A DNA stretch of 64,000 nt from NCBI RefSeq assembly GCF_900113935.1, contig NZ_FORF01000012.1, positions 1 through 64,000 on the forward strand. Direction: 5' to 3'. The stretch's first letter is position 1, and each line of letters begins with the position of its first letter. This document shows, in pieces, positions 1-64,000 of this stretch. Source of the stretch: Aquamicrobium aerolatum DSM 21857 (GTDB lineage Bacteria > Pseudomonadota > Alphaproteobacteria > Rhizobiales > Rhizobiaceae). Under the pieces are notes generated by a model. The model was not told where the DNA came from and searched no databases. It saw only the letters and a list, made by a program, of their open reading frames with translations. The translations under genes were made by a program, and so were the position numbers.

Positions 1-1019
1 TCGCGATTGATGCGAGGCTTCTTGCCGCGAACCCAGCCGAACATGCAGGGCTCATGCGCCCATAGCATCACCGAGCGGGTCAGCACCGGGCGGGACTTGG
101 CCCAGATGATCTGCTGGTGATGCAGGACGTCAAACTTGTCCCAGACATTTTCCAGCATGCGTTGCCTGCGTGAAGCGTGCCAGCAATACCAAGCGACGTT
201 CTCCTCGATGGCATGGTCGATCGCCACCCGGCAGAAGGCTTCGTAAAACTCAGGGCCCTGACTGGAATCATCCCAGTGCGGCTGCTCGATGTAGTCTTCC
301 GACCAATCCTTGTTGGCAATTTTCTTCGCCCGCTTTGAGGCGTTCTTCTTGGTCGGATGGTTGGTGCCGTCATAATCGACGAGATAGGGCGGATCGGTCG
401 CGAACAATGCCGCCCGCTCGCCATTCATCAGGCGGGTCACATCATCCGGGTCTGTGCTGTCACCGCAGAGCAAGCGATGATCGCCGAGCAGCCACAGATC
501 GCCGCGTCGGGTGACCGGCGTTGCCGGCACTTCCGGAATGGCGTCATCCTCGGTCAGCCCGTCCTGTTCGTTGCTGCTGCCGTAAAGCAGGTCCTGCAAT
601 TCGTCGTCATCAAAGCCGGTCAGGCCGAGATCAAAGCCTGCCTCCTGTAGATCGGAGAGTTCCAACCCCAGCAGATCCTCGTCCCAGCCAGCATTCATGG
701 CGATGCGGTTGTCGGCCAGCACCAGCGCCCGGCGCTGCGTCTCCGACAGGCCCGTCAGCACGATGGCCGGCACTGTCTCCATGCCGAGCTTGCGCGCAGC
801 CAGCACCCTTCCGTGGCCGGCGATCAACGTACCGTCCTCGGCAATCAGCACCGGATTGGTAAAACCGAATGCGCGGATCGAGCCGGCGATCTCGGCGATC
901 TGCGCGTCAGAATGCGTGCGCGCATTGCGGGCGTACGGCACCAGCGCATCGAGCGGCCGGTATTCGACGGCAAGCTGGCGATCGCCGTGAATGGCGTCGA
1001 TGGTGGCAGGATCAGCCAT
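1..1019 (-). CDS. ParB-domain / DNA methyltransferase fusion (C-terminus cut by window edge)
   Basis: I read this gene directly from the minus strand; it is open to the window edge. The first ~100 residues form a ParB/sulfiredoxin-like N-terminal domain (NARTHS, IRAFGFTNPVLI, GTLIAGHGRVLAA). After a linker comes an N4/N6 DNA methylase domain with motif IV as TDPPYLVDY at about residues 205-213. Motif I should follow beyond the edge. Such fusions are common in alphaproteobacterial phages and phage-derived islands, usually near the terminase, where they methylate adenine or cytosine without a partner restriction enzyme. The ATG at 1019 gives MADPATIDAIHG; an in-frame ATG two codons upstream (1025) is the alternative. 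It follows the HNH gene on the same strand. Confidence 0.8.
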   Translation of the reverse strand, partial: MADPATIDAIHGDRQLAVEYRPLDALVPYARNARTHSDAQIAEIAGSIRAFGFTNPVLIAEDGTLIAGHGRVLAARKLGMETVPAIVLTGLSETQRRALVLADNRIAMNAGWDEDLLGLELSDLQEAGFDLGLTGFDDDELQDLLYGSSNEQDGLTEDDAIPEVPATPVTRRGDLWLLGDHRLLCGDSTDPDDVTRLMNGERAALFATDPPYLVDYDGTNHPTKKNASKRAKKIANKDWSEDYIEQPHWDDSSQGPEFYEAFCRVAIDHAIEENVAWYCWHASRRQRMLENVWDKFDVLHHQQIIWAKSRPVLTRSVMLWAHEPCMFGWVRGKKPRINR

Positions 1020-1062
1020 TTGCATTTTTCGTATCCAACAAAATCAACATCTTGGTCGCGTA

Positions 1063-1072
1063 CCCCCCCCCC
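1063..1072. repeat. Run of ten C (G on the minus strand)
   Basis: Ten consecutive C residues lie in the 136-bp gap between the HNH gene and the methyltransferase gene, 44 bp upstream of the methyltransferase start. A homopolymer of this length is prone to slippage. An in-frame TGA lies between the tract and the ATG, so slippage would not create a translational fusion; any effect would be on transcription or leader structure. Confidence 0.8.
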
Positions 1073-1155
1073 ATCGCCATTTTGGCCACGGATGAGTTCT
1101 TGGTGGCGCGCGGTCATGTCATTGAAATCGTTAGAGATTTAGACTCCCCCGGGGG

Positions 1156-1500
1156 CTATGAGCAGCGTTTCGTATTGCCGAAACCGCCATCCTTTGCTGC
1201 CGTCTTCCGGCCGTGGCAGGAAGCACACAGCGCCTGCCAGCGACTGCGGTCCCAAAACACCGTCTCGTCACCGCCATGCGGATCGATGTGATCGACGACG
1301 TTCGCCGGGCGTATCAGATCATGTCGCTGGCACTCCACGCACAGCGGATGCTGGTGCAGGAATGCAGCGCGTTCGGTGCGCCAGCGCTTCGAGCGATAGA
1401 GCGCGCGGGCTTCTGGATTGCGTCGCCGTGCATAGTCCTGGTCACGCTCACGTTTCTCACGCCGTCCAACAGGACGGTGGATCGGTGGACAAACGGCCAT
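1156..1500 (-). CDS. HNH endonuclease, phage type
   Basis: This 114-residue protein carries the HNH fold: CVEC near residue 55, the core VVDHIDPHGGD with its metal-binding histidine, then CASCHGRKTAAKDGG. The paired CxxC motifs bind structural zinc. Short HNH proteins of this type lie beside terminase genes in many tailed phages, where they help DNA packaging; others are homing or restriction nucleases. The basic N-terminus (RREKRERDQDYARRRN) probably contacts DNA. The ATG at 1500 is the only reasonable start. It lies upstream of the ParB/methylase gene in the same direction, which fits the early/late junction of a prophage. Family assignment is firm; its exact role is inferred from context. 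Confidence 0.85.
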   Translation of the reverse strand: MAVCPPIHRPVGRREKRERDQDYARRRNPEARALYRSKRWRTERAAFLHQHPLCVECQRHDLIRPANVVDHIDPHGGDETVFWDRSRWQALCASCHGRKTAAKDGGFGNTKRCS

Positions 1501-1636
1501 GATGCTGATCTCAATGATAGAAATGATGGTGCTGGAAACGAAAAACGCCTGCGAGGATTACTGCCGTCGCGGCGCGCTACTCTCGCAAGCATAGCCAGAA
1601 TATACCCCAAATCAGCAGGTTTTGTCTTGCTGCGGT

Positions 1637-1651
1637 ATGTCCGGCGGACAT
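1637..1651. promoter_or_regulatory. Perfect palindrome in a divergent intergenic region
   Basis: ATGTCCG-G-CGGACAT is a perfect 15-bp palindrome. It lies between the HNH gene (starting leftward at 1500) and the efflux gene (starting rightward at 1809). The 308-bp gap holds no gene I can support. The position suits an operator for either gene, but no regulator gene is adjacent and the binding protein is unknown. Confidence 0.35.
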
Positions 1652-1808
1652 TCTTCGCACGACTACGATCGATGCAGTGTCAACCCAAATGGAGATATTG
1701 CCGTCATTTCGGGTCAAACCAAAAGCAGTTGTCTGCAAGATGCATTTAGTGGGAATTTTGGGTTACCTGGTTACAAAACCACAAAAATTCAGACCGAATC
1801 GAAGGCAG

Positions 1809-2231
1809 ATGACACTCTCTCCACTTGCAAGACGGATCACCTACGTCGTCGTTTTTGAAATATTCGCGATAGCTTTTGCAACCATGCTTCTTGCGACCCT
1901 CAGCGGAGGCGAGGCGCAGGGCTCGCTGCCGGTTGCTGTTGCAAGCTCCGTTGCTGCGGTTGTCTGGAACTTTATTTACAACACGCTCTTTGAGAGGTGG
2001 GAGCGAATCCGCAGAATTCAGACCCGTTCCCTTGGCTTGCGTGCAGTCCATGCCGCTGGTTTCGAATTCGGCCTGATTGCCATACTGATCCCGCTATTCA
2101 TGTTCTGGTACCAGGTGGGACCGTTCGATGCACTTGTGATGCAAGTGGCACTATTGATATTTTTCCTGGTCTTCACCTTCGTGTTCACGTTGATATTTGA
2201 TTACGTAGTGCCGATTAAACGGGAGGGTTGA
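1809..2231 (+). CDS. PACE-family (chlorhexidine-type) efflux transporter
   Basis: The 140-residue protein has four hydrophobic segments and the two-fold repeated architecture of the bacterial transmembrane pair domain. It begins MTLSPLARRITYVVVFEIFA, and the second half repeats the pattern (LRAVHAAGFEFGLIAILIPL). Each repeat contains the conserved helix-start acidic residue and the W/N-rich turn (WNFIYNTLFERWE). PACE proteins are inner-membrane, proton-driven exporters of biocides such as chlorhexidine and acriflavine. The reading frame opens earlier (1677), but the ATG at 1809 gives the usual family length, so I chose it. It is the only plus-strand gene in this phage-like block and converges on the next gene with a 22-bp gap, so it looks like inserted cargo. 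Confidence 0.8.
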   Translation: MTLSPLARRITYVVVFEIFAIAFATMLLATLSGGEAQGSLPVAVASSVAAVVWNFIYNTLFERWERIRRIQTRSLGLRAVHAAGFEFGLIAILIPLFMFWYQVGPFDALVMQVALLIFFLVFTFVFTLIFDYVVPIKREG

Positions 2232-2253
2232 ACCGCACCCCATCGCTTGCATC

Positions 2254-2751
2254 TTAAAGCAGCGCTGTAGCCGAAAAGTCCTTCATTCGTTCGATCACAT
2301 AACGCCGTGACCGCTTCCTCGGCATCGGCTGCCGGTTGAGATTCATGGCGATGATGCACAACCCGAAGAGCCAGCGCTCATTGGCTGCGGAGCGCTGCAA
2401 GCCGACCTTCCAACAGATTGCTTTCCATGGTGCGTTGTGGGCGCGCAGCCAGACAATCCCGCCATCGATTGGATCCAAGCCGATTGTCCATGTCAGCGTT
2501 TCTTCCATGCGTGAAATCACAGCAGGCGATGGTGGTGGCAACGACGTTTGTCGTGGCGCTTGGCCCACGAGGTCGCCGAACTCATAGCTGTGACGAGGCC
2601 ACGTATTAAAATATCCCTGTCGCCGTGGCGCAGGCAATCGCTGCAGCACGGCAGCAGCTTCAGCGAGGCGCTCCTCGACCAGCCTGGGTGTCCAGATCAG
2701 GTCGCTGCCATCGCGGCTGCGGGGTCGGTCAAAACGGCAGTTCATCGCCAT
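2254..2751 (-). CDS. DUF6362-like phage protein
   Basis: The 165-residue protein starts MAMNCRFDRPR at the ATG at 2751, which overlaps the previous gene by 23 bp. An upstream extension in the same frame is possible but lacks support. The conserved core has MEETLTWTIGLDP, DGGIVWLRAHNAPWKAICW and a helix-turn-helix-like stretch (GLQRSAANERWLFGLCIIA). This matches what I know of the DUF6362 family of alphaproteobacterial phages and islands, whose function is unknown. The last helix pair could bind DNA. It is the distal gene of the replication block. Confidence 0.65.
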   Translation of the reverse strand: MAMNCRFDRPRSRDGSDLIWTPRLVEERLAEAAAVLQRLPAPRRQGYFNTWPRHSYEFGDLVGQAPRQTSLPPPSPAVISRMEETLTWTIGLDPIDGGIVWLRAHNAPWKAICWKVGLQRSAANERWLFGLCIIAMNLNRQPMPRKRSRRYVIERMKDFSATALL

Positions 2752-3292
2752 GCTCCCACCAGTAATTGTCGGCAGTGATCGTGCGTGTCGGCACAACCTT
2801 GGCGCCGGGCCATTCCTCCTTGATCGCCATCACCGTCGGCATGGCCTCGATCAGGCGGGCGATCTCGGACAGCATGTAGACTTTCATGGCGCGGTCCTGC
2901 GGATCGACAGCGGCAGCACTATCCTCGTCCTGGACGATCGCCGCCACCGTGCCATCGGAAAGTGCAACCTCCCAGACGGCAGGATGGATCGGCTCCGCAC
3001 CCAGCCTGTCTGCTTCTTGATCCAGAAACTGCCAAGCTGTCACCATACGCTCTATCTCGTGGAGCGCATCCTGGTTGCGTCCCTCGCGCAGCGCCATCGA
3101 GACCTTGCGGTGTTGTGAATAGAACCGTTTTGCCAGATCATCTGGCACCAGTGCTGGCAGACGGCACGCACCCCATTTGCGTTCCATATCGCGCGCCAGC
3201 GCATCGAGCTTGTGCAACGCTGCCATCATGTCGACGACAATCTCGGATTTGGGCTTGGTCGCCAGCCTCGCATTGTTGAAATCATAGGCCAT
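2729..3292 (-). CDS. Conserved hypothetical protein of the replication block
   Basis: This 187-residue soluble protein is of a family I do not recognise. It begins MAYDFNNARLATKPKSEIVV at the ATG at 3292, preceded by a good AAGGAG ribosome binding site; a TTG two codons upstream is less likely. Its N-terminal half is helical and rich in charged residues (VDMMAALHKLDALARDMERKW). The C-terminal half includes DGTVAAIVQDEDSAAAVDPQDRA and ends in an acidic/aromatic tail (YWWEHGDELPF). A short acidic tail ending in F is reminiscent of the partner-binding tip of single-strand binding proteins, but the rest gives no support for that. It lies downstream of the repeat cluster and the primase gene. Confidence 0.6.
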   Translation of the reverse strand: MAYDFNNARLATKPKSEIVVDMMAALHKLDALARDMERKWGACRLPALVPDDLAKRFYSQHRKVSMALREGRNQDALHEIERMVTAWQFLDQEADRLGAEPIHPAVWEVALSDGTVAAIVQDEDSAAAVDPQDRAMKVYMLSEIARLIEAMPTVMAIKEEWPGAKVVPTRTITADNYWWEHGDELPF

Positions 3293-3369
3293 GAACAAAC
3301 TCCTTCTCGCGTGACCCCTTTGAAGGCCGCGGAGCCGAAGCGCAGCGGCCTTCTTTAGAAGAGGTCAGA

Positions 3370-3500
3370 CTTCCGTAAACCTCCGTAAATGAAATCAATG
3401 GCTTAGCACCTCCTTCTCCGTAACTTCCGTAGTGACTTCCGGATAATGATTTCAATGGCTTAGCTGGCATAGTTCCGTAACCTCCGTGCAACCTCCGTAA
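3370..3500. repeat. Iteron-like direct repeats beside the primase gene
   Basis: Eight copies of a 9-bp unit, consensus YYTCCGTAA (TTACGGARR on the other strand), lie at 3370, 3380, 3415, 3424, 3436, 3472, 3481 and 3492. The copies at 3424, 3436 and 3481 are degenerate. Interleaved is a longer repeat, TGAAATCAATGGCTTAGC at 3390-3407 and TGATTTCAATGGCTTAGC at 3447-3464, 57 bp apart. The cluster fills the 211-bp gap between the primase-ATPase stop and the next gene. Its layout resembles an iteron array of a replication origin. Confidence 0.7.
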
Positions 3501-3503
3501 CTC

Positions 3504-5570
3504 TCAATCGAGCCATTCGAGCACCTTCAGGCCGCGCTTCTTGGTGTCGGAATCACACATCTCGACGGCGACGATGGCGTTGTCGATCCAGCTGATCAGC
3601 AGGGTCTCGATGACCTTGCCAGGCAGATCGAATTGCTGGCCGAGCGCCCGTGGCGCATATCGCCCGGACGCTTTTGACTGGGGTGCCATCGAGAACGGAT
3701 GTTTCGCCTTCCAGGCCTCGTCGACTGCTTTCAGGATGGCCTTGCAGGTTGTACGTGGTGGCAGAAAATCATCCGTTTGCGCCTGCTTCTCCATGGGCAG
3801 CACGACGCATGTGGTGACGGTGTCACCGTCATCGTCGACACCGAGCGCGACTGGATCAAGCTTGAAGGCAAACTCCTCGCCCCCCGGCAGGTCACGCTGC
3901 TTGGTCACTTTGGCGAGACGCGTTTCCATCTCGTCGACTGAGACCTCGATTTCGGTATCGGTCGCAGCCCTGAGCGATGAATGACCACGTGCGCCCTTGG
4001 CCGCATCCTTGCCGGTATGGTGGACGATCATGATATGGGCGCCGGTGGCATGACGGATGCGATCGATATTCTTGATGAACGCTGTCATGTCGACCGGACC
4101 GTTTTCGTCGCCACCGGCGATAACGCGCGACAGCGTGTCGATCACTATCAATTTAAGGGGCGCGCGTTTTTCAACTTCCTCGGCAAGCTTGATGACACGC
4201 TCGGTGTCGGCATCCGGATTGAGAAGATCCAGACCAGCACGGCGCAGCGCAAAGGGTACGTCCACGACGCCGCTGGTCTTTCTGAGGCCGACAATACGGT
4301 TTGCAATGCCATTGCCACCCTCGGCAGCAAGATAAAGGACCGACCCGCCTGCAACGCGCTGAGCACGCCAGGAATGATCGATCGCAACATGGTAGGCGAT
4401 ATCAAGGGCAAAGAAGGTCTTGCCAGAATTTGATGGGCCGTAGACGACCGACATGGCACCGAGATCAAGGACGTCCTTGACGATATAGGGCGTGCTTATG
4501 ACCGGACTGATATCGTCGAACCATTCCAGTTCGGCCGAGAGGTCGACTGAAGGTGATGTTTGTTCCCATATGACCCTGTGGGATCCAGTTGGCTTTTCCT
4601 TCGCCGCCGCTGCAACCTTGGTGTCCCACTGCCGCATGGCGTAAGCCCACTTTTCCCGGAAAGCAGAAAGGCCGCGCCCTTCGTTCTCGAGCGTGTTTCC
4701 AGCCTCCCGCGGACGCACCTTGCGCTCATAGACTGCATAAACCTCAAGCAGCTTCTGCTCGACTTCGGGACTGGTTGGCGGTATCGGGCATTCGCGATAC
4801 CAGTCGACGATTGCTGCCCAGACCATGTCGCGCATATAGGCATCGCGGCCATCAACGATGTGCCCCCAGGCATCAGTGATCTGGTGTGGTGATGCCTGGG
4901 GATCCGCCGCCGTCGTCTCGGCGCGTGGAGGTGATGATGATGACAATGCCGATGGCTGGGCTGGCGCAGCCGCCAGTGGCAGCGCCTCCGTTGCCCCGAC
5001 CTTGTCCAGCAGCCACGCAGGCGCTTCGGCCAGCTCCGTGTCGAAGGGCGAGAAGGTCCAGAGATATTGCTTGCCGTTCTGATGGCGCGACGGCGGGGCT
5101 ATGACAAACCCGCCTTCAGCCCGCACATCGATGCCGGCGATCGTCTCCTGCGCATTCCTGATGGAAAGATGCGCGGGATAACGAAAATAGATGTGCTGGC
5201 CACCGCCGCCGGTGCGGGCGCGCCACGTTTCAGGATCGCAGCCAAGTTCGTTGTCGGCAACCCAATGATTCCAAGTCGCGGAACCGGAGACACTGCCCTT
5301 TTCATCAAGGTCGACGACCAGCAGCTTCCAGCCATCGCCGAGTGAGGCAGCACCGGTCAGGAACCCCATGCGGTAATTGGCGCGATGTTCACCGTCGTCG
5401 CCATACCAGCGATCATGAACGGTCTGCGGAATGCCAGTCTGGAACTCACGCCATTTGCCGACCGGGATCTTTTCCCGGCCAGCAGCAGGGATCACCGCAA
5501 GGCTCAGCGCCCGATAGCTGTCGGCCCATTGGCAGGCGCTTGCAAAATCATCTGGCAATTCTACGGTCAT
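3504..5570 (-). CDS. Bifunctional DNA primase/polymerase with RepA-like AAA ATPase
   Basis: The 688-residue protein joins two domains. Residues ~15-190 form a prim-pol domain: VVDLDEKG (85-92) carries the catalytic acidic pair, GGGGQHIYFR (121-130) the conserved histidine, and IDVRAEGGFVIAPPS (147-161) the third active-site strand. After a proline/alanine-rich linker, residues ~350-600 form a RecA/KaiC-like ATPase of the AAA_25/RepA type. It has Walker A GPSNSGKT (378-385), Walker B LIVIDT (474-479) and the sensor-like HHTGK (517-521). Such proteins prime and unwind DNA for phage or plasmid replication. A repeat cluster follows the stop codon directly, suggesting a nearby origin. The ATG at 5570 is clear. 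Confidence 0.88.
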   Translation of the reverse strand: MTVELPDDFASACQWADSYRALSLAVIPAAGREKIPVGKWREFQTGIPQTVHDRWYGDDGEHRANYRMGFLTGAASLGDGWKLLVVDLDEKGSVSGSATWNHWVADNELGCDPETWRARTGGGGQHIYFRYPAHLSIRNAQETIAGIDVRAEGGFVIAPPSRHQNGKQYLWTFSPFDTELAEAPAWLLDKVGATEALPLAAAPAQPSALSSSSPPRAETTAADPQASPHQITDAWGHIVDGRDAYMRDMVWAAIVDWYRECPIPPTSPEVEQKLLEVYAVYERKVRPREAGNTLENEGRGLSAFREKWAYAMRQWDTKVAAAAKEKPTGSHRVIWEQTSPSVDLSAELEWFDDISPVISTPYIVKDVLDLGAMSVVYGPSNSGKTFFALDIAYHVAIDHSWRAQRVAGGSVLYLAAEGGNGIANRIVGLRKTSGVVDVPFALRRAGLDLLNPDADTERVIKLAEEVEKRAPLKLIVIDTLSRVIAGGDENGPVDMTAFIKNIDRIRHATGAHIMIVHHTGKDAAKGARGHSSLRAATDTEIEVSVDEMETRLAKVTKQRDLPGGEEFAFKLDPVALGVDDDGDTVTTCVVLPMEKQAQTDDFLPPRTTCKAILKAVDEAWKAKHPFSMAPQSKASGRYAPRALGQQFDLPGKVIETLLISWIDNAIVAVEMCDSDTKKRGLKVLEWLD

Positions 5571-5651
5571 CTACGCGCCCCATGTCCAAGCTCATTGTTT
5601 CGTGGTGGTGCCGGGGATCGGAAGGTGGCCGCCTCCCGATCCCCTCGACGC

Positions 5652-6308
5652 TCATCCGAAGTCCGGAACCGGGGCGCGGGCGCCGGACGCAGGCGGCGTC
5701 ATCTGGGTTGAGCCGGTCGCAGCCGGACGGCTCGTGCCGGAAGACACAGGGGTGGATGCCGGCATTGCTGCACGCGGCTTGGGCGATGCCTTGTGCTCGT
5801 CCAATTCTGCGGGGCGATCCTTCCAGTCGAGAATCTCGAACACCGGCACGGCGCGATTGCCATGCTTGGTCTTTTCCTTGATGAACTCGCTCAAGCGCAC
5901 CACCGGAACCTTGCCTTGCTGCCATTCAGGGGCGGCAATGCTCGTCTCATAGATGCGCTCCAGCGCGCCGACCACGCCGATTGCCGTTGAGCAAATCTCG
6001 TGGCAGCCAAGACCGCCCGGCAGATAGACCACCACCTGCACACCCTGCTTGTGCTTTTCGGAAGGGCGGTCAGGCAATGGATCGCCAATCGCGACCAGAC
6101 GCTTGTCGGGGCCACGATCGGTAAATTCAACCCAGCCCACCTGGAGCGTGGACCAATCCATCAGGCAAACGAGGTCATCGACCACTTCGAGGCCGCGTTC
6201 GCTGCCATCCCATGTCGATCGCTCGACGCCGCCGTCCTTGCCGTTGATGCGGATGGAGGGGAGGAAATCCTTGCTGCTTCCAATGCTTAATCCAAAACCA
6301 GTAGTCAT
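5652..6308 (-). CDS. Conserved phage protein, possibly ssDNA-binding
   Basis: The 218-residue protein starts MTTGFGLSIGSSKDFLPSIR at the ATG at 6308; a longer frame is less likely. The first ~170 residues form one compact domain with WDGSERGLEVVDDLVCLMD, VGWVEF and a terminal EILDWKDRPAEL. A disordered tail rich in proline, alanine and serine follows and ends PVPDFG. I have seen this type next to RecB-like nucleases in alphaproteobacterial phages, but it has no named function that I know. A globular domain plus a flexible tail with an acidic/aromatic tip, between a nuclease gene and a primase gene, would suit a single-strand binding protein; that is inference only. Confidence 0.65.
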   Translation of the reverse strand: MTTGFGLSIGSSKDFLPSIRINGKDGGVERSTWDGSERGLEVVDDLVCLMDWSTLQVGWVEFTDRGPDKRLVAIGDPLPDRPSEKHKQGVQVVVYLPGGLGCHEICSTAIGVVGALERIYETSIAAPEWQQGKVPVVRLSEFIKEKTKHGNRAVPVFEILDWKDRPAELDEHKASPKPRAAMPASTPVSSGTSRPAATGSTQMTPPASGARAPVPDFG

Positions 6309-6383
6309 GTTGTCAGTCTTTCTGCGCTCTGCGCTTTGTGCCGGCATCTGGCCGCCTGCTGGCCCATCCCGTGATCGGGGATT

Positions 6384-7130
6384 TCAGACGCCGAACACCT
6401 CGAACGCGTGTTGACGCGCACGTGGGTCGGCGAGATAAAAACTGTCAGTGTCGACGGTGATCAGGCTCGCCAGCTCGTGTGGATCGGTGGAGATGGCGAG
6501 GAAGTTTTGCAGCGAATGCGCCATGCGAGTCAGCGCCGCGACATGGGCTGATGCGTTCTCGAGCTGATAAAGTGCTGACTTTTTCGAGGTGACGTAGGCA
6601 ACACCGCCGCTCATGTTCGATCCGGCGCCGATATAGCTGGCGACCTGCCTTGCATGGGATGTCCGGATTGTTAACGGCAGGGCGTGGCTGGTTTTCAGAT
6701 CGATGATCAGCCCGTGTGCGTCATATTCGGCATCCGTGAAGCCGAGCACCGGGACGGCAATGCCATCCATGCGCCATTCCTTGCGCACCTGTGTACGATC
6801 GGGTTTGCCCCATGGTCCGAGCAGTTCGATCCCGCGCTCGACCATGCCAGCGAGGCTGTCACGCTCCTTGTCCCGGCGCGGATCAGACGAAAGCGCGGTC
6901 CGCTCGGTGAAAACAGCATTGGCGGTGTCGATCGCCTCTTTGAGCGAGGCACCCATCAGGCCAGCGATGACACCAGCTTCGACGGCGGTACCACGATGGG
7001 CAGCAGCCCCAACTGGAGCGCGATGGCCGAGCAGACGCTCCATCACATAAATGCCTGGAGCTGCAGCCCACAAATTAAGCTGGCTGACCGAGATGTGGTC
7101 GAGGCCGTGAGGCGCAAAGGGGTTGCTCAT
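6384..7130 (-). CDS. PD-(D/E)XK nuclease, RecB/Cas4-like
   Basis: The 248-residue protein shows the signatures of the RecB-family exonuclease fold. SVSQLNLWAAAPG (residues 15-27) is the N-terminal motif, followed by HRGTAVEAG, GFTDAEYDAHGLIIDLKTS (catalytic D and D-x-K around residues 130-150) and ARQVASYIGAG, the QxxxY-type motif. Free-standing members process DNA ends in phage recombination. The ATG at 7130 has a GGAGGACG ribosome binding site, and the start overlaps the stop of the upstream resolvase by four bases, so the two are translationally coupled. Together with that resolvase and the primase it forms a phage replication-recombination set. Confidence 0.82.
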   Translation of the reverse strand: MSNPFAPHGLDHISVSQLNLWAAAPGIYVMERLLGHRAPVGAAAHRGTAVEAGVIAGLMGASLKEAIDTANAVFTERTALSSDPRRDKERDSLAGMVERGIELLGPWGKPDRTQVRKEWRMDGIAVPVLGFTDAEYDAHGLIIDLKTSHALPLTIRTSHARQVASYIGAGSNMSGGVAYVTSKKSALYQLENASAHVAALTRMAHSLQNFLAISTDPHELASLITVDTDSFYLADPRARQHAFEVFGV

Positions 7131-7669
7131 ATCGTCCTCCCGTCGTCACCATCAGCGATGACGGTGGATCCTGGAGGCATGCGATCTGCTGACGCCTCGC
7201 CGACGATGCCGGAATGCTGAAGAAACCAGAGGCCGATCAGGGCTGCTTCTGCCCGGTTGTGATCTCGCTTGCGAGCAAAGCGATGTGACTGATCCGGCCA
7301 GGTCTGAATGGCAAGAGCCCGGATATCTTCGGCTTGCTTGGCCTTGGCGCCGATGTCGCGCTTCCAGATCGCAGGGCGGATAAAACTTGTCGGGATCTTG
7401 AGTGCCGCAAGGGCGCCTTCAAAGCTGCCTGAGGCACGACCGAAGCGGAATGTCGAGGTTAGGCCCTGTTTCGGCATTGCCGCGACATCCTCGACAACCG
7501 CATGGCTGATCCGAAACTGGCCCAGAATGTCGGCGAAGGTGATCAGGTTCAGACGCTTGTTGGCGCCTTCACCGATCACCGGGATTTCGGTTGCCAGCAG
7601 CAGACGACGCTGACAATCCAGAATGGCAATGCCGTTGTTGAGGCCCGGGTCGATGGCAAGAATAGCCAT
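7127..7669 (-). CDS. RuvC-like Holliday junction resolvase, phage type
   Basis: The 180-residue protein starts MAILAIDPGLNNGIAILD, the classic RuvC/RNase-H first strand with the catalytic aspartate in IDPG. HAVVEDVAA supplies the second acidic residue, and AKQAEDIRALAIQTWP with NRAEAALIGLW holds the last catalytic carboxylates. It would resolve four-way junctions made during element replication or recombination. The ATG at 7669 is chosen because the RuvC strand begins there; 15 further residues are open upstream but show no conservation. Its stop overlaps the start of the nuclease gene by four bases. Confidence 0.85.
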   Translation of the reverse strand: MAILAIDPGLNNGIAILDCQRRLLLATEIPVIGEGANKRLNLITFADILGQFRISHAVVEDVAAMPKQGLTSTFRFGRASGSFEGALAALKIPTSFIRPAIWKRDIGAKAKQAEDIRALAIQTWPDQSHRFARKRDHNRAEAALIGLWFLQHSGIVGEASADRMPPGSTVIADGDDGRTI

Positions 7670-7671
7670 GA

Positions 7672-7965
7672 TCAGCGCTCCGACCTGGCATTGATTGCAG
7701 CATCGACTGCACAACCAGACCCGATCCCACCAGCCTCGCGAGCCAGATTATAGAGGCGGCGCAGGGCAAACAGGCGATCGCCAGCGGCGTTGTAAGCCTG
7801 TTCGGCCTTGACGATGGCGAAGGCCACCTCATCGAGGGTCGCCACCTCTAACGGGCGCACTGAACTTGCCAGCTGGTCCGGAGCGAGGACGCAGATCGAG
7901 CTTGGCAAACCATCAAGACCGTAATGGCGTTTGCGCAAATTGTTCAGCTTGGAGGTGGCAAACAT
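7672..7965 (-). CDS. Small hypothetical protein
   Basis: The 97-residue protein is of unknown family. It starts MFATSKLNNLRKRHYGLDGL with a strong AAGGAG ribosome binding site 6 bp upstream, and it ends two bases before the resolvase start. The C-terminal half is mainly helical (DEVAFAIVKAEQAYNAAGDRLFALRRLYNLAREA) and could form a coiled coil or small dimer. Its place in a tightly packed operon supports a real gene. Confidence 0.6.
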   Translation of the reverse strand: MFATSKLNNLRKRHYGLDGLPSSICVLAPDQLASSVRPLEVATLDEVAFAIVKAEQAYNAAGDRLFALRRLYNLAREAGGIGSGCAVDAAINARSER

Positions 7966-7977
7966 CGAAGGCTCCTT

Positions 7978-8367
7978 TCAGGACCGGGACTGGCGAAGCG
8001 AAATATTGGGATTGGCGAGGCCGCCAGTTTCGTCATGCTGGGCAAGGACGCTGAGCAAGCTTGCGTGCATCTTTTTCGGGCGCGCACGGGCAATCGCCAG
8101 ATAGGCGAACCGATCAGTGGCAAGGCGGCGCTGCACGAGATGGACGAGGCTGTGTTCAAAAGCCCACCAGGCACGGCGGCCAACACGAACCAGTTCCTTG
8201 CGCTCATGCTCAAGGAGATCGCTACTGGCGCGCACGGTGTCGATTGCGAGGAACCCGCTATGGTACTGAATGGTAGTGCCGGGTGCTGACTGGCCGATCC
8301 AGGCGCAGAACTGCGCCTCGGTTAGCAGCAGCTGGGCGGCGGTGAATTTATGGGAGATCTTGTTCAT
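7978..8367 (-). CDS. Small hypothetical phage protein
   Basis: The 129-residue protein, MNKISHKFTAAQLLLTEAQF, resembles no family I can name. It contains GTTIQYHSGFLAIDT, a strongly basic helix (EHERKELVRVGRRAWWAFEHSLVHL) and a basic tail. DNA binding is possible. It is separated from the next gene by only 12 bp and is read in the same direction, so it belongs to the replication operon. Confidence 0.55.
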   Translation of the reverse strand: MNKISHKFTAAQLLLTEAQFCAWIGQSAPGTTIQYHSGFLAIDTVRASSDLLEHERKELVRVGRRAWWAFEHSLVHLVQRRLATDRFAYLAIARARPKKMHASLLSVLAQHDETGGLANPNISLRQSRS

Positions 8368-8400
8368 ATTGATTAGTACTCACCGAGCTTCAAAACCGTC

Positions 8401-8976
8401 TCACGCAGGCTCCACGCCATGGGCGAGAAGCGTCAGGCGGATATCTTTCAGGCGGCGGTACAGGGTGGCGCGGGCGCCATGGCCAGAAGCGGCAAGTTGA
8501 TCGATGCTCGAGCCGACAAGGGCTACGCAAAGATGCTGATCATCGGGCTGAAGCTGCGCTAACCCGACATCGAGGCTGGTGTTGGTAATGGCCTGATCCT
8601 CGACATCAAAAGACTGGCCAAACAGCGCGCCCAATCCCTGTTCTTGCGAAAACAGATCGCCGACGACCGCGTTGTCATCACCGGCAAGCGGGGTATCCAG
8701 CGACAGAGGTGTTCGGCCATAAAGCTGGCGCTCGCGCCACACGGCGCGATCGATGCGGGTGGAACGGTGGCTGGCGACCAGCTGAGCGTAAGCCTCAAGC
8801 GGGCTGCGAGTGTGGTCGAAGGTGGGAATCCTTGCGATCAGGTCGAGCAACAGCTCCTGGCGCAGATCATCAAGATCCTGCATAGGCAGGCCGAGCCGAT
8901 GGCGTGTGCGACGTGCAACGCGGTCAGCAACATGCTGGAGGGTAGAAAGATCAGCGGGAGAGATTGGGCAGCGCAT
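8401..8976 (-). CDS. Phage RNA polymerase sigma-70-like protein
   Basis: The 191-residue protein looks like a minimal sigma factor. The N-terminal part (DLDDLRQELLLDLIARIPTFD and RSPLEAYAQLVASHRSTRIDRAVWRERQL) fits region 2 helices. The C-terminal part (LQPDDQHLCVALVGSSIDQLAASGHGARATLYRRLKDI) fits a region 4 helix-turn-helix. Proteins of this kind stand at the head of early operons in alphaproteobacterial phages. The ATG at 8976 follows an AGGTCC-like site. It could drive later phage genes; which promoters it reads cannot be seen here. Confidence 0.65.
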   Translation of the reverse strand: MRCPISPADLSTLQHVADRVARRTRHRLGLPMQDLDDLRQELLLDLIARIPTFDHTRSPLEAYAQLVASHRSTRIDRAVWRERQLYGRTPLSLDTPLAGDDNAVVGDLFSQEQGLGALFGQSFDVEDQAITNTSLDVGLAQLQPDDQHLCVALVGSSIDQLAASGHGARATLYRRLKDIRLTLLAHGVEPA

Positions 8977-9093
8977 CGGTAGGACCTCGATTCATCGTTT
9001 TTGATGAGCCGAAGGTCGTCGATTATGACTGGAGAAGCCTCTTTGGAACCTTCCCCGAAGCTTCCAGAAACCTGCCAGTGGGGAGGAGGAGGA

Positions 9094-10080
9094 TTAGACG
9101 ATACTGATATTTTCTTGCTGGATATCGAGCCTATATCCGATGCGGCGTTTGGAGATAATGAGCTTTCTCCCATGCTCGCGTGGCATGCCAGCTGCCGACG
9201 TCAGAGCACTGCGGAGATTGCTGATAACCTTTTCCAGCTGCTCAGAAGCAACTTCCTCTTTGCCTTTGGCTTTAGGCAAGCAATGGTGAAGCAAGTCGCG
9301 ATTGACAAAGCCGGCCTCATTGGCTGCCTCGTTGCTTAGGGCGACGAGAACGCTGAATTCACGCGAAGTCAAGCTAACGTCAGCACCATGAAAACATACT
9401 CGATGACCACCGGTGTCGATAAAAAGCTCCGGCTCGTCGATCGACAAGCCCTCGGGTGTGCGCAGCAGATGCAGAACAAGTGGTTCTGCAGCGCTCTCAT
9501 CGAGATGTGCATCAATTGACAAGATCTCGATCTGGGTTGCCCGCAGCAAGCGGATCACATTGCCGGGCAAATTGCGTTCAGTTGGCGTCAGAATAACAAT
9601 TGCGCCTTCATCGGCATGTCCCCGGATCGTATAGGCAAGATCGAGCGCATTCTTCGGGCGTAGCGCGCGCACCATAAAATATTGACGCCGCCTGCTACCG
9701 CTGCCGACCGCCCCGATCCGCATGGCAAAGGGGCCAAGCACTTCCACAGGTGGTCCTTCGATCCCATTAGCCTTACGGATTTGCCGGCAAACGGCAGTCA
9801 TATTGATTTCGAACTGGCGTAGATCATCTGGGGTGAGCGCATCAGCATTGCCTGTTCCATCTGCACAAAATCCCCAGACGCGGCCGCCGATGGTTTCGAA
9901 CATGATGCCATCGGCGTCCGACAATTGCGCCTCTTCAGTCAGCAATCCGAGATTCAGGAAACGCAGAAAAACGGCCGCGTCTGCAGTCTTCTGATCATTT
10001 CCATCCAGGCGACCGATCGGGTGGCGGTCACTCCGCTGCAATAGCAGCCGTGTCAGCTTGACGAGGGAGGCGGATGCCAT
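9094..10080 (-). CDS. Protein with C-terminal OmpR-type winged helix, SOS-box unit gene 3
   Basis: The last ~100 residues of this 328-residue protein form an OmpR/PhoB-type winged helix: LTSREFSVLVALSNEA, a variable loop, SEQLEKVISNLRSAL as recognition helix, and the wing KLIISKRRIGYRLDI. The first ~210 residues contain no receiver domain. They include FCADGTGNADALTPDDL and a segment IVILTPTERNLPGNVIRLL that reads like a beta-alpha unit. So it resembles a transcription regulator with an unknown sensing domain. The ATG at 10080 overlaps the previous gene by 53 bp. All three genes of the unit are read from one likely LexA-controlled promoter. I do not recognise the full architecture. Confidence 0.65.
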   Translation of the reverse strand: MASASLVKLTRLLLQRSDRHPIGRLDGNDQKTADAAVFLRFLNLGLLTEEAQLSDADGIMFETIGGRVWGFCADGTGNADALTPDDLRQFEINMTAVCRQIRKANGIEGPPVEVLGPFAMRIGAVGSGSRRRQYFMVRALRPKNALDLAYTIRGHADEGAIVILTPTERNLPGNVIRLLRATQIEILSIDAHLDESAAEPLVLHLLRTPEGLSIDEPELFIDTGGHRVCFHGADVSLTSREFSVLVALSNEAANEAGFVNRDLLHHCLPKAKGKEEVASEQLEKVISNLRSALTSAAGMPREHGRKLIISKRRIGYRLDIQQENISIV

Positions 10081-10549
10081 TGCGTGTCAAAAGCTCCATG
10101 ATTGCGTCTTCCAGTGTGCGGTCCGAGATCGTGGCGGTGTGCGGCGGGTTGATCCTCACGGTGACCGGGAAATTGTCTTCGTTGATGACGAATTGGAACA
10201 CCAGCCTCATCGAAACGACTTGAACCTCGGACAGGTTGAGATCCGGTGCTATCTCGTGCAGTTGCGCTATCGCATCATGGTTGTCTTTGCAGGTTAAAGT
10301 CCAAGGTGAGTAATGCCGGCGGCCATTGAGTACATATTCGCCGTCGTCGACCACAATTTGCTGAACCTTGACGTCCTGGACACGCTCGTCCCAATCGTAA
10401 CGGAAGCGAAAGTCCGCACCTTGATCCCGAACCGGCTGCAATGTGTAAAGCTGCTCATTCTCCCGCTTTTTGAAGAAATCGGCGTCGCCTAGCATATGCT
10501 CTGCAAATAGCGCGGCGAGCTGGCGCTGGTCACCGAGTGTCTTCGCCAT
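10028..10549 (-). CDS. Hypothetical protein, SOS-box unit gene 2 (perhaps the 3' half of gene 1)
   Basis: This 173-residue frame begins MAKTLGDQRQLAALFAEHML at the ATG at 10549. It continues with FRYDWDERVQDVKVQQIVVDD, a beta-rich middle (RRHYSPWTLTC, VVSMRLVFQFV, VTVRINPPHTATI) and a helical end. It has no family I can name. It overlaps the upstream gene by 61 bp in another frame and has only a weak ribosome binding site. The first residues read smoothly as a continuation of the upstream protein. A frameshifted single gene is therefore possible; so is genuine overlapping translation. Confidence 0.55.
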   Translation of the reverse strand: MAKTLGDQRQLAALFAEHMLGDADFFKKRENEQLYTLQPVRDQGADFRFRYDWDERVQDVKVQQIVVDDGEYVLNGRRHYSPWTLTCKDNHDAIAQLHEIAPDLNLSEVQVVSMRLVFQFVINEDNFPVTVRINPPHTATISDRTLEDAIMELLTRNGIRLPRQADTAAIAAE

Positions 10550-11253
10550 AATACCTGCCCAGCCGGACAGCGCATGCTGTCTTCGGCAATTTCGCGCCAG
10601 GCTCGAGTTTGCTCCTCCCCATCTTCCTCGACATTCGCCATGGTGGCATTGTTGCCGTGAGCCACCATAATGCGAACTTCCTCGCCTTCATCATACCAGC
10701 TGACCCGACAATAACGCCCTTGGTAGCGCTCCGAAAAATAGGCGGAAGCCGCGTTCTGGAACGCCTCACGTGCTTCTGAACTATCATGGCGGGAAGGAGT
10801 ACCAGCCGTGCCATGGAATTCCAGAATCTTGCTGCCAAAGAAAAAGGCGGCAACCTTGCGGGTTTGATCGAATATTTCCTGGTGGTCGAGGAAAGCTCTG
10901 AGCGCGATGTGCCGCGGCGTAAGATGGCGGCCATCATTTTCGTCTTTCAGTTCCTCGTCAGGTATCAACTTGATCCCGGCCGCCTCGGCGCGTTCGTGGA
11001 GAAGCCGCGCTCCTGTTGGGTTGGAAAGCATCATGATGCGATGAAGTGCATCGAGTAATTTCTTGGGGAATGTTTCATCGGCCCCACGGAATATTTCGTA
11101 GATCTCCTCCCGTCGTTCACGGTCCTCCTCAGGCAAGTCAGCCCATTTAAGCTTCTCGGCAGCATCGAATTTGTCGATCAGTCGCTTCAGAAGTTCAAGA
11201 TCAACCGTTTTGACGAATTCTCGGCTGACGAATTTCTTGATGCTCTTCTTCAT
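10489..11253 (-). CDS. Hypothetical protein, SOS-box unit gene 1
   Basis: The 254-residue protein starts MKKSIKKFVSREFVKTVDLE and is mostly charged and helical up to residue ~150. An alpha/beta part follows (YCRVSWYDEGEEVRIMVAHG, MANVEEDGEEQ). The last ~20 residues (LWRRHSVTSASSPRYLQSIC) look non-native, as if read out of frame, and they coincide with the overlap with gene 2. The family is unknown to me. The gene begins 20 bp from a GTTC-N7-GTTC LexA box and is divergent from the recombinase module, so it is probably induced by DNA damage. Confidence 0.6.
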   Translation of the reverse strand: MKKSIKKFVSREFVKTVDLELLKRLIDKFDAAEKLKWADLPEEDRERREEIYEIFRGADETFPKKLLDALHRIMMLSNPTGARLLHERAEAAGIKLIPDEELKDENDGRHLTPRHIALRAFLDHQEIFDQTRKVAAFFFGSKILEFHGTAGTPSRHDSSEAREAFQNAASAYFSERYQGRYCRVSWYDEGEEVRIMVAHGNNATMANVEEDGEEQTRAWREIAEDSMRCPAGQVLWRRHSVTSASSPRYLQSIC

Positions 11254-11273
11254 GGTGCACCCTATTTTATTTT

Positions 11274-11288
11274 GTTCCCATTATGTTC
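11274..11288 (-). promoter_or_regulatory. LexA (SOS) box, GTTC-N7-GTTC
   Basis: GTTC-CCATTAT-GTTC lies 21-35 bp upstream of the first gene of the three-gene unit. GTTC-N7-GTTC (and its complement GAAC-N7-GAAC) is the established LexA binding motif of alphaproteobacteria. The spacing puts it over the core promoter of the leftward unit; a plausible TTGATA hexamer lies just beyond it. I noticed no second box in this region. Confidence 0.7.
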
Positions 11289-11381
11289 TTTATCAAAACC
11301 TCAACAACGAGTCGAATCGGTGAGACGGTTTGACGTGGTGCTGAGTACTTGACTGGGGATAACCGTTGAGGGTGGGTCCCC

Positions 11382-11582
11382 ATGAATATTCCAAATCCAT
11401 TGCCACCAGAGCGCATGAAATCCACCGAACGTCATGCCGAACTGTGCCAGCTGCTTGCACGCGGCATCATTCGACTGCGTCAGCGCGAAGGTGCTCATCC
11501 TGTTGAAGATAATGGAGAAAGTTGCCTTCACTTCACGCCCGACCGATGCCGTCATGCAACTCCAACTCACCGGAGAATTTGA
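11382..11582 (+). CDS. Small protein at the head of the recombinase module
   Basis: The 66-residue protein (MNIPNPLPPERMKSTERHAE, then LCQLLARGIIRLRQRE) has one amphipathic helix and a conserved-looking tail (ESCLHFTPDRCRHATPTHRR). Small proteins of this shape precede DUF2924 genes in other Rhizobiales elements, to my knowledge without assigned function. Its TGA overlaps the ATG of the DUF2924 gene (TGATG), a sign of translational coupling and of a real gene. Confidence 0.6.
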   Translation: MNIPNPLPPERMKSTERHAELCQLLARGIIRLRQREGAHPVEDNGESCLHFTPDRCRHATPTHRRI

Positions 11583-12034
11583 TGACGACGCATGATCCTA
11601 TTCCCGCGCGCCTGGTGGCGCTGAAGACGGCCACAACGCCGGAACTGAAGAAGCAGTGGCGCGATCTGTTCGACAGCGAACCGCCCGCTTTTAATCGGCG
11701 CTATCTCGAAAGCAGGCTGGCCTATCGGATTCAGGAGTTGGCCTATGGCGGGCTGAAACCCTCGACAATCGAGCGGCTTGAAGCTTTGGGTGAACAGCTT
11801 GATGGCGGCAACTTGATGGTACGTCGCAACCGTGCTGACGACCGACCGATTGTCGGTACCCGCTTGATCCGCGAATGGCAGGGTGTCGAGCACACCGTTA
11901 CTGTGCTGGCCGATGGTTTTGAATGGCAGGGACGCCCTTACAAAAGCCTGTCCTCGGTCGCCCGCGCCATCACCGGCACGCGCTGGAATGGCTGGATTTT
12001 CTTCGGCCTGAAAAACCACAGGAGCCGGACATGA
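11582..12034 (+). CDS. DUF2924 family protein
   Basis: This 150-residue protein has the DUF2924 pattern: LKTATTPELKKQWRDLFDSE, FNRRYLESRLAYRIQELAYGG, then GTRLIREWQGVEHTVTVLADGFEWQGRPYKSLSSVARAITGTRWNGWIFFGL, here broken into its recognisable parts. The C-terminal part resembles a small DNA-binding or adaptor fold. The family always seems to travel with a large serine recombinase and may act as its accessory factor; this is known only from context. The ATG at 11582 overlaps the previous stop, and its own stop overlaps the recombinase start (ATGA). Confidence 0.85.
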   Translation: MTTHDPIPARLVALKTATTPELKKQWRDLFDSEPPAFNRRYLESRLAYRIQELAYGGLKPSTIERLEALGEQLDGGNLMVRRNRADDRPIVGTRLIREWQGVEHTVTVLADGFEWQGRPYKSLSSVARAITGTRWNGWIFFGLKNHRSRT

Positions 12035-13362
12035 CGAAACCTGCCATTCGCAAGCTTCGCTGCGCCATCTACACCAGAAAATCCTCCGAGGAAGGGCTGG
12101 AGCAGGAGTTCAACAGCCTCGATGCGCAGCGCGAGGCCTGCGAAGCCTATATTGCCAGCCAGCGCTCCGAGGGCTGGGTACTGGTGCGTGATCAGTACGA
12201 TGACGGTGGTATTTCCGGCGGCACGCTGGAACGCCCGGCACTGAAACAGCTGCTGGCCGATATCGAGGATGGACTGGTCGACGTGGTGGTCGTTTATAAG
12301 ATCGACCGCCTGTCGCGCTCCTTGATGGATTTTTCCAAGCTGGTCGAGGTGTTTGACAGAAATGGCGTCACCTTCGTCTCCGTCACCCAGTCGTTCAACA
12401 CCACCACCTTGATGGGCAGGCTGACGCTGAACATCTTGCTGTCCTTTGCCCAGTTTGAACGCGAGGTCACGGCCGAGCGCATTCGTGATAAGTTTGCCGC
12501 CAGTCGCAAGAAAGGCATGTGGATGGGCGGTGTTGTTCCGCTGGGTTATCGGGTGGAAAGCCGCAAGCTGGTAATCGAGGAAACCGAGGCTGCCACGGTG
12601 CGCATGATCTTCGAGCGGTTTGTAAGCATTGGCTCGGCAACGGTTTTGGCAAAAGCTCTGGCTGCCGAGAATGTTCGCACCCGCCGGGGCAAACTGGTCG
12701 ACAAGGGTGTTCTCTACAAGCTCCTGAACAACCGGGTCTATATCGGTGAGGCCGTGCACAAGGGCAAAAGTTATCCCGGTGAGCACAAACCGATCATCGA
12801 TCGTGCTCTTTGGGACAAGGTTCGTGCCATTCTTCAGACCAGCCCACGCAAACGCGCCAGCAACACGCGGGCGCAGACGCCGGCCCTATTGAAAGGTCTG
12901 ATTTTTGGTCCTGACGGCGCTGCATTCTCGCCGACCCACACAAAGAAGGGCGACAAGCTTTATCGCTATTATGTCAGCCAATCGGTGCTGAAACGCGGGG
13001 CCGATGCCTGTCCGATCGCTCGTGTGCCGGCCGCAGAGGTGGAGAACGCCGTCATTGATCAACTGCGTGGACTTCTACGAGCACCGGAAATTATCATCGG
13101 CACATGGCGTGCGGCTCGGTCGGAAATTGAAGACCTGCCAGAGGCCGAGGTTCGCGATGCGCTGGAGCGGCTCGATCCGATCTGGGACGAACTGTTTCCA
13201 GCGGAGCAGGCCCGCATTGTTCAGCTTCTGGTCGAGCGGGTTGATCTTGCCACTGACGGCCTTTCCATCCGCCTGTGCACGCTAGGGTTGGCCGGCCTTG
13301 TTGCGGATCTTGGCACCATAGGGTCGGATCGGAAAAACTCTGACAACAGGAAGGCAGCATGA
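12031..13362 (+). CDS. Large serine recombinase
   Basis: The 443-residue protein starts MTKPAIRKLRCAIYTRKSSE. The resolvase catalytic domain (~10-160) has YTRKSS with the nucleophilic serine at 18, VVVYKIDRLSRSLMDF and the arginine-rich FEREVTAERIRDK. A recombinase DNA-binding domain follows (GVLYKLLNNRVYIGEAVHKG). The usual zinc ribbon is replaced by a segment without cysteine pairs (LIFGPDGAAFSPTHTKKGDK), which appears normal for the DUF2924-linked subgroup. A short helical end completes it. It cuts and rejoins DNA through a serine-linked intermediate and is the probable integrase or excisionase of this element. The open frame extends upstream to 11923, but the ATG overlapping the DUF2924 stop is the start. 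Confidence 0.9.
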   Translation: MTKPAIRKLRCAIYTRKSSEEGLEQEFNSLDAQREACEAYIASQRSEGWVLVRDQYDDGGISGGTLERPALKQLLADIEDGLVDVVVVYKIDRLSRSLMDFSKLVEVFDRNGVTFVSVTQSFNTTTLMGRLTLNILLSFAQFEREVTAERIRDKFAASRKKGMWMGGVVPLGYRVESRKLVIEETEAATVRMIFERFVSIGSATVLAKALAAENVRTRRGKLVDKGVLYKLLNNRVYIGEAVHKGKSYPGEHKPIIDRALWDKVRAILQTSPRKRASNTRAQTPALLKGLIFGPDGAAFSPTHTKKGDKLYRYYVSQSVLKRGADACPIARVPAAEVENAVIDQLRGLLRAPEIIIGTWRAARSEIEDLPEAEVRDALERLDPIWDELFPAEQARIVQLLVERVDLATDGLSIRLCTLGLAGLVADLGTIGSDRKNSDNRKAA

Positions 13363-13769
13363 GTATAACAGCTTCCGTCACCAGTGATCACGACACCATC
13401 ACCGTGCATGTGCCGCTCACGTTCAACAAGCGCGGTGGGCGCAAGCAGATCGTCCTGCCCGATGGCACATCGTCATGGGCGCTGCCACGTGCTCGTGTCG
13501 ACAACACCATGGTGAAAGCCATCGCCCGTGGCTTCCGCTGGCGCAAGCTGCTGGAAACCGGCGTTCACACCACAGTTGAGGACATTGCCCGAGCCGAGAA
13601 AATCAGCTCCTCCTATGTCAGCCGCGTCCTACGCCTGACCCTGCTGGCGCCTTCAATCGTCGAGGCGATCCTCGATGGCAGACAGGGGCGGGATATCACG
13701 CTGGCGACGCTGATGAAGCCATTTCCACTGGAGTGGGAGAGGCAGTCGGCATCGCTTTGTATGCTGTAA
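13359..13769 (+). CDS. HTH protein of the recombinase module
   Basis: The 136-residue protein has an N-terminal strand region (TITVHVPLTFNKRGGRKQIV). It then has a helical domain with a helix-turn-helix: FRWRKLLETGVHTTVEDIAR, then AEKISSSYVSRVLRLTLLAP. It finishes with LDGRQGRDITLATLMKPFPLEW. The HTH resembles those of ParB-type and phage proteins. It is the usual fourth gene after DUF2924-linked recombinases and may control the module or bind its sites. Its ATG overlaps the recombinase stop by four bases. The last few residues (SASLCML) may be altered by the junction with the following restriction-modification segment. Confidence 0.75.
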   Translation: MSITASVTSDHDTITVHVPLTFNKRGGRKQIVLPDGTSSWALPRARVDNTMVKAIARGFRWRKLLETGVHTTVEDIARAEKISSSYVSRVLRLTLLAPSIVEAILDGRQGRDITLATLMKPFPLEWERQSASLCML

Positions 13770-13843
13770 TTCCGGACGTTCTCAGCCAAACAGGTTTGGG
13801 ACGTGCCCACCGTGACGGTATCTGCTGCTGGCATGTTGCGATC

Positions 13844-13873
13844 TTTACAGCCCTGTATCGCGTTGCCTAGATT
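13844..13873 (+). promoter_or_regulatory. Candidate promoter of the restriction-modification genes
   Basis: TTTACA and TAGATT are separated by 18 bp, 22 bp before the methylase ATG, which itself follows a GAGGGG ribosome binding site. The match to the consensus is moderate. Confidence 0.35.
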
Positions 13874-13894
13874 ACCAGCTGGTAGAGGGGCGAT

Positions 13895-16800
13895 ATGAAC
13901 CATACAAATACGGCCAATGCTGATTCGAGCATTTTTGACAGTCTCACCGAACTGATCCTGAACTTGGCTCCCGATGACGGTTCCTCCATCGGTAACGGGG
14001 CCATGCTGGCTCTGCTGCGAGAGCACATACCCGACCTTACCGAGGACGACTATATCACTGCGCGCGATGCACTGATCGATGAGGATGTGCTCGGGCGTGG
14101 CAAGGGACGAGGCGGGTCGATTTTTCGCGTTACCGACGATCTGGGCGATGAGGATGGCGACCTGGACGAGGATGAGGGCGACGAGGACGATGGGTTCGAA
14201 CTGACCCATACCGAAGAGGCCGCGCCGCGAATGCCCCGGACCAAAGCCGGGAAGAAGGTCGCGCGCAGGCCGGACGGGCCGGTGCAGGTGCTGTCCTACC
14301 GCCACGGAGAGACGCGGGTGAACAACCCCGAGGTCGGGATGGTGCATGCCGGCACCGATCCGGATGGGGACAAGACGGTCTGGGCCTACGACCCGCATCT
14401 CGACCCGGTGCTGAATTTCGACTCTGCGCGGGCGGGGATCGAACGGCTCATCGACGAGGCGCTGGCCAGCGGTGATCTCGAAAAGATGCGCGACGCGCTT
14501 CAGGAACTGAAGCGGCTGCAGGCACCCTATCTCAACTGGACGGGCAAGGCGGAGCGGACGAGCGTCGCGGTCGATACCGTCTCGCTGCATGTCCACGAAC
14601 GGGTGGACCCGGCGACGATCCTTGCCAATGCGGCGAAGCGGCTGACAGGGAAGGATGCCGCGACGCAATGGCGGCAGCCGGACCTGTTCGCAGCGCCGTT
14701 CGAGAACCTGCCGCTGCGCCAGGCGCTGGATTTCTACCACCACGAAAAGGGCTGGTCGAACCGACTGGTGGCGGGCGACAGCCTCTTGGTGATGAACTCG
14801 CTCCTGACCAAGGAGAGCATGGGCGGCAAGGTGCAGATGATCTACATCGACCCGCCCTACGGCATCAAATACGGGTCGAACTTCCAGCCCTTCACGAACA
14901 AGCGCGACGTCAAGGACCGCTCGGACGACGACCTGACCCAGGAACCCGAGATGATCAAGGCGTTCCGGGACACCTGGGAACTCGGCATCCACTCCTACCT
15001 CACCTATCTGCGTGACCGGCTGATGCTGGCGCGGGAATTGCTGACCGAGAGCGGATCGGTGTTCGTGCAGATCTCGGATGAGAACCTGCATTACATCCGC
15101 TCAATGATGGAAGAAATTTTCGGTATGGATCGCTTCGTTGCGATTGTGCCATTTCGGAAGAAGCTGATGCCCTTGGGGGCAAAGACGCTTGAACAAATGT
15201 CCGATTTCTTGATCTGGTTTTGCAAAGACCCGTCAAAAATCAAGTATCGTCATATTTACCGAGAAACCTTGCCCGATGCAAAAGGCCGCTGGACTGGGAC
15301 GGTTGATGACAGGGGGAACTTACGACGGCTCACAAAAGAGCAGCGTCAAGAGCTTAGAGATGGCATTGCTCCAAAGAACATCTTCGGCACGATCTCACAA
15401 TGGGCACCATCGTTTTCTGAAGAAGGTGTATTCTCATTTGAACTTCATGGCGAAACCTACAAGCCGACGGGTGGGCAGTGCTGGGTTGCCTCGCCCGAAA
15501 AGATGGACCGCCTGCGATTTGCAAATCGGCTGTTCGTCGAAGGAGATTTCCCGCGGTTCGTCAGTCCGCATACTGACTACCCCTACGCAAAAATCACCAG
15601 TCCTTGGCATGACACTGCCCCAGCGTCAGGCAAAACTTACGTTGTGCAGACCAATGAAAACGTAATCGAGCGGTGCATGGTCATGTGCACCGACCCCGGC
15701 GATCTGGTGCTCGATCCCACCTGCGGCTCCGGCACCACAGCCTTCGTCGCCGAGAAATGGGGGCGGCGCTGGATCACCTGCGACACCTCTCGCGTGGCGA
15801 TCACGCTGGCCAAGCAGCGGCTGATGACCGCCAGCTTCGACTACTACGCGCTGCGCTATCCGCACGAGGGGCTGGGGGGCGGATTCGACTATGAAACCGT
15901 CCCGCACATCACGCTGAAAAGCATCGCCAACAACCCCGACATCGACACGATCTATGACGAGGACCACCCGAAGATCGCAGCGGCGCTGGAGGGCCTCAAC
16001 GCAGCACTGAGCGCCGCCCCGCCGAAGCCGCTCAAGCCCACGCAGGGCGTGCGCAAGGGCAAGCCGGTGGACTTCGCCAAGGGCGACACCCTGCACGAAT
16101 GGGAGGTGCCCTTCGACTGGCCGGACGATTGGCCCGAGGCCGCGCGCGCGCCTTTCGACACCTTCCACGCCGCCCGTCAGGCGATGCAGCGCCGCATGGA
16201 TCAAAGCATCAGCGACCATGCCGAGCAGGAGACGCTTTACGACAAGCCCCGCATCGACAAATCCAAGCTGCGCATCTGCGGGCCCTTTTCGGTCGAGGCG
16301 GTGCCCGCGCCGACCGTCCTGTCGCTGGACGAAAGCATCCCGCCGCAAGAGGCCGACGAGACCGTCGCCCGCTCCGGCGAGACATCTCGCCAGGCGCTCT
16401 GGCGCGACGAACTCCTGAAAACCGGCGTGCGCGGCAAGGGCGGCGCGATGCTGCGCTTCGCCGAGTTCGAGACGCTGCCGGGGCTGAAGCACATCCACGC
16501 CAGCGGATCGCTGACTGATTCGGGCGAGCGTGTCGTCGTCAGCTTCGGCCCCGAGCACGCGGCGCTGGAGCAGAGGCAGGTGGAACTGGCGCTGACCGAG
16601 GCCGAGACCCTGCGCCCGTCGCCGAAATTCATCCTGTTCTGCGCCTTCACCTTCGACCCGGAGGCCGCGAAGGACATCGACGAGGTGAACTGGCCCGGCG
16701 TCACGCTGCTGAAGGCGCAGATGAACACCGACCTTCTGACCGAGGATCTGAAGAAGGGCCGCAGCTCGAACCAGTCCTTCTGGCTGATGGGCCAGCCCGA

Positions 16801-17167
16801 TGTGGACCTGCGCAAGCGCAAGGACGGGCTGTGGGAGGTTCAGGTCAACGGCTTCGACTATTTCGATCCGCGCAAGGGCGATCTGGTCTCGGGCGGCACC
16901 AGGCAGATCGCGATGTGGTCGCTGGACGTGGACTATGACAACCGATCCCTGATGCCGCATCAGGTGTTCTTCCCCATGGCGGATGCCAAGGGCGGCTGGA
17001 ACCGCCTGCGCAAGACCGTGCGGGCCGAACTGGACGAGGACCTGCTGGAGCAGTTCCACGGCACCGTCTCGCTGCCCTTCGAGGCGGGAGAGAACCGCCG
17101 GATCGCGGTCAAGATCGTCGATGATCGCGGGATCGAGTCGCTCAAGATCATGTCGCTGGAGGGATAA
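13895..17167 (+). CDS. Type III-like DNA methyltransferase (Mod)
   Basis: The 1090-residue protein is a beta-class adenine methylase. Motif IV is YIDPPYGIKYGS (317-328), then the target recognition region (~410-590), then motif I DPTCGSGTT (607-615). That order defines the class. Before the catalytic part lie a winged-helix-like segment (residues 1-80) and a very acidic linker (82-100, mostly D and E). After it come ~450 residues without a motif known to me. It would methylate one strand of an asymmetric site and guide the following helicase-nuclease. Codon use is markedly GC-rich, except in the recognition region, which is AT-richer. It is separated from the restriction gene by four bases. 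Confidence 0.9.
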   Translation: MNHTNTANADSSIFDSLTELILNLAPDDGSSIGNGAMLALLREHIPDLTEDDYITARDALIDEDVLGRGKGRGGSIFRVTDDLGDEDGDLDEDEGDEDDGFELTHTEEAAPRMPRTKAGKKVARRPDGPVQVLSYRHGETRVNNPEVGMVHAGTDPDGDKTVWAYDPHLDPVLNFDSARAGIERLIDEALASGDLEKMRDALQELKRLQAPYLNWTGKAERTSVAVDTVSLHVHERVDPATILANAAKRLTGKDAATQWRQPDLFAAPFENLPLRQALDFYHHEKGWSNRLVAGDSLLVMNSLLTKESMGGKVQMIYIDPPYGIKYGSNFQPFTNKRDVKDRSDDDLTQEPEMIKAFRDTWELGIHSYLTYLRDRLMLARELLTESGSVFVQISDENLHYIRSMMEEIFGMDRFVAIVPFRKKLMPLGAKTLEQMSDFLIWFCKDPSKIKYRHIYRETLPDAKGRWTGTVDDRGNLRRLTKEQRQELRDGIAPKNIFGTISQWAPSFSEEGVFSFELHGETYKPTGGQCWVASPEKMDRLRFANRLFVEGDFPRFVSPHTDYPYAKITSPWHDTAPASGKTYVVQTNENVIERCMVMCTDPGDLVLDPTCGSGTTAFVAEKWGRRWITCDTSRVAITLAKQRLMTASFDYYALRYPHEGLGGGFDYETVPHITLKSIANNPDIDTIYDEDHPKIAAALEGLNAALSAAPPKPLKPTQGVRKGKPVDFAKGDTLHEWEVPFDWPDDWPEAARAPFDTFHAARQAMQRRMDQSISDHAEQETLYDKPRIDKSKLRICGPFSVEAVPAPTVLSLDESIPPQEADETVARSGETSRQALWRDELLKTGVRGKGGAMLRFAEFETLPGLKHIHASGSLTDSGERVVVSFGPEHAALEQRQVELALTEAETLRPSPKFILFCAFTFDPEAAKDIDEVNWPGVTLLKAQMNTDLLTEDLKKGRSSNQSFWLMGQPDVDLRKRKDGLWEVQVNGFDYFDPRKGDLVSGGTRQIAMWSLDVDYDNRSLMPHQVFFPMADAKGGWNRLRKTVRAELDEDLLEQFHGTVSLPFEAGENRRIAVKIVDDRGIESLKIMSLEG

Positions 17168-17171
17168 GCCC

Positions 17172-19967
17172 ATGTCCCTCATCATCAATTCTCCCTTCGT
17201 CTGCCCGGCGCAGCATTGGGTCGAGGCCAAGGGCGGCAATCTGGAGATCAAGCCAGAACGGCGGCCTGCGAGCTATGAGGTTTTCGACGCGCGCAACAAC
17301 ACTAAGCGCACCGAGGTGCTTGATCTGGTGAACACGATCCGCACCCGCGTGGATCAGTGGCGCGACGACGGTTGGCCCGGCGTGACCATCGTTACCCGCA
17401 AGCTGCTGGAGCACTGGCACGACCGTGAGGCGCGGCAGCATCCATTCTATTTCTGCCAGCTCGAGGCCATCGAGACGCTGATATGGTGGGTCGAAGGCGC
17501 CGAGGCCTACAAGCAGGGCATCGCGATCCCCGGCGATGGCGGTGTGTGGGAAAGGCTCTGCAACAAGATGGCGACGGGCGCGGGCAAGACCACGGTGATG
17601 GCGATGATCATCACCTGGCAGGTGCTGAATGCGCTGACCTATCCGAAGCGGAACAAGGATTTCAGCCGCGCCGTGTTCATCGTGGCACCGGGGCTGACCG
17701 TGAAGGAACGGCTGCAGGTGCTGCTGCCCAGCGAGGGCAGCTACTATGACGAGTTCAACCTTTGCCCGTCCGAGGCCCTGCGCCAGAAGCTGAACCAGGC
17801 TGAGGTGCTGATCGAGAACTGGCACACGCTGATGCCGCTGAAGGAAGCGGAGCGATCCGTGGTGAAGAAGGGGCGCGAGTCCGACGAGGCCTTCACGCGG
17901 CGCGTGCTGGGCAAGCTGGCGGCGCACAAGGATATCATCGTCATCAACGACGAGGCGCACCACGCCTATCGCAAACCGCCCGAGGTGAAGATCAGCAAGA
18001 AGCATGCCGAGGAGCATGGCATCGACCTCGACGAGGCGACGCGCTGGATCGAAGGCCTCGACCGCATCCACAAAACCCGGCGCATCCAGCGCTGCTTCGA
18101 CCTGTCGGCCACGCCTTTCGCGCCGACTGGCAAGAAGAGCACCGATACGGCGCTGTTCGACTGGATCATCTCGGATTTCGGCCTGAACGACGCGATCGAG
18201 GCCGGGCTGGTGAAGACACCGCGCGTGGTCGTCCGCGACGATGCGGTTCCGGATGCGAAGACGCTGCGTTCAAAGCTCTACCACATCTACCGCGACCCGA
18301 CCGTTTCCGAAGACCTGAACCGCAAGGCCGAAGCGCACGAGGCGCTGCCAAAGCTGGTCCAGGACGCGTATACGTTGCTCGGTGCCGACTGGCGGGAAAC
18401 CCGGGCGCAATGGCAGGAGGCCGGGCATCATTCTCCGCCGGTCATGCTGACGGTCTGCAACCGCACCGAAACCGCAGCCCGCATCGAGACCTATTTCAAC
18501 AAGGGCGATGCGCACTGGCCCGAATTGCACGCACCGACCCGAACGCTCCGGGTCGATTCCAAGGTGCTGGGGAAGGCTGAGATCGGCGAGACCGCGACCT
18601 CCGACAAGGATTACGAGGCGCGGCTGAAGGCAATCATCGACGCTGCGACCATCCCCGAGACCCGCCGCCAACAGTTCCGCGCCCTGAAGAAGGAAGAACT
18701 GCTGCGCGAAATCGTGGACAATGTCGGGAAGCGGGGAGCGGCCGGACAAGACCTGCAGAACGTCATATCGGTCGCGATGCTGTCGGAGGGATGGGACGCC
18801 AAGAACGTCACGCACATCATGGGTCTCCGCGCCTTCACATCCCAGCTACTCTGCGAACAGGTCGTCGGGCGAGGATTGCGTAGGGTGTCCTACGACACTG
18901 ACGAGAATGGCCTGTTCCTGCCCGAATACGTCAACGTCTTCGGTGTGCCGCTTTCCATTTCGGAAACAGGCGAAGGCGGGGAGGCTCCGCCGCCTCCCAA
19001 GCCGACCACGCAGATCGAAGTCGTGCCCGAGCGGGCCCATCTGGAACTTCGCTGGCCGAACGTGCTGCGGGTTGAAACGGTCGTGAGACCGCAACTTGCC
19101 ATGGACTGGGGCAAGGTAGCGCCGCTTGTGCTCGACCCTGCCAGCACGCCAATCAGCGCGGAATTGGCTCCGGCGCTCGGCGGCGCGACGGACATGGGCA
19201 AGGTGACCGCCATCGACCTCGAGAAGCTGCCAGACGGCTTCCGTCTGCAACGCCTCGTCTTTCAGGCTACCCGGAAGGCATTTGCCGAACTCAGCCACGG
19301 TTTTTCGGGCACCCACGAATATCTGGCGGCGCAGCTCGTCAGGATCGTCGAGGCGTTCCTCAACTCCGATCGTCTCGATATCCCGTCGTTGTTTCACTCC
19401 GACCCGCTTCGGCGGCGGATTCTGATCGCGCTCAACATCGATCTGGTAGTCCAGCATGTGCTGAGCAACGTGACGGAGCAGAACACGGAACGCCTGACGC
19501 CCGTTTTCGACGAGGAAAACCCGATCGGTGCAACCGGGTTGATGCGCACCTGGTACACGGCCAAGCCGTGCTTCCCAACCATCAAGTCGCACATCAGCCA
19601 CCTCGTTGGCGACTCATCGTGGGAGGGTCACGCGGCAAATGTCTTCGAGGGGCGGGGTGATGTCGTTGCCTATGCGAAGAACGATCATCTGGGCTTCCAG
19701 ATTCAGTATATGTGGGCTGGTTCACGCCGTCGGTATGTTCCCGATTTCCTCGTCCGGCTCTCTGGCGGCAAGACGCTCGCCCTCGAAATAAAGGGGGTAG
19801 ACAGCCCTCAAAACAGGGCCAAGCGGGACGCGCTGAACGAATGGGTCAGCGCGATCAACGGCACTGGAGGATTCGGGCAGTGGGCCTGGGATGTAGCGTT
19901 CAGGCCGAGCGACCTGCAGGATATTGTAACGAAGCACGCGAACGTCGCCATGGCAGAACCGGCATGA
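17172..19967 (+). CDS. Type III-like restriction enzyme helicase-nuclease subunit (Res)
   Basis: The 931-residue protein starts MSLIINSPFVCPAQHWVEAK. It is a superfamily 2 helicase: Walker A MATGAGKTT (133-141), Walker B VINDEAHH (257-264), motif III FDLSATPF (309-316) and motif VI QVVGRGLRR (~575). The C-terminus holds a PD-(D/E)XK-like nuclease (VPDFLVRLSGGKTLALEIKG, about 855-875). It would translocate from unmodified sites and cut the DNA when paired with Mod. The open frame extends upstream, but the ATG at 17172 directly after the Mod stop is the start. Both catalytic centres look intact, so the system is probably active. Confidence 0.9.
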   Translation: MSLIINSPFVCPAQHWVEAKGGNLEIKPERRPASYEVFDARNNTKRTEVLDLVNTIRTRVDQWRDDGWPGVTIVTRKLLEHWHDREARQHPFYFCQLEAIETLIWWVEGAEAYKQGIAIPGDGGVWERLCNKMATGAGKTTVMAMIITWQVLNALTYPKRNKDFSRAVFIVAPGLTVKERLQVLLPSEGSYYDEFNLCPSEALRQKLNQAEVLIENWHTLMPLKEAERSVVKKGRESDEAFTRRVLGKLAAHKDIIVINDEAHHAYRKPPEVKISKKHAEEHGIDLDEATRWIEGLDRIHKTRRIQRCFDLSATPFAPTGKKSTDTALFDWIISDFGLNDAIEAGLVKTPRVVVRDDAVPDAKTLRSKLYHIYRDPTVSEDLNRKAEAHEALPKLVQDAYTLLGADWRETRAQWQEAGHHSPPVMLTVCNRTETAARIETYFNKGDAHWPELHAPTRTLRVDSKVLGKAEIGETATSDKDYEARLKAIIDAATIPETRRQQFRALKKEELLREIVDNVGKRGAAGQDLQNVISVAMLSEGWDAKNVTHIMGLRAFTSQLLCEQVVGRGLRRVSYDTDENGLFLPEYVNVFGVPLSISETGEGGEAPPPPKPTTQIEVVPERAHLELRWPNVLRVETVVRPQLAMDWGKVAPLVLDPASTPISAELAPALGGATDMGKVTAIDLEKLPDGFRLQRLVFQATRKAFAELSHGFSGTHEYLAAQLVRIVEAFLNSDRLDIPSLFHSDPLRRRILIALNIDLVVQHVLSNVTEQNTERLTPVFDEENPIGATGLMRTWYTAKPCFPTIKSHISHLVGDSSWEGHAANVFEGRGDVVAYAKNDHLGFQIQYMWAGSRRRYVPDFLVRLSGGKTLALEIKGVDSPQNRAKRDALNEWVSAINGTGGFGQWAWDVAFRPSDLQDIVTKHANVAMAEPA

Positions 19968-20305
19968 TGACGTCATACCGCCGCCGTGCGAGCGAGGTTT
20001 GATTCTGCCTTCTCCAGATGTGTCGCAGGGCCTCGGTAGCCGGAAAGTTCGACCCGAGTTCTTTCTCCCACCGCTGTCCACCACAAAAGTACGGACAAAG
20101 CGAGCAAAATAACTATGCATTTACAGTAACTTATGATTCCGCACCAAATCCGCGCAGTCAGGAGGTTTGGAGAATGTTGGCGGAGAGAGAACGAAATCAG
20201 CGATTCGGGCAGGTAGCTCAGTCAACAGCTTTGGCCCGATAACCCGCAGTTCCGCGCTATTCCAGTCGCAGAATACGAATCAGAGAATGATTACAATAGG
20301 TTGAG
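19968..20305. other. Intergenic boundary region without a gene
   Basis: No credible gene is seen in these 338 bp. The segment TGGCGGAGAGAG at 20178-20189 matches 11 of 12 bases of the tRNA-Ser 3' end (20306-20317) in the same orientation. At 20208-20222 a GGCAGGTAGCTCAGT stretch resembles the D-arm of a tRNA but has no matching remainder. This is where the accessory region meets the core genome. Confidence 0.5.
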
Positions 20306-20395
20306 TGGCGGAGGGAGTGGGATTCGAACCCACGGAGACATCACTGCCTCGCCGGTTTTCAAGACCGGTGCCTTAAACCGCTCGGCCATCCCTCC
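20306..20395 (-). tRNA. tRNA-Ser (anticodon UGA)
   Basis: The minus strand reads as a full class II tRNA of 90 nt including an encoded CCA. The acceptor stem GGAGGGA pairs with TCCCTCC and is followed by discriminator G. The anticodon arm ACCGG-TCTTGAAAA-CCGGC holds UGA. The long variable arm is typical of serine, and GGTTCGAATCC is the T-arm. Its 3' end faces the accessory region, the usual orientation for island insertion. Confidence 0.95.
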
Positions 20396-20635
20396 GACCT
20401 TGTGTTGCGAGCAAATCGACTGGATGTTTGATCCTGATTTTTGCTGCGAACGCGATTTACGTGTGAGCCTTTACAGTGCCGGGGTTCGATGCGTCAACAA
20501 GTAACGCGGATTGCTGGCAGTTGATCTGTGAAGAGCGCCGATGACATCGAGCCACCGAAGGCAATCGCGGGCTGTCCATTCTTGCTGAAGCGATTTTCTG
20601 GCGTGTTCTAGGATGCGCCGGGCGTTCGTCGCTCA

Positions 20636-21001
20636 TCACGCCGGAGCAAACAGCTCCCAAATTGCGGATGCCCAAATCGAAATAGCGATGACCGACATGA
20701 TCAGAACTGCTGCAGACCCGCAATCCTTCGCGACCTTGATTTCCGGCCGAAAGTCGCGACTGACCGCGTTGCAGACCTGCTCGATGGCCGTGTTGATGAT
20801 TTCGACTAACATGATCGCGAGCACTGAACCGACAAGAGCAACAAACCAGATCAGGCTCTTGGCAAGGTAGCAGGCGAGGGGGATGGAGACTATCAGCAGC
20901 GTCGCTTCAAGCCGGAATGCTTGTTCATGGCGCAGCGTATAGCCTATGCCAGCGCATGAATGCCGGGTGGCGTTTAGAAGTCGCTGAAATGTGCCGGTCA
21001 T
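20636..21001 (-). CDS. dgkA: Diacylglycerol kinase
   Basis: The 121-residue membrane protein has the DgkA layout: an N-terminal amphipathic part with GIGYTLRHEQAFRLE, three membrane helices, and the catalytic EIINTAIEQVCNAVS between helices 2 and 3. It phosphorylates diacylglycerol released by glucan modification, returning it to phospholipid synthesis. I chose the ATG at 21001 because it gives the family's usual length; the frame is open a further 25 residues. It stands alone between the tRNA gene and a 417-bp divergent gap. Confidence 0.9.
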   Translation of the reverse strand: MTGTFQRLLNATRHSCAGIGYTLRHEQAFRLEATLLIVSIPLACYLAKSLIWFVALVGSVLAIMLVEIINTAIEQVCNAVSRDFRPEIKVAKDCGSAAVLIMSVIAISIWASAIWELFAPA

Positions 21002-21418
21002 AAAATTCAAGGCCATCCCCTGATGAAACGGCGCGGCCATTGGCCCTGAAAAGTTACCGCATGCTGTCAAATTCATGCAGATTTGGACATTTCGTGCAGA
21101 TTGACCGTCTCTAGTGCCCAGTCGCTTATCTGTCTACCGCACACGAGCCAAGGGCACCAATACTCCCAACGACAGGAGGAAAATTGTCGTGTCTGCGCCT
21201 TGGTGCGAACACGATTTAACAAGGTCGAATCGCAGGCTGCCATCAATCTGCCCGGATACGGCCACATTCAGTTAACATACCGATAAGGAATTCATGTGCA
21301 GTTATAGCATTCTGCTCAGGGTGATAATTTTGCCTGGGTGAAAAAGCGTTGCCAGCCGCAGCGCGCCGAAACTGCAAATTTGTTGCGTACGCGGGCTTGG
21401 ACCGGGGACTTGAGACGT
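21002..21418. other. Divergent intergenic region
   Basis: These 417 bp separate dgkA from the RlpA-like gene and must hold both promoters. Short frames here have no recognisable product. I see no clear repeat or structured RNA. Confidence 0.5.
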
Positions 21419-22630
21419 ATGAGTTCTAAGACAGCTGTGTCACTGGGGCGGGGCGCTTCCGTTCTCGCTTTTGTCCTTTCTGCCGCCACGTTGTCTGCGT
21501 GTTCGCCAGTCTCGAATGTCGGAACCAAGCCGACCAGAAGCAAAGAGTACTTTGCTGAATCGGAATATGGCGTGAAAGCAAGCCCGCGGGTCAGCAATGC
21601 TCGCTCCGGCCTGCCTCGCGGCGGTGGTCGCGATCAGGTGGGCAAACCCTACAAGGTTCGCGGCAAGTGGTATCACCCGAAGGAAGATCCTTCCTATCGC
21701 AATTCCGGTCTCGCCTCGTGGTATGGTGATGCGTTTCATGGTCGCTTGACGGCCAACGGCGAAATTTACGATATGACGCACCTGACGGCCGCGCATCCGA
21801 CGATGCCGCTGCCAAGTTATGCGCGTGTCACGAACCGCGCCAATGGTGCATCTGTGATTGTGCGGGTGAACGACCGTGGACCTTTCGCGGAAGGGCGGGT
21901 GATCGATCTGTCGCGCAAGGCTGCGGAGCTTCTCGATTATACGAGCAACGGACTGGCCAAAGTCGACGTTGAGTATGTTGGAAGAGCACCGCTTCACGGG
22001 CAGGATGACCGCTATCTTCTTGCCTCTTACAAGCCAGCTGGAAAAGCTCCGGACCCATCAGACGGGATGGCTTCGGGTGTAATGATAGCGATGAACGGGC
22101 CGACACCGACCCCTTCGCTGGCGGCAGCGCGTATTTTTCCGGGTCAGAGTGGTGCTGGCCCGCTTGGTTCGACCAGCCACGATGTGGTTCTGCCTGAATT
22201 CGGCCCGATCGCCCCACAGCGGCCAGGTGTCAGTCTCGCCAGCCTGGAGACGGATGGCGCATCGTCCATCACTGCGCTGGGCTACGCGGACGATCGGGTA
22301 AATCGGGCGGCACAAATTGTGTCTGATTTTGCCGAGGGTAGCAGGGATTCGTCCCGTCTGATCGAGGCGCTGAATCAGCGCTATGCGGCTACTGCTTCCA
22401 CCGCGCGCACGTCGCCTGAATATGTCGCCGTCGGTACATATCCAGATCAGCTCTCGGCAGAGACCATGGCCCGCGCGCTCACCTCGGTTGGGCAGGTTGT
22501 GATCGAGACGGATCCGAACAGCTCTGGCTTTTCACTGCGTCTGAACCCGAATGGCCGGGCCGAGGTCGACGAAATGCTCCGGACCGCATGGGCTGCTGGT
22601 GCTACGGACGCCATGACGGTACGCGACTGA
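21419..22630 (+). CDS. RlpA-like septal lipoprotein with SPOR domain
   Basis: The 403-residue protein starts MSSKTAVSLGRGASVLAFVL and has a lipoprotein signal ending SAATLSAC, with the lipidated cysteine at 28. A double-psi beta-barrel follows (GLASWYGDAFHGRLTANGE to VNDRGPFAEGRVIDLSRKAA), including the catalytic aspartate in NDRGPF. The C-terminal ~75 residues (YVAVGTYPDQLSAETMARAL onward) fit a SPOR peptidoglycan-binding domain. RlpA proteins are lytic transglycosylases that act on denuded glycan at the septum. The frame opens at 21338, but the lipobox fixes the start at 21419. The carboxypeptidase gene follows after 72 bp, probably in one operon. Confidence 0.88.
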   Translation: MSSKTAVSLGRGASVLAFVLSAATLSACSPVSNVGTKPTRSKEYFAESEYGVKASPRVSNARSGLPRGGGRDQVGKPYKVRGKWYHPKEDPSYRNSGLASWYGDAFHGRLTANGEIYDMTHLTAAHPTMPLPSYARVTNRANGASVIVRVNDRGPFAEGRVIDLSRKAAELLDYTSNGLAKVDVEYVGRAPLHGQDDRYLLASYKPAGKAPDPSDGMASGVMIAMNGPTPTPSLAAARIFPGQSGAGPLGSTSHDVVLPEFGPIAPQRPGVSLASLETDGASSITALGYADDRVNRAAQIVSDFAEGSRDSSRLIEALNQRYAATASTARTSPEYVAVGTYPDQLSAETMARALTSVGQVVIETDPNSSGFSLRLNPNGRAEVDEMLRTAWAAGATDAMTVRD

Positions 22631-22702
22631 CCTCTTGATCGATGAAGGGAGCAGTTGCTACTTTCAATCTCGGCTTTGACCGGCGGTTGGCAAGGGGCAT
22701 GG

Positions 22703-23866
22703 ATGTACTTTCTTTCTTCAATCCTCAGGGTTGGATCATCGTTTGCGCTGGGCCTGGCCATCTTGTCGGCGGCCAGCGCGCAGTCTTTCGACACTAGTGC
22801 GAAACAGGCATTTGTTGTCGATCAGCAGACTGGCACGCTGCTTTTCACCAAGGATGCTGACAAGCTGTTTCCGCCAGCTTCATTGGCGAAGATGATGACC
22901 ATGGAAGTGGTTTTTCATGCCATCAAGTCAGGCAAGCTTTCTTTCGACGATGAATTTCGCGTGTCGGAAAACGCCTGGAGAACGGGCGGCGCTCCGTCGC
23001 GCACGTCAACAATGTTCGCGGAATTGGGCTCCTCCATTCGCCTGGAAGACCTCATACAAGGCGTGATCGTCCAATCGGCAAACGATGGGTGTATCATCAT
23101 CGCCGAGGGGATGGCGGGCTCGGAAGAGGGCTTTGTTCAGTTGATGAACGAACGCGCTCGCGAGATCGGGCTATCCCGCTCGGTATTCAGGAATTCCACC
23201 GGCCTGCCAGCAGAAGGCCAGTTCGTGACGGCGCGCGAACTGGTGCAGCTGGCCAATCATTTGTGGCGGGAATATCCAGAGTTCTACAAATTTTATTCCC
23301 AGCGTGAATTCACCTGGAACAAGATTCTTCAGCGCAACCGCAATCCACTTCTGGCGATGGATATCGGCGCCGATGGCCTCAAGACCGGTTTTACCGAAGA
23401 ATCCGGCTACGCCATTGTCGGCAGTGCAGAGCGCGACGGACGACGTGTCTTTCTCGCACTGAGCGGCATGGAAAGTGATCGCCAGCGAGCTGACGAAGCA
23501 CGCAAGGTTCTGGATTGGAGCATGCGGGCTTTTGAAAGACAGGAGATATTCGCCGCTGGAGAGATCGTCGGTGAAGCCAAAACTTACGGGGGCGAGAAGG
23601 GGTCGGTTGGACTTCGCGCTCAAGGTCCGGTCGGCGTCCTGATCCCCTCGGCCAATCGCGACCGCCTTATCGCGCGGATCGTTTATGATGGCCCTGTCCT
23701 GGCTCCTGTCGAGGAGGGCGCGCCGATAGGAAAATTACGTGTCTGGGTTGGGGAAACGCTGACGCAGGAGACCCCTCTATTTGCGGCAGAAAGCGTCGGT
23801 GTAGGTACGATTCATCAACGGGCGCTGGATGCGGTCGAAGAGCTGGCTATAGGCTGGCTGCGCTAG
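22703..23866 (+). CDS. D-alanyl-D-alanine carboxypeptidase (DacF/PBP5 family)
   Basis: The 387-residue serine peptidase has a signal peptide (MYFLSSILRVGSSFALGLAI then LSAASAQS). Its motifs are SLAKMM (SxxK), QSANDG (SxN) and LKTGFTEES (KTG), then a beta-rich C-terminal domain with an amphipathic end. It trims the terminal D-alanine of peptidoglycan side chains in the periplasm. The ATG at 22703 has AAGGGGC six bases upstream; the longer frame begins with TTG and lacks a signal. It follows the RlpA-like gene, so both act on the cell wall. Confidence 0.9.
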   Translation: MYFLSSILRVGSSFALGLAILSAASAQSFDTSAKQAFVVDQQTGTLLFTKDADKLFPPASLAKMMTMEVVFHAIKSGKLSFDDEFRVSENAWRTGGAPSRTSTMFAELGSSIRLEDLIQGVIVQSANDGCIIIAEGMAGSEEGFVQLMNERAREIGLSRSVFRNSTGLPAEGQFVTARELVQLANHLWREYPEFYKFYSQREFTWNKILQRNRNPLLAMDIGADGLKTGFTEESGYAIVGSAERDGRRVFLALSGMESDRQRADEARKVLDWSMRAFERQEIFAAGEIVGEAKTYGGEKGSVGLRAQGPVGVLIPSANRDRLIARIVYDGPVLAPVEEGAPIGKLRVWVGETLTQETPLFAAESVGVGTIHQRALDAVEELAIGWLR

Positions 23867-23927
23867 GAGCGTCACCCGAATGTGAGAGCGTGTCTCGGAA
23901 GAAGGACATGCGTCACTACAGCAACTT

Positions 23928-23967
23928 AAAGCGTGTGAAGCGAATTCGAGAGGCCGCGACACGCTTT
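23928..23967. repeat. Intergenic palindrome, REP-like
   Basis: AAAGCGTGT and ACACGCTTT form perfect 9-bp arms around a 22-base centre between the carboxypeptidase and tmk genes. Sequences of this style, rich in GCGTGTC and GACATGC blocks, recur between genes in Rhizobiales. It could also fold in the RNA; there is no T-tract after it. Confidence 0.45.
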
Positions 23968-24055
23968 AGGGTCGGGGCGAGTGCGATTGCGGCATGGATA
24001 AATTTCTTCGCTTCGCCTATGTCTGACTGACAATCGATTGTCGCAGGTATTTGGC

Positions 24056-24721
24056 TTGACGCGCGGAACATTCATTACATTCGAAGGCGGCGAGGGGGCA
24101 GGCAAGTCCACTCAGATTATCCAGCTCGCCGAGATGCTGCGTAAACAGGGCCGCACGGTTATTGTCACGCGGGAACCTGGAGGCTCTCCGGGAGCCGAAG
24201 CGATCCGGCACGTTTTGCTTTCCGGTGCTGCCGAGCCCTTCGGTCCGGCGATGGAAGCCATTCTGTTTGCGGCTGCGCGTTCGGATCATGTTGAGCAGGT
24301 TATCCGCCCAGCGGTCGAGCGGGGGGACGTTGTTCTCTGCGACCGCTTCATGGATTCCAGCCGCGTCTATCAGGGCGTCACCGGCAACCTGCCGCGCGAC
24401 TTCATGGAGAGTCTCGAAGCGGTGACGGTCAACGCCCTGTTGCCCGACCTGACGATCATTCTGGATGTGGATCCGGAAGAAGGGTTGCGTCGTGCCACCG
24501 CTCGTCGGGGCGACGAAACGGCTGATCGCTATGAAAAGGAAACGCTGGAAGTGCATCGGCGGCGGCGCAAGGCATTTCTAGATATCGCCAAAGCGGAACC
24601 TGATCGCTGCGTCGTGATCGATGCGACCCAATCGCCGAAGAAGGTGTCCAAGCAAATCGCTTCGATCGTGACGGACCGTATCCAACAGGTCGGCGGGGCC
24701 GGGAAGGGGACCGCCGCATGA
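24056..24721 (+). CDS. tmk: Thymidylate kinase
   Basis: The 221-residue protein has the P-loop [11 protein letters not shown], the substrate-binding [13 protein letters not shown], the DRF motif [19 protein letters not shown] and the lid ([15 protein letters not shown]). It phosphorylates dTMP to dTDP, an essential step in DNA synthesis. There is no ATG near the conserved N-terminus. The TTG at 24056 has an AGG element at the right distance; the TTG at 24038 is the alternative. Its stop overlaps the holB start by four bases. Confidence 0.92.
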
Positions 24722-25773
24722 GCTTTGAGCGGCTTGCGCCGGAGCAGTTTGACACGATCCCCGATATCGCCGAGCCTGCAGAAAATCCTGTCCTGGTCGG
24801 CCATGAGGAGGCTGTTGCCCATGTTGCGGAAGCTTATCAGGCTGGACGACTGCATCATGCGCTTCTTTTGTCCGGGCCTCCCGGAATAGGCAAGGCCACC
24901 TTTGCCTTTCATCTGGCGCGCCATCTTCTCGCAAATCCCGATCATGAACATGCGCCAGACCGGTTCCGTCCGCTAGAGCCTTCGTCATCTGTTTTCAGAC
25001 AGGTCGCTCAGGGCGCGCATCCCGGCGTTCTGCATCTCACGCGCCCTGTGAATGACAAGACCAAGGCTTTCAAGTCGGTCGTCACGGTCGACGAGATCCG
25101 CAAGGTCAATCGCTTTCTGGCGATGACGTCGCATGATGGCAGCTACCGTGTTGCTATTGTCGACCCAGCCGACGATATGAACACGAATGCCGCCAATGCG
25201 CTGTTGAAGACGCTGGAGGAGCCGCCTGCGCGAACCCTCTTCATCCTGATCTCGCACACGCTTGGCAGTCTGCTGCCGACCATTCGGTCACGCTGCCAGT
25301 CGATCAAGTTGAAGCCGCTGGCGGATCATGAAGTGCTGAAAGTGCTGTCTCATCTGGATGCGGCACTTCCGGATGACGCGACAAGCCAGAACGCTCTCAT
25401 CGGCCGGGCAGGGGGAAGCGTTCGTGAAGCGTTGTTGCTGACGCAATTCGGCGGCCTCGATATTGCCGACGCGATCGCAAGAACGGTCAGCGCACCGGAG
25501 TTCAACGTCACCGATGCGCTGAAGGTGGCGGAAGCGATGAGCGGCCGCGACAGCGCGGTGCAGTTTGAAATTTTCAACCAGACAGCCCTCGACATCGTTG
25601 CAGGCTGGGCGCGATCGGCCGCTGTTGAACAGAACGTAGATGCAGCAGCGCGTTTTTCGGAGCTTTGGCAGGATTGCGGACGCATTATGGCCGAGGCCGA
25701 TGCTTATAACCTCGATAAAAAGCAGCACGTAAACGGGTTGCTGCGCCGAATGTGGCTGTCGACGCACAGTTGA
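24718..25773 (+). CDS. holB: DNA polymerase III subunit delta'
   Basis: The 351-residue AAA+ protein has [18 protein letters not shown] (P-loop near residue 55), the DExx-like [20 protein letters not shown], sensor 1 FILISHT and SRCQ. It lacks the zinc-binding cysteines of some relatives. It is part of the clamp loader that opens the beta clamp during replication. It is translationally coupled to tmk (ATGA) and followed by metG after 81 bp, the usual alphaproteobacterial order. Confidence 0.92.
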
Positions 25774-25854
25774 ACCACGTCGCAGGTAGCCAGACGTTTT
25801 ACGATGCGCTATCTCACCCGCAAGCCATTCAAATGCCGGAAGAGCTCACCTCTC

Positions 25855-27402
25855 ATGTCACGCGACCGTTTTTACATCACCACAGCCATTTCCTATCCCA
25901 ACGGTAAGCCGCATATCGGCCATGCCTATGAGCTGATCGCGACGGACGCGCTTGCGCGTTTCCAGCGCCTCGACGGGAAGGACGTGATGTTCCTGACCGG
26001 TACGGACGAGCATGGCATCAAGATGCTGCAGACGGCGCGCAAGGAAGGCATCACGCCGCGTGAACTGGCCGACCGGAACTCAGACCAGTTCAAGCGCATG
26101 ACGCAGGTTCTGAACGCCTCGAATGATGACTTCATTCGCACGAGTGAGGAGCGCCATTACAAGGCCTCACAGGCGATCTGGAAGGCGATGGAGGCGAACG
26201 GCGACATCTACAAGGGTGGTTACGCCGGCTGGTACTCGGTGCGCGACGAAGCCTACTATGGCGAAGAAGAAACAGAAGTCCGCGAGGATGGTGTCCGCTA
26301 CGGTCCGCAGGGTTCGCCTGTCGAATGGGTCGAGGAAGAAAGCTACTTCTTCCGTCTGTCAGCTTATGGCGACCGTCTTCTGGCGCTTTATGAAGAGCAA
26401 CCTGGCTTTGTCGGCCCGGTCGAGCGCCGCAACGAGGTCGTTAGCTTCATCAAGTCCGGCCTGAAGGATCTGTCGGTCTCGCGCACGACATTCGACTGGG
26501 GCATTCCCGTTCCGGGCGATGAACGCCACGTGATGTATGTCTGGGTCGACGCCTTGACAAACTACATCACTGCAGCCGGCTATCCCGATGAAAATGCTGA
26601 CCTTTGGAAATATTGGCCGGCCGATGTTCATGTCATCGGCAAGGACATCACGCGCTTCCACGCCATCTATTGGCCAGCATTCCTGATGTCGGCTGGCATC
26701 CCGTTGCCCAAGCGCGTTTTCAGCCACGGCTTCCTGTTCAACCGCGGCGAGAAGATGTCGAAGTCGGTCGGCAACGTGATCGATCCGTTTTCGATGGTAG
26801 AAAATTACGGCCTCGATCAGGTGCGCTATTTCCTGCTGCGTGAAGTGCCGTTTGGCCAGGATGGCAGCTATAGCCACGAAGCGATCGTCAATCGCACCAA
26901 TGCCGATCTCACCAACGATCTCGGCAACCTTGCTCAACGTTCGCTGTCGATGATCGCCAAGAACTGCGGCGGCGTGGTGCCCCAGAAGGGCACCTTGCTC
27001 GATGTTGATCTGGCGATCCTCCAGCAGGCCGAGGAGGCGCTGGCGACTTCTCGCGAGGCGATGAAAACACAGGCGATCCATGTCGCCTTGGCTTCCGTTT
27101 TTGCCGTCGTGGCGGAAGCAAATCGCTATTTTGCAGGGCAGGAGCCTTGGGCGCTGAAGAAAAGCGACCCTGCCCGTATGGAAACTGTCCTGTGGACGAC
27201 GGCTGAAGTCGTGCGCCGCGTTTCAATTCAGTGCCAGCCCTACATGCCTGAATCATCGTCAAAACTGCTGGATCTGCTGGCGGTTTCTGCCGATGCGCGA
27301 AGCTTCTCGCATGTCAACGGCAACGAATTGACGTCCGGCACCCCACTTCCTGCGCCGCAAGGCGTGTTTCCACGCTATGTCGAACAGGAAACAGCGGACT
27401 GA
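25855..27402 (+). CDS. metG: Methionyl-tRNA synthetase
   Basis: The 515-residue enzyme starts [20 protein letters not shown]. The HIGH motif is HIGH at 20-23 and the KMSKS motif is at residues 300-304. It is the short form without a zinc-knuckle cluster and without the C-terminal tRNA-binding domain, as is common in Rhizobiales. It charges initiator and elongator tRNA-Met. The frame opens at 25804, but the conserved N-terminus fits the ATG at 25855. It belongs to the tmk-holB-metG-tatD operon. Confidence 0.95.
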
Positions 27403-27411
27403 CGGTCAAAG

Positions 27412-28203
27412 ATGCTGATTGATAGCCACTGCCATCTGGATTTTCCCGATTTTGTCGAGGAGCGCGACGCGATTGTCGCACGCGCCCTTGATGCCGGGGT
27501 AAGCCGGATGGTCACGATATGCACGCATGTGCGGCGTTTTTCGCAGATCGCGGCAATTGCCGAGGCCTATGAGCACGTCTATTGCTCGGTAGGCACGCAT
27601 CCACATAATGCCGGCGAAGAGCTTGACGTTACGACACAAGACCTCGTGAGTCTGGCGCAGCACCCCAAGGTCGTCGCGATCGGCGAGGCGGGTCTGGACT
27701 ATTATTACGACCGCGCGCCACGTGAGGCGCAGGCACAGGGATTGCGACGCCATATCGCCGCGGCTCGAGAAACCGGACTTCCGCTGGTGATCCACGCGCG
27801 CGATGCTGACGACGACATGATTGCAATTCTTGAAGATGAAACGGGGAAGGGTGCCTTCCCCTTCGTGCTTCATTGCTTCTCATCCGGGCTTGGTTTGGCG
27901 CAAGCTGGCCTTGCGCTCGGGGGCTACGTCTCGTTTTCCGGCATTCTCACATTCAAGCGATCAGAAGAACTGCGTGAAATTGCACGTCAGATACCACTTG
28001 ATCGCTTGCTGGTTGAAACGGATGCGCCTTTTCTGGCGCCGCAACCATATCGCGGCAAGCGGAACGAACCATCCTATGTCGTTGAAACCGCATATACTTT
28101 AGCCGAAACCGTTGGCGTTTCGCGTGAGCAGATAGCCACGGTCACTACGGACAATTTCTTCCGTCTTTTCTCCAAAATGCCGAATCCGGCTGCGCATGGC
28201 TGA
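27412..28203 (+). CDS. TatD family metal-dependent deoxyribonuclease
   Basis: The 263-residue TIM-barrel hydrolase starts MLIDSHCHLDFPDF, with the metal-binding HCH. It continues with GEAGLDYYYD, PLVIHARDADDD, LHCFSSGL and LVETDAPFLAP, all TatD metal or active-site motifs. TatD proteins act as 3'-5' exonucleases in DNA repair or turnover. The gene begins nine bases after metG and overlaps the next gene by eight bases. Confidence 0.92.
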   Translation: MLIDSHCHLDFPDFVEERDAIVARALDAGVSRMVTICTHVRRFSQIAAIAEAYEHVYCSVGTHPHNAGEELDVTTQDLVSLAQHPKVVAIGEAGLDYYYDRAPREAQAQGLRRHIAAARETGLPLVIHARDADDDMIAILEDETGKGAFPFVLHCFSSGLGLAQAGLALGGYVSFSGILTFKRSEELREIARQIPLDRLLVETDAPFLAPQPYRGKRNEPSYVVETAYTLAETVGVSREQIATVTTDNFFRLFSKMPNPAAHG

Positions 28204-29011
28204 CCGGCTGCGCCTTACGATCACGGGATGCGGGTCGTCGCCAGGCGTCCCTCGAATCATGGGTGATTGGGGAAATTGTGATCCATCAAATCCGAAGAAC
28301 CGTCGCACACGGGCGGCGGCGATCGTAGAGCGCATTTCGGATACGGGAGTTACGCGCGTCGCAATCGACACTGGTCCAGATTTCCGGCAGCAAATGCTGG
28401 CTGCCAACGTCGATCGCCTCGATGCTGTCGTTTATACACATGCACACGCAGACCACATTCACGGCATTGACGACCTGCGTGGCTATTTTCTGGCGCAACG
28501 CAAGCTCATCGACGTTTACGCCGACAAGCCGACACTTGAGCGCATCGACGCAGCGTTCGGCTATTGCTTCGCCACGCCACCCGGCAGCAGCTATCCACCG
28601 ATTGTCAGGGCAATCACGATTGCGCATGATGTGCCGTTTTCGGTTGACGGTCCCGGCGGACCGATCATTTTTGAACCGCTGACGCAGATGCATGGCGACA
28701 TCCTGTCTCTCGGATTCCGGATCGGTAATCTGGCGTACTGCTCAGACGTAAGTGCGTTTCCGGAAGAAACCGCTGCGCGGCTTCACGATCTCGACGTGCT
28801 GATCGTGGACGCATTGCAGTATCGCGAGCATCCCAGTCATTTTTCTTTGGCACAGGCTTTGGACTGGATCGAGCGCCTGAAACCACGTCGTGCCGTGTTG
28901 ACCCATATGCATATTCCGCTGGACTACGACACGGTCATGGCCGAAACGCCTGAACATGTGGAGCCAGCCTATGATGGGATGGTGATTGAACTTCCTTTTG
29001 CAAGCGATTGA
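28196..29011 (+). CDS. MBL-fold metallohydrolase (PhnP-like)
   Basis: The 271-residue protein has the metallo-beta-lactamase motif HAHADHIHGIDD, an upstream glycine-rich GCGSSPGVPR, DVSAFPEE for the bridging aspartate and LTHMHIPLDY for the last histidine. PhnP-type members are phosphodiesterases acting on cyclic ribose phosphates, but there is no phosphonate gene nearby, so the substrate is unknown. It is the last gene of the operon, overlapping tatD. It converges with metH. Confidence 0.88.
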   Translation: MADRLRLTITGCGSSPGVPRIMGDWGNCDPSNPKNRRTRAAAIVERISDTGVTRVAIDTGPDFRQQMLAANVDRLDAVVYTHAHADHIHGIDDLRGYFLAQRKLIDVYADKPTLERIDAAFGYCFATPPGSSYPPIVRAITIAHDVPFSVDGPGGPIIFEPLTQMHGDILSLGFRIGNLAYCSDVSAFPEETAARLHDLDVLIVDALQYREHPSHFSLAQALDWIERLKPRRAVLTHMHIPLDYDTVMAETPEHVEPAYDGMVIELPFASD

Positions 29012-29139
29012 TTTCGTTGCGGTGGAGCGTACGGAATGGTCTTCCTGAGGCCTCTGCTCATATCAGTAAGTTCCATAATCTATCTTATGCAATAATCTGG
29101 TGTTTTCCGGACGGCTCTCGTAACGCCGCCTGTTTGATG

Positions 29140-29168
29140 AAATCCCCGCCACACTGTACCGGGGATTT
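29140..29168. terminator. Hairpin between convergent genes
   Basis: AAATCCCCG and CGGGGATTT form a perfect 9-bp stem with an 11-base loop, halfway between the MBL gene and the 3' end of metH. It is symmetrical and could stop transcription from both sides; neither strand has a long T-tract. Confidence 0.55.
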
Positions 29169-29194
29169 CGAGAGTTCACCGCGTATCTGGAACT

Positions 29195-32100
29195 TTATTC
29201 TGCGGCTTGTGCGTAGCCTTCCGGCGTATAGTTCAGGATTGGCGCCAGCCAGCGTTCGGCATCAACGACATCCATCTTCTTTCGCACTGCATAATCCTCG
29301 ACCTGGTCGCGTTCGACCTTGGCGACGCCAAAGTAGTAACTTTCAGGATGCGACAGATACAGCCCGGACACAGAAGATCCCGGCCACATCGCCATGCTCT
29401 CTGTCAGCCCGACACCGATCTGGTTCTCAGCGTCCAGCAGCCTGAACAATGTGACCTTCTCCGTATGATCGGGCTGCGCCGGATAGCCGGGTGCCGGCCG
29501 TATACCCTTGTATGGCTCGTTGATGAGATCTTCAGCGCTAAACGCCTCCTCCGCAGCGTAGCCCCAAAGATCCTTGCGGACTATTTCGTGCATGCGCTCG
29601 GCAAAGGCTTCGGCAAAACGATCTGCCAGCGCCTTCACCAATATGGACGAGTAATCGTCATTTGCCCGCTCGAAACGCTCCGCGATTGCGACTTCCTCGA
29701 TACCAGCCGTCACGACGAACCCGCCTACGTAGTCCGCCTTGCCGCTTTCGGCGGGGGCGACGAAATCTGCCAGTGCCAGATTGGGCTTTCCTTCACGGCG
29801 CGGCAGCTGCTGGCGCAACGTGTGCAACGTTGCAAGCTCTTCCTGTCGCCCCTCGCCGGTGAATAGCCGGATATCGTCTTCAACCGCATTGGCTGGCCAA
29901 AATCCGACGACAGCTTTGGGCGCGAACCATTTCTCATCGATGATCTTCTTGAGCATCGCCTGCGCGTCCTCAAAGAGCTGTCGGGCTGCCTGGCCCTGCC
30001 TTTCATCATCAAGAATAGTTGGATAGCGCCCCTTCAGCTCCCAGGTCTGGAAAAACGGTGTCCAGTCGATATAGCCTGCGAGTTCCGCGAGATCCCATGT
30101 CTGAAATGTTCGCGTACCGGTGAATGACGGCTTTGGCGGGGTGTAGTTGCTCCAGTCGATCTTGTAGGCGTTGGCGCGCGCTTTGGCCAAGGGAAGGCGC
30201 TGTTTTTCGCGCTCTGAACGCTCATGCGCCTCCGTGACTTTCCTATATTCGGTGCGAAGTTCCTCCAGATAGTCCGGTTTCTGCTCTTCCGACAAAAGTG
30301 CCGAAACAACACCGACGGCACGGCTGGCATCGTTGACATGGACCGCCTGCCCGCGTTCATAGCGTGGATGAATTTTGACGGCGGTATGAACCCGGCTGGT
30401 CGTCGCCCCGCCGATCAGAAGCGGAATGTCGAAACCATCCCGTTCCATTTCCGCGGCAACATGCGCCATTTCGTCAAGCGACGGCGTAATCAGTCCCGAC
30501 AGCCCGATGATGTCGACTTTTTCGGCCTTGGCGGTTTCCAGGATTTTCGTCGCCGGCACCATCACGCCCAGATCGATGATCTCGTAGTTGTTGCAGGCCA
30601 ACACAACGCCGACAATATTCTTCCCGATATCGTGCACATCGCCTTTCACGGTGGCCATCAGGATCTTGCCAGCGCTCTGGCGTGCTTCACCGCCGCCTGC
30701 CAGCTTTTCTTCTTCCATGTAAGGAAGCAGCACCGCGACGGCTTGTTTCATGACGCGCGCGGATTTGACCACCTGAGGAAGGAACATCTTGCCGGAACCG
30801 AAAAGATCTCCGACGACGTTCATTCCCGCCATCAGCGGTCCTTCGATGACGTGTAGCGGTCGCTCGGCGTTCAGGCGCGCGTCTTCCGTGTCTTGCTCGA
30901 TGAACTCCGTGATGCCGTTGACAAGCGCGTGCTCCAACCGCTTCTCAACCGGCCATTCCCGCCAGGCCAGGTCGCGCTCCTTGGCTTCCTTGCCACCTGC
31001 CCCCTTGTAGCGTTCCGCCAGTTCGAGCAGCCGCTCGGTGGCTGTGCCGCCAGTCTTGGGCGTTCGGTTGAGAACGACGTCTTCGCATGCTTCGCGCAGC
31101 TCCGGATCGATGGATTCGTAGACGGCCAACTGGCCCGCATTGACAATGCCCATATCCATGCCGACCTGAATTGCATGGTAGAGGAATACAGCGTGCATTG
31201 CTTCGCGCACCGGTTCGTTGCCGCGAAACGAAAAGGACAGGTTCGATACGCCACCCGAAACATGGACATGCGGCAATGTCGCAATGATGTCGCGCGTCGC
31301 ATCAATGAAATCGACGCCGTAATTGTCATGCTCTTCAATCCCGGTTGCCACAGCAAACACATTCGGATCGAAGATGATGTCTTCCGGTGAGAACCCGGCT
31401 TTCTCGGTCAGCAACTTGTAGGCGCGGGTACAGATTTCGACCTTGCGCGCATGCGTGTCGGCCTGCCCCTGCTCGTCGAACGCCATGACCACGACGGCCG
31501 CGCCATACATCCGGCACAGACGAGCGTGATCAAGAAAGGCCTCCTCGCCTTCTTTCATCGAGATCGAGTTGACGATCGGCTTGCCTTGGACGCATTTCAG
31601 GCCGGCTTCGATGATGTCCCACTTCGATGAGTCGATCATGACCGGTACGCGCGCGATGTCCGGCTCGGTTGCGATCAGGTTCAAATACTCGACCATCGCC
31701 CGCTGAGAGTCGATCAGTCCCTCATCCATGTTGATGTCGATGATCTGCGCGCCATTCGCGACTTGGTCACGTGCGACGTCGAGCGCAGCGGAAAAGTCGC
31801 CTGCCGTGATCAGTTTCCTGAACTTTGCCGAGCCGGTAACATTGGTGCGCTCGCCCACATTGACGAACGGAATGTCCTTCGTCAGCGTGAATGGCTCAAG
31901 GCCAGAAAGCCGCATCTGTGGTTTTGACGTCACCACCGAACGAGGCTTGTGACGTGAAACGGCATCAGCAATGGCGCGGATGTGCTCCGGTGTGGAGCCG
32001 CAACATCCGCCAACGATATTGACCAGCCCCTCCCTCGCAAACTCCTCGATTTGACCGGCCATGAACTCTGCCGTCTCGTCATATTTTCCGAAAGCGTTCG

Positions 32101-32977
32101 GCAGGCCGGCGTTGGGATAGGCACAGGTAAGGGTGTCGGCAACGCTGGCGATCTCGGCGATGTGCGGCCGCATGGCGGCAGCGCCCAGCGCGCAGTTCAG
32201 TCCGACTGAAAATGGCTTTGCATGGCGGATGGAATGCCAGAAGGCAGTTGGCGTCTGACCTGTGAGCGTGCGGCCCGAAAGATCCGTGATCGTGCCGGAA
32301 ATCATCACCGGCAGGCGAACGCCCTTCTCAATGAAGATCTCTTCGGTCGCGAAGATCGCCGCCTTGGCATTGAGTGTGTCGAAGATCGTCTCGATCAGGA
32401 CCATATCCGCGCCGCCATCGATCAGGCCACGCAATTGCTCGGCATAGGCAAGCCGCAAATCGTCAAATGTGACCGCGCGATAGCCGGGATTGTTGACGTC
32501 TGGTGAGATCGACGCGGTGCGGTTTGTCGGTCCCAGCGCGCCGGCAACGAAACGGCGGCGTCCATCCTGCTGTTGCGCGCGGATCATTGCGCGCTTTGCC
32601 AGCCGTGCGCCATCTCGGTTCAGCTCATAGACGAACTCTTCCATGCCGTAGTCGGCTTGTGCGATCGTCGTGGATGAAAACGTGTTGGTCTCCACGATGT
32701 CGGCGCCGGCCATGGCATAGTTGTATTGAATCTCCTCGATCAGTTTGGGCTGCGTGAGAATCAGGAGATCGTTGTTGCCTTGCTGATGGCAAGCGCACCC
32801 GCCGAACCGATCACCCCGGAAGTGGTCCTCGCCAAGCCCGAGATCCTGGATCTGCGTCCCCATCGCCCCATCAAGAATCAAAATGCGTTCACGCGCAGCT
32901 TCGGCAAGCGCTGCGAAAACATCAGATCCGTCCGACTTGGGAGTAACGGGACCGAGAATCTCATCGATAGAGGACAT
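29195..32977 (-). CDS. metH: Cobalamin-dependent methionine synthase
   Basis: The 1260-residue enzyme is full length. In order it has a homocysteine-binding barrel with zinc ligands ([16 protein letters not shown]), a pterin-binding barrel ([16 protein letters not shown]), a cap and B12-binding domain with [10 protein letters not shown] carrying the cobalt-ligating histidine, and an activation domain ([19 protein letters not shown]) that binds AdoMet. It transfers the methyl group of methyltetrahydrofolate to homocysteine. It is monocistronic, with a palindrome just upstream that probably controls it. Confidence 0.97.
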
Positions 32978-33013
32978 GAATGGACTTTCTGTGGGATTTC
33001 TCCAGCAGAATTC

Positions 33014-33033
33014 ACATAAAGATATCCTTATGT
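33014..33033 (-). promoter_or_regulatory. Near-perfect palindrome at the metH promoter
   Basis: ACATAAAGATATCCTTATGT is a 20-bp palindrome with one mismatch, 37-56 bp upstream of the metH start, in the 63-bp gap after the LysR gene. Methionine genes of alphaproteobacteria are often controlled by ArsR-family sensors of S-adenosylhomocysteine or AdoMet that bind palindromes with a GATATC-like centre; assignment to such a regulator is inference. The gap is too short for a full AdoMet riboswitch. Confidence 0.5.
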
Positions 33034-33040
33034 CAACATT

Positions 33041-33964
33041 TCATGTGACTTGTCGGATGTTTCCTGTCGCCTGCGCATGCGTCCCAAACCCTTCCAGCCA
33101 ATTGCGAAACGCAACGAATGCCTCGATCTCTAGGCTGTGTGCTGGAAAGATGAGGGAGTAAGGCGAGCTCACGACCAATCTCCGCTCCGAGGCCATGATC
33201 AGGCGCCCTGCCGCTATTTCCGGCTCGACAAGCACCTCAGGCACCAATGCGACGCCGAGTGCCGAAATCGCTGCCCCGATTACCATGTCGAAATGCTCGA
33301 AGCGTGGTCCGCGCAGAATGGAGCGAGGGTCATTGCCGGCATCCCTGAACCAATCCAGCCAAAGACTGGGGCGCGTCGTTTGTTGTAGCAAAGGGAAGCG
33401 TGACAGCTCTTCGTCGCTCGGAAGGTGCTGCCCGCCTAGCAGATCCGGTGAAATTGCGACCACCAGCCGCTCTTCCATCAGCGGCAGCAATTCGGTGTTG
33501 GCTGGCCGCAGATTGCTTCTCTGGATCGCCGCATCAAAAGGCTCGTTGTCGAAGTCAATCGCTTCAAGGCGGGATACAATGTCGAAGGTGACATCCGGAG
33601 CGATCAATCGAAATTCACGCAACCTTGGAATGAGCCAGCGCGAGGCAAATGTTGGCAGCACCGCCAGGCGCAGCACTTCGCTCTGGCCGCCGAAAGCCAT
33701 CACTCCCACCGCTGCCTGGTTCAGTTCATGCAAAATTCGTTCGGCGTCGCGCCGAAACGCCCTGCCCGCGTCTGACAATACGAGCCTCTGCTTCACCCTG
33801 CGGAAAAGCAACACGCCGAGCCGATCTTCAAGTGTTCCCAGTGAGCGACTGACGGCGCTTTGTGTCAGGTTCAGTTCGTCAGCCGCGCGTGTGGTGGAAC
33901 CTGTGCGGGCGCAGGCGGCGAAGGCATGAAGCTCGCCAATCGTAGGGATATGAGTATCGCGCAT
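33041..33964 (-). CDS. LysR-type transcriptional regulator
   Basis: The 307-residue protein has an N-terminal winged helix (FAACARTGSTTRAADELNLT, QSAVSRSLGTLEDRLGVLLF) and a periplasmic-binding-like effector domain from ~90. It resembles the GcvA branch. It is divergent from glutaryl-CoA dehydrogenase across a 127-bp gap with a T-N11-A palindrome, so that gene is its probable target, with an intermediate of lysine or glutarate breakdown as possible inducer. The ATG at 33964 is unambiguous. Confidence 0.9.
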   Translation of the reverse strand: MRDTHIPTIGELHAFAACARTGSTTRAADELNLTQSAVSRSLGTLEDRLGVLLFRRVKQRLVLSDAGRAFRRDAERILHELNQAAVGVMAFGGQSEVLRLAVLPTFASRWLIPRLREFRLIAPDVTFDIVSRLEAIDFDNEPFDAAIQRSNLRPANTELLPLMEERLVVAISPDLLGGQHLPSDEELSRFPLLQQTTRPSLWLDWFRDAGNDPRSILRGPRFEHFDMVIGAAISALGVALVPEVLVEPEIAAGRLIMASERRLVVSSPYSLIFPAHSLEIEAFVAFRNWLEGFGTHAQATGNIRQVT

Positions 33965-33979
33965 GAAACTTTTCTAATT

Positions 33980-33994
33980 ATGAGCAATCCTCAT
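33980..33994. promoter_or_regulatory. LysR box (T-N11-A) between lysR and gcdH
   Basis: ATGAG-CAATC-CTCAT is a perfect inverted repeat that satisfies the T-N11-A rule for LysR-type regulators. It lies 16 bp before the regulator start and about 100 bp before gcdH, the usual position for activation of the divergent gene and autorepression. Confidence 0.6.
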
Positions 33995-34091
33995 TACCAT
34001 GACAGCATTGCTCGTTGGAAACCAGCCGTCGACCGTGGTATGCGGAACGCCATCTAGTGCAACAAACCTGCAACATACCTGGAGGGACCGC

Positions 34092-35315
<1,224 letters not shown>

Positions 35316-35393
35316 TAGCGAACCGGGCGGCGTAGACATCGCCGCCGTCACGCATTACCTCTCGGGGCGAAAATGTCGTCCCGAGAGTCCCAT

Positions 35394-36239
35394 ATGAAGC
35401 CTTCCAGAGATATTTCGCGCCTGATCGAGATCATGGCAGCGCTGCGCGACCGCGACACTGGTTGCCCGTGGGACATCGAACAGGACTTCAAGTCCATCGC
35501 CCCCTACACCATTGAAGAGGCCTATGAAGTTGCCGATGCGATCCAGCGCGGCGACCGTGACGACCTTCGCGATGAACTGGGCGACCTTTTGTTGCAGGTC
35601 GTTTATCATGCCCGCATGGCCGAGGAAGAAGGCTCTTTCTCATTTGGCGACGTTGTAGAGGCTGTCACCAGAAAGATGATCCGTCGTCACCCCCATGTGT
35701 TCGGGGATGAAGATGCGCGCAGCGCTGGCATGGCCAAGGGGATGTGGGAGATCATCAAGGCGGAGGAGCGGGCGGAAAAGCATGCTGCTCGCATTGCCCG
35801 CGGCCTGCCGCCAGAAGACCATGGCGCCGGCTATCTGGACGGGATACCGCTGGTGCAACCTGCCCTCACCCGAGCGCTGAAAATTCAGCAAAAGGCGGCG
35901 CGGGTCGGTTTCGACTGGAAAGAAGCCGCGCCGATTCTCGACAAGATCGAAGAGGAAATCTCCGAGTTACGCGAGGCCATCGCGTCCAGTGATACGCTGC
36001 ACGTTGCCGAAGAATACGGCGACACGCTCTTTGCGCTGGTCAACTTCGGACGTCATCTTGAACTTGACCCGGAAGAAGCGCTGCGTCGCACCAACGACAA
36101 GTTCCGCGATCGCTTCCATTACATCGAAACGAAGCTTGCCGCGCAGGGCCGCGCATTGGGTAGCGCGACCCTCGATGAGATGGAAGAGCTGTGGCAGGAA
36201 GCCAAGACCGGCATTCTGAAAGATCGTGACGCGCTTTAG
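35394..36239 (+). CDS. mazG: Nucleoside triphosphate pyrophosphohydrolase
   Basis: The 281-residue protein has two MazG domains. The first contains CPWDIEQDFKSIAPYTIEEA and the metal-binding EAYEVADAI...DELGDLLLQV. The second contains IEEEISELREAI and EEYGDTLFALVNFGRHL. It hydrolyses non-canonical and canonical NTPs to NMP and pyrophosphate. The ATG at 35394 fits the family start. The stop overlaps hflX, which is read from the other strand, by four bases. Confidence 0.93.
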   Translation: MKPSRDISRLIEIMAALRDRDTGCPWDIEQDFKSIAPYTIEEAYEVADAIQRGDRDDLRDELGDLLLQVVYHARMAEEEGSFSFGDVVEAVTRKMIRRHPHVFGDEDARSAGMAKGMWEIIKAEERAEKHAARIARGLPPEDHGAGYLDGIPLVQPALTRALKIQQKAARVGFDWKEAAPILDKIEEEISELREAIASSDTLHVAEEYGDTLFALVNFGRHLELDPEEALRRTNDKFRDRFHYIETKLAAQGRALGSATLDEMEELWQEAKTGILKDRDAL

Positions 36240-37630
36240 CCCGCGTTCTTGCCGAACCGCTCAACGATCTCCTCGCGCACCGCTTCGGTCACACGCAGAG
36301 ACAGGTCGATGCCGCCGTCGTCGCGGTCGGCGCGGGCCAGCACCGAGCTGTTGCGATAGAGCCAGTCGATTTCGCCGGCACGTGCCGCATCGAGCGAAAC
36401 ATTCATCGTCACGAGGCTTCCGGCAATCCGCTCTTCGATCAGGGTCGCCAGACGATCAACGCCCTCGCCCGACATCGCGGAGATCGCTGCCGGATGACGC
36501 GCGCCGGGCTCACCTTCGGCAAGGTTGTCTCGCGCGGACGCGTCCAGAAGATCAACTTTGTTCCAGACTTCCAGCACACGGCGTTCGTCGCTCGCATCAA
36601 CGCCCAGATCGTGGAGAATGCGCTCGACATCTTCTGATTGCGCGACTGTATCCGGGTCCGAAATGTCTCGCAGGTGGATGATCAGGTCGGCTTCCACCAC
36701 CTCTTCCAGCGTCGCACGAAATGCCGCGACGAGATGTGTCGGCAGGTCCGAGATGAATCCCACCGTGTCCGACAGGATGATCATCGTGCCATGTGGCAGG
36801 CGCACGCGGCGCAATGTCGGGTCGAGCGTTGCAAACAACATGTCCTCGGCCATCACCTCGGCGCCGGTCATGCGGTTGAACAGCGTTGATTTGCCAGCGT
36901 TCGTATATCCGACAATTGCGACAATCGGATAAGGCACCTTGCGGCGCTTGGAGCGGTGGAGATCCCGTGTGCGGCGGACCGTTTCCAGCTCCCGCTTCAG
37001 TTTGACGATCTTGTCCTGCAACGCACGGCGGTCGGCTTCGATCTGGGTTTCGCCCGGACCGCCGAGAAAGCCTGCACCGCCGCGCTGACGCTCAAGGTGA
37101 GTCCAGCTGCGAACAAGTCGGCCCTTCTGGTAGTTTAGATGCGCCAGTTCGACCTGCAGCGTGCCTTCACGCGTGCGGGCGCGTCGGCCGAAAATTTCAA
37201 GAATGATCCCCGTGCGGTCCAGCACCTTGGCGTCGAGCGCCTTTTCGAGGTTGCGCTGCTGGACCGGTGTCAGGGGATGGTCGACGAAGACCAGCTCTGC
37301 CGAGGTCTCTTCGACGAGCGCAGCAAGCTCTTCAAGCTTCCCGCTTCCCAGCAAGGTCGCCGGACGAGGATCGTTGACCATCACGATCTCGCTGTGAACC
37401 GTCTCCAGGTCGATCGCGCCTGCCAGGCCGATGGCCTCATCAAGGCGCGCCTGCGGCGAACGCAGCGGCTTTGGACGGGTTTGGCTCGCTTCCTCGGCGA
37501 CCTGCCGCGGCAACCGTGTCAGGACCGGCACGATGATGATCGCGCGCGCGGTCGCTTCCGGACGCAATTCAGCGCCCTCCGCTCCTTCGGAGCGGTGGCG
37601 CTTTGGCGTGGACTTCTTGTCTTGTGTCAA
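36236..37630 (-). CDS. hflX: Ribosome-associated GTPase HflX
   Basis: The 464-residue protein has the HflX N-terminal domain (RPATLLGSGKLEELAALVEE, VFVDHPLTPVQQRNLEKAL) and the RTREGTLQVELAHLNYQKGR segment. The GTPase domain has VGYTNAGKSTLFNRMTG, DTVGFI and the NKVDLLD motif. It splits stalled or stress-damaged ribosomes. The start is TTG at 37630, directly after the hfq stop (TGATTG), with no ATG for ~80 residues, so translation is coupled to hfq. The hfq-hflX pair is conserved. Confidence 0.93.
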   Translation of the reverse strand: MTQDKKSTPKRHRSEGAEGAELRPEATARAIIIVPVLTRLPRQVAEEASQTRPKPLRSPQARLDEAIGLAGAIDLETVHSEIVMVNDPRPATLLGSGKLEELAALVEETSAELVFVDHPLTPVQQRNLEKALDAKVLDRTGIILEIFGRRARTREGTLQVELAHLNYQKGRLVRSWTHLERQRGGAGFLGGPGETQIEADRRALQDKIVKLKRELETVRRTRDLHRSKRRKVPYPIVAIVGYTNAGKSTLFNRMTGAEVMAEDMLFATLDPTLRRVRLPHGTMIILSDTVGFISDLPTHLVAAFRATLEEVVEADLIIHLRDISDPDTVAQSEDVERILHDLGVDASDERRVLEVWNKVDLLDASARDNLAEGEPGARHPAAISAMSGEGVDRLATLIEERIAGSLVTMNVSLDAARAGEIDWLYRNSSVLARADRDDGGIDLSLRVTEAVREEIVERFGKNAG

Positions 37631-37879
37631 TCAGGCGTCCCGGCCGCCATCTTCACCGTCAAACATCTGGACCGGCTGGCTCGGCATGATGGTCGAGATG
37701 GCATGCTTGTAGACGAGCTGCGAATGTCCGTCCCGGCGCAGAAGTACGCAGAAATTGTCAAACGAAGTGACGACACCGGTCAGCTTCACGCCGTTGATCA
37801 GAAAAATTGTAAGTGGATTCTTGCTCTTACGAACAGAATTAAGGAAAACATCCTGCAGATTTTGCGTCCGTTCCGCCAT
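37631..37879 (-). CDS. hfq: RNA chaperone Hfq
   Basis: The 82-residue protein starts [20 protein letters not shown]. It has the Sm1 motif ([20 protein letters not shown]) and the Sm2 motif with YKHAIS, the RNA-binding signature. It forms hexamers that pair small RNAs with mRNAs. An upstream open frame exists, but the ATG at 37879 gives the family length. The 142-bp gap upstream probably contains its own promoter. It is directly followed by hflX. Confidence 0.97.
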
Positions 37880-38021
37880 TGTTCTTATCTTTCGCCGATC
37901 CCCAACGGTGCGCCAGTCATTGCGCCCGATTGGGTGTGCTCTGTCAAGCGCACATCCAAAAATTCGCCCACCATCATCGGCACGCGCACGATCTCTTTCG
38001 GCCCTTTCACCATCGCGGTTA

Positions 38022-38885
38022 TCAGGCCGGGGTCTTTTCCGCAACTTCAAAAAAGGCCTCACGTAACGACAGGGTCACGGAACCCGGATGCCCGTTCGCC
38101 ACGCTGACGCCATCGATTTCCACCACCGGCATGACCACCGTTGTTGCTGCGGTAATGAAAGCTTCTTTTGCCTGCTTGGCTTCATCGACGCTAAAGCCGC
38201 GCTCGTCAACCATAAGTCCCAGCTTTGATGCGACATCCATTACCGTTGAACGGGTGACGCCGCGCAATATGCCAGCCTCGGCCGGTCGCGTGACCAGCTT
38301 GCCGTCAGCAGTCACGATCCACGCATTTGTGGCTGCCCCTTCCTTGACCGTTCCATCAGGGTCGACGAACCAGGCCTCAGCTGCGCCTGCTTCTCTTGCC
38401 TTCTGGCGCGCGAGCACGTTTGGCAGCAGTCCAATGGTCTTGATGTCCACACGGTCCCAGCGGTTTTCAGCCACCGTGATAACTTTGATCCCGCGTTCGG
38501 CCCGGAGTGCCGACGCCGATGGGTCCGTCCGCTTTGCCGTCACGACAAGCGCAGGCTTCACAGCCGTTGTCGGAAAGAAGTGGTCGCGCGGAGCAACGCC
38601 GCGTGTGACCTGAACATAGACAAGCCCGTTCTCGACGCGGTTGCGTCGCACCACTTCGCGCATCACCATCTCGACAGCACGGCGCGCTATCGGCCAGCCG
38701 ATCTGCAATTCCCTCAGTGAGCGATCGAGACGTTCGAGATGGCGCGTACGGTCCATGAGATTTCCGCGCGCAACCTCGCAAACTTCATAGACGCCATCGG
38801 CGAACTGGTAGCCGCGATCTTCAATATGCACACTCGCAGTCGCGTGCGGCACATAACGCCCGTTCACATAGGCAATGCGTGGCAT
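38022..38885 (-). CDS. D-amino-acid aminotransferase (class IV)
   Basis: The 287-residue PLP enzyme starts [20 protein letters not shown]. It has [15 protein letters not shown], the catalytic lysine in [19 protein letters not shown] and the phosphate-binding [14 protein letters not shown]-amino-acid aminotransferases make D-glutamate from D-alanine for peptidoglycan; the fold is shared with branched-chain aminotransferases and aminodeoxychorismate lyase, so the exact substrate is a family-based call. It lies 30 bp after ntrX and before hfq. Confidence 0.85.
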
Positions 38886-38915
38886 GGATTTCCCTCAGGT
38901 AAAAAAGACGTGTGA

Positions 38916-40280
38916 TCAGACACCGAGTGACTTCAGCTTGCGATGAAGGGCCGAGCGTTCCATGCCGATAAATTCCGCTGTGCGTGAAATATTGCCACCA
39001 AAGCGGTTGATCTGCGCGAGAAGATATTCCTTCTCAAACTGCTCGCGGGCTTCTCGCAACGGCAATGCCATGATGTGTTGATCCGACTGGTTGGGCGTGC
39101 GTGGCATCACGTCGCCGATTTCCTGCGGCAGAAGGTCAGCCGTGATCGGGCTGTCGACATCATCCCCTCGCGCCAGAATCATGAGGCGCTCAATGTTGTT
39201 TTTCAGCTGGCGTACATTGCCTGGCCAGTTATGTGCCTGCAGCACGGCCAGCGCGTCGACGCCCATCCGTCGCATCCGGATGCCAGCCTGCGCCGCCATC
39301 TGGCGCATGAAGTGATCGACGAGGTAAGGGATATCCTCGCGCCGCTCTGAGAGCGGCGGCACCTGCACCGGCACCACTGCCAACCGGTGGTATAGGTCTT
39401 CGCGGAAACGCCCTTCCCCGATCAAGGTTTCGATATTCTGCGAGGTGGACGAAATGATGCGCACATCGACCTTCACTCTTTGCGAACCGCCGACCCGCTC
39501 GAATTGCTGGTCCACCAGCACCCGCAAGATTTTCGCCTGCGTCTCGCGCGGCATGTCAGAAACTTCGTCGATGTAAAGAATACCGCGATGCGCCTCTTCC
39601 AGCGCACCAACCTTGCGCTGGCCATCGCTGTTGGCTTCAGTGCCAAACAGCTCCATTTCCATGCGTTCCGGAGTGATTGAAGCGGCGTTGAGGGTGACGA
39701 ACGGTCCGCTTTTTCGTGGCGAAAGGGCGTGAATGGCGCGTGCCGCGAGTTCCTTGCCGGAACCTGATGGGCCGGTCATCATGATACGACTGTTGGTCGG
39801 CGCCACACGCTCGATCGTCTGCCGCAATTGCGTCATCGCGGCCGACATACCGATCAGATCAAACGTCTCGCCACTGCGCTTGCGCAAGTCGGACAATTCG
39901 CGACGAAGCTTTGAAGTTTCCAGAGCCCGCTCTGCGATAAGGATCAGCCGGTCGGCCTTGAAAGGCTTTTCAATGAAATCGTATGCGCCACGACGGATGG
40001 CAGATACCGCGGTTTCGATCGTGCCATGCCCAGAGATCATGACGACTGGCAGGTTGGGGTGAAGCTTCTTGATCTCATCCAGCAAAGCGAGGCCGTCCAG
40101 CCGGGATCCCTGCATCCAGATGTCGAGAAATATCAGACGTGGAACTCGCAGAGAGATCGCCGCGAGCGCGCTGTCTGCATCATGCGCGGTACGCGTTTCG
40201 TGCCCCTCATCCGACAGAATGCCAGCTACCAGCTCGCGAATGTCGTCTTCGTCGTCAACGATCAGAATATCAGACGCCAT
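38916..40280 (-). CDS. ntrX: Nitrogen assimilation response regulator NtrX
   Basis: The 454-residue protein has a receiver domain (DDEDDIRE, phospho-site D53, K of EKPFKADR), an AAA+ sigma54-type domain (Walker A GPSGSGKE at 170-177, SRM of LYHRLAVVPV) and a Fis-type helix-turn-helix (NISRTAEFIGMERSALHRKL). The sigma54-contacting GAFTGA loop is absent; the sequence there is FGTEANSDGQRKVGALEEA. This is typical of alphaproteobacterial NtrX, which acts with sigma70. The ATG at 40280 starts two bases after the ntrY stop. Confidence 0.95.
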   Translation of the reverse strand: MASDILIVDDEDDIRELVAGILSDEGHETRTAHDADSALAAISLRVPRLIFLDIWMQGSRLDGLALLDEIKKLHPNLPVVMISGHGTIETAVSAIRRGAYDFIEKPFKADRLILIAERALETSKLRRELSDLRKRSGETFDLIGMSAAMTQLRQTIERVAPTNSRIMMTGPSGSGKELAARAIHALSPRKSGPFVTLNAASITPERMEMELFGTEANSDGQRKVGALEEAHRGILYIDEVSDMPRETQAKILRVLVDQQFERVGGSQRVKVDVRIISSTSQNIETLIGEGRFREDLYHRLAVVPVQVPPLSERREDIPYLVDHFMRQMAAQAGIRMRRMGVDALAVLQAHNWPGNVRQLKNNIERLMILARGDDVDSPITADLLPQEIGDVMPRTPNQSDQHIMALPLREAREQFEKEYLLAQINRFGGNISRTAEFIGMERSALHRKLKSLGV

Positions 40281-40282
40281 TT

Positions 40283-42532
40283 TCAACCTTCTTCAACTGT
40301 CTCTATGGCCGTGCCGCCATCCACCGCCGGCAGCACAATCCTTACCAATGCCCCGCGCCCGCCGAAAAACGCCTCCGGCGCGTCATGGAGTTCGAGTCGC
40401 CCTCCATGGTCCTCGACAATCTTCTTGACGATAGCGAGGCCAAGCCCTGTCCCCTTTTCGCGGGTCGTCATATAGGGCTCCAGCAGTCGCTGGCGGTTTT
40501 CACGTGGCAGGCCCTTGCCGTTGTCGATGACCTCGACACAGATCTCATTGCCGATCCGCCGCGATGTAATCCTGATAACTCCGCCCACGCCCTCTGCGCG
40601 CGGAGCAGCATCGATCCCTTCTGCGGCATTCTTGATCAGGTTGCCGAACGCCTGGCTCAGCAGCCTCGTGTCAAATGTGCCCATCAGTTTCTGGGTGCCG
40701 AAATCGCGTTCAAAGGTTATGTCCGGCCTGCTGACTTCCACGAGGAACGATGCCTCATGCAGTCCTTCGCGAAGATCGACAACCTTCATGTCCGGTTTTG
40801 GCATGCGCGCGAAAGCCGAAAACTCGTCGACCATCCTGCCAATATCGCCAACCTGACGGATAATGGTTTCAGTGCACTGGTCGAACACCGCCTTGTCTTC
40901 GACGATGACCTTCCCAAACCGACGACGGATTCGTTCGGCGGATAGCTGGATCGGCGTGAGCGGGTTCTTGATTTCGTGAGCGATGCGGCGCGCAACGTCC
41001 GCCCAGGCTGACGACCTTTGCGCCGACACCAGGTCGGTAATATCGTCAACCGTCACGACATAGGAGGTTTGCCGATCGGTTGCGCCATCTTCTTCGATGG
41101 TCACCTGGATATCGAATGTTCGTTCCGCGCCACCGCGATAGAACTGGACTTGCTCACGATAAACCGGCTTGTCAAATTCGAGCGCATTGACGAACACACT
41201 TCCCACGTGGGGCAGAACTTCAACCAGACTTTTGCCCAGCACTGCGTCTGAACGGATCAGCAGCATTTTTTCTGTCGAACGGTTGATGATTGAAATCGTC
41301 CCGTCACGCTCGACGCCAATCACCCCTGCTGTCACGCCAGCAAGAACCGCCTCGGAAAAACGGCGTCTCTCGTCAATGACGTCCTTGGCGTCGAGAATTT
41401 CATTGCGCTGCGACTGCAGCTGCAGGATCATCTTGTTGAAGGTATCGCCCAGCGAAGCGACGTCGCCGTCCGACTGCCGGATCGGAACCGCAACATTCAG
41501 ATTGCCGGTAGCCACCTCATCGGCCGCACTGATCAATTGCCGGATCGGTCGCACAAGCCGGTCCGCAACCGCAATTCCGGTCCAGATGGCCGACAAGACG
41601 ACCATCAGCGTGACGCCCAGATAGATCAGTGCGAACGCGATCTGCGTTGATACGCGATTGTTCTCCAGCGACTTGTACTCGTCAGTGTTCGCACGCACGA
41701 TTTGGCGCGCGCGAATGACTTCCGGGTCGACGGTACGGATCGTATAAAGATAGGCGTCGTCGATTTCCTGCAGTTTTACAACAGCCCCCACAATGCTGCG
41801 GTTATTGGGCGGGATCAGGACCGGCAGACCGTCCTTCGCGGTCTGTATGACCTCCAGATACGGGGCTGGCATCGGAAAGACCGCACTGGTCTCTGCCTGC
41901 ATGATCAGCGAGCCATCGGAACGCACAATCGCTGCATGATCGAGTTCGCGAGCCTGCGCCTGCCGGCTGAGAAGCACACGAAAGCCCGTACGGTCGAGCG
42001 TGTACAAAGTCCGGTTGGAATCGAGGTCGAACGCCATCGAAACCGTCGTCCCCTGCAGGTTACGGGCGTTCTCGTTGACATAGGCCTCGGCGATCGACAT
42101 CGACGAGTTGATGATGACCTTGGTGCGAATTTCGAACCAGCGATCCAGCCCGAGCTCAAGCGTCACCGATGCCACGATTGCCACCAGAATTGCCGGAATC
42201 GCAGCGACCAGCGAAAACAGGGTGACAATGCGCACATGCAGCCGCGAAGCGGCCTTGCCATGCCTGCGGGCCGTCACGATGCGATGGACTTCGCGGGCAA
42301 TCAGCCCTGTCAGCAACAGAATGAATGCAGCGTTGATGCCGATCAGCACCAGCGTCGTGGTCTCATTCGGTGTGATGGGGGTGAGGCCGAGCAGCACGAC
42401 AAAGGAAAGCGCTGACGTCAGCAACGCCCCAACGATCGCCGCAATGCCCTGCAAAGCGAGCAATCGCCGCCCGTCCGCGCTACGCGGATGCCCCACCTCT
42501 GCCTCGCTCATGACGGGTGTCTGCAACGCCAT
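40283..42532 (-). CDS. ntrY: Nitrogen-sensing histidine kinase NtrY
   Basis: This membrane kinase of about 749 residues has three or more N-terminal membrane helices, a long periplasmic segment, a HAMP domain near 330-390, a PAS domain, an H-box ([20 protein letters not shown]) and an ATP-binding domain with NLIKNAAEGID and EKGTGLGLAIV. It phosphorylates NtrX in response to nitrogen or redox state. The start is uncertain: the ATG at 42532 follows an AAGAGAGG site at some distance, 42511 and 42577 are alternatives. A 121-bp gap separates it from ntrC. Confidence 0.93.
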   Translation of the reverse strand: MALQTPVMSEAEVGHPRSADGRRLLALQGIAAIVGALLTSALSFVVLLGLTPITPNETTTLVLIGINAAFILLLTGLIAREVHRIVTARRHGKAASRLHVRIVTLFSLVAAIPAILVAIVASVTLELGLDRWFEIRTKVIINSSMSIAEAYVNENARNLQGTTVSMAFDLDSNRTLYTLDRTGFRVLLSRQAQARELDHAAIVRSDGSLIMQAETSAVFPMPAPYLEVIQTAKDGLPVLIPPNNRSIVGAVVKLQEIDDAYLYTIRTVDPEVIRARQIVRANTDEYKSLENNRVSTQIAFALIYLGVTLMVVLSAIWTGIAVADRLVRPIRQLISAADEVATGNLNVAVPIRQSDGDVASLGDTFNKMILQLQSQRNEILDAKDVIDERRRFSEAVLAGVTAGVIGVERDGTISIINRSTEKMLLIRSDAVLGKSLVEVLPHVGSVFVNALEFDKPVYREQVQFYRGGAERTFDIQVTIEEDGATDRQTSYVVTVDDITDLVSAQRSSAWADVARRIAHEIKNPLTPIQLSAERIRRRFGKVIVEDKAVFDQCTETIIRQVGDIGRMVDEFSAFARMPKPDMKVVDLREGLHEASFLVEVSRPDITFERDFGTQKLMGTFDTRLLSQAFGNLIKNAAEGIDAAPRAEGVGGVIRITSRRIGNEICVEVIDNGKGLPRENRQRLLEPYMTTREKGTGLGLAIVKKIVEDHGGRLELHDAPEAFFGGRGALVRIVLPAVDGGTAIETVEEG

Positions 42533-42653
42533 TCGAATTCCATCAAGCCTCTCTTGCGTGGCACCTATGCAACGCATTGTGGCAATTGTGCAACGGAGTT
42601 CGCGCGGTGGGTAGTCCTATTTGCCAGTCCACACCAAAATTGCGTCAATCGGA

Positions 42654-44108
42654 CTATCTGGATGCGCGATATACGCTCACGCCCAATTCTCTGATCTTCT
42701 TGCGCAGGGTGTTGCGGTTGAGGCCAAGCAGTTCCGCGGCCTTGATCTGATTGCCGCGTGTGGCGGTCATCGCGGCCAGAACCAATGGATATTCTACTTC
42801 CGCCAGCACGCGCTGATAAAGGCCCGGGGGTGGCAACTCGCCGTCAAACCCCGCGAAATAACGCTGCAGCTGAATCTCCACAGCTTGTGAAATGGTGATG
42901 TCGTCTGGAGCTCCGCCTGAGAGGGCAGCAGGCGAAGATGCTTCTTGCGTATGCAGTTCCGCTTCAACGATCTCGGCGCTGATCTCGTCCTGCGGATAGA
43001 GCGCCGCCAGTCGCCGCACCAGATTTTCCAGCTCGCGCACATTTCCCGGCCATGGGTGACGCTTCATGAGTTCCATGGCTTTGGATGCAATGTGTTTGGC
43101 TTGCAGCCCTTCCTTCTCTCCCTGCCTGAAAAAATGGCGGACCAGGTCCGGCACGTCTTCGGAGCGTTCGCGCAATGGCGGCAGGCGCAGTGGCACGACA
43201 TTCAGGCGGTAGAACAGGTCTTCGCGAAACAGGCCCTGATTGATCAGGTGGCGCAGATCCTTGTTGGTTGCAGCCACGATGCGCACATCGGTGCGAATCG
43301 GCGTTCGTCCGCCAACGGTCATGTATTCGCCCTGCTGCAGCACACGCAAAAGTCGTGTCTGCGCTTCCATGGGCATGTCCCCGATTTCATCGAGAAAGAG
43401 AGTTCCTCCGTCGGCCTGCTCGAATCTGCCCGCCGAACGATGCTGGGCACCCGTGAAAGCACCTTTCTCATGGCCGAAAAGATCAGACTCAATCAGATCG
43501 CGTGGAATCGCCGCCATGTTGATGGCGACAAACGGCCCATTTCGACGCCGGCCATATTCGTGCAGCGCACGGGCGACGAGTTCCTTTCCGGTTCCTGATT
43601 CTCCAGTAATCATCACCGTCAGGTCAGTCTGCATCAGCCGCGCCAGCACGCGGTAGATGTCCTGCATCGCCGCCGAACGTCCGACCAGCGGCATCGGCTC
43701 CGGTACCTCTTCGCTGCGCATTTCGCGACCGCTCGACTTCGGTTCCGAAAGTGCGCGATTGACGATGGTGATCAGTTCGGTCAGGTCGAACGGCTTTGGC
43801 AGATATTCGTAAGCGCCGGTTTCGGAAGCCCGAATTGCCGTCATGAACGTGTTTTGCGCGCTCATCACGATAACCGGCAGCTCTGGCCTTGCCTTGCGCA
43901 TGCGCGGCAGCAGGTCGAAAGCGTTCTCGTCCGGCATCACCACGTCAGTGATGACGACATCGCCCTCGCCGGCAGAAACCCAGCGCCACAGCGTCGCGGC
44001 ATTGGACGCGGCCCTCACCTCGTGCCCCGCCCGCGACAACGCTTGGCTCAGGACCGTGCGGACCGAGGCGTCATCGTCGGCGATGAGAACGGTTCCGCTG
44101 ATGGTCAT
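42654..44108 (-). CDS. ntrC: Nitrogen regulation response regulator NtrC
   Basis: The 484-residue sigma54 activator has a receiver domain with phospho-site D55 ([10 protein letters not shown]), an AAA+ domain with Walker A GESGTGKE and an intact GAFTGA loop ([10 protein letters not shown]), and a Fis-type HTH ([20 protein letters not shown]). It switches on glnA and other nitrogen-scavenging genes. Its ATG overlaps the ntrB stop by four bases, so both are made together. Confidence 0.97.
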
Positions 44109-45235
44109 TCGCTGGGCTCCTTTTCAAAGTTGTGGTTGGCCTCACGCGGTTCTTTCCAGCTCGGCATGAGGATCCTGAAGGTGGTTCCATGCGTCGACGA
44201 CTCGCACTCGATGACACCGCCGTGCTCGCCCACAATCTTCGCGACCAGCGCAAGCCCGAGGCCTGAGCCGTTCTGCTTTGTGGTGATGAACGGGTCGAAT
44301 AGGATCGGCACGAGGTCGTCCGCGACGCCCGTCCCGCTGTCATGGACGCAAAACTCCAGTGGCAGCGACACGCGGTCACTGGAGCCGGGCACGGAAACAC
44401 GCATGCCAGGACGAAACGCGGTTGAAAGAGAAATCTGACCGTTGGGATCGCCGCCGATCGCCTCGGCGGCGTTTTTCACCAGGTTGAGGAAAACTTGTAT
44501 CAGCTGGTCGCGATTGGCCAGCACGGGTGGCAGCGAAGGGTCGTAGTCCTCAACGAAACGGATCTTGCTTGCGAACCCGTTTTGCGCGATCGCCTTCACA
44601 TGGTCGAGCACAATGTGGATATTCACCGGCTGGCGGTCGATGGGCCGTTCATCCGAAAACACCTCCATGCGGTCGACCAGCGACACGATACGATCGGTCT
44701 CGTCGGTGATAAGGCGTGTCAGAGCGCGGTCTTCATCGGAAACCGCCGTTTCCAGCAGCTGCGCTGCACCACGGATCCCCGACAGCGGGTTTTTGATCTC
44801 ATGAGCCAGCATCATCGCCAGCCCGGTCACGGAGCGCGCGGCGCCGCGATGGTTCAGCTGACGCTCGATCTTGTCGGCCATCGACCGCTCCTGAAACATC
44901 ACCACGACGTTCCCCGGAATTTCAACCACCGGTGCCACATAGAGATCGACCATCCGTTCGGCCCCAAGGCGCGGCGAGGAAATGTCTACCCGGTACTCGT
45001 GAAATGGAGCGCGGCGCTCGCGCACCTGTTCTACGAGGGTAATCAGCGGGCTGTCATAGGGGACAAACCGCTCCAGGCCATCCCGCGCCAGCATCACCGC
45101 GCTTGAGCGGAAGAAGTCCTCCGCATCCGCGTTTGCGAACACGATCTTGCCGTCAGGGTCGACCATGATAACCGGGTGCCGGATCGTGTTAAGCACGATC
45201 GAAGCAAGGTCAGTGGCGGCATCTGGCTTGTTCAT
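44105..45235 (-). CDS. ntrB: Nitrogen regulation histidine kinase NtrB
   Basis: The 376-residue soluble kinase has an N-terminal PAS domain ([20 protein letters not shown]), the H-box [20 protein letters not shown] with H145, and an ATP-binding domain with [13 protein letters not shown] and [10 protein letters not shown]. It controls NtrC phosphorylation under PII protein control. It is translationally coupled to dusB upstream and ntrC downstream. Confidence 0.96.
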
Positions 45236-46254
45236 TGTGGGATAGTCTTTGCCGGTTCGCGTTCCAGGAAGACGCTGCGCAAAGTGTCAATGACTTGCTG
45301 CGTTTCAAGCGACGTCATGATGGTTCGACGTCGTTCGTCGTCCACGTCAGATGCATGGCGATCGAGGTACCATCCGAGATGCTTGCGGGCCGCCCGCAGA
45401 CCTTGCTGAGTGCCGTAAAGCTTCAGCATGTCCTCGTAGTGCGATGTAATATATTTGAAAATATCAATTCCGGTGAGTGGGATATCTGGCCCCTGCACCC
45501 CCGCAGCCTCGGCCGCAATCGCACCGGCCAGCCACGGCGCACCATAATGACTACGACCGACCATGACCGCGTCGGCGCCGGACTGCTCCAGAATGCCGAC
45601 GGCATCCGCAAGGTCGGCGACGTCGCCATTCGCGACAACGGGAATACTGACCGCCTCCTTCACATGACGGATCGCCGACCAGTCGGCCCGCCCCTTGTAG
45701 AACTGGCAACGCGTGCGGCCATGGATCGTAACCATGGAAACACCCGCCTCTTGCGCCCGACGCGCGATTGATGGCGCATTCAGATCGTCATCGTCCCAAC
45801 CAAGGCGCATCTTGACCGTGACCGGAACATCAACCGCCCCGATGACGGCCTCGATCAGGGTCAGGGCATGATCCGGCTCGCGCATCAGGGCCGAGCCGCA
45901 ATAGCCGCCAGTCACCTTCTTGGCCGGACAGCCCATATTGATATCGATGACGTCGGCACCCTGGTCGACTGCGATGCGGGCACCCTCCGCCATCCACCGC
46001 CCTTCGCGTCCAGCCAACTGAACCACATGGATCGGCACGTCAGGACGCTGAATGCGAAGTTGTGAGTTCCGGCTCCCCTTCGCCAGCTCACCACTGGCAA
46101 CCATTTCGGACACAACCAGCCCCGCACCGTGGCGCACGGCACGTTGCCTGAAGGGTTCGTCGGTAATTCCGGAAAGTGGAGCGAGGAACACGCGGTTCCC
46201 GATCAAATTATGACCGAGCCGCAGAGGTGTCGCTAGGGTGGCGACAGAAGACAT
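45232..46254 (-). CDS. dusB: tRNA-dihydrouridine synthase (nifR3 type)
   Basis: The 340-residue flavoenzyme has [34 protein letters not shown] with the catalytic cysteine, [13 protein letters not shown] and PVVANGDV. It reduces uridines in tRNA D-loops. It is the first gene of the dusB-ntrB-ntrC operon, an arrangement conserved in alphaproteobacteria, where the gene was named nifR3. The ATG at 46254 is preferred over the TTG two codons upstream. The 196-bp gap to ispDF should hold the operon promoter. Confidence 0.94.
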
Positions 46255-46450
46255 GCACAAAAACCAAGCAGTGAAGATGATTGCTTATTAACTAAACAGA
46301 TTCATGCTGCGGCGCAATGTGAGAATTGCTGCCTTCGCGGAAATCAGAATAAATCTGGCCTTGAGACCCTTCGGCCTCTAGAGGGTAGGCAGGGCGCTAG
46401 CCAGCGGGGCACGCGCTGATAACGGCAAAACACGCAAGAACGGCGAATCC

Positions 46451-47650
46451 ATGACGTCAGGCAAAATCGGGGTTGTTATTGTCGCTGCCGGACGTGGCGA
46501 GCGCGCTGGACAGTCTGCCGAGGGACCAAAACAGTACCGTTCCATCGGCGGCGAACCCGTCATCCGACGCACGCTGCGCGCATTTGCAGGCCATCCTGCG
46601 ATCTCGGACATCGTCGTTGCAATCCATGCTGACGACGCGACGCAGTTCGACCGTGCCGCAGGCGATCTTCGGCCCCGCATGCGCACTGTTGTCGGTGGCG
46701 GTACCCGACAAGAATCGACCCTGCATGCCCTTGCCGCCCTCGCCGACAGCGACCTGGATTTCGTCCTCATACACGACGGCGTGCGGCCTTTTGTAGATGG
46801 CAGCCTGATTGATCGGGTTATCGCTGGCGTCGATCAAGGGCGAGGCAGCCTGCCTGCCCTGCCCGTCTCGGACACCTTGAAGAACGCCAGCGCTGACAGG
46901 ATTGTTATCGGTACAACCGATCGGGCCGGTCTTTTTGCTGCCCAGACACCGCAGGGTTTTCCGTTCGCCGCTATTCTCGAAGCGCATCAGCGGGCAGCGG
47001 AAGCCGGGCGGGACGATTTCACCGATGACGCCGCCATTGCCGAATGGGCGAAAATTCCTGTCCGGATCGTGGACGGAAACGCGGACAATACTAAAATCAC
47101 TTGGGCAAAGGATCTCGAAATGGCCAACCTGCGTCTCGCACAGTCAGCATCTTTCCCGGATGTGCGCACCGGCAATGGCTACGATGTGCACGCATTCGAG
47201 CCTGGCGACGGCGTCATCCTGTGCGGGCACAAAATTCCTTTCGACAAGAAGCTCAGCGGCCATTCGGACGCTGATGTCGGCCTCCATGCCTTGACCGACG
47301 CGCTGCTTGCAACCTGCGGTGCAGGCGACATCGGCACGCACTTCCCTCCGTCGGACATGAAATGGAAAGACGCTGCCTCGCATATTTTCGTCGAGGAAGC
47401 GGTGCGCATCGTCCGTTCAAAGGGCGGACGCATTGCCAACGCCGACATCACTTTGATCTGCGAAGCCCCGAAAATCGGCCCTCACCGCGAAGCTATGACC
47501 GAAAGTCTGGCAAAGATGCTCGGAATTTCGAAAGAGCGCATCTCGGTCAAGGCGACGACCAATGAGCGCCTTGGCTTCGTGGGGCGTGAAGAGGGCATCG
47601 CCGCAATCGTTACCGCGAGCGTCGTCTACCCCGGAGAACTGCCAGAATGA
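46451..47650 (+). CDS. ispDF: Bifunctional isoprenoid enzyme IspDF
   Basis: The 399-residue fusion joins 2-C-methyl-D-erythritol 4-phosphate cytidylyltransferase (IspD, ~1-225; [12 protein letters not shown] and HDGVRPFV) with the 2,4-cyclodiphosphate synthase (IspF, ~235-399; [12 protein letters not shown], metal-binding [24 protein letters not shown]). They catalyse steps three and five of the non-mevalonate pathway. The fusion is standard in alphaproteobacteria. Its stop overlaps the next gene by four bases. Confidence 0.96.
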
Positions 47651-48147
47651 GCGAAACCGTCGACCTTACGCGCCGGCTCCTGGAAATCTGCAAGCGTCAC
47701 GGCACCTTGGTCGCGACAGCCGAATCCTGCACCGGCGGCATGATCGTCTCGCTGATGACCGATTTGCCCGGTTCATCCTCGATGGTCGACCGTGGCTTCG
47801 TTACCTATTCCAATGAGGCCAAGATGGAAATGCTCGGCGTGCGCAAGGAAACGCTCGACGAGCATGGCGCGGTTTCCGAGCAGACCGCGCTGGAGATGGC
47901 TAGCGGCGCGCTTGAGCGCTCGAATGCCGGCCTCGCCATATCGGTTACCGGCATTGCTGGCCCGGATGGCGGCAGTGCGGAGAAACCTGTCGGTCTCGTC
48001 TGGTTCGGCCTGGCAATGCACGGGCGTCGGCCGGTCGCTGAACGGCGGATCTTTGAGAATCTCGGTCGCGATTATGTCCGTCGCCAGACCGTCCACCACG
48101 CTGTGACGATGGCGCTCGCCGCGCTTGAGGAAGGCCGTACAGCCTAG
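47647..48147 (+). CDS. CinA C-terminal family nicotinamide-nucleotide amidase
   Basis: The 166-residue protein is a stand-alone CinA C-terminal domain (PncC type): [31 protein letters not shown] and [17 protein letters not shown]. It deamidates nicotinamide mononucleotide to recycle the pyridine ring. It is translationally coupled to ispDF, and its 3' end overlaps the convergent gene by four bases. Confidence 0.9.
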
Positions 48148-48599
48148 GCGCTTTGCCCGTAGATCGCGTCGGCGCGCTTTTCGAACGCGTCGGTGAACAT
48201 GCGAAAGGCGCGGTCGAACATCGCGCCCATCAGCGCGCCCAGAACGCGGCTCTTGAACTCGTAATCGATGAAGAAGTGGACGGTCGTCACCCCCTCGCCT
48301 GCGGGTTCGAATCGCCAGATATTGCTCAGATATTTGAACGGGCCATCGACATATTTGACGACGATCTGGTTTTGGGCTGGCTTCAGCACAACCTGGCTGG
48401 TGAACGTCTCACGGATCGCCTTGTAGCCGACGGTCATGTCGGCCACCAGCAACGTCAGGTCGCCGCGCTCGCGGCGAGTGCGAATGCTCAGCGCCTCGCA
48501 CATTGGCAGAAATTCCGGATAGCGCTCGATGTCCGCGACCAACGCGAACATCTTTTCGGGCGAATGCTTTATGACACGCGTCGTTTCAAACTGCGGCAT
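48144..48599 (-). CDS. COQ10/RatA-like START-domain protein
   Basis: The 151-residue protein starts [20 protein letters not shown]. It has the SRPBCC pocket pattern ([27 protein letters not shown] and [20 protein letters not shown]). Relatives include mitochondrial COQ10, a ubiquinone-binding protein, and RatA, once described as a ribosome-association toxin. In alphaproteobacteria it sits after lipA, and a role near respiration is more likely than toxicity. The ATG at 48599 is chosen because it gives family length and leaves lipA 10 bp upstream. Confidence 0.87.
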
Positions 48600-48609
48600 G
48601 TGGGAAACG

Positions 48610-49578
48610 CTACGCTTTCCCTGCCAGCTTCTTTTCGCGGTTTGCGCGAAGACGGGCAAAATCGTCACCTGCATGGTGCGACGAACGTGTCAGCGGGCTC
48701 GAAGCCACCATCAGGAAGCCCTTCGTATAGGCAATCGTCTCATAGGACTTGAACTCGTCGGGCGTTACGAACGCCTTGACCGGATGATGCTTGCGCGAAG
48801 GCGCGAGGTACTGGCCAAGCGTGATGAAGTCGACATCGGCGACACGCAGGTCGTCCATCAACTGCAGCACTTCGTTACGCTCCTCGCCGAGCCCGAGCAT
48901 GATGCCGGACTTGGTGAAGATCGTCGGGTCAAGTTCCTTCACCCGCTGGAGAAGCCGGATCGAGTGGAAATAGCGCGCGCCGGGGCGAACCGTCAGATAG
49001 TTCGACGCGACGGTTTCCAGGTTGTGGTTGAACACGTCGGGCCGCGCCGCGACCACGATCTCAAGAGCGTTCGCCTTGTCCTTGCGCAGAAAGTCCGGCG
49101 TTAGGATTTCGATCGTCGTCGCGGGAGAGCTTTCGCGGATCGCGTGGATCACGTCCGCAAAATGCTGCGCACCGCCATCGGCAAGATCATCCCGGTCAAC
49201 CGAGGTGATCACCACATGGCTGAGTGCCATCTGCTTGACCGCCTTGGCCACATTTGCCGGCTCGTTCGCATCAAGCGCGGTCGGCACACCGGTGGCGACG
49301 TTGCAGAACGCGCAGGCACGGGTGCAGATTTCACCCATGATCATGAAGGTCGCGTGCTTCTTGTCCCAGCACTCGCCGATATTCGGGCAGCCGGCTTCCT
49401 GGCACACCGTCACCAGATTGTTGTTCTGCACGATATCGCGGGTTTCGAGAAACCCCTTCGACACCGGTGCCTTGACGCGAATCCACTCCGGCTTGCGCAG
49501 CACCTCCTGATCGGGCCGGTGGGCCTTCTCCGGGTGGCGCGGGCGGGGCTTGTCGACAAGGTTGAGTACGGTGACCAT
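48610..49578 (-). CDS. lipA: Lipoyl synthase
   Basis: The 322-residue radical-SAM enzyme has two cysteine clusters: the auxiliary [13 protein letters not shown] and the radical-SAM [33 protein letters not shown] and [15 protein letters not shown] also match. It inserts two sulfurs into octanoyl groups on E2 subunits. It lies downstream of lpd in a cluster that makes and uses lipoylated enzymes. Confidence 0.97.
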
Positions 49579-49646
49579 TCAGCTAGTGTCCTTCTGGTGC
49601 CGCCGATATAGGCAATTCGGGCGGCAAATGAAACCGCCCTCACGCC

Positions 49647-51089
49647 TTACATGTTCAGCACGCGTCCGTAGGCGTCGAGCACGCTTTCCTTCATCGCTTC
49701 CGAGAGTGTCGGATGCGGGAAGATCGTATGCATCAGTTCTTCTTCGGTGGTTTCCAGGTTCATAGCGATCACGAAGCCCTGAATGAGTTCGGTCACCTCT
49801 GGGCCCACCATGTGCGCGCCGAGCAACTCGCCGGTCTTCTTGTCGAAGATCGTCTTGACCAGACCCTGATCGTCACCGAGCGCGACGGCCTTGCCATTGG
49901 CGATAAACTGGAAGCGACCGACGCGGATGTCGCGGCCAGCTTCCTTCGCCTTAGCTTCCGTGAGCCCCACAGAGGCCACCTGCGGATGGCAATAGGTGCA
50001 GCCCGGAACGCGGGACTTGTCCAGCGGATGAACGTTGAGCCCTGCGATCTTTTCCACGCAGATGACAGCCTCATGCTCGGCCTTGTGCGCCAGCATCGGC
50101 GGACCTGCGACGTCGCCGATCGCGTAGACGCCAGCAACATTCGTGCGGCAATATTCGTCGATGGCAATCGCGCCGCGATCGAGCTTCACGCCGATGGCCT
50201 CGAGGCCAAGGTTTTCGGAGTTACACTGAACGCCGACGGCCGAAATCATCCGGTCTGCAGTGATCTTCTCGACCGAACCGTCCTTCTTCTCGACATGCGC
50301 AGTAACCGAATTGGCCGACTTTTCGACCTTCGTTACCTTCGCCTCGAGGATGAACTTCATTCCCTGCTTTTCGAGACGCTTCTGGGCGAACTTGGAGATT
50401 TCCGCGTCTTCCACCGGCATGATCTGCGGCATCAGTTCGACAACGGTGACGTCGACGCCCATCGTGCGATAGAACGAAGCGAACTCGATGCCGATGGCGC
50501 CCGATCCCATCACCAGCAGTGATTTGGGCATTTCCGGCGGCACCATTGCCTCGAAATAGGTCCAGATTAGCTTGCCGTCCGGCTCGAAGCCCGGCAGTGC
50601 GCGTGGGCGTGCGCCGGTGGCAACGATGATGTGCTTGGCCGAGTAGGTGCCCTCACCCTTGGCGTTCTTCGGTGCTGGCGCCTGCGGCTGCATGATCGTC
50701 TTGGTGGTCTTGCTGACGACGATCTCGTTGGGCTTGGTGAATTTGGCCTCGCCCCAGATGATGTCGACCTTGTTCTTCTTCATCAGCATGCCGACGCCGC
50801 CATTCATGCGCTCGGCAATGCCACGCGAACGTGCAACGATAGCCTTCAGGTCCGGCTTCGCGCCGGAGATGTCGATGCCATACGCCTTGCCTTCATTGGC
50901 AAGGTGCATCACTTCGGCAGAGCGCAACAGCGCTTTGGTCGGAATGCAGCCCCAGTTGGAGCAGATTCCAGCCAGATGCTCGCGTTCGACAATCGCCGTC
51001 TTCAGGCCCAGCTGTGCGGCGCGAATGGCTGCAATATAGCCGCCGGGGCCAGCACCGATGATGATGACGTCGTAACTGGTATCGGCCAC
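49647..51089 (-). CDS. lpd: Dihydrolipoamide dehydrogenase (E3)
   Basis: The 480-residue flavoprotein has the FAD-binding GAGPGGYIAAIRAAQLG, the redox disulfide in CSNWGCIPTKALL, the NAD site GSGAIGIEFASFY, YAIGDVAGPPMLAHKAEHEA and the catalytic His-Glu of HPTLSEAMKE. It reoxidises lipoamide of pyruvate and related dehydrogenases. The start is GTG at 51089 with an AGGAGAG site five bases upstream. It lies downstream of the pdh genes with two small genes between. Confidence 0.95.
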   Translation of the reverse strand: MADTSYDVIIIGAGPGGYIAAIRAAQLGLKTAIVEREHLAGICSNWGCIPTKALLRSAEVMHLANEGKAYGIDISGAKPDLKAIVARSRGIAERMNGGVGMLMKKNKVDIIWGEAKFTKPNEIVVSKTTKTIMQPQAPAPKNAKGEGTYSAKHIIVATGARPRALPGFEPDGKLIWTYFEAMVPPEMPKSLLVMGSGAIGIEFASFYRTMGVDVTVVELMPQIMPVEDAEISKFAQKRLEKQGMKFILEAKVTKVEKSANSVTAHVEKKDGSVEKITADRMISAVGVQCNSENLGLEAIGVKLDRGAIAIDEYCRTNVAGVYAIGDVAGPPMLAHKAEHEAVICVEKIAGLNVHPLDKSRVPGCTYCHPQVASVGLTEAKAKEAGRDIRVGRFQFIANGKAVALGDDQGLVKTIFDKKTGELLGAHMVGPEVTELIQGFVIAMNLETTEEELMHTIFPHPTLSEAMKESVLDAYGRVLNM

Positions 51090-51102
51090 AGGGCTCTCCT
51101 CG

Positions 51103-51744
51103 TCAAATTCCCAGCATCATCCGCACGATGGGCTCGAGCCCCTTGCCGATGGCACGTGTGTTGTTTTCGTCAAGATGGACACCGTCGATCGGCGAGGTTT
51201 GCGCAACCGAACCGGCGTCAAAGAAGCCGCAGCCTTCAGCGTCGGCAAGATCGGAATACAGGCTTGCCAGCATCTTGGAATGCTCGATGCCACCGGCAAA
51301 CATGGCTGCGAACTCGAAGTTCGCGGTTTCGCACAGCGCCGGGGGTGCCACGATCAGCACCTCCGGCGGTTCTGTGGTGCGGTCGCGCGTCGCGTTCAGC
51401 CGTACGATTTCGACAAGGCGGCGCATCCCCTGCATCGCGGCAAGCGCGGTCCCCGCGATTGCCGGTTTCATGTCGTTCGACCCGAGCATCAGAATGACGA
51501 GATCGAGCGGCGCGTGCGTGTACAGGCTCGTTGGCAGGATGCGAACGCCGTTACGGTCGCAGGCCGCCAGATGCTCGTCAAAACCTGTCGTGCGACCGCG
51601 CAGTCCGTCCGTAATCACCTGCACTTCGGGACCAAGCGCCTTCTGCAGCACATTGGGCCAGCGAACTTCGAACGGATGACGTTCGCCGGTCGCCGGGGCG
51701 CTTCCCCACGTGATGCTGTCGCCGTAGCAGAGGATTGTCTTCAT
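51103..51744 (-). CDS. SGNH/GDSL family hydrolase
   Basis: The 213-residue protein has the four SGNH blocks: block I YGDSITWGS with the nucleophilic serine, block II glycine (DGLRGRTTG), block III LGSNDMK with asparagine, and block V DGVHLDENN with aspartate and histidine. No signal peptide is seen, so it is probably cytoplasmic. Relatives are arylesterases or acyltransferases. It lies inside the pyruvate dehydrogenase cluster, 13 bp before lpd, with no obvious link to it. Confidence 0.88.
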   Translation of the reverse strand: MKTILCYGDSITWGSAPATGERHPFEVRWPNVLQKALGPEVQVITDGLRGRTTGFDEHLAACDRNGVRILPTSLYTHAPLDLVILMLGSNDMKPAIAGTALAAMQGMRRLVEIVRLNATRDRTTEPPEVLIVAPPALCETANFEFAAMFAGGIEHSKMLASLYSDLADAEGCGFFDAGSVAQTSPIDGVHLDENNTRAIGKGLEPIVRMMLGI

Positions 51745-51772
51745 GTGCGCGTGCCTTCCGCGTGATGCCGAC

Positions 51773-52318
51773 TTAGCGCAAATTGCGCAGACCGAGAGCC
51801 ACGAAAAGGAACAGAACTCCATTGGAGATCAGTTCAACCCCAAGCAGAATACCAAGGATGCTCGCGGCGGACGCTGGGAAATCGGCCAGGATCATGACGC
51901 CCAAAACGAGCGAAACGAGCCCTGAAAACAAGACCCACCCCCAACCGGTCACCGGGCGCAGCGAAAACGAGTACATGATTTTCACGACGCCGGTTGCGAT
52001 GAAGAGCACCGCGACCAGAAGTGTCAGCGAGATCATGCCGGCAAGCGGATTGAAGATCAGCGAGCCGCCAACGATCAGTGACAAAAGACCGAACAGAAGC
52101 GCCCAGATGAAGCCGCCCCATCCCTGCACCTGAAACGCCTGAAATATCTGGACGATACCCAGCAGGGCAAAGACCCAGCCTGCCATCATGGTGGCGGCAA
52201 GAGTTGCCGCAAACGGATTAAACAGCGCGAGAACGCCACCGATCAGCGAGATGACGGCAAGCACCGCCATCCAGATCCAGGATTTTCTCATTCCTTCTTC
52301 ATGCACGGTCATGGTCAT
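51773..52318 (-). CDS. HdeD-like DUF308 membrane protein
   Basis: The 181-residue protein has six hydrophobic helices in three repeated pairs, each with a GxxxLxxNP-type turn (GGVLALFNPFAA, GGSLIFNPLAGM, LGVMILADFPAS). This is the DUF308/HdeD pattern. In enterobacteria HdeD gives density-dependent acid resistance; here the function is only inferred. The ATG at 52318 has GGAGGC seven bases upstream. The gene stands between pdhC and the SGNH hydrolase. Confidence 0.85.
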   Translation of the reverse strand: MTMTVHEEGMRKSWIWMAVLAVISLIGGVLALFNPFAATLAATMMAGWVFALLGIVQIFQAFQVQGWGGFIWALLFGLLSLIVGGSLIFNPLAGMISLTLLVAVLFIATGVVKIMYSFSLRPVTGWGWVLFSGLVSLVLGVMILADFPASAASILGILLGVELISNGVLFLFVALGLRNLR

Positions 52319-52441
52319 GGCATCTGCCTCCACGTCAAAAGCCGGACACTATTGACCGGCTTTCCATACTCCGTGCGCCCCGTCGGGACGCAAAACTGCA
52401 TGGCAACACCGGAAGCCGTTTCCGGCTCCCGGCAAAATCTA

Positions 52442-53779
52442 TCACACCAGCATGCTGAGCGGGTTTTCAATGGTCCGCTTGAACGCAGCCAGCATTTCGG
52501 CTCCGAGCGCGCCGTCCACCGCACGGTGGTCGGTCGACAGCGTCACCGACATCACGTTGGCGACCACGACCGCGCCGTCCTTCACCACGGCCCGCTGCTC
52601 ACCTGCGCCAACCGCCAGAATTGTGGCATGCGGCGGGTTGATGACGGCGGCGAAGTCCTTGATGCCGAACATGCCGAGGTTCGAAACGGCCGTCGTGCCG
52701 CCCTGATACTCTTCCGGCTTGAGCTTGCGATTGCGCGCGCGAACCGCCAGATCCTTCATCTCGTTCGAGATGGTGGAGAGCGTCTTTTCCTCGGCCTTGC
52801 GGATGATCGGGGTGATCAGGCCGCCGGGGATCGACACCGCAACGCCGACATCGGCGTGCTTGTGCTTCAGCATGCCCGCATCCGTCCACGAAACATTCGC
52901 GTCCGGAACCGCCTTCAGCGCAACGGCCATCGCCTTGATGACCATGTCATTGACGGAAAGCTTGTAGGCAGGCGTTTCGCCCTTCTCTGTCTTCACCACC
53001 GGAGCGGCATCGTTGAGCTGCTTGCGCAGCGCCAGCAGCGCATCGATCTCGCAATCGATGGTGAGGTAGAAGTGCGGAACCGTGCTCTTGGCTTCCACCA
53101 GGCGACGCGCAATCGTCTTGCGCATGTTGTCGTGCGGGATCAGCTCGTAGCTGTCAGGCTCGAACAGCTTGAGAACAGCATCATCGGACATCGCCTTTGG
53201 CGCTGGTGCTGCTGTATCCGCAGCCTTGCCAGCGGCAGCTGCCTTCGGCGCAACGCCGCCAGCGATCGCTGCATCCACGTCAGCCTTGATCACCCGGCCC
53301 TTGGGCCCGGTGCCGGAGATGGCCGTGATCTCGACGCCAGCGTCCTTGGCGACGCGACGCGCCAGAGGAGAGGCGAAAACGCGCTCCCCGGATGCTGCAG
53401 GGGCCGCAGCCACCGTGGCCGGAGCGGGCGCTGCCGCTGTTGGCTGAACCGCCGGAGCGGGTGCCGCAGCCTCGGCCTTGGCAGGTTCTGCCTTGGCTTC
53501 GGCCGGCTTCCCGGCCGCAGCGCTCGCCACGTCCTCGCTGTCTTCGGCGAGGATTGCGATCACTGCGTTGACTTTCACGCCTTCCGTTCCCGCCGCAACG
53601 AGAATCTTCGCGACGGTGCCTTCATCGACGGATTCGACTTCCATCGTCGCCTTGTCGGTTTCGATTTCGGCGATCACATCGCCGGGCGAAACCTTGTCGC
53701 CTTCCTTGACCAGCCACTTTGCGAGGTTGCCCTCCTCCATGGTCGGTGACAGCGCAGGCATGGTGATTTCAATCGGCAT
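52442..53779 (-). CDS. pdhC: Pyruvate dehydrogenase E2, dihydrolipoamide acetyltransferase
   Basis: The 445-residue protein has a lipoyl domain ([15 protein letters not shown], lipoylated lysine in DKA), an alanine/proline-rich linker, a peripheral subunit-binding domain ([20 protein letters not shown]) and a catalytic domain with [15 protein letters not shown]. It transfers the acetyl group to CoA and forms the core of the complex. The ATG at 53779 precedes the lipoyl domain; the longer frame overlaps pdhB. It is 13 bp downstream of pdhB. Confidence 0.96.
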
Positions 53780-53792
53780 GGCGGCGCCCCCC

Positions 53793-55178
53793 TTAGCTGC
53801 GGTAAGTGACGGCTTTGACCGCTTCAACCACCTCGGCCACGCTTGGCAGAGCCAGCTTTTCGAGGTTGGCCGCATACGGCATCGGCACGTCCTTGCCCGC
53901 AATGGTGATCACAGGCGCATCAAGATAGTCGAAAATCTCGCGCTGCACGCGGTTGGCGATGAAATCGCCGACCGAAGACTGCGGGAAGCCTTCTTCCACC
54001 ACGACGAGGCGGTTGGTCTTGCGAACCGATGCCATGATCGTGTCGAAATCGAGCGGACGAATAGTGCGCAGATCGATGATCTCGACGTCGAGCCCCATGG
54101 CGCGCAGCTCGGCTTCAGCCTTGACCGCGTAGACCATGCCGATGCCGAAGGAAACCAGCGTGACGTCCTTGCCCTGCTTGTGGATGCGCGCCTTGCCAAT
54201 CGGCAGCACGAAGTCATCCATCTTCGGCACGTCGAAGGTCTGGCCGTACAGGATTTCGTTTTCAAGGAAGATGATCGGGTTCGGGTCGCGGATCGCCGCC
54301 TTCAGCAAGCCCTTCGCATCGGCTGCTGAATAAGGCATGACGACCTTGAGGCCCGGAATGTGGCCGTACCACGCCGCATAGCACTGCGAGTGCTGGGCTG
54401 CGACGCGTGCAGCAGCGCCGTTAGGGCCACGGAACACGATCGGAGCGCCCATCTGGCCGCCTGCCATGTAAAGCGTCTTGGCTGCCGAGTTCACGATCTG
54501 GTCGATCGCCTGCATGGCGAAGTTGAACGTCATGAATTCGACGATCGGCTTCAGTCCTGCAAACGATGCACCGATGCCAACGCCGGCAAAGCCATGCTCG
54601 GTGATCGGCGTATCGACCACGCGGCGCGGGCCGAATTCCTGCAGCAAGCCTTGCGTGATCTTGTAGGCGCCCTGATATTCCGCGACCTCTTCGCCCATGA
54701 CGAAAACGTCTTCGTCGCGGCGCATTTCTTCGGCCATGGCGTCGCGCAGCGCTTCACGAACGGTCGTCGGGACCATTTCGGTGCCAGCCGGAATATCCGG
54801 GTCAGCTGCTGCTTCGAATTTCGGCGCGGCAGGAACCGGGGCCGGCGTGCTTGCAGGTGCAGCTTCCTGAGCCGCAGCCTTCGGCGCTGCGTCAGGTTCT
54901 GCAGGCTTCGCCGCTGGCGCAGCGTCGGCGCTTTCGCCTTCCTGCAGTAGAACTGCGATCGGCGTATTCACCTTCACGCCTTCGGTGCCTTCAGCCACGA
55001 GGATCTTGCCCAGCGTGCCTTCATCGACGGCTTCGACTTCCATCGTTGCCTTGTCGGTTTCAATCTCGGCGATGACGTCGCCTGGCGACACGGCGTCGCC
55101 TTCCTTCTTCAGCCATTTCGAAAGGTTGCCCTCTTCCATCGTCGGGGAGAGAGCGGGCATCAGGATTTCAATCGGCAT
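53793..55178 (-). CDS. pdhB: Pyruvate dehydrogenase E1 beta with N-terminal lipoyl domain
   Basis: The 461-residue protein has an N-terminal lipoyl domain ([20 protein letters not shown]), an alanine-rich linker to ~130, then the E1 beta transketolase fold ([58 protein letters not shown]). Together with PdhA it decarboxylates pyruvate. A lipoyl domain on E1 beta is known from alphaproteobacteria and is absent in enterobacteria. It nearly copies the lipoyl domain of pdhC. It starts 15 bp after pdhA. Confidence 0.96.
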
Positions 55179-55193
55179 GATCGGCCTTCTCCC

Positions 55194-56237
55194 TTAGATG
55201 AGCACGTCGGTGTAGAGCTCGGACGGATCCGGCTCCGGGTCGGTCTGGGCGAAATCGGCCGAGTCTGCGACGATATCGCGGACTTCCTTGTCGATCGCCT
55301 TCAGATCGTCTTCCGTGGCCCACTTCGAATCCAGCAAGCGCGCCTTGACCTGCTCGATCGGGTCGTGCTCGGAGCGCATCTTCTGCACTTCGTCCTTCGA
55401 ACGGTACTTCGCCGGGTCGGACATCGAGTGACCGCGATAGCGGTAGGTTTCCATCTCGAGGATGATTGGGCCATTGCCCTCACGGCACCACTCGACCGCA
55501 AGGTCGCTGGCGCTCTTGACGGCGCGCACGTCCATGCCATCGACCTGGATGCCCGGAATGCGGAAGGAAACACCGCGCTGCGAGAAATTGGTCTCGGCCG
55601 ACGAACGGGTCACGGCAGTGCCCATGGCGTAACGGTTGTTCTCGATCACGTAGATCACCGGAAGCTTCCACAGCGATGCCATGTTGAAGCTCTCGTAGAC
55701 CTGGCCCTGGTTGGCCGCGCCGTCGCCGAAATAGGTCAGCGAAACGCTGTCATTGCCGCGGTACTTGTTGGCGAAGGCCAGACCGGTGCCGAGCGGAACC
55801 TGCGCACCGACGATGCCGTGGCCGCCGTAAAAGTTCTTCTCTTTCGAGAACATGTGCATGGAGCCGCCCTTGCCGCGGGAGTAGCCTCCGCGACGGCCGG
55901 TCAGCTCGGCCATGACGCCGCGCGGGTCCATGTCCATTGCCAGCATGTGGCCGTGATCGCGATAGGCGGTGATCATCTGATCGCCTTCCTTGATCGCCAT
56001 GGCCATGCCGGTCACCACTGCTTCCTGACCGATATAGAGGTGGCAGAAACCGCCAATGAAGCCCATGCCATAGAGCTGGCCTGCCTTCTCCTCGAAACGG
56101 CGGATCAGCAGCATGTCACGATATGCCTTGAGATCCTGCTCCTTGGTGAAGCTGGCTGGCGGCGGCGTTTTCAGTGCTGGCTGGGCTTTGCCATCCGCCC
56201 GGGATCTGGCGGATGTTTTCCTGGCGTTTGTCGCCAT
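55194..56237 (-). CDS. pdhA: Pyruvate dehydrogenase E1 alpha
   Basis: The 347-residue protein starts MATNARKTSARSRADGKAQP. It has the thiamine diphosphate motif GDGAANQGQVYESFNMASLW...ENN, and the phosphorylation-loop-like TYRYRGHSMSDPAKYR. It uses pyruvate to form hydroxyethyl-ThDP. The ATG at 56237 is preceded by GGGAGCG; the longer frame lacks conservation. It is the first gene of pdhA-pdhB-pdhC. Confidence 0.96.
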   Translation of the reverse strand: MATNARKTSARSRADGKAQPALKTPPPASFTKEQDLKAYRDMLLIRRFEEKAGQLYGMGFIGGFCHLYIGQEAVVTGMAMAIKEGDQMITAYRDHGHMLAMDMDPRGVMAELTGRRGGYSRGKGGSMHMFSKEKNFYGGHGIVGAQVPLGTGLAFANKYRGNDSVSLTYFGDGAANQGQVYESFNMASLWKLPVIYVIENNRYAMGTAVTRSSAETNFSQRGVSFRIPGIQVDGMDVRAVKSASDLAVEWCREGNGPIILEMETYRYRGHSMSDPAKYRSKDEVQKMRSEHDPIEQVKARLLDSKWATEDDLKAIDKEVRDIVADSADFAQTDPEPDPSELYTDVLI

Positions 56238-56391
56238 AGGTCGCTCCCTTTCGTAAAGTCTCTTCGCGGACAGAGAAGCGCACCCGCTCCCCCCGATTGA
56301 CTGAAAGGCTAGCACGGCGCAGCGCGTTTCGCCATGCAGAAAATGCATAGCTGACATGCGTGTAACCGATTAAAATTAAAGAACAAATCAA

Positions 56392-56416
56392 CGATTAACC
56401 GACTTCAGGTTAATCG
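56392..56416 (-). terminator. Rho-independent terminator after ftsB
   Basis: CGATTAACC and GGTTAATCG form a perfect 9-bp stem with a 7-base loop, ten bases after the ftsB stop; on the minus strand a T-rich stretch (TTGATTTGTTCTTTAATTTT) follows. It separates ftsB from the pdhA promoter. Confidence 0.65.
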
Positions 56417-56425
56417 CAGATCGCC

Positions 56426-56737
56426 CTACTTCCGCATGATGATAACTTCATCCGGAAGAGCGAGGCTGAGACTACGCCGCGCATATTCGTCCAGCATGTC
56501 CCTCTCGATGGTTCCGTCTTGAAGCAGAGCGACCCGCTTCTCCAGCTTGATACGCTGACCACGAACCTTGTCGAGCGACTGCTCCAGCACGGCCACACGC
56601 TCCTGCAGCCGATGCTTGGAGTATATGCCATATTCGCCATGGTAGGCATGAAAACCGAAATAGGGAAGAACGAGCGCGGCAATGGCCGGGACGATCAACG
56701 CGCCGGTATTTCTTTTCTTGTGCTGACGTGTCCACAT
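56426..56737 (-). CDS. ftsB: Cell division protein FtsB/DivIC
   Basis: The 103-residue protein has a short cytoplasmic start (MWTRQHKKRN), one membrane helix (TGALIVPAIAALVLPYFGFH) and a coiled coil (LQERVAVLEQSLDKVRGQRIKLEKRVALLQ), then a short tail (MLDEYARRSLSLALPDEVII). This is the FtsB plan. It links early and late divisome proteins. It stands between eno and pdhA, as in other alphaproteobacteria. Confidence 0.88.
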   Translation of the reverse strand: MWTRQHKKRNTGALIVPAIAALVLPYFGFHAYHGEYGIYSKHRLQERVAVLEQSLDKVRGQRIKLEKRVALLQDGTIERDMLDEYARRSLSLALPDEVIIMRK

Positions 56738-56786
56738 GGCGAAACTAACTCAAATACAATTCGCCCACTTCGCACGATTATGTTTA

Positions 56787-56814
56787 AGGGGCGGTTACCA
56801 TCGCAACCGCCCCT
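56787..56814 (-). terminator. Terminator after eno
   Basis: AGGGGCGGTT and AACCGCCCCT make a perfect 10-bp, GC-rich stem with an 8-base loop, 10 bp after the eno stop. The T-tract is weak. Confidence 0.65.
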
Positions 56815-56823
56815 CTCAAATCA

Positions 56824-58245
<1,422 letters not shown>

Positions 58246-58250
58246 TCACC

Positions 58251-58280
58251 GGAGGCTGGACGAGATGCAGCCCAGCCTCC
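58251..58280 (-). terminator. Hairpin after the PRC-barrel gene
   Basis: GGAGGCTGG and CCAGCCTCC form a perfect 9-bp stem with a 12-base loop, 15 bp after the PRC-barrel stop codon. No strong T-tract follows. Confidence 0.55.
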
Positions 58281-58295
58281 ACGCCAAGCTCCAGC

Positions 58296-58658
58296 TCAGA
58301 TCCAATATGGTGGAACCTTGTAGTAGGTGTAGGCATCGTCGCGGACGCGCGTGCCGTCGCCGGTCAGGTCGCTGATGTCATGGACGGGTGCCGCTTCAAG
58401 CTGCTCCTTGCTGAATGGCACCACATAGCCATTGTGGCCTGGATCGTAGTCCAGCGATGCCCATGGCACGGCATGGTATTTCTCACCGATGCCAAGGAAG
58501 CCGCCAAAGCCGATGACCGCGAACATGATGTTGTTCGACATCTTGTCGAGCATCACATTCTCGATGCTGCCGATATGGCGTCCTTCAGTGTTGTAAACCT
58601 CGGTGCCGATGACGCGCGAGGCCTGAATCGCTGACGTGTGTCCGGAAGGTGTTGTCAT
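58296..58658 (-). CDS. PRC-barrel domain protein
   Basis: The 120-residue protein contains one PRC barrel: VIGTEVYNTEGRHIGSIENV, MLDKMSNNIMFAVIGFGGFL and YHAVPWASLDYD. The barrel occurs in RimM and in photosynthetic reaction centres, and free copies are frequent in Rhizobiales with unknown role, often in stress responses. There is no signal peptide. The ATG at 58658 is clear. Confidence 0.85.
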   Translation of the reverse strand: MTTPSGHTSAIQASRVIGTEVYNTEGRHIGSIENVMLDKMSNNIMFAVIGFGGFLGIGEKYHAVPWASLDYDPGHNGYVVPFSKEQLEAAPVHDISDLTGDGTRVRDDAYTYYKVPPYWI

Positions 58659-58750
58659 GACCTGGCTCCTCTGTTTTTCGCCCCGTGGTCATTTAATGTG
58701 CCACGGAGCGTGAGGTTCCCGGATACGCAGGCAAGATAGTTCGTAGCAGA

Positions 58751-59584
58751 TCAGCCGCGCTTGGCGATCCGGTCGAACTCCATCAGGGTTTCGAGGAGAC
58801 GCGGCATGTCCTTCAGCGGCACCATATTGGGGCCATCGGATGGCGCGTTGTCGGGGTCCTGATGCGTCTCGATGAAGACGCCGGCAACGCCGACGGAAAC
58901 GGCGGCACGCGCCAGGGTCTCGACGAAGCGACGGTCACCGCCGGACGAGCCGCCCTGCCCGCCTGGCTGCTGAACCGAATGGGTCGCATCGAAAATCACC
59001 GGAGCGCCGAACTCGGCCATGATCGGCAGCGCGCGCATGTCGGACACGAGCGTGTTGTAGCCAAACGACGCGCCGCGCTCGGTGACCATCACGTTGGCAT
59101 TGCCAGAAGCGACCACCTTGGCGACGACGTTTTTCATGTCCCAGGGAGCAAGGAACTGGCCCTTCTTGACGTTGACGATCTTGCCGGTGTTGGCGGCGGC
59201 AATCAGAAGGTCGGTCTGGCGCGACAGGAAGGCAGGGATCTGCAGGATGTCGACCACTTCGGCAACGATGGCGCACTGCTCTTCATTGTGCACGTCGGTG
59301 AGCAGCGGAAGGTTCAGGTCTCGACGAAGATCGGCAAAGATCGGCAGGGCGGCTTCAAGCCCCGCGCCACGCTTGCCCGACAGGGACGTGCGGTTGGCCT
59401 TGTCGAAAGACGTCTTGTAGACGAGCCCGATGCCCAGCGAGGCGCACATCTCTTTCAGCGCACCGGCGATATCGAAGGCGTGCTGGCGGGTTTCCAGCTG
59501 GCACGGGCCTGCAATCAGCGACAGCGGCAGCGTGTTGGAGAAGGTGACATCACCGGCGGTGACGGCTGGATTTGGCTGCGTCAT
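58751..59584 (-). CDS. kdsA: KDO-8-phosphate synthase
   Basis: The 277-residue enzyme has [64 protein letters not shown] and [19 protein letters not shown]. It condenses phosphoenolpyruvate with arabinose 5-phosphate for the lipopolysaccharide core. It makes use of the enolase product and lies close to eno, as in many Rhizobiales. Its ATG overlaps the stop of the VOC gene. Confidence 0.96.
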
Positions 59585-60459
59585 GACGCTGTTTCCTCAA
59601 AAGCAAAGAATGCACCCTGGCCGGGGGCAGGTGGAACGATGATCAGGTTCGATAGGTGGGAATAGTCGACGCCTGTCGCATCAAGCGCCTGCGCCGTTTG
59701 AGCGAGGCTGCGCGAGGCGAAAACGATACCCGCAAGCTCAAGGCTGCCGCCTTTGACGGGCGCGGTACGAAAACGCGTTGCCATGGCGCTGGGCGTCAGG
59801 ACGCCGATCTCGGCATTGCCCGTCTGCACCAGCAATTCGCCATTGCCGGTTTGCGGATGCCGATTGGCCAGGGCGGCAAGGAAGGTGTCAAAGCTGCGCG
59901 GCGAAGGAGCGACAGCGACGATCCGCGAAAGACCCTGCACCGCATTGACGTGCACGGCGAGCGCACCACGGCCACCCGAAGGCGCGTCGACGCGTTCGCA
60001 GGTGAAGAAAAAGGTGTCTTGCAGATCGGCCGGGGCGGTGAAGGCCAGCCGGAACGAGACTGTTCGCGCCACGCCTTCCGCGTCGCGGTAGGCCCGTGAG
60101 AAATCGAGACGCGGCCCAGCTGACAATCCGGCTGCAACGAACTCCGCATGATCGGCATCAGCGTCGTCAGAGGCCATCACGATGGAAGAGAAGCCTTCCT
60201 CGCCGCGATTGGTGCGGAAGGCACGGTCACGCGCAACGAACACGTTGCCGTCAGCGCAGGCAGCGTCCGCCAGCGCCTGATCATGGACCGCCAGGCTCTC
60301 AAGAAAAGTGTCGTCCGCGAAATAGACGCACGCATTGGCGGTGCCGAAGGGGTGAACGCCATCGGGCGCAACCGTGAAGCCGAGTGCGTCCAGCCTTGCG
60401 CGAGCCACATCGAGATCGGCAGTCGGCAGGACGAGATGGTCAATCGATCTGGGCGTCAT
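59581..60459 (-). CDS. VOC (glyoxalase-like) family protein
   Basis: The 292-residue protein starts [20 protein letters not shown], the first strand of a vicinal oxygen chelate module, with [30 protein letters not shown] following. A second module spans ~165-290. It resembles the glyoxalase-like domain proteins (Glyoxalase_3) rather than a characterised dioxygenase; the metal ligands are not all evident. It overlaps kdsA by four bases, so it is co-transcribed. Its substrate is unknown. Confidence 0.82.
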
Positions 60460-60900
60460 GAGCGGGTCTTAGAATGAACGCGGATGCATCGCAAGGGTCG
60501 CACGCTGGGCCAAGCCACCAGAGACCGTTGCCACGCCCCGATTTCGGTCTGGCTATTGAGGTGGGAAGACAGGCGGCCGATTGGTCGCTGTGTCTGTTGT
60601 AGTACGTGCAACCTTACGGCCGCCCGCCCGGCACTCTCAGCACACCCGTCTGCCTACTAAGTGGAAATCTACTCGGCAAAGCCGCCGCTATCCAGTTGCG
60701 ACGCAAGGTCATACCGCGCCTGATCCCGGGACGGTCGCCCGACCGGGATGGGGAAACTCTTGGGCACACTGCCCCGGTGACGACGTCCACGTTAGACGCC
60801 AACCGAAGAGCCGGCTCCCTCCGCTGACCACCGTCATGACCGGCGTTCCCGTAAGAAGAGCTGCAGGAAGTATCACCGCAGGAAAGATGGGGTGGATGAA
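60460..60900. other. 441-bp intergenic region, no supported gene
   Basis: Frames here show no family resemblance. The region must contain the promoter of the VOC-kdsA pair. A compact hairpin lies at 60723-60749: ATCCC/GGGAT enclosing GGTCG/CGACC with a two-base loop. The composition is irregular, and it may be a decayed insertion or a structured RNA. Confidence 0.4.
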
Positions 60901-60904
60901 AAGA

Positions 60905-60937
60905 AAAGGGCACCGGCCAAAATGGTCGATGCCCTTT
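60905..60937 (-). terminator. Rho-independent terminator of tatABC
   Basis: AAAGGGCATCGACC pairs with GGCCGGTGCCCTTT (two mismatched or wobble positions) and is followed by TCTTTT on the minus strand, 21 bp after the tatC stop. This is the best terminator in the window. Confidence 0.8.
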
Positions 60938-60957
60938 GAAATTTCAGGATGGCTGCA

Positions 60958-61815
60958 TCAGGCGGCGGGCGTCTCCGCATCGCCCACACCCGCAGCTTTC
61001 GCCGCTTCCTGCGCCTCGCGCTTGGCCTGCTCGCGAGCGCGCGACCGCTCGATGCGGCGGCACAGGATGATCGAGATCTCGTAAAGAAGGATCGTCGGCA
61101 GCGCGAGGCCGATCTGGCTGACCGGATCTGGCGGTGTAATGACGGCGGCAACCACGAACGCAAGGACGATTGCCCATTTGCGCTTGTCGGCCAGAGCCTG
61201 GGCCGACAAAAGCCCCACCCGAGCGAGCAGCGTGGTGACAACCGGCAGCTGGAACACCAGACCAAAGGCCAGGACCAGCGTCATGATCAGGCTGAGATAT
61301 TCCGACACACGGGGAAGAAGCGAAATCTGGATTTCCTGCTCTGGCCCGACCTGCTGCATCGCGAGGAAGAACCACATCACCATCGGCGTGAAGAAGAAGT
61401 AGACCATCGCCGCACCCATCAGGAACAGGATGGGCGACGCGATCAGGAATGGCAGAAACGCCATGCGTTCATTGGTGTAGAGGCCCGGCGCGACGAACTT
61501 GTAAATCTGTGTCGCGATCATCGGGAACGCCAGAATCAGGCCGCCAAACATGCCGAGCTTGATCTGCGTGAAGAAAAATTCCTGCGGCGCCGTGTAGATC
61601 AGGTCGACGCGTGTGTCGCCCATGCCGGCCCAGACGGTCGCCCACTGAAACGGCAGGACGAGAAAGTTGAAGATCTGCTTGGCGAAATAGAAGCAGATGA
61701 GAAAGGCGACAAAAAAGCCACCAAGCGCCCAGATCAGCCTGCTGCGCAGCTCGATAAGGTGATCGAGCAGCGGTGCGGACGACTTGTCGATCTCGTCGAC
61801 TTCGGGTTTGCTCAC
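60958..61815 (-). CDS. tatC: Twin-arginine translocase subunit TatC
   Basis: The 285-residue protein has six membrane helices and the conserved SAPLLDHLIELRSRLIWALG at the N-terminus, FFTQIKLGMFGGLILAFPMI and FGLVFQLPVV. TatC recognises twin-arginine signal peptides and forms the core of the translocase. It starts with GTG at 61815, overlapping the tatB stop (GTGA). The C-terminal tail is basic and alanine-rich. Confidence 0.96.
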   Translation of the reverse strand: MSKPEVDEIDKSSAPLLDHLIELRSRLIWALGGFFVAFLICFYFAKQIFNFLVLPFQWATVWAGMGDTRVDLIYTAPQEFFFTQIKLGMFGGLILAFPMIATQIYKFVAPGLYTNERMAFLPFLIASPILFLMGAAMVYFFFTPMVMWFFLAMQQVGPEQEIQISLLPRVSEYLSLIMTLVLAFGLVFQLPVVTTLLARVGLLSAQALADKRKWAIVLAFVVAAVITPPDPVSQIGLALPTILLYEISIILCRRIERSRAREQAKREAQEAAKAAGVGDAETPAA

Positions 61816-62411
61816 GCTACGTCTCCGCCTGTCTTCTTGCTGGATGCACGCGGCTTTGGCGCGGCTTTTGGCTTGGCAACCGCCTTGTCTTTCGGTGCAG
61901 CAGCGGCTTTGGCGCGAGGCGTTGCTGTCACCTTGGACTTGGTGTCTGCCGGAGCTTTCTTTGCGGCCCTGGCAGGCTTTGCTGCCAAGGAAGGCGCTGC
62001 AGTGGCATTGCCAGGGATCGGCGCAGGGCCGACCTTGGCCGGCTCCACCGGAGCCGCAGGTGCATCAGCCGATGCAACCTCAGGGTCGGGAGCGGGCTCG
62101 GCCTTTGGCTGCATTGCCGCATCCAGACCTGCCCGCACATCCTTTGCCGCCTGCTCCATGGGCGCGAGCGCCTTGCGGATCTCGTTCTTGGGGTTGAGCG
62201 CGCGAACGTCGTCGGCGACCTTCTTCAGATCGTCGAGTTCGGCTTCCTTGAGAGCCTCGTCAAATTGCTTGCGAAAATCGTTCGCCATGACGCGCAACTT
62301 GCTGGTCGTCTTGCCGAACGTACGCAGCATGCCGGGCAGCTCTTTGGGACCGACAACCACGATTATGACAATCGCGATCACCAGCATTTCGCCCCAGCCG
62401 ATGTCTAACAT
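61812..62411 (-). CDS. tatB: Twin-arginine translocase subunit TatB
   Basis: The 199-residue protein has an N-terminal helix MLDIGWGEMLVIAIVIIVVV, the hinge GPKELPG, an amphipathic helix (MLRTFGKTTSKLRVMANDFR) and a long alanine/proline/lysine-rich tail typical of Rhizobiales. It works with TatC to bind substrates. The ATG at 62411 is clear, 47 bp after tatA. Confidence 0.93.
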   Translation of the reverse strand: MLDIGWGEMLVIAIVIIVVVGPKELPGMLRTFGKTTSKLRVMANDFRKQFDEALKEAELDDLKKVADDVRALNPKNEIRKALAPMEQAAKDVRAGLDAAMQPKAEPAPDPEVASADAPAAPVEPAKVGPAPIPGNATAAPSLAAKPARAAKKAPADTKSKVTATPRAKAAAAPKDKAVAKPKAAPKPRASSKKTGGDVA

Positions 62412-62458
62412 CGCTTCTCAACTCCAAGGCAGACAGATCAGACACGCTCGCGTGCGTT

Positions 62459-62683
62459 TCAGGAGGGCTTGCTCGCCTTGTCCTTGGACTGGACGACCGC
62501 TTCATCGGTGCGGTGCTCGACGGTCTTTGCCGCCTCCGCCTCGTCCTCGTCGCTCATGCCCTTCTTGAAGCTCTTGATGCCCTTGGCCATATCGCCCATC
62601 AGCTCCGGAATCTTGCCACGTCCGAACAGAAGCAGGACGACAACCAGGACGATGAGCCAGTGCCAGATCGAGAAAGTACCCAT
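62459..62683 (-). CDS. tatA: Twin-arginine translocase subunit TatA
   Basis: The 74-residue protein has a short membrane helix ([20 protein letters not shown]), the [12 protein letters not shown] hinge, an amphipathic helix ([12 protein letters not shown]) and an acidic tail. TatA oligomers make the transport passage. It is the first gene of tatA-tatB-tatC. Confidence 0.95.
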
Positions 62684-62739
62684 TTCAATCTCTTTCGAAT
62701 GTTTCCCGCAGTCGTTTTGCCACGACTCCGATTGTTGAC

Positions 62740-63837
62740 TTATGCGCTTTCGCCTGTCTTTTCAAACACAAGCACATCGGATGGTCTTACCGTGAGCCAA
62801 ATTTCCCGATGATGAGAGGACAAAGCGCCGCATCTGACGCGCGCGCGTATATTTTTCTCCACCCCCGGAACTGCCAGCTCGAGCAATTCCACAACCCCCA
62901 AGAAACGGCGTGATACCACTCTCGCGGGGATTTCGCCATGCGTATCGGAGACATCGAATGCCGACAGACGCATGGCAACCGACGCAAGAGAGCCATTTGT
63001 GACGGCTGGAGCCGGAAACCGACCGAGCGGCGTTTCAGCATGACCATCGGTCACGCGGGCAGTGAAGACGTTCAGTTCCGAGAAAAAGCCAGCCGCGAAC
63101 AGGGTTGCGGGATTGTTGTACAATTCATGGCCTGTCGCCAACTGAACCAGCCTGCCCTCGTTGAGCAACGCGATCCTGTCCGCCATTCGCATGGCTTCTT
63201 CAGCATCATGCGTGACGACTATGGCCGTAGCGCGGCTTTGACGCAAAATCGATAAAGTGTCGGCACGGACAGAGTCCTTCAGCCGCGAATCAAGACCGGA
63301 AAATGGCTCATCCATCAGCAGTACCGCAGGCCTTGGCGCGATGGCACGCGCCAGTGCGACACGCTGCTGCTGCCCGCCAGAAAGGATATTCGGAAAGGCG
63401 TTGGCATATTGCGCGAGCCCAACACGTTCCAGCGATATCATCGCTTCCCGGCGCGCTTCTTCCTTTGAAAGCGCCGTCAGGCCGAAGCGGACATTGTCGA
63501 GAATGCTCAGATGCGGAAACAGGGCATAGTCCTGAAAGACCAGTCCAACGGAGCGCTGCTCTGGCGGGAGAAACACGTCCGGACCGGAGATCTTGCGCTC
63601 GTTGAGAAAGACCGCACCACTGGTCTGGCGTTCAATGCCGGCGGCGATGCGCAGAAGCGTCGTCTTACCCGAGCCGGATGGGCCAAGAAGACAAAGCACC
63701 TCCCCCGGTTCCGCCGCGAGAGAAATATCGCGCAATGTCGGCAGGCCGGGTCTGAATTCGTGTCCAACGCGGTCGAACGACAGCCGAGCGGCAAAAGAGA
63801 CGCCTGCGGTGACCGTCGTGGCCGAGCCTACTGCCAT
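62740..63837 (-). CDS. ABC transporter ATPase, ferric iron (FbpC/spermidine-type)
   Basis: The 365-residue protein has Walker [10 protein letters not shown] near residue 53, Q-loop [10 protein letters not shown], signature LSGGQQQR, Walker [13 protein letters not shown] and H-loop [14 protein letters not shown]-like C-terminal domain (~240-360) follows. This arrangement is that of importers for ferric iron, thiamine, polyamines or sulfate, and iron is the best guess from resemblance. The permease and binding-protein genes would lie to the right, outside the window. Confidence 0.85.
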
Positions 63838-63927
63838 TACTTCATTGCCTCCAAATTCCTTGCCGCGGTTTCAAAGCGCATCGCGATCTTCCGGATTCGC
63901 TTGCGGGCCTGAAACCCTTGTAGTCGC

Positions 63928-63972
63928 GCATATCTTCATCCTGAGACCGGTTTTCACGTTCGGGAGACATGC
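63928..63972. repeat. Intergenic imperfect palindrome, REP-like
   Basis: The ends GCATATCT and AGACATGC face each other around CCTGAGACCGGTTTTCACG-type centre sequence, upstream of the ABC ATPase gene. The GACATGC and CCGGTTTTC blocks are recurrent in intergenic repeats of Brucellaceae/Phyllobacteriaceae genomes as I know them. Confidence 0.5.
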
Positions 63973-64000
63973 TTTAGCTGCTGTAACAGGCCCGACGCAA

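Follow-up and report, generated by a model that had tools for sequence, protein, structure and literature searches.

Organization of the locus

The window, a 64,000-nucleotide stretch of Aquamicrobium aerolatum DSM 21857, starts with its contig inside phage replication genes and reaches no capsid gene. Its minus strand carries two genes of interest, here called A and B, with B overlapping the 3′ end of A (Table 1). The sigma-70 region 2-like gene found after B also follows it directly in most relatives. The earlier note on this DNA had described three overlapping genes; two were found, as its first two open reading frames (ORFs) are halves of one gene A of about 415 residues. Its placing of the unit was borne out: the DUF2924/serine recombinase module lies divergently on the plus strand, and the DNA is phage-like, with replication genes following the unit here and structural genes in a relative. 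A gene at first read as DUF669 gave no Pfam match, and this label was withdrawn.

Table 1. Features of the A-B locus in the window
Feature	Position	Strand	Remarks
Early/replication genes	3504..8367	-	Two small conserved proteins, RuvC-like protein (by reading), two more, primase
Prim-Pol/DUF3987 primase	3504-5570	-	Pfam match on the relative L001
Sigma-70 region 2-like protein	8401..8976	-	Pfam 24.8 bits, cut-off 24
Gene B	9094..10080	-	N-terminal region, middle alpha/beta domain, C-terminal OmpR/PhoB winged helix
Gene A, 3′ part	10028..10549	-	Remainder of RdgC-like part; gene 2 of the earlier note
Gene A, 5′ part	10489..11253	-	N-terminal helical domain and start of RdgC-like part
Frame break in A	10567..10568	-	Net 10-bp gap against intact relative
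Predicted LexA box	11274..11288	-	GAACATAATGGGAAC on the operon strand; 20 bp ahead of A start codon
TCGACTC, probable -35-like element	11309..11315	-	Assigned from GACTC position
TACTCA-N14-CGTCTCA, conserved element	11321..11347	-	Between box and DUF2924
DUF2924 protein	11582..12034	+	Divergent; ORF listed from 11522, start by likeness to L001
Large serine recombinase	12031..13362	+	
Small ParB-HTH-like protein	13359..13769	+	Recombinase module; weak matches only
Type III restriction-modification cargo	13895..19967	+	Mod 13895-17167; Res, by reading, to 19967
tRNA-Ser(TGA)	20306..20395	-	Adjoins right end of element

Phage replication genes are located downstream of A-B in the relatives as well. 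One 52.9-kb record with the unit contains genes for TerL, portal, head protease, decoration, tape measure, and tail proteins; the siphovirus-type structural genes were annotated in this one relative, a region that the contig of the window does not reach. A Chelativorans relative, read from its translations, apparently ends soon after a portal-like gene. A and B stand first in the early operon of serine-recombinase prophages, which are probably of the siphovirus type.

Gene A

Gene A is broken in this copy. Its two ORFs correspond to a single 415-aa ORF in Chelativorans sp. Marseille-P2723, the other full-length matches from the search within the taxonomic order are all single frames (8/8), and when the DNA is aligned to the intact relative, the window shows a gap of net 10 bp at the frame change. 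The single frames and the gap rule out two separate genes, and the last residues of the upstream ORF, past the break, are out of frame. The same 10-bp gap is present in the IMG/VR record L092, whose source looks like the same strain as the window, so the gap may still be an assembly fault. Broken copies of A also occur elsewhere, with a stop inside four phylum-wide matches. Because of the frameshift, the copy in the window may be unable to complete its lytic programme.

The absence of a recognised family for both halves of A, as first reported, was confirmed: no accepted match was found in Pfam, NCBIfam, PHROGs, or PADLOC. Nothing exceeded a curated cut-off or reached E < 0.001 when the window ORFs were compared with PHROGs and Pfam, or intact relatives with Pfam, PADLOC, and NCBIfam; the best stray match was Hydrolase_6 (E 0.031, below its cut-off). 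Homologues of A were found by tblastn neither in the phage collection (three queries) nor in plasmids (three queries, one of them the 5′ ORF).

The predicted structure of A resembles an RdgC/CENP-N-like fold, without sequence kinship. The AlphaFold model matches RdgC (2owl_B) in Foldseek with E 2.9e-5 and 2owy_A in VIA with Z 11.2 and an rmsd of 5.2 across 225 residues, the VIA alignments listed involving mainly residues 127-396 of A, and TM-scores to three RdgC chains are 0.32-0.46. RdgC of E. coli (2OWL, 2OWY) thus shares its fold with the C-terminal two thirds of A, but A lacks sequence kinship to it, has an extra N-terminal helical domain, and is an SOS-controlled phage gene as proposed here. 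At fold level the model also resembles CENP-N/CENP-L (yeast Chl4/Iml3), the chain names CENP-L and Chl4 being assigned partly from chain letters. CENP-N and CENP-L are DNA- or chromatin-bound folds of the eukaryotic kinetochore, whereas A is a phage gene, and the likeness is one of fold only.

In sequence, hhalign gave A and RdgC a probability of 0.4%, similar to the null A-versus-B control (0.2%). A has no Pfam match to the RdgC family PF04381, either in the window or in intact relatives, and its profile gave three chance matches among solved structures (E 0.49-0.68). RexA is absent among the VIA alignments listed for A. Membership of A in the RdgC or RexAB families by sequence was therefore rejected on the hhalign value and the lack of RexA kinship.

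Gene B

The third gene had been read as ending in an OmpR-type winged helix, and fold comparison agrees: the modelled C-terminus has the OmpR/PhoB winged-helix fold (Z 13.2 to BaeR), with residues 216-322 mainly aligned by VIA. In Pfam, the winged helix of the window's B scores 23.7 bits, below the cut-off of 26.2, and that of another B (locus L012) scores 33.7, above it. The window's B also matches phrog_731 over the winged helix (E 4.2e-4), a PHROG with no assigned function. B shares this C-terminal domain with regulators such as BaeR, VicR, and CovR; in contrast to them, it has no receiver domain by Pfam, and 40 of 50 B proteins, but not those of the window's branch, have at least four cysteines in their first 120 residues. 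This cysteine-rich stretch, lost in the window's B, is probably zinc-binding. In 130/132 loci a B gene is found no more than 4 kb from A; one locus (L037) retains a fragment of B only.

LexA box and upstream elements

The exact GTTC-N7-GTTC motif reported at 11274-11288 is present as GTTCCCATTATGTTC, and its distance to the start ATG of A at 11253 was counted as 20 bp instead of 21 bp. The motif by itself proves little, as the window has 6 exact sites against 2.25 expected and 3 of 100 shuffles reach 6; a lone site was rejected as proof of LexA control on these grounds. Genome-wide there are 148 sites, against 103 for the reversed control pattern. The weight of this box comes from its position, its likeness to the host's SOS boxes, and above all its conservation. 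GTTCN7GTTC is given as the LexA consensus in Caulobacter (PMC12700426), and the host's own boxes at ssb (GAACATAATAAGAAC), imuA (GAACAAATAGAGAAC), uvrA (GTTCGCTCTCTGTTC), and lexA (GAACACAAATGGAAC) are akin to it, in line with its first reading as the alphaproteobacterial LexA box. The host recA has a one-mismatch site only. The box is considered, from sequence comparison, a genuine predicted LexA (SOS) control site.

Its position at a promoter is judged from the upstream GACTC, which 55 of the 97 loci with a box carry, its start 23-25 bp ahead of that box (151 of 9700 random 50-mers in the control); TCGACTC in the window is probably a -35-like element. The more distal TACTCA-N14-CGTYYCA was considered as an attachment site and rejected, since integrated copies keep it uninterrupted between A and the recombinase module; the sites themselves add to its control count (644/29800), which is therefore too high. 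The earlier suggestion of element-excision control as such found no support: the recombinase module runs divergently, and nothing found ties the box to it.

Exchange of the box and a phage-borne lexA

Conservation was assessed in 134 loci that differ in the DNA upstream of A and were collected by A alone, without use of the box. An exact GAAC-N7-GAAC lies upstream of A in 97 of them, compared with 633 of 26800 random 290-bp windows from the same loci carrying it in either orientation, and the gap from box to A ranges from 16 to 144 bp. A LexA gene takes the place of the box directly upstream of A in 20 loci, and no locus has both. Thus, 117/134 loci have one or the other ahead of A. The 17 loci with neither comprise three with a one-mismatch box, two ending at a contig edge, one degraded, two with divergent 721-727-aa proteins, and nine with none of these, including one (L190) whose upstream DNA is partly covered.

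One upstream LexA scored 172.3 with NCBIfam lexA (cut-off 110.95) and carries the Pfam domains LexA_DNA_bind and Peptidase_S24. Alignment of all 20 found the Ala-Gly site in 18, the G-x-S-M motif in 19, and the lysine motif in 20, which we take to be the cleavage residues; the Ala-Gly exceptions are L083, with Gly-Gly in that column, and the fragment L189. When A proteins were limited to less than 90% identity, 71 were counted, of which 41 have the box, 19 lexA, and 11 neither. In the tree of A, the box proteins fall in two parts with the lexA proteins between them, which indicates that the control changed at least twice.

Homologues standing singly and without a LexA box would have refuted the earlier reading by its own criterion, and the comparison brought no such refutation (box or lexA in 117/134, B near A in 130/132). 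Together with the downstream replication genes and the structural genes of the 52.9-kb record, it supports well the induction switch under LexA control that the earlier note had listed among its options.

LexA as the likely lysogeny repressor

Host LexA appears to be the lysogeny repressor of the box-type prophages. No Peptidase_S24 (CI/LexA-type) repressor was found in ten chosen long box-type prophage records, which may be fragments, and one of the ten has an HTH_3 match above cut-off, so another repressor may be present. From the missing S24 matches and the box/lexA exchange, host LexA is the most likely repressor. The host genome of the window has one LexA. The box of A is the only exact site in 5 of the 10 records; the ten together contain 19 exact sites, compared with 10 of the reversed pattern, so little weight attaches to any one additional site.

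A close precedent is phage GIL01, a Bacillus tectivirus whose early replication genes are blocked by host LexA, not by a repressor of the phage's own, and which SOS induces (PMC6182141). The box-type loci likewise have a LexA box on the early operon, and the same induction is proposed for A-B prophages. However, GIL01 is a linear extrachromosomal tectivirus with the gp7 co-repressor and gp6 activator (PMC6182141), whereas the A-B elements are integrated, siphovirus-type, equipped with a serine recombinase, and carry A-B. A LexA site in a prophage promoter is also the switch in SOS-dependent prophages predicted by PSOSP; the available part of that work mentions neither the A-B pair, Alphaproteobacteria, Rhizobi-, nor RdgC (PMC12527982).

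Proposed switch and alternative explanations

With good confidence, the unit is regarded as the early-operon head of a temperate prophage of siphovirus type, which the SOS response would induce by way of host LexA. The box, its conservation, the gene order, the box/lexA exchange, and the folds are direct results, from which we infer LexA binding, induction, and the roles of A and B. In the resting state, LexA bound at the box, which overlaps the presumed -10 region, would block A, B, and the replication genes. Upon DNA damage, RecA filaments would trigger LexA self-cleavage and open the promoter, so that A and B are made first, followed by the sigma-like and replication proteins. In the sister branch, the phage-borne LexA directly before A would do the same job. 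A, with its RdgC/CENP-N-like fold, would bind DNA and stabilise the lytic state or temper RecA, as lambda RexA and E. coli RdgC suggest by analogy; such a role is plausible. B, as a winged-helix protein, would plausibly activate or time later phage promoters.

A rival account is that the site is an operator of B or another phage regulator which merely resembles a LexA box, B repressing its own operon. B is indeed encoded in this operon, is of a DNA-binding type, and adjoins A in 130/132 loci, but the motif matches both the LexA consensus and the host SOS boxes, and among the 37 loci that lack an exact box, 20 carry a LexA gene directly before A while B is still present; this account is quite improbable. 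Hardly more probable is an SOS-induced defence or exclusion module of the RexAB type at the prophage front. Lambda RexA is described as a phage protein with an RdgC-like fold, encoded in an operon beside the repressor and tipping the switch to the lytic state (PMC11077077), and the order lexA-A-B recalls cI-rexA-rexB; moreover, defence-type cargo is carried past the recombinase. RexA is made in lysogeny from PRM according to the same source (PMC11077077); A is proposed to be SOS-induced under LexA. Against such a module, A lacks sequence kinship to RexA, and while RexB is a membrane protein, the partner B has a winged helix. The A-B pair stands at the front of the replication operon, outside the cargo slot, and three A and three B proteins matched no PADLOC family at E up to 1, so the abortive-infection system once suggested found no support.

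Two further explanations are compatible with the proposed switch. A and B may be replication or partition proteins, for instance origin-binding proteins or a DNA clamp, with no role in the decision; this agrees with LexA control and is a lesser but real possibility. The pair directly precedes the sigma-like, ATPase, and primase genes, and the RdgC and CENP-N/CENP-L folds bind DNA or chromatin, against which stand the dedicated regulator-like winged helix of the partner and the lack of any replication domain in A by Pfam and NCBIfam. The box and unit may also be a functionless remnant in this genome, which has a somewhat less than even chance and leaves the family-level explanation intact. The frameshift in A, the contig start within replication genes, and the apparent end of the Chelativorans relative after a portal-like gene are consistent with decay, but the frames of B, of the genes behind it, and of the recombinase module are open, the box is kept, and the 10-bp gap is possibly an assembly fault.

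Significance of the A-B family

No description of the A-B pair, or of an exchange between LexA box and lexA before A, was found in the titles and abstract openings of the literature searched, and the three publications found to mention DUF2924 all concern, judged by title, Wolbachia. A-B was seen in more than 100 loci, mostly viral-contig records, and A-B prophages are a large, little-described family. The proposed LexA-controlled switch gives a first functional frame for two protein families unnamed in the libraries searched. A tentative extension is that this phage family has no CI-type repressor and that LexA, host- or phage-borne and exchanged in evolution, holds A-B; after LexA cleavage, A as an RdgC/CENP-N-fold DNA clamp might shut off the RecA signal or lock the lytic state, and B might relay the signal to later promoters. 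If true, this would be a one-way SOS latch, unlike the lambda CI-Cro pair. The same operon under either a host LexA box or a phage lexA, never both, is a natural experiment that could tell whether temperate phages run on host LexA alone, and it also bears on why RdgC-fold proteins recur at phage switches.

Gene organization

The earlier note had described three overlapping genes, but the first two open reading frames (ORFs) form a single 415-aa ORF, here gene A, in Chelativorans sp. Marseille-P2723, which shares synteny with the window from the recombinase module (DUF2924 gene, large serine recombinase, and small ParB-HTH-like gene) through the primase. A was matched in 11 of 397 genomes of the order, its own genome included, and all eight full-length matches outside that genome are single open frames; the unit thus has two genes, A and B. 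When the DNA is aligned with the intact relative, the window is short by a net 10 bp exactly where the frame shifts, and the IMG/VR record L092, which appears to be the same strain, has the identical gap. The fault therefore lies either in the window's A itself or in the assembly. Four phylum-wide A matches hold a stop, so broken copies exist elsewhere.

Of the 132 loci that offer enough sequence, 130 have B no more than 4 kb from A, and in 125 the B frame crosses the end of A; only a fragment of B is present in L037. The recombinase module is found within 4 kb in 99 of the 109 loci with enough upstream sequence, with 10 exceptions.

Coordinates of the unit, its surroundings, and related features
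Feature	Record	Coordinates	Remark
Gene A, two ORFs (- strand)	window	10489-11253, 10028-10549
Gene B (- strand)	window	9094-10080
LexA-box motif GTTCCCATTATGTTC	window	11274-11288	ATG of A (11253) starts 20 bp on
TACTCA-N14-CGTYYCA	window	11321-11347	also upstream of box-type loci
Type III RM genes	window	13895-19967	PADLOC match for Mod (13895-17167); Res labelled by reading
tRNA-Ser(TGA)	window	20306-20395	immediately follows the type III RM genes; may be an integration site
Distant A homologue	Chelativorans G749 C13	1304352-1305056	27% identity; perhaps a second prophage
721-727-aa protein	L088	7928-5763	partial A-like stretch, adjoining same recombinase module
721-727-aa protein	L090	8260-6077	as in L088

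LexA box and lexA gene upstream of A

The sequence before A matches the Caulobacter LexA consensus GTTCN7GTTC (PMC12700426). The LexA box proposed before the unit is an exact motif conserved upstream of A, although its distance is 20 bp and not 21. The exact motif occurs six times in the window against 2.25 expected (3 of 100 shuffles reach as many) and 148 times genome-wide against 103 for the reversed control pattern; by itself, apart from position and conservation, it is weak evidence. Boxes of the same kind stand about 36-124 bp upstream of the starts of ssb, uvrA, imuA (identified from translations), and lexA (by family match) in this genome, which has one LexA. The ssb box is closest to that of the window, and recA has a one-mismatch site only.

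Relatives were found by A alone, and the box was never used as a criterion. The searches were order-wide, phylum-wide by profile (matches in 29 of 398 genomes), and in IMG/VR (23 loci, 80 of 118, and at least 18; together at least 116 different loci). The DNA around 149 loci was read by script, and 15 duplicates were dropped. In the remaining 134 distinct upstream regions, which still contain near-copies, the exact GAAC-N7-GAAC (the box on the operon strand) precedes A in 97, a LexA gene lies directly upstream in 20, both occur in none, and neither in 17. Of 26800 random 290-bp windows from the same loci, 633 (2.4%) contain the motif when both orientations are counted. Among 71 A proteins below 90% identity, 41 are box, 19 lexA, and 11 neither. 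The loci with neither include three with a one-mismatch box (L119, L150, L169), two interrupted by a contig end (L089, L100), a degraded one (L087), two with divergent 721-727-aa proteins and no recognisable B (L088, L090), which are perhaps a fused or replaced A-B, and nine simply without box or lexA (L037, L039, L163, L184, L190 as far as its sequence was listed, L191, L194, L196, L204).

The upstream gene of L079 carries LexA_DNA_bind and Peptidase_S24 domains, and its protein scores above the NCBIfam lexA cut-off. Of the 20 LexA proteins encoded upstream of A, 18 retain the Ala-Gly site; the exceptions are L083, which has Gly-Gly in the same column, and L189, which was recovered as a fragment. 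The G-x-S-M motif is present in 19 and the lysine motif in all 20. On the tree, support is strong for the placement of box rows L041, L084, L201, and L203 inside the lexA branch and weaker (95/72) for that of L107, a lexA row that adjoins box rows; control has thus passed from one form to the other at least twice. The box state changes 8 times (shuffled mean 23.0) and the lexA state 4 times (17.1), with 0 of 500 shuffles as low, while the 'neither' state is barely clustered (9 changes against 10.5; 48 of 500 shuffles). Such an exchange, with the two never together, is expected if selection maintains LexA control.

Palindromes like CCTAA-n-TTAGG precede the phage lexA in L075, L081, and L040, and imperfect ones were seen by eye in L077, L079, and L083; they are possibly its own operator. 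The first three spacer positions of the box prefer A/G, T, and A. In 55 of the 97 box loci (control 151 of 9700), GACTC begins 23-25 bp ahead of the LexA box; it is perhaps a -35 box, which would place the LexA box over the -10 region. TACTCA-N14-CGTYYCA, perhaps a second operator or a divergent promoter, occurs in 44 of 96 box, 6 of 15 'neither', and 0 of 20 lexA loci; its spacer is 14 in all 50 matches, with 8-22 permitted.

Phage context

The gene order downstream of B in most relatives is a sigma-70-region-2-like protein, small proteins, and either an AAA_24 ATPase or a RuvC-like protein (labelled by reading); in the window and L001, a Prim-Pol primase follows these. One 52.9-kb record encodes terminase, portal, head protease, decoration, tape measure, and tail proteins. 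The Chelativorans relative seems, from translations, to end soon after a portal-like gene; the window's contig begins within replication genes and so ends before the part where capsid genes would be expected.

Ten chosen box-type records of 45-58 kb were screened. Peptidase_S24 was found in none and HTH_3 above cut-off in one; the A box is the sole exact site in five, and exact sites total 19 against 10 for the reversed pattern. As far as this screen for S24 and HTH_3 domains reaches, no cleavable repressor other than host LexA is evident.

On the far side of the recombinase module, the genes vary between records and are of defence type, so that this location looks like a defence cargo slot. 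Nine of ten proteins picked from it by eye match PADLOC models, including type III RM (window), type I RM (L247, L009, L207), Orf5/HEC-06 (L009), methylases (L010, L011), and SIR2-type (L039). A Paracoccus prophage survey describes 11 clustered serine recombinases with integration sites unknown (PMC6536676); these are perhaps from phages of this family.

Proteins A and B

The two window ORFs, each alone, had no match above curated cut-off or at E <0.001 in PHROGs and Pfam, nor did intact A relatives in Pfam, PADLOC, and NCBIfam. The AlphaFold model of an intact relative (48 sequences, pLDDT 85.6, pTM 0.73) best matches E. coli RdgC (2owl_B, Foldseek E 2.9e-5, TM 0.35/0.46; 2owy_A, VIA Z 11.2, 225 residues, rmsd 5.2), followed by CENP-N/CENP-L; phage RdgC proteins also appear among the matches in the viral library. 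When profiles were compared, 18 RdgC sequences matched A with a probability of only 0.4%, so the likeness is, for the predicted model, one of fold and not of family. E. coli RdgC lowers RecA functions, LexA cleavage included, and lambda RexA is itself described as RdgC-like and promoting the lytic state (PMC11077077). Sequence comparison of A with RexA found no kinship.

The B model (pLDDT 88) has a C-terminal OmpR/PhoB winged helix. At least four cysteines lie within the first 120 residues in 40 of 50 B proteins, mostly as C-x2-C-x-C plus one more; this motif is lost in the window's B and in its close relatives L001, L093, and L098-L106.

Proposed induction switch

LexA control of A-B is in all likelihood real, and the unit is most probably a switch for phage induction, of a type already known, as the earlier note had suggested among other roles: a box or lexA stands upstream of A, B beside it, and phage replication genes behind. 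This reading draws on the box, its position and conservation, the lexA exchange, gene order, the lack of S24 repressors in ten records, and predicted-model folds. As in the SOS pathway, LexA would repress A-B and downstream genes, and RecA-driven LexA cleavage would open them. From fold and place, A most likely binds DNA and either tempers RecA or makes the lytic state irreversible, and B would take transcription one step further. The proteins of the unit are unnamed, and its exchange of the repressor source is unusual. Its logic most resembles that described for GIL01, with host LexA in place of a phage repressor (PMC6182141).
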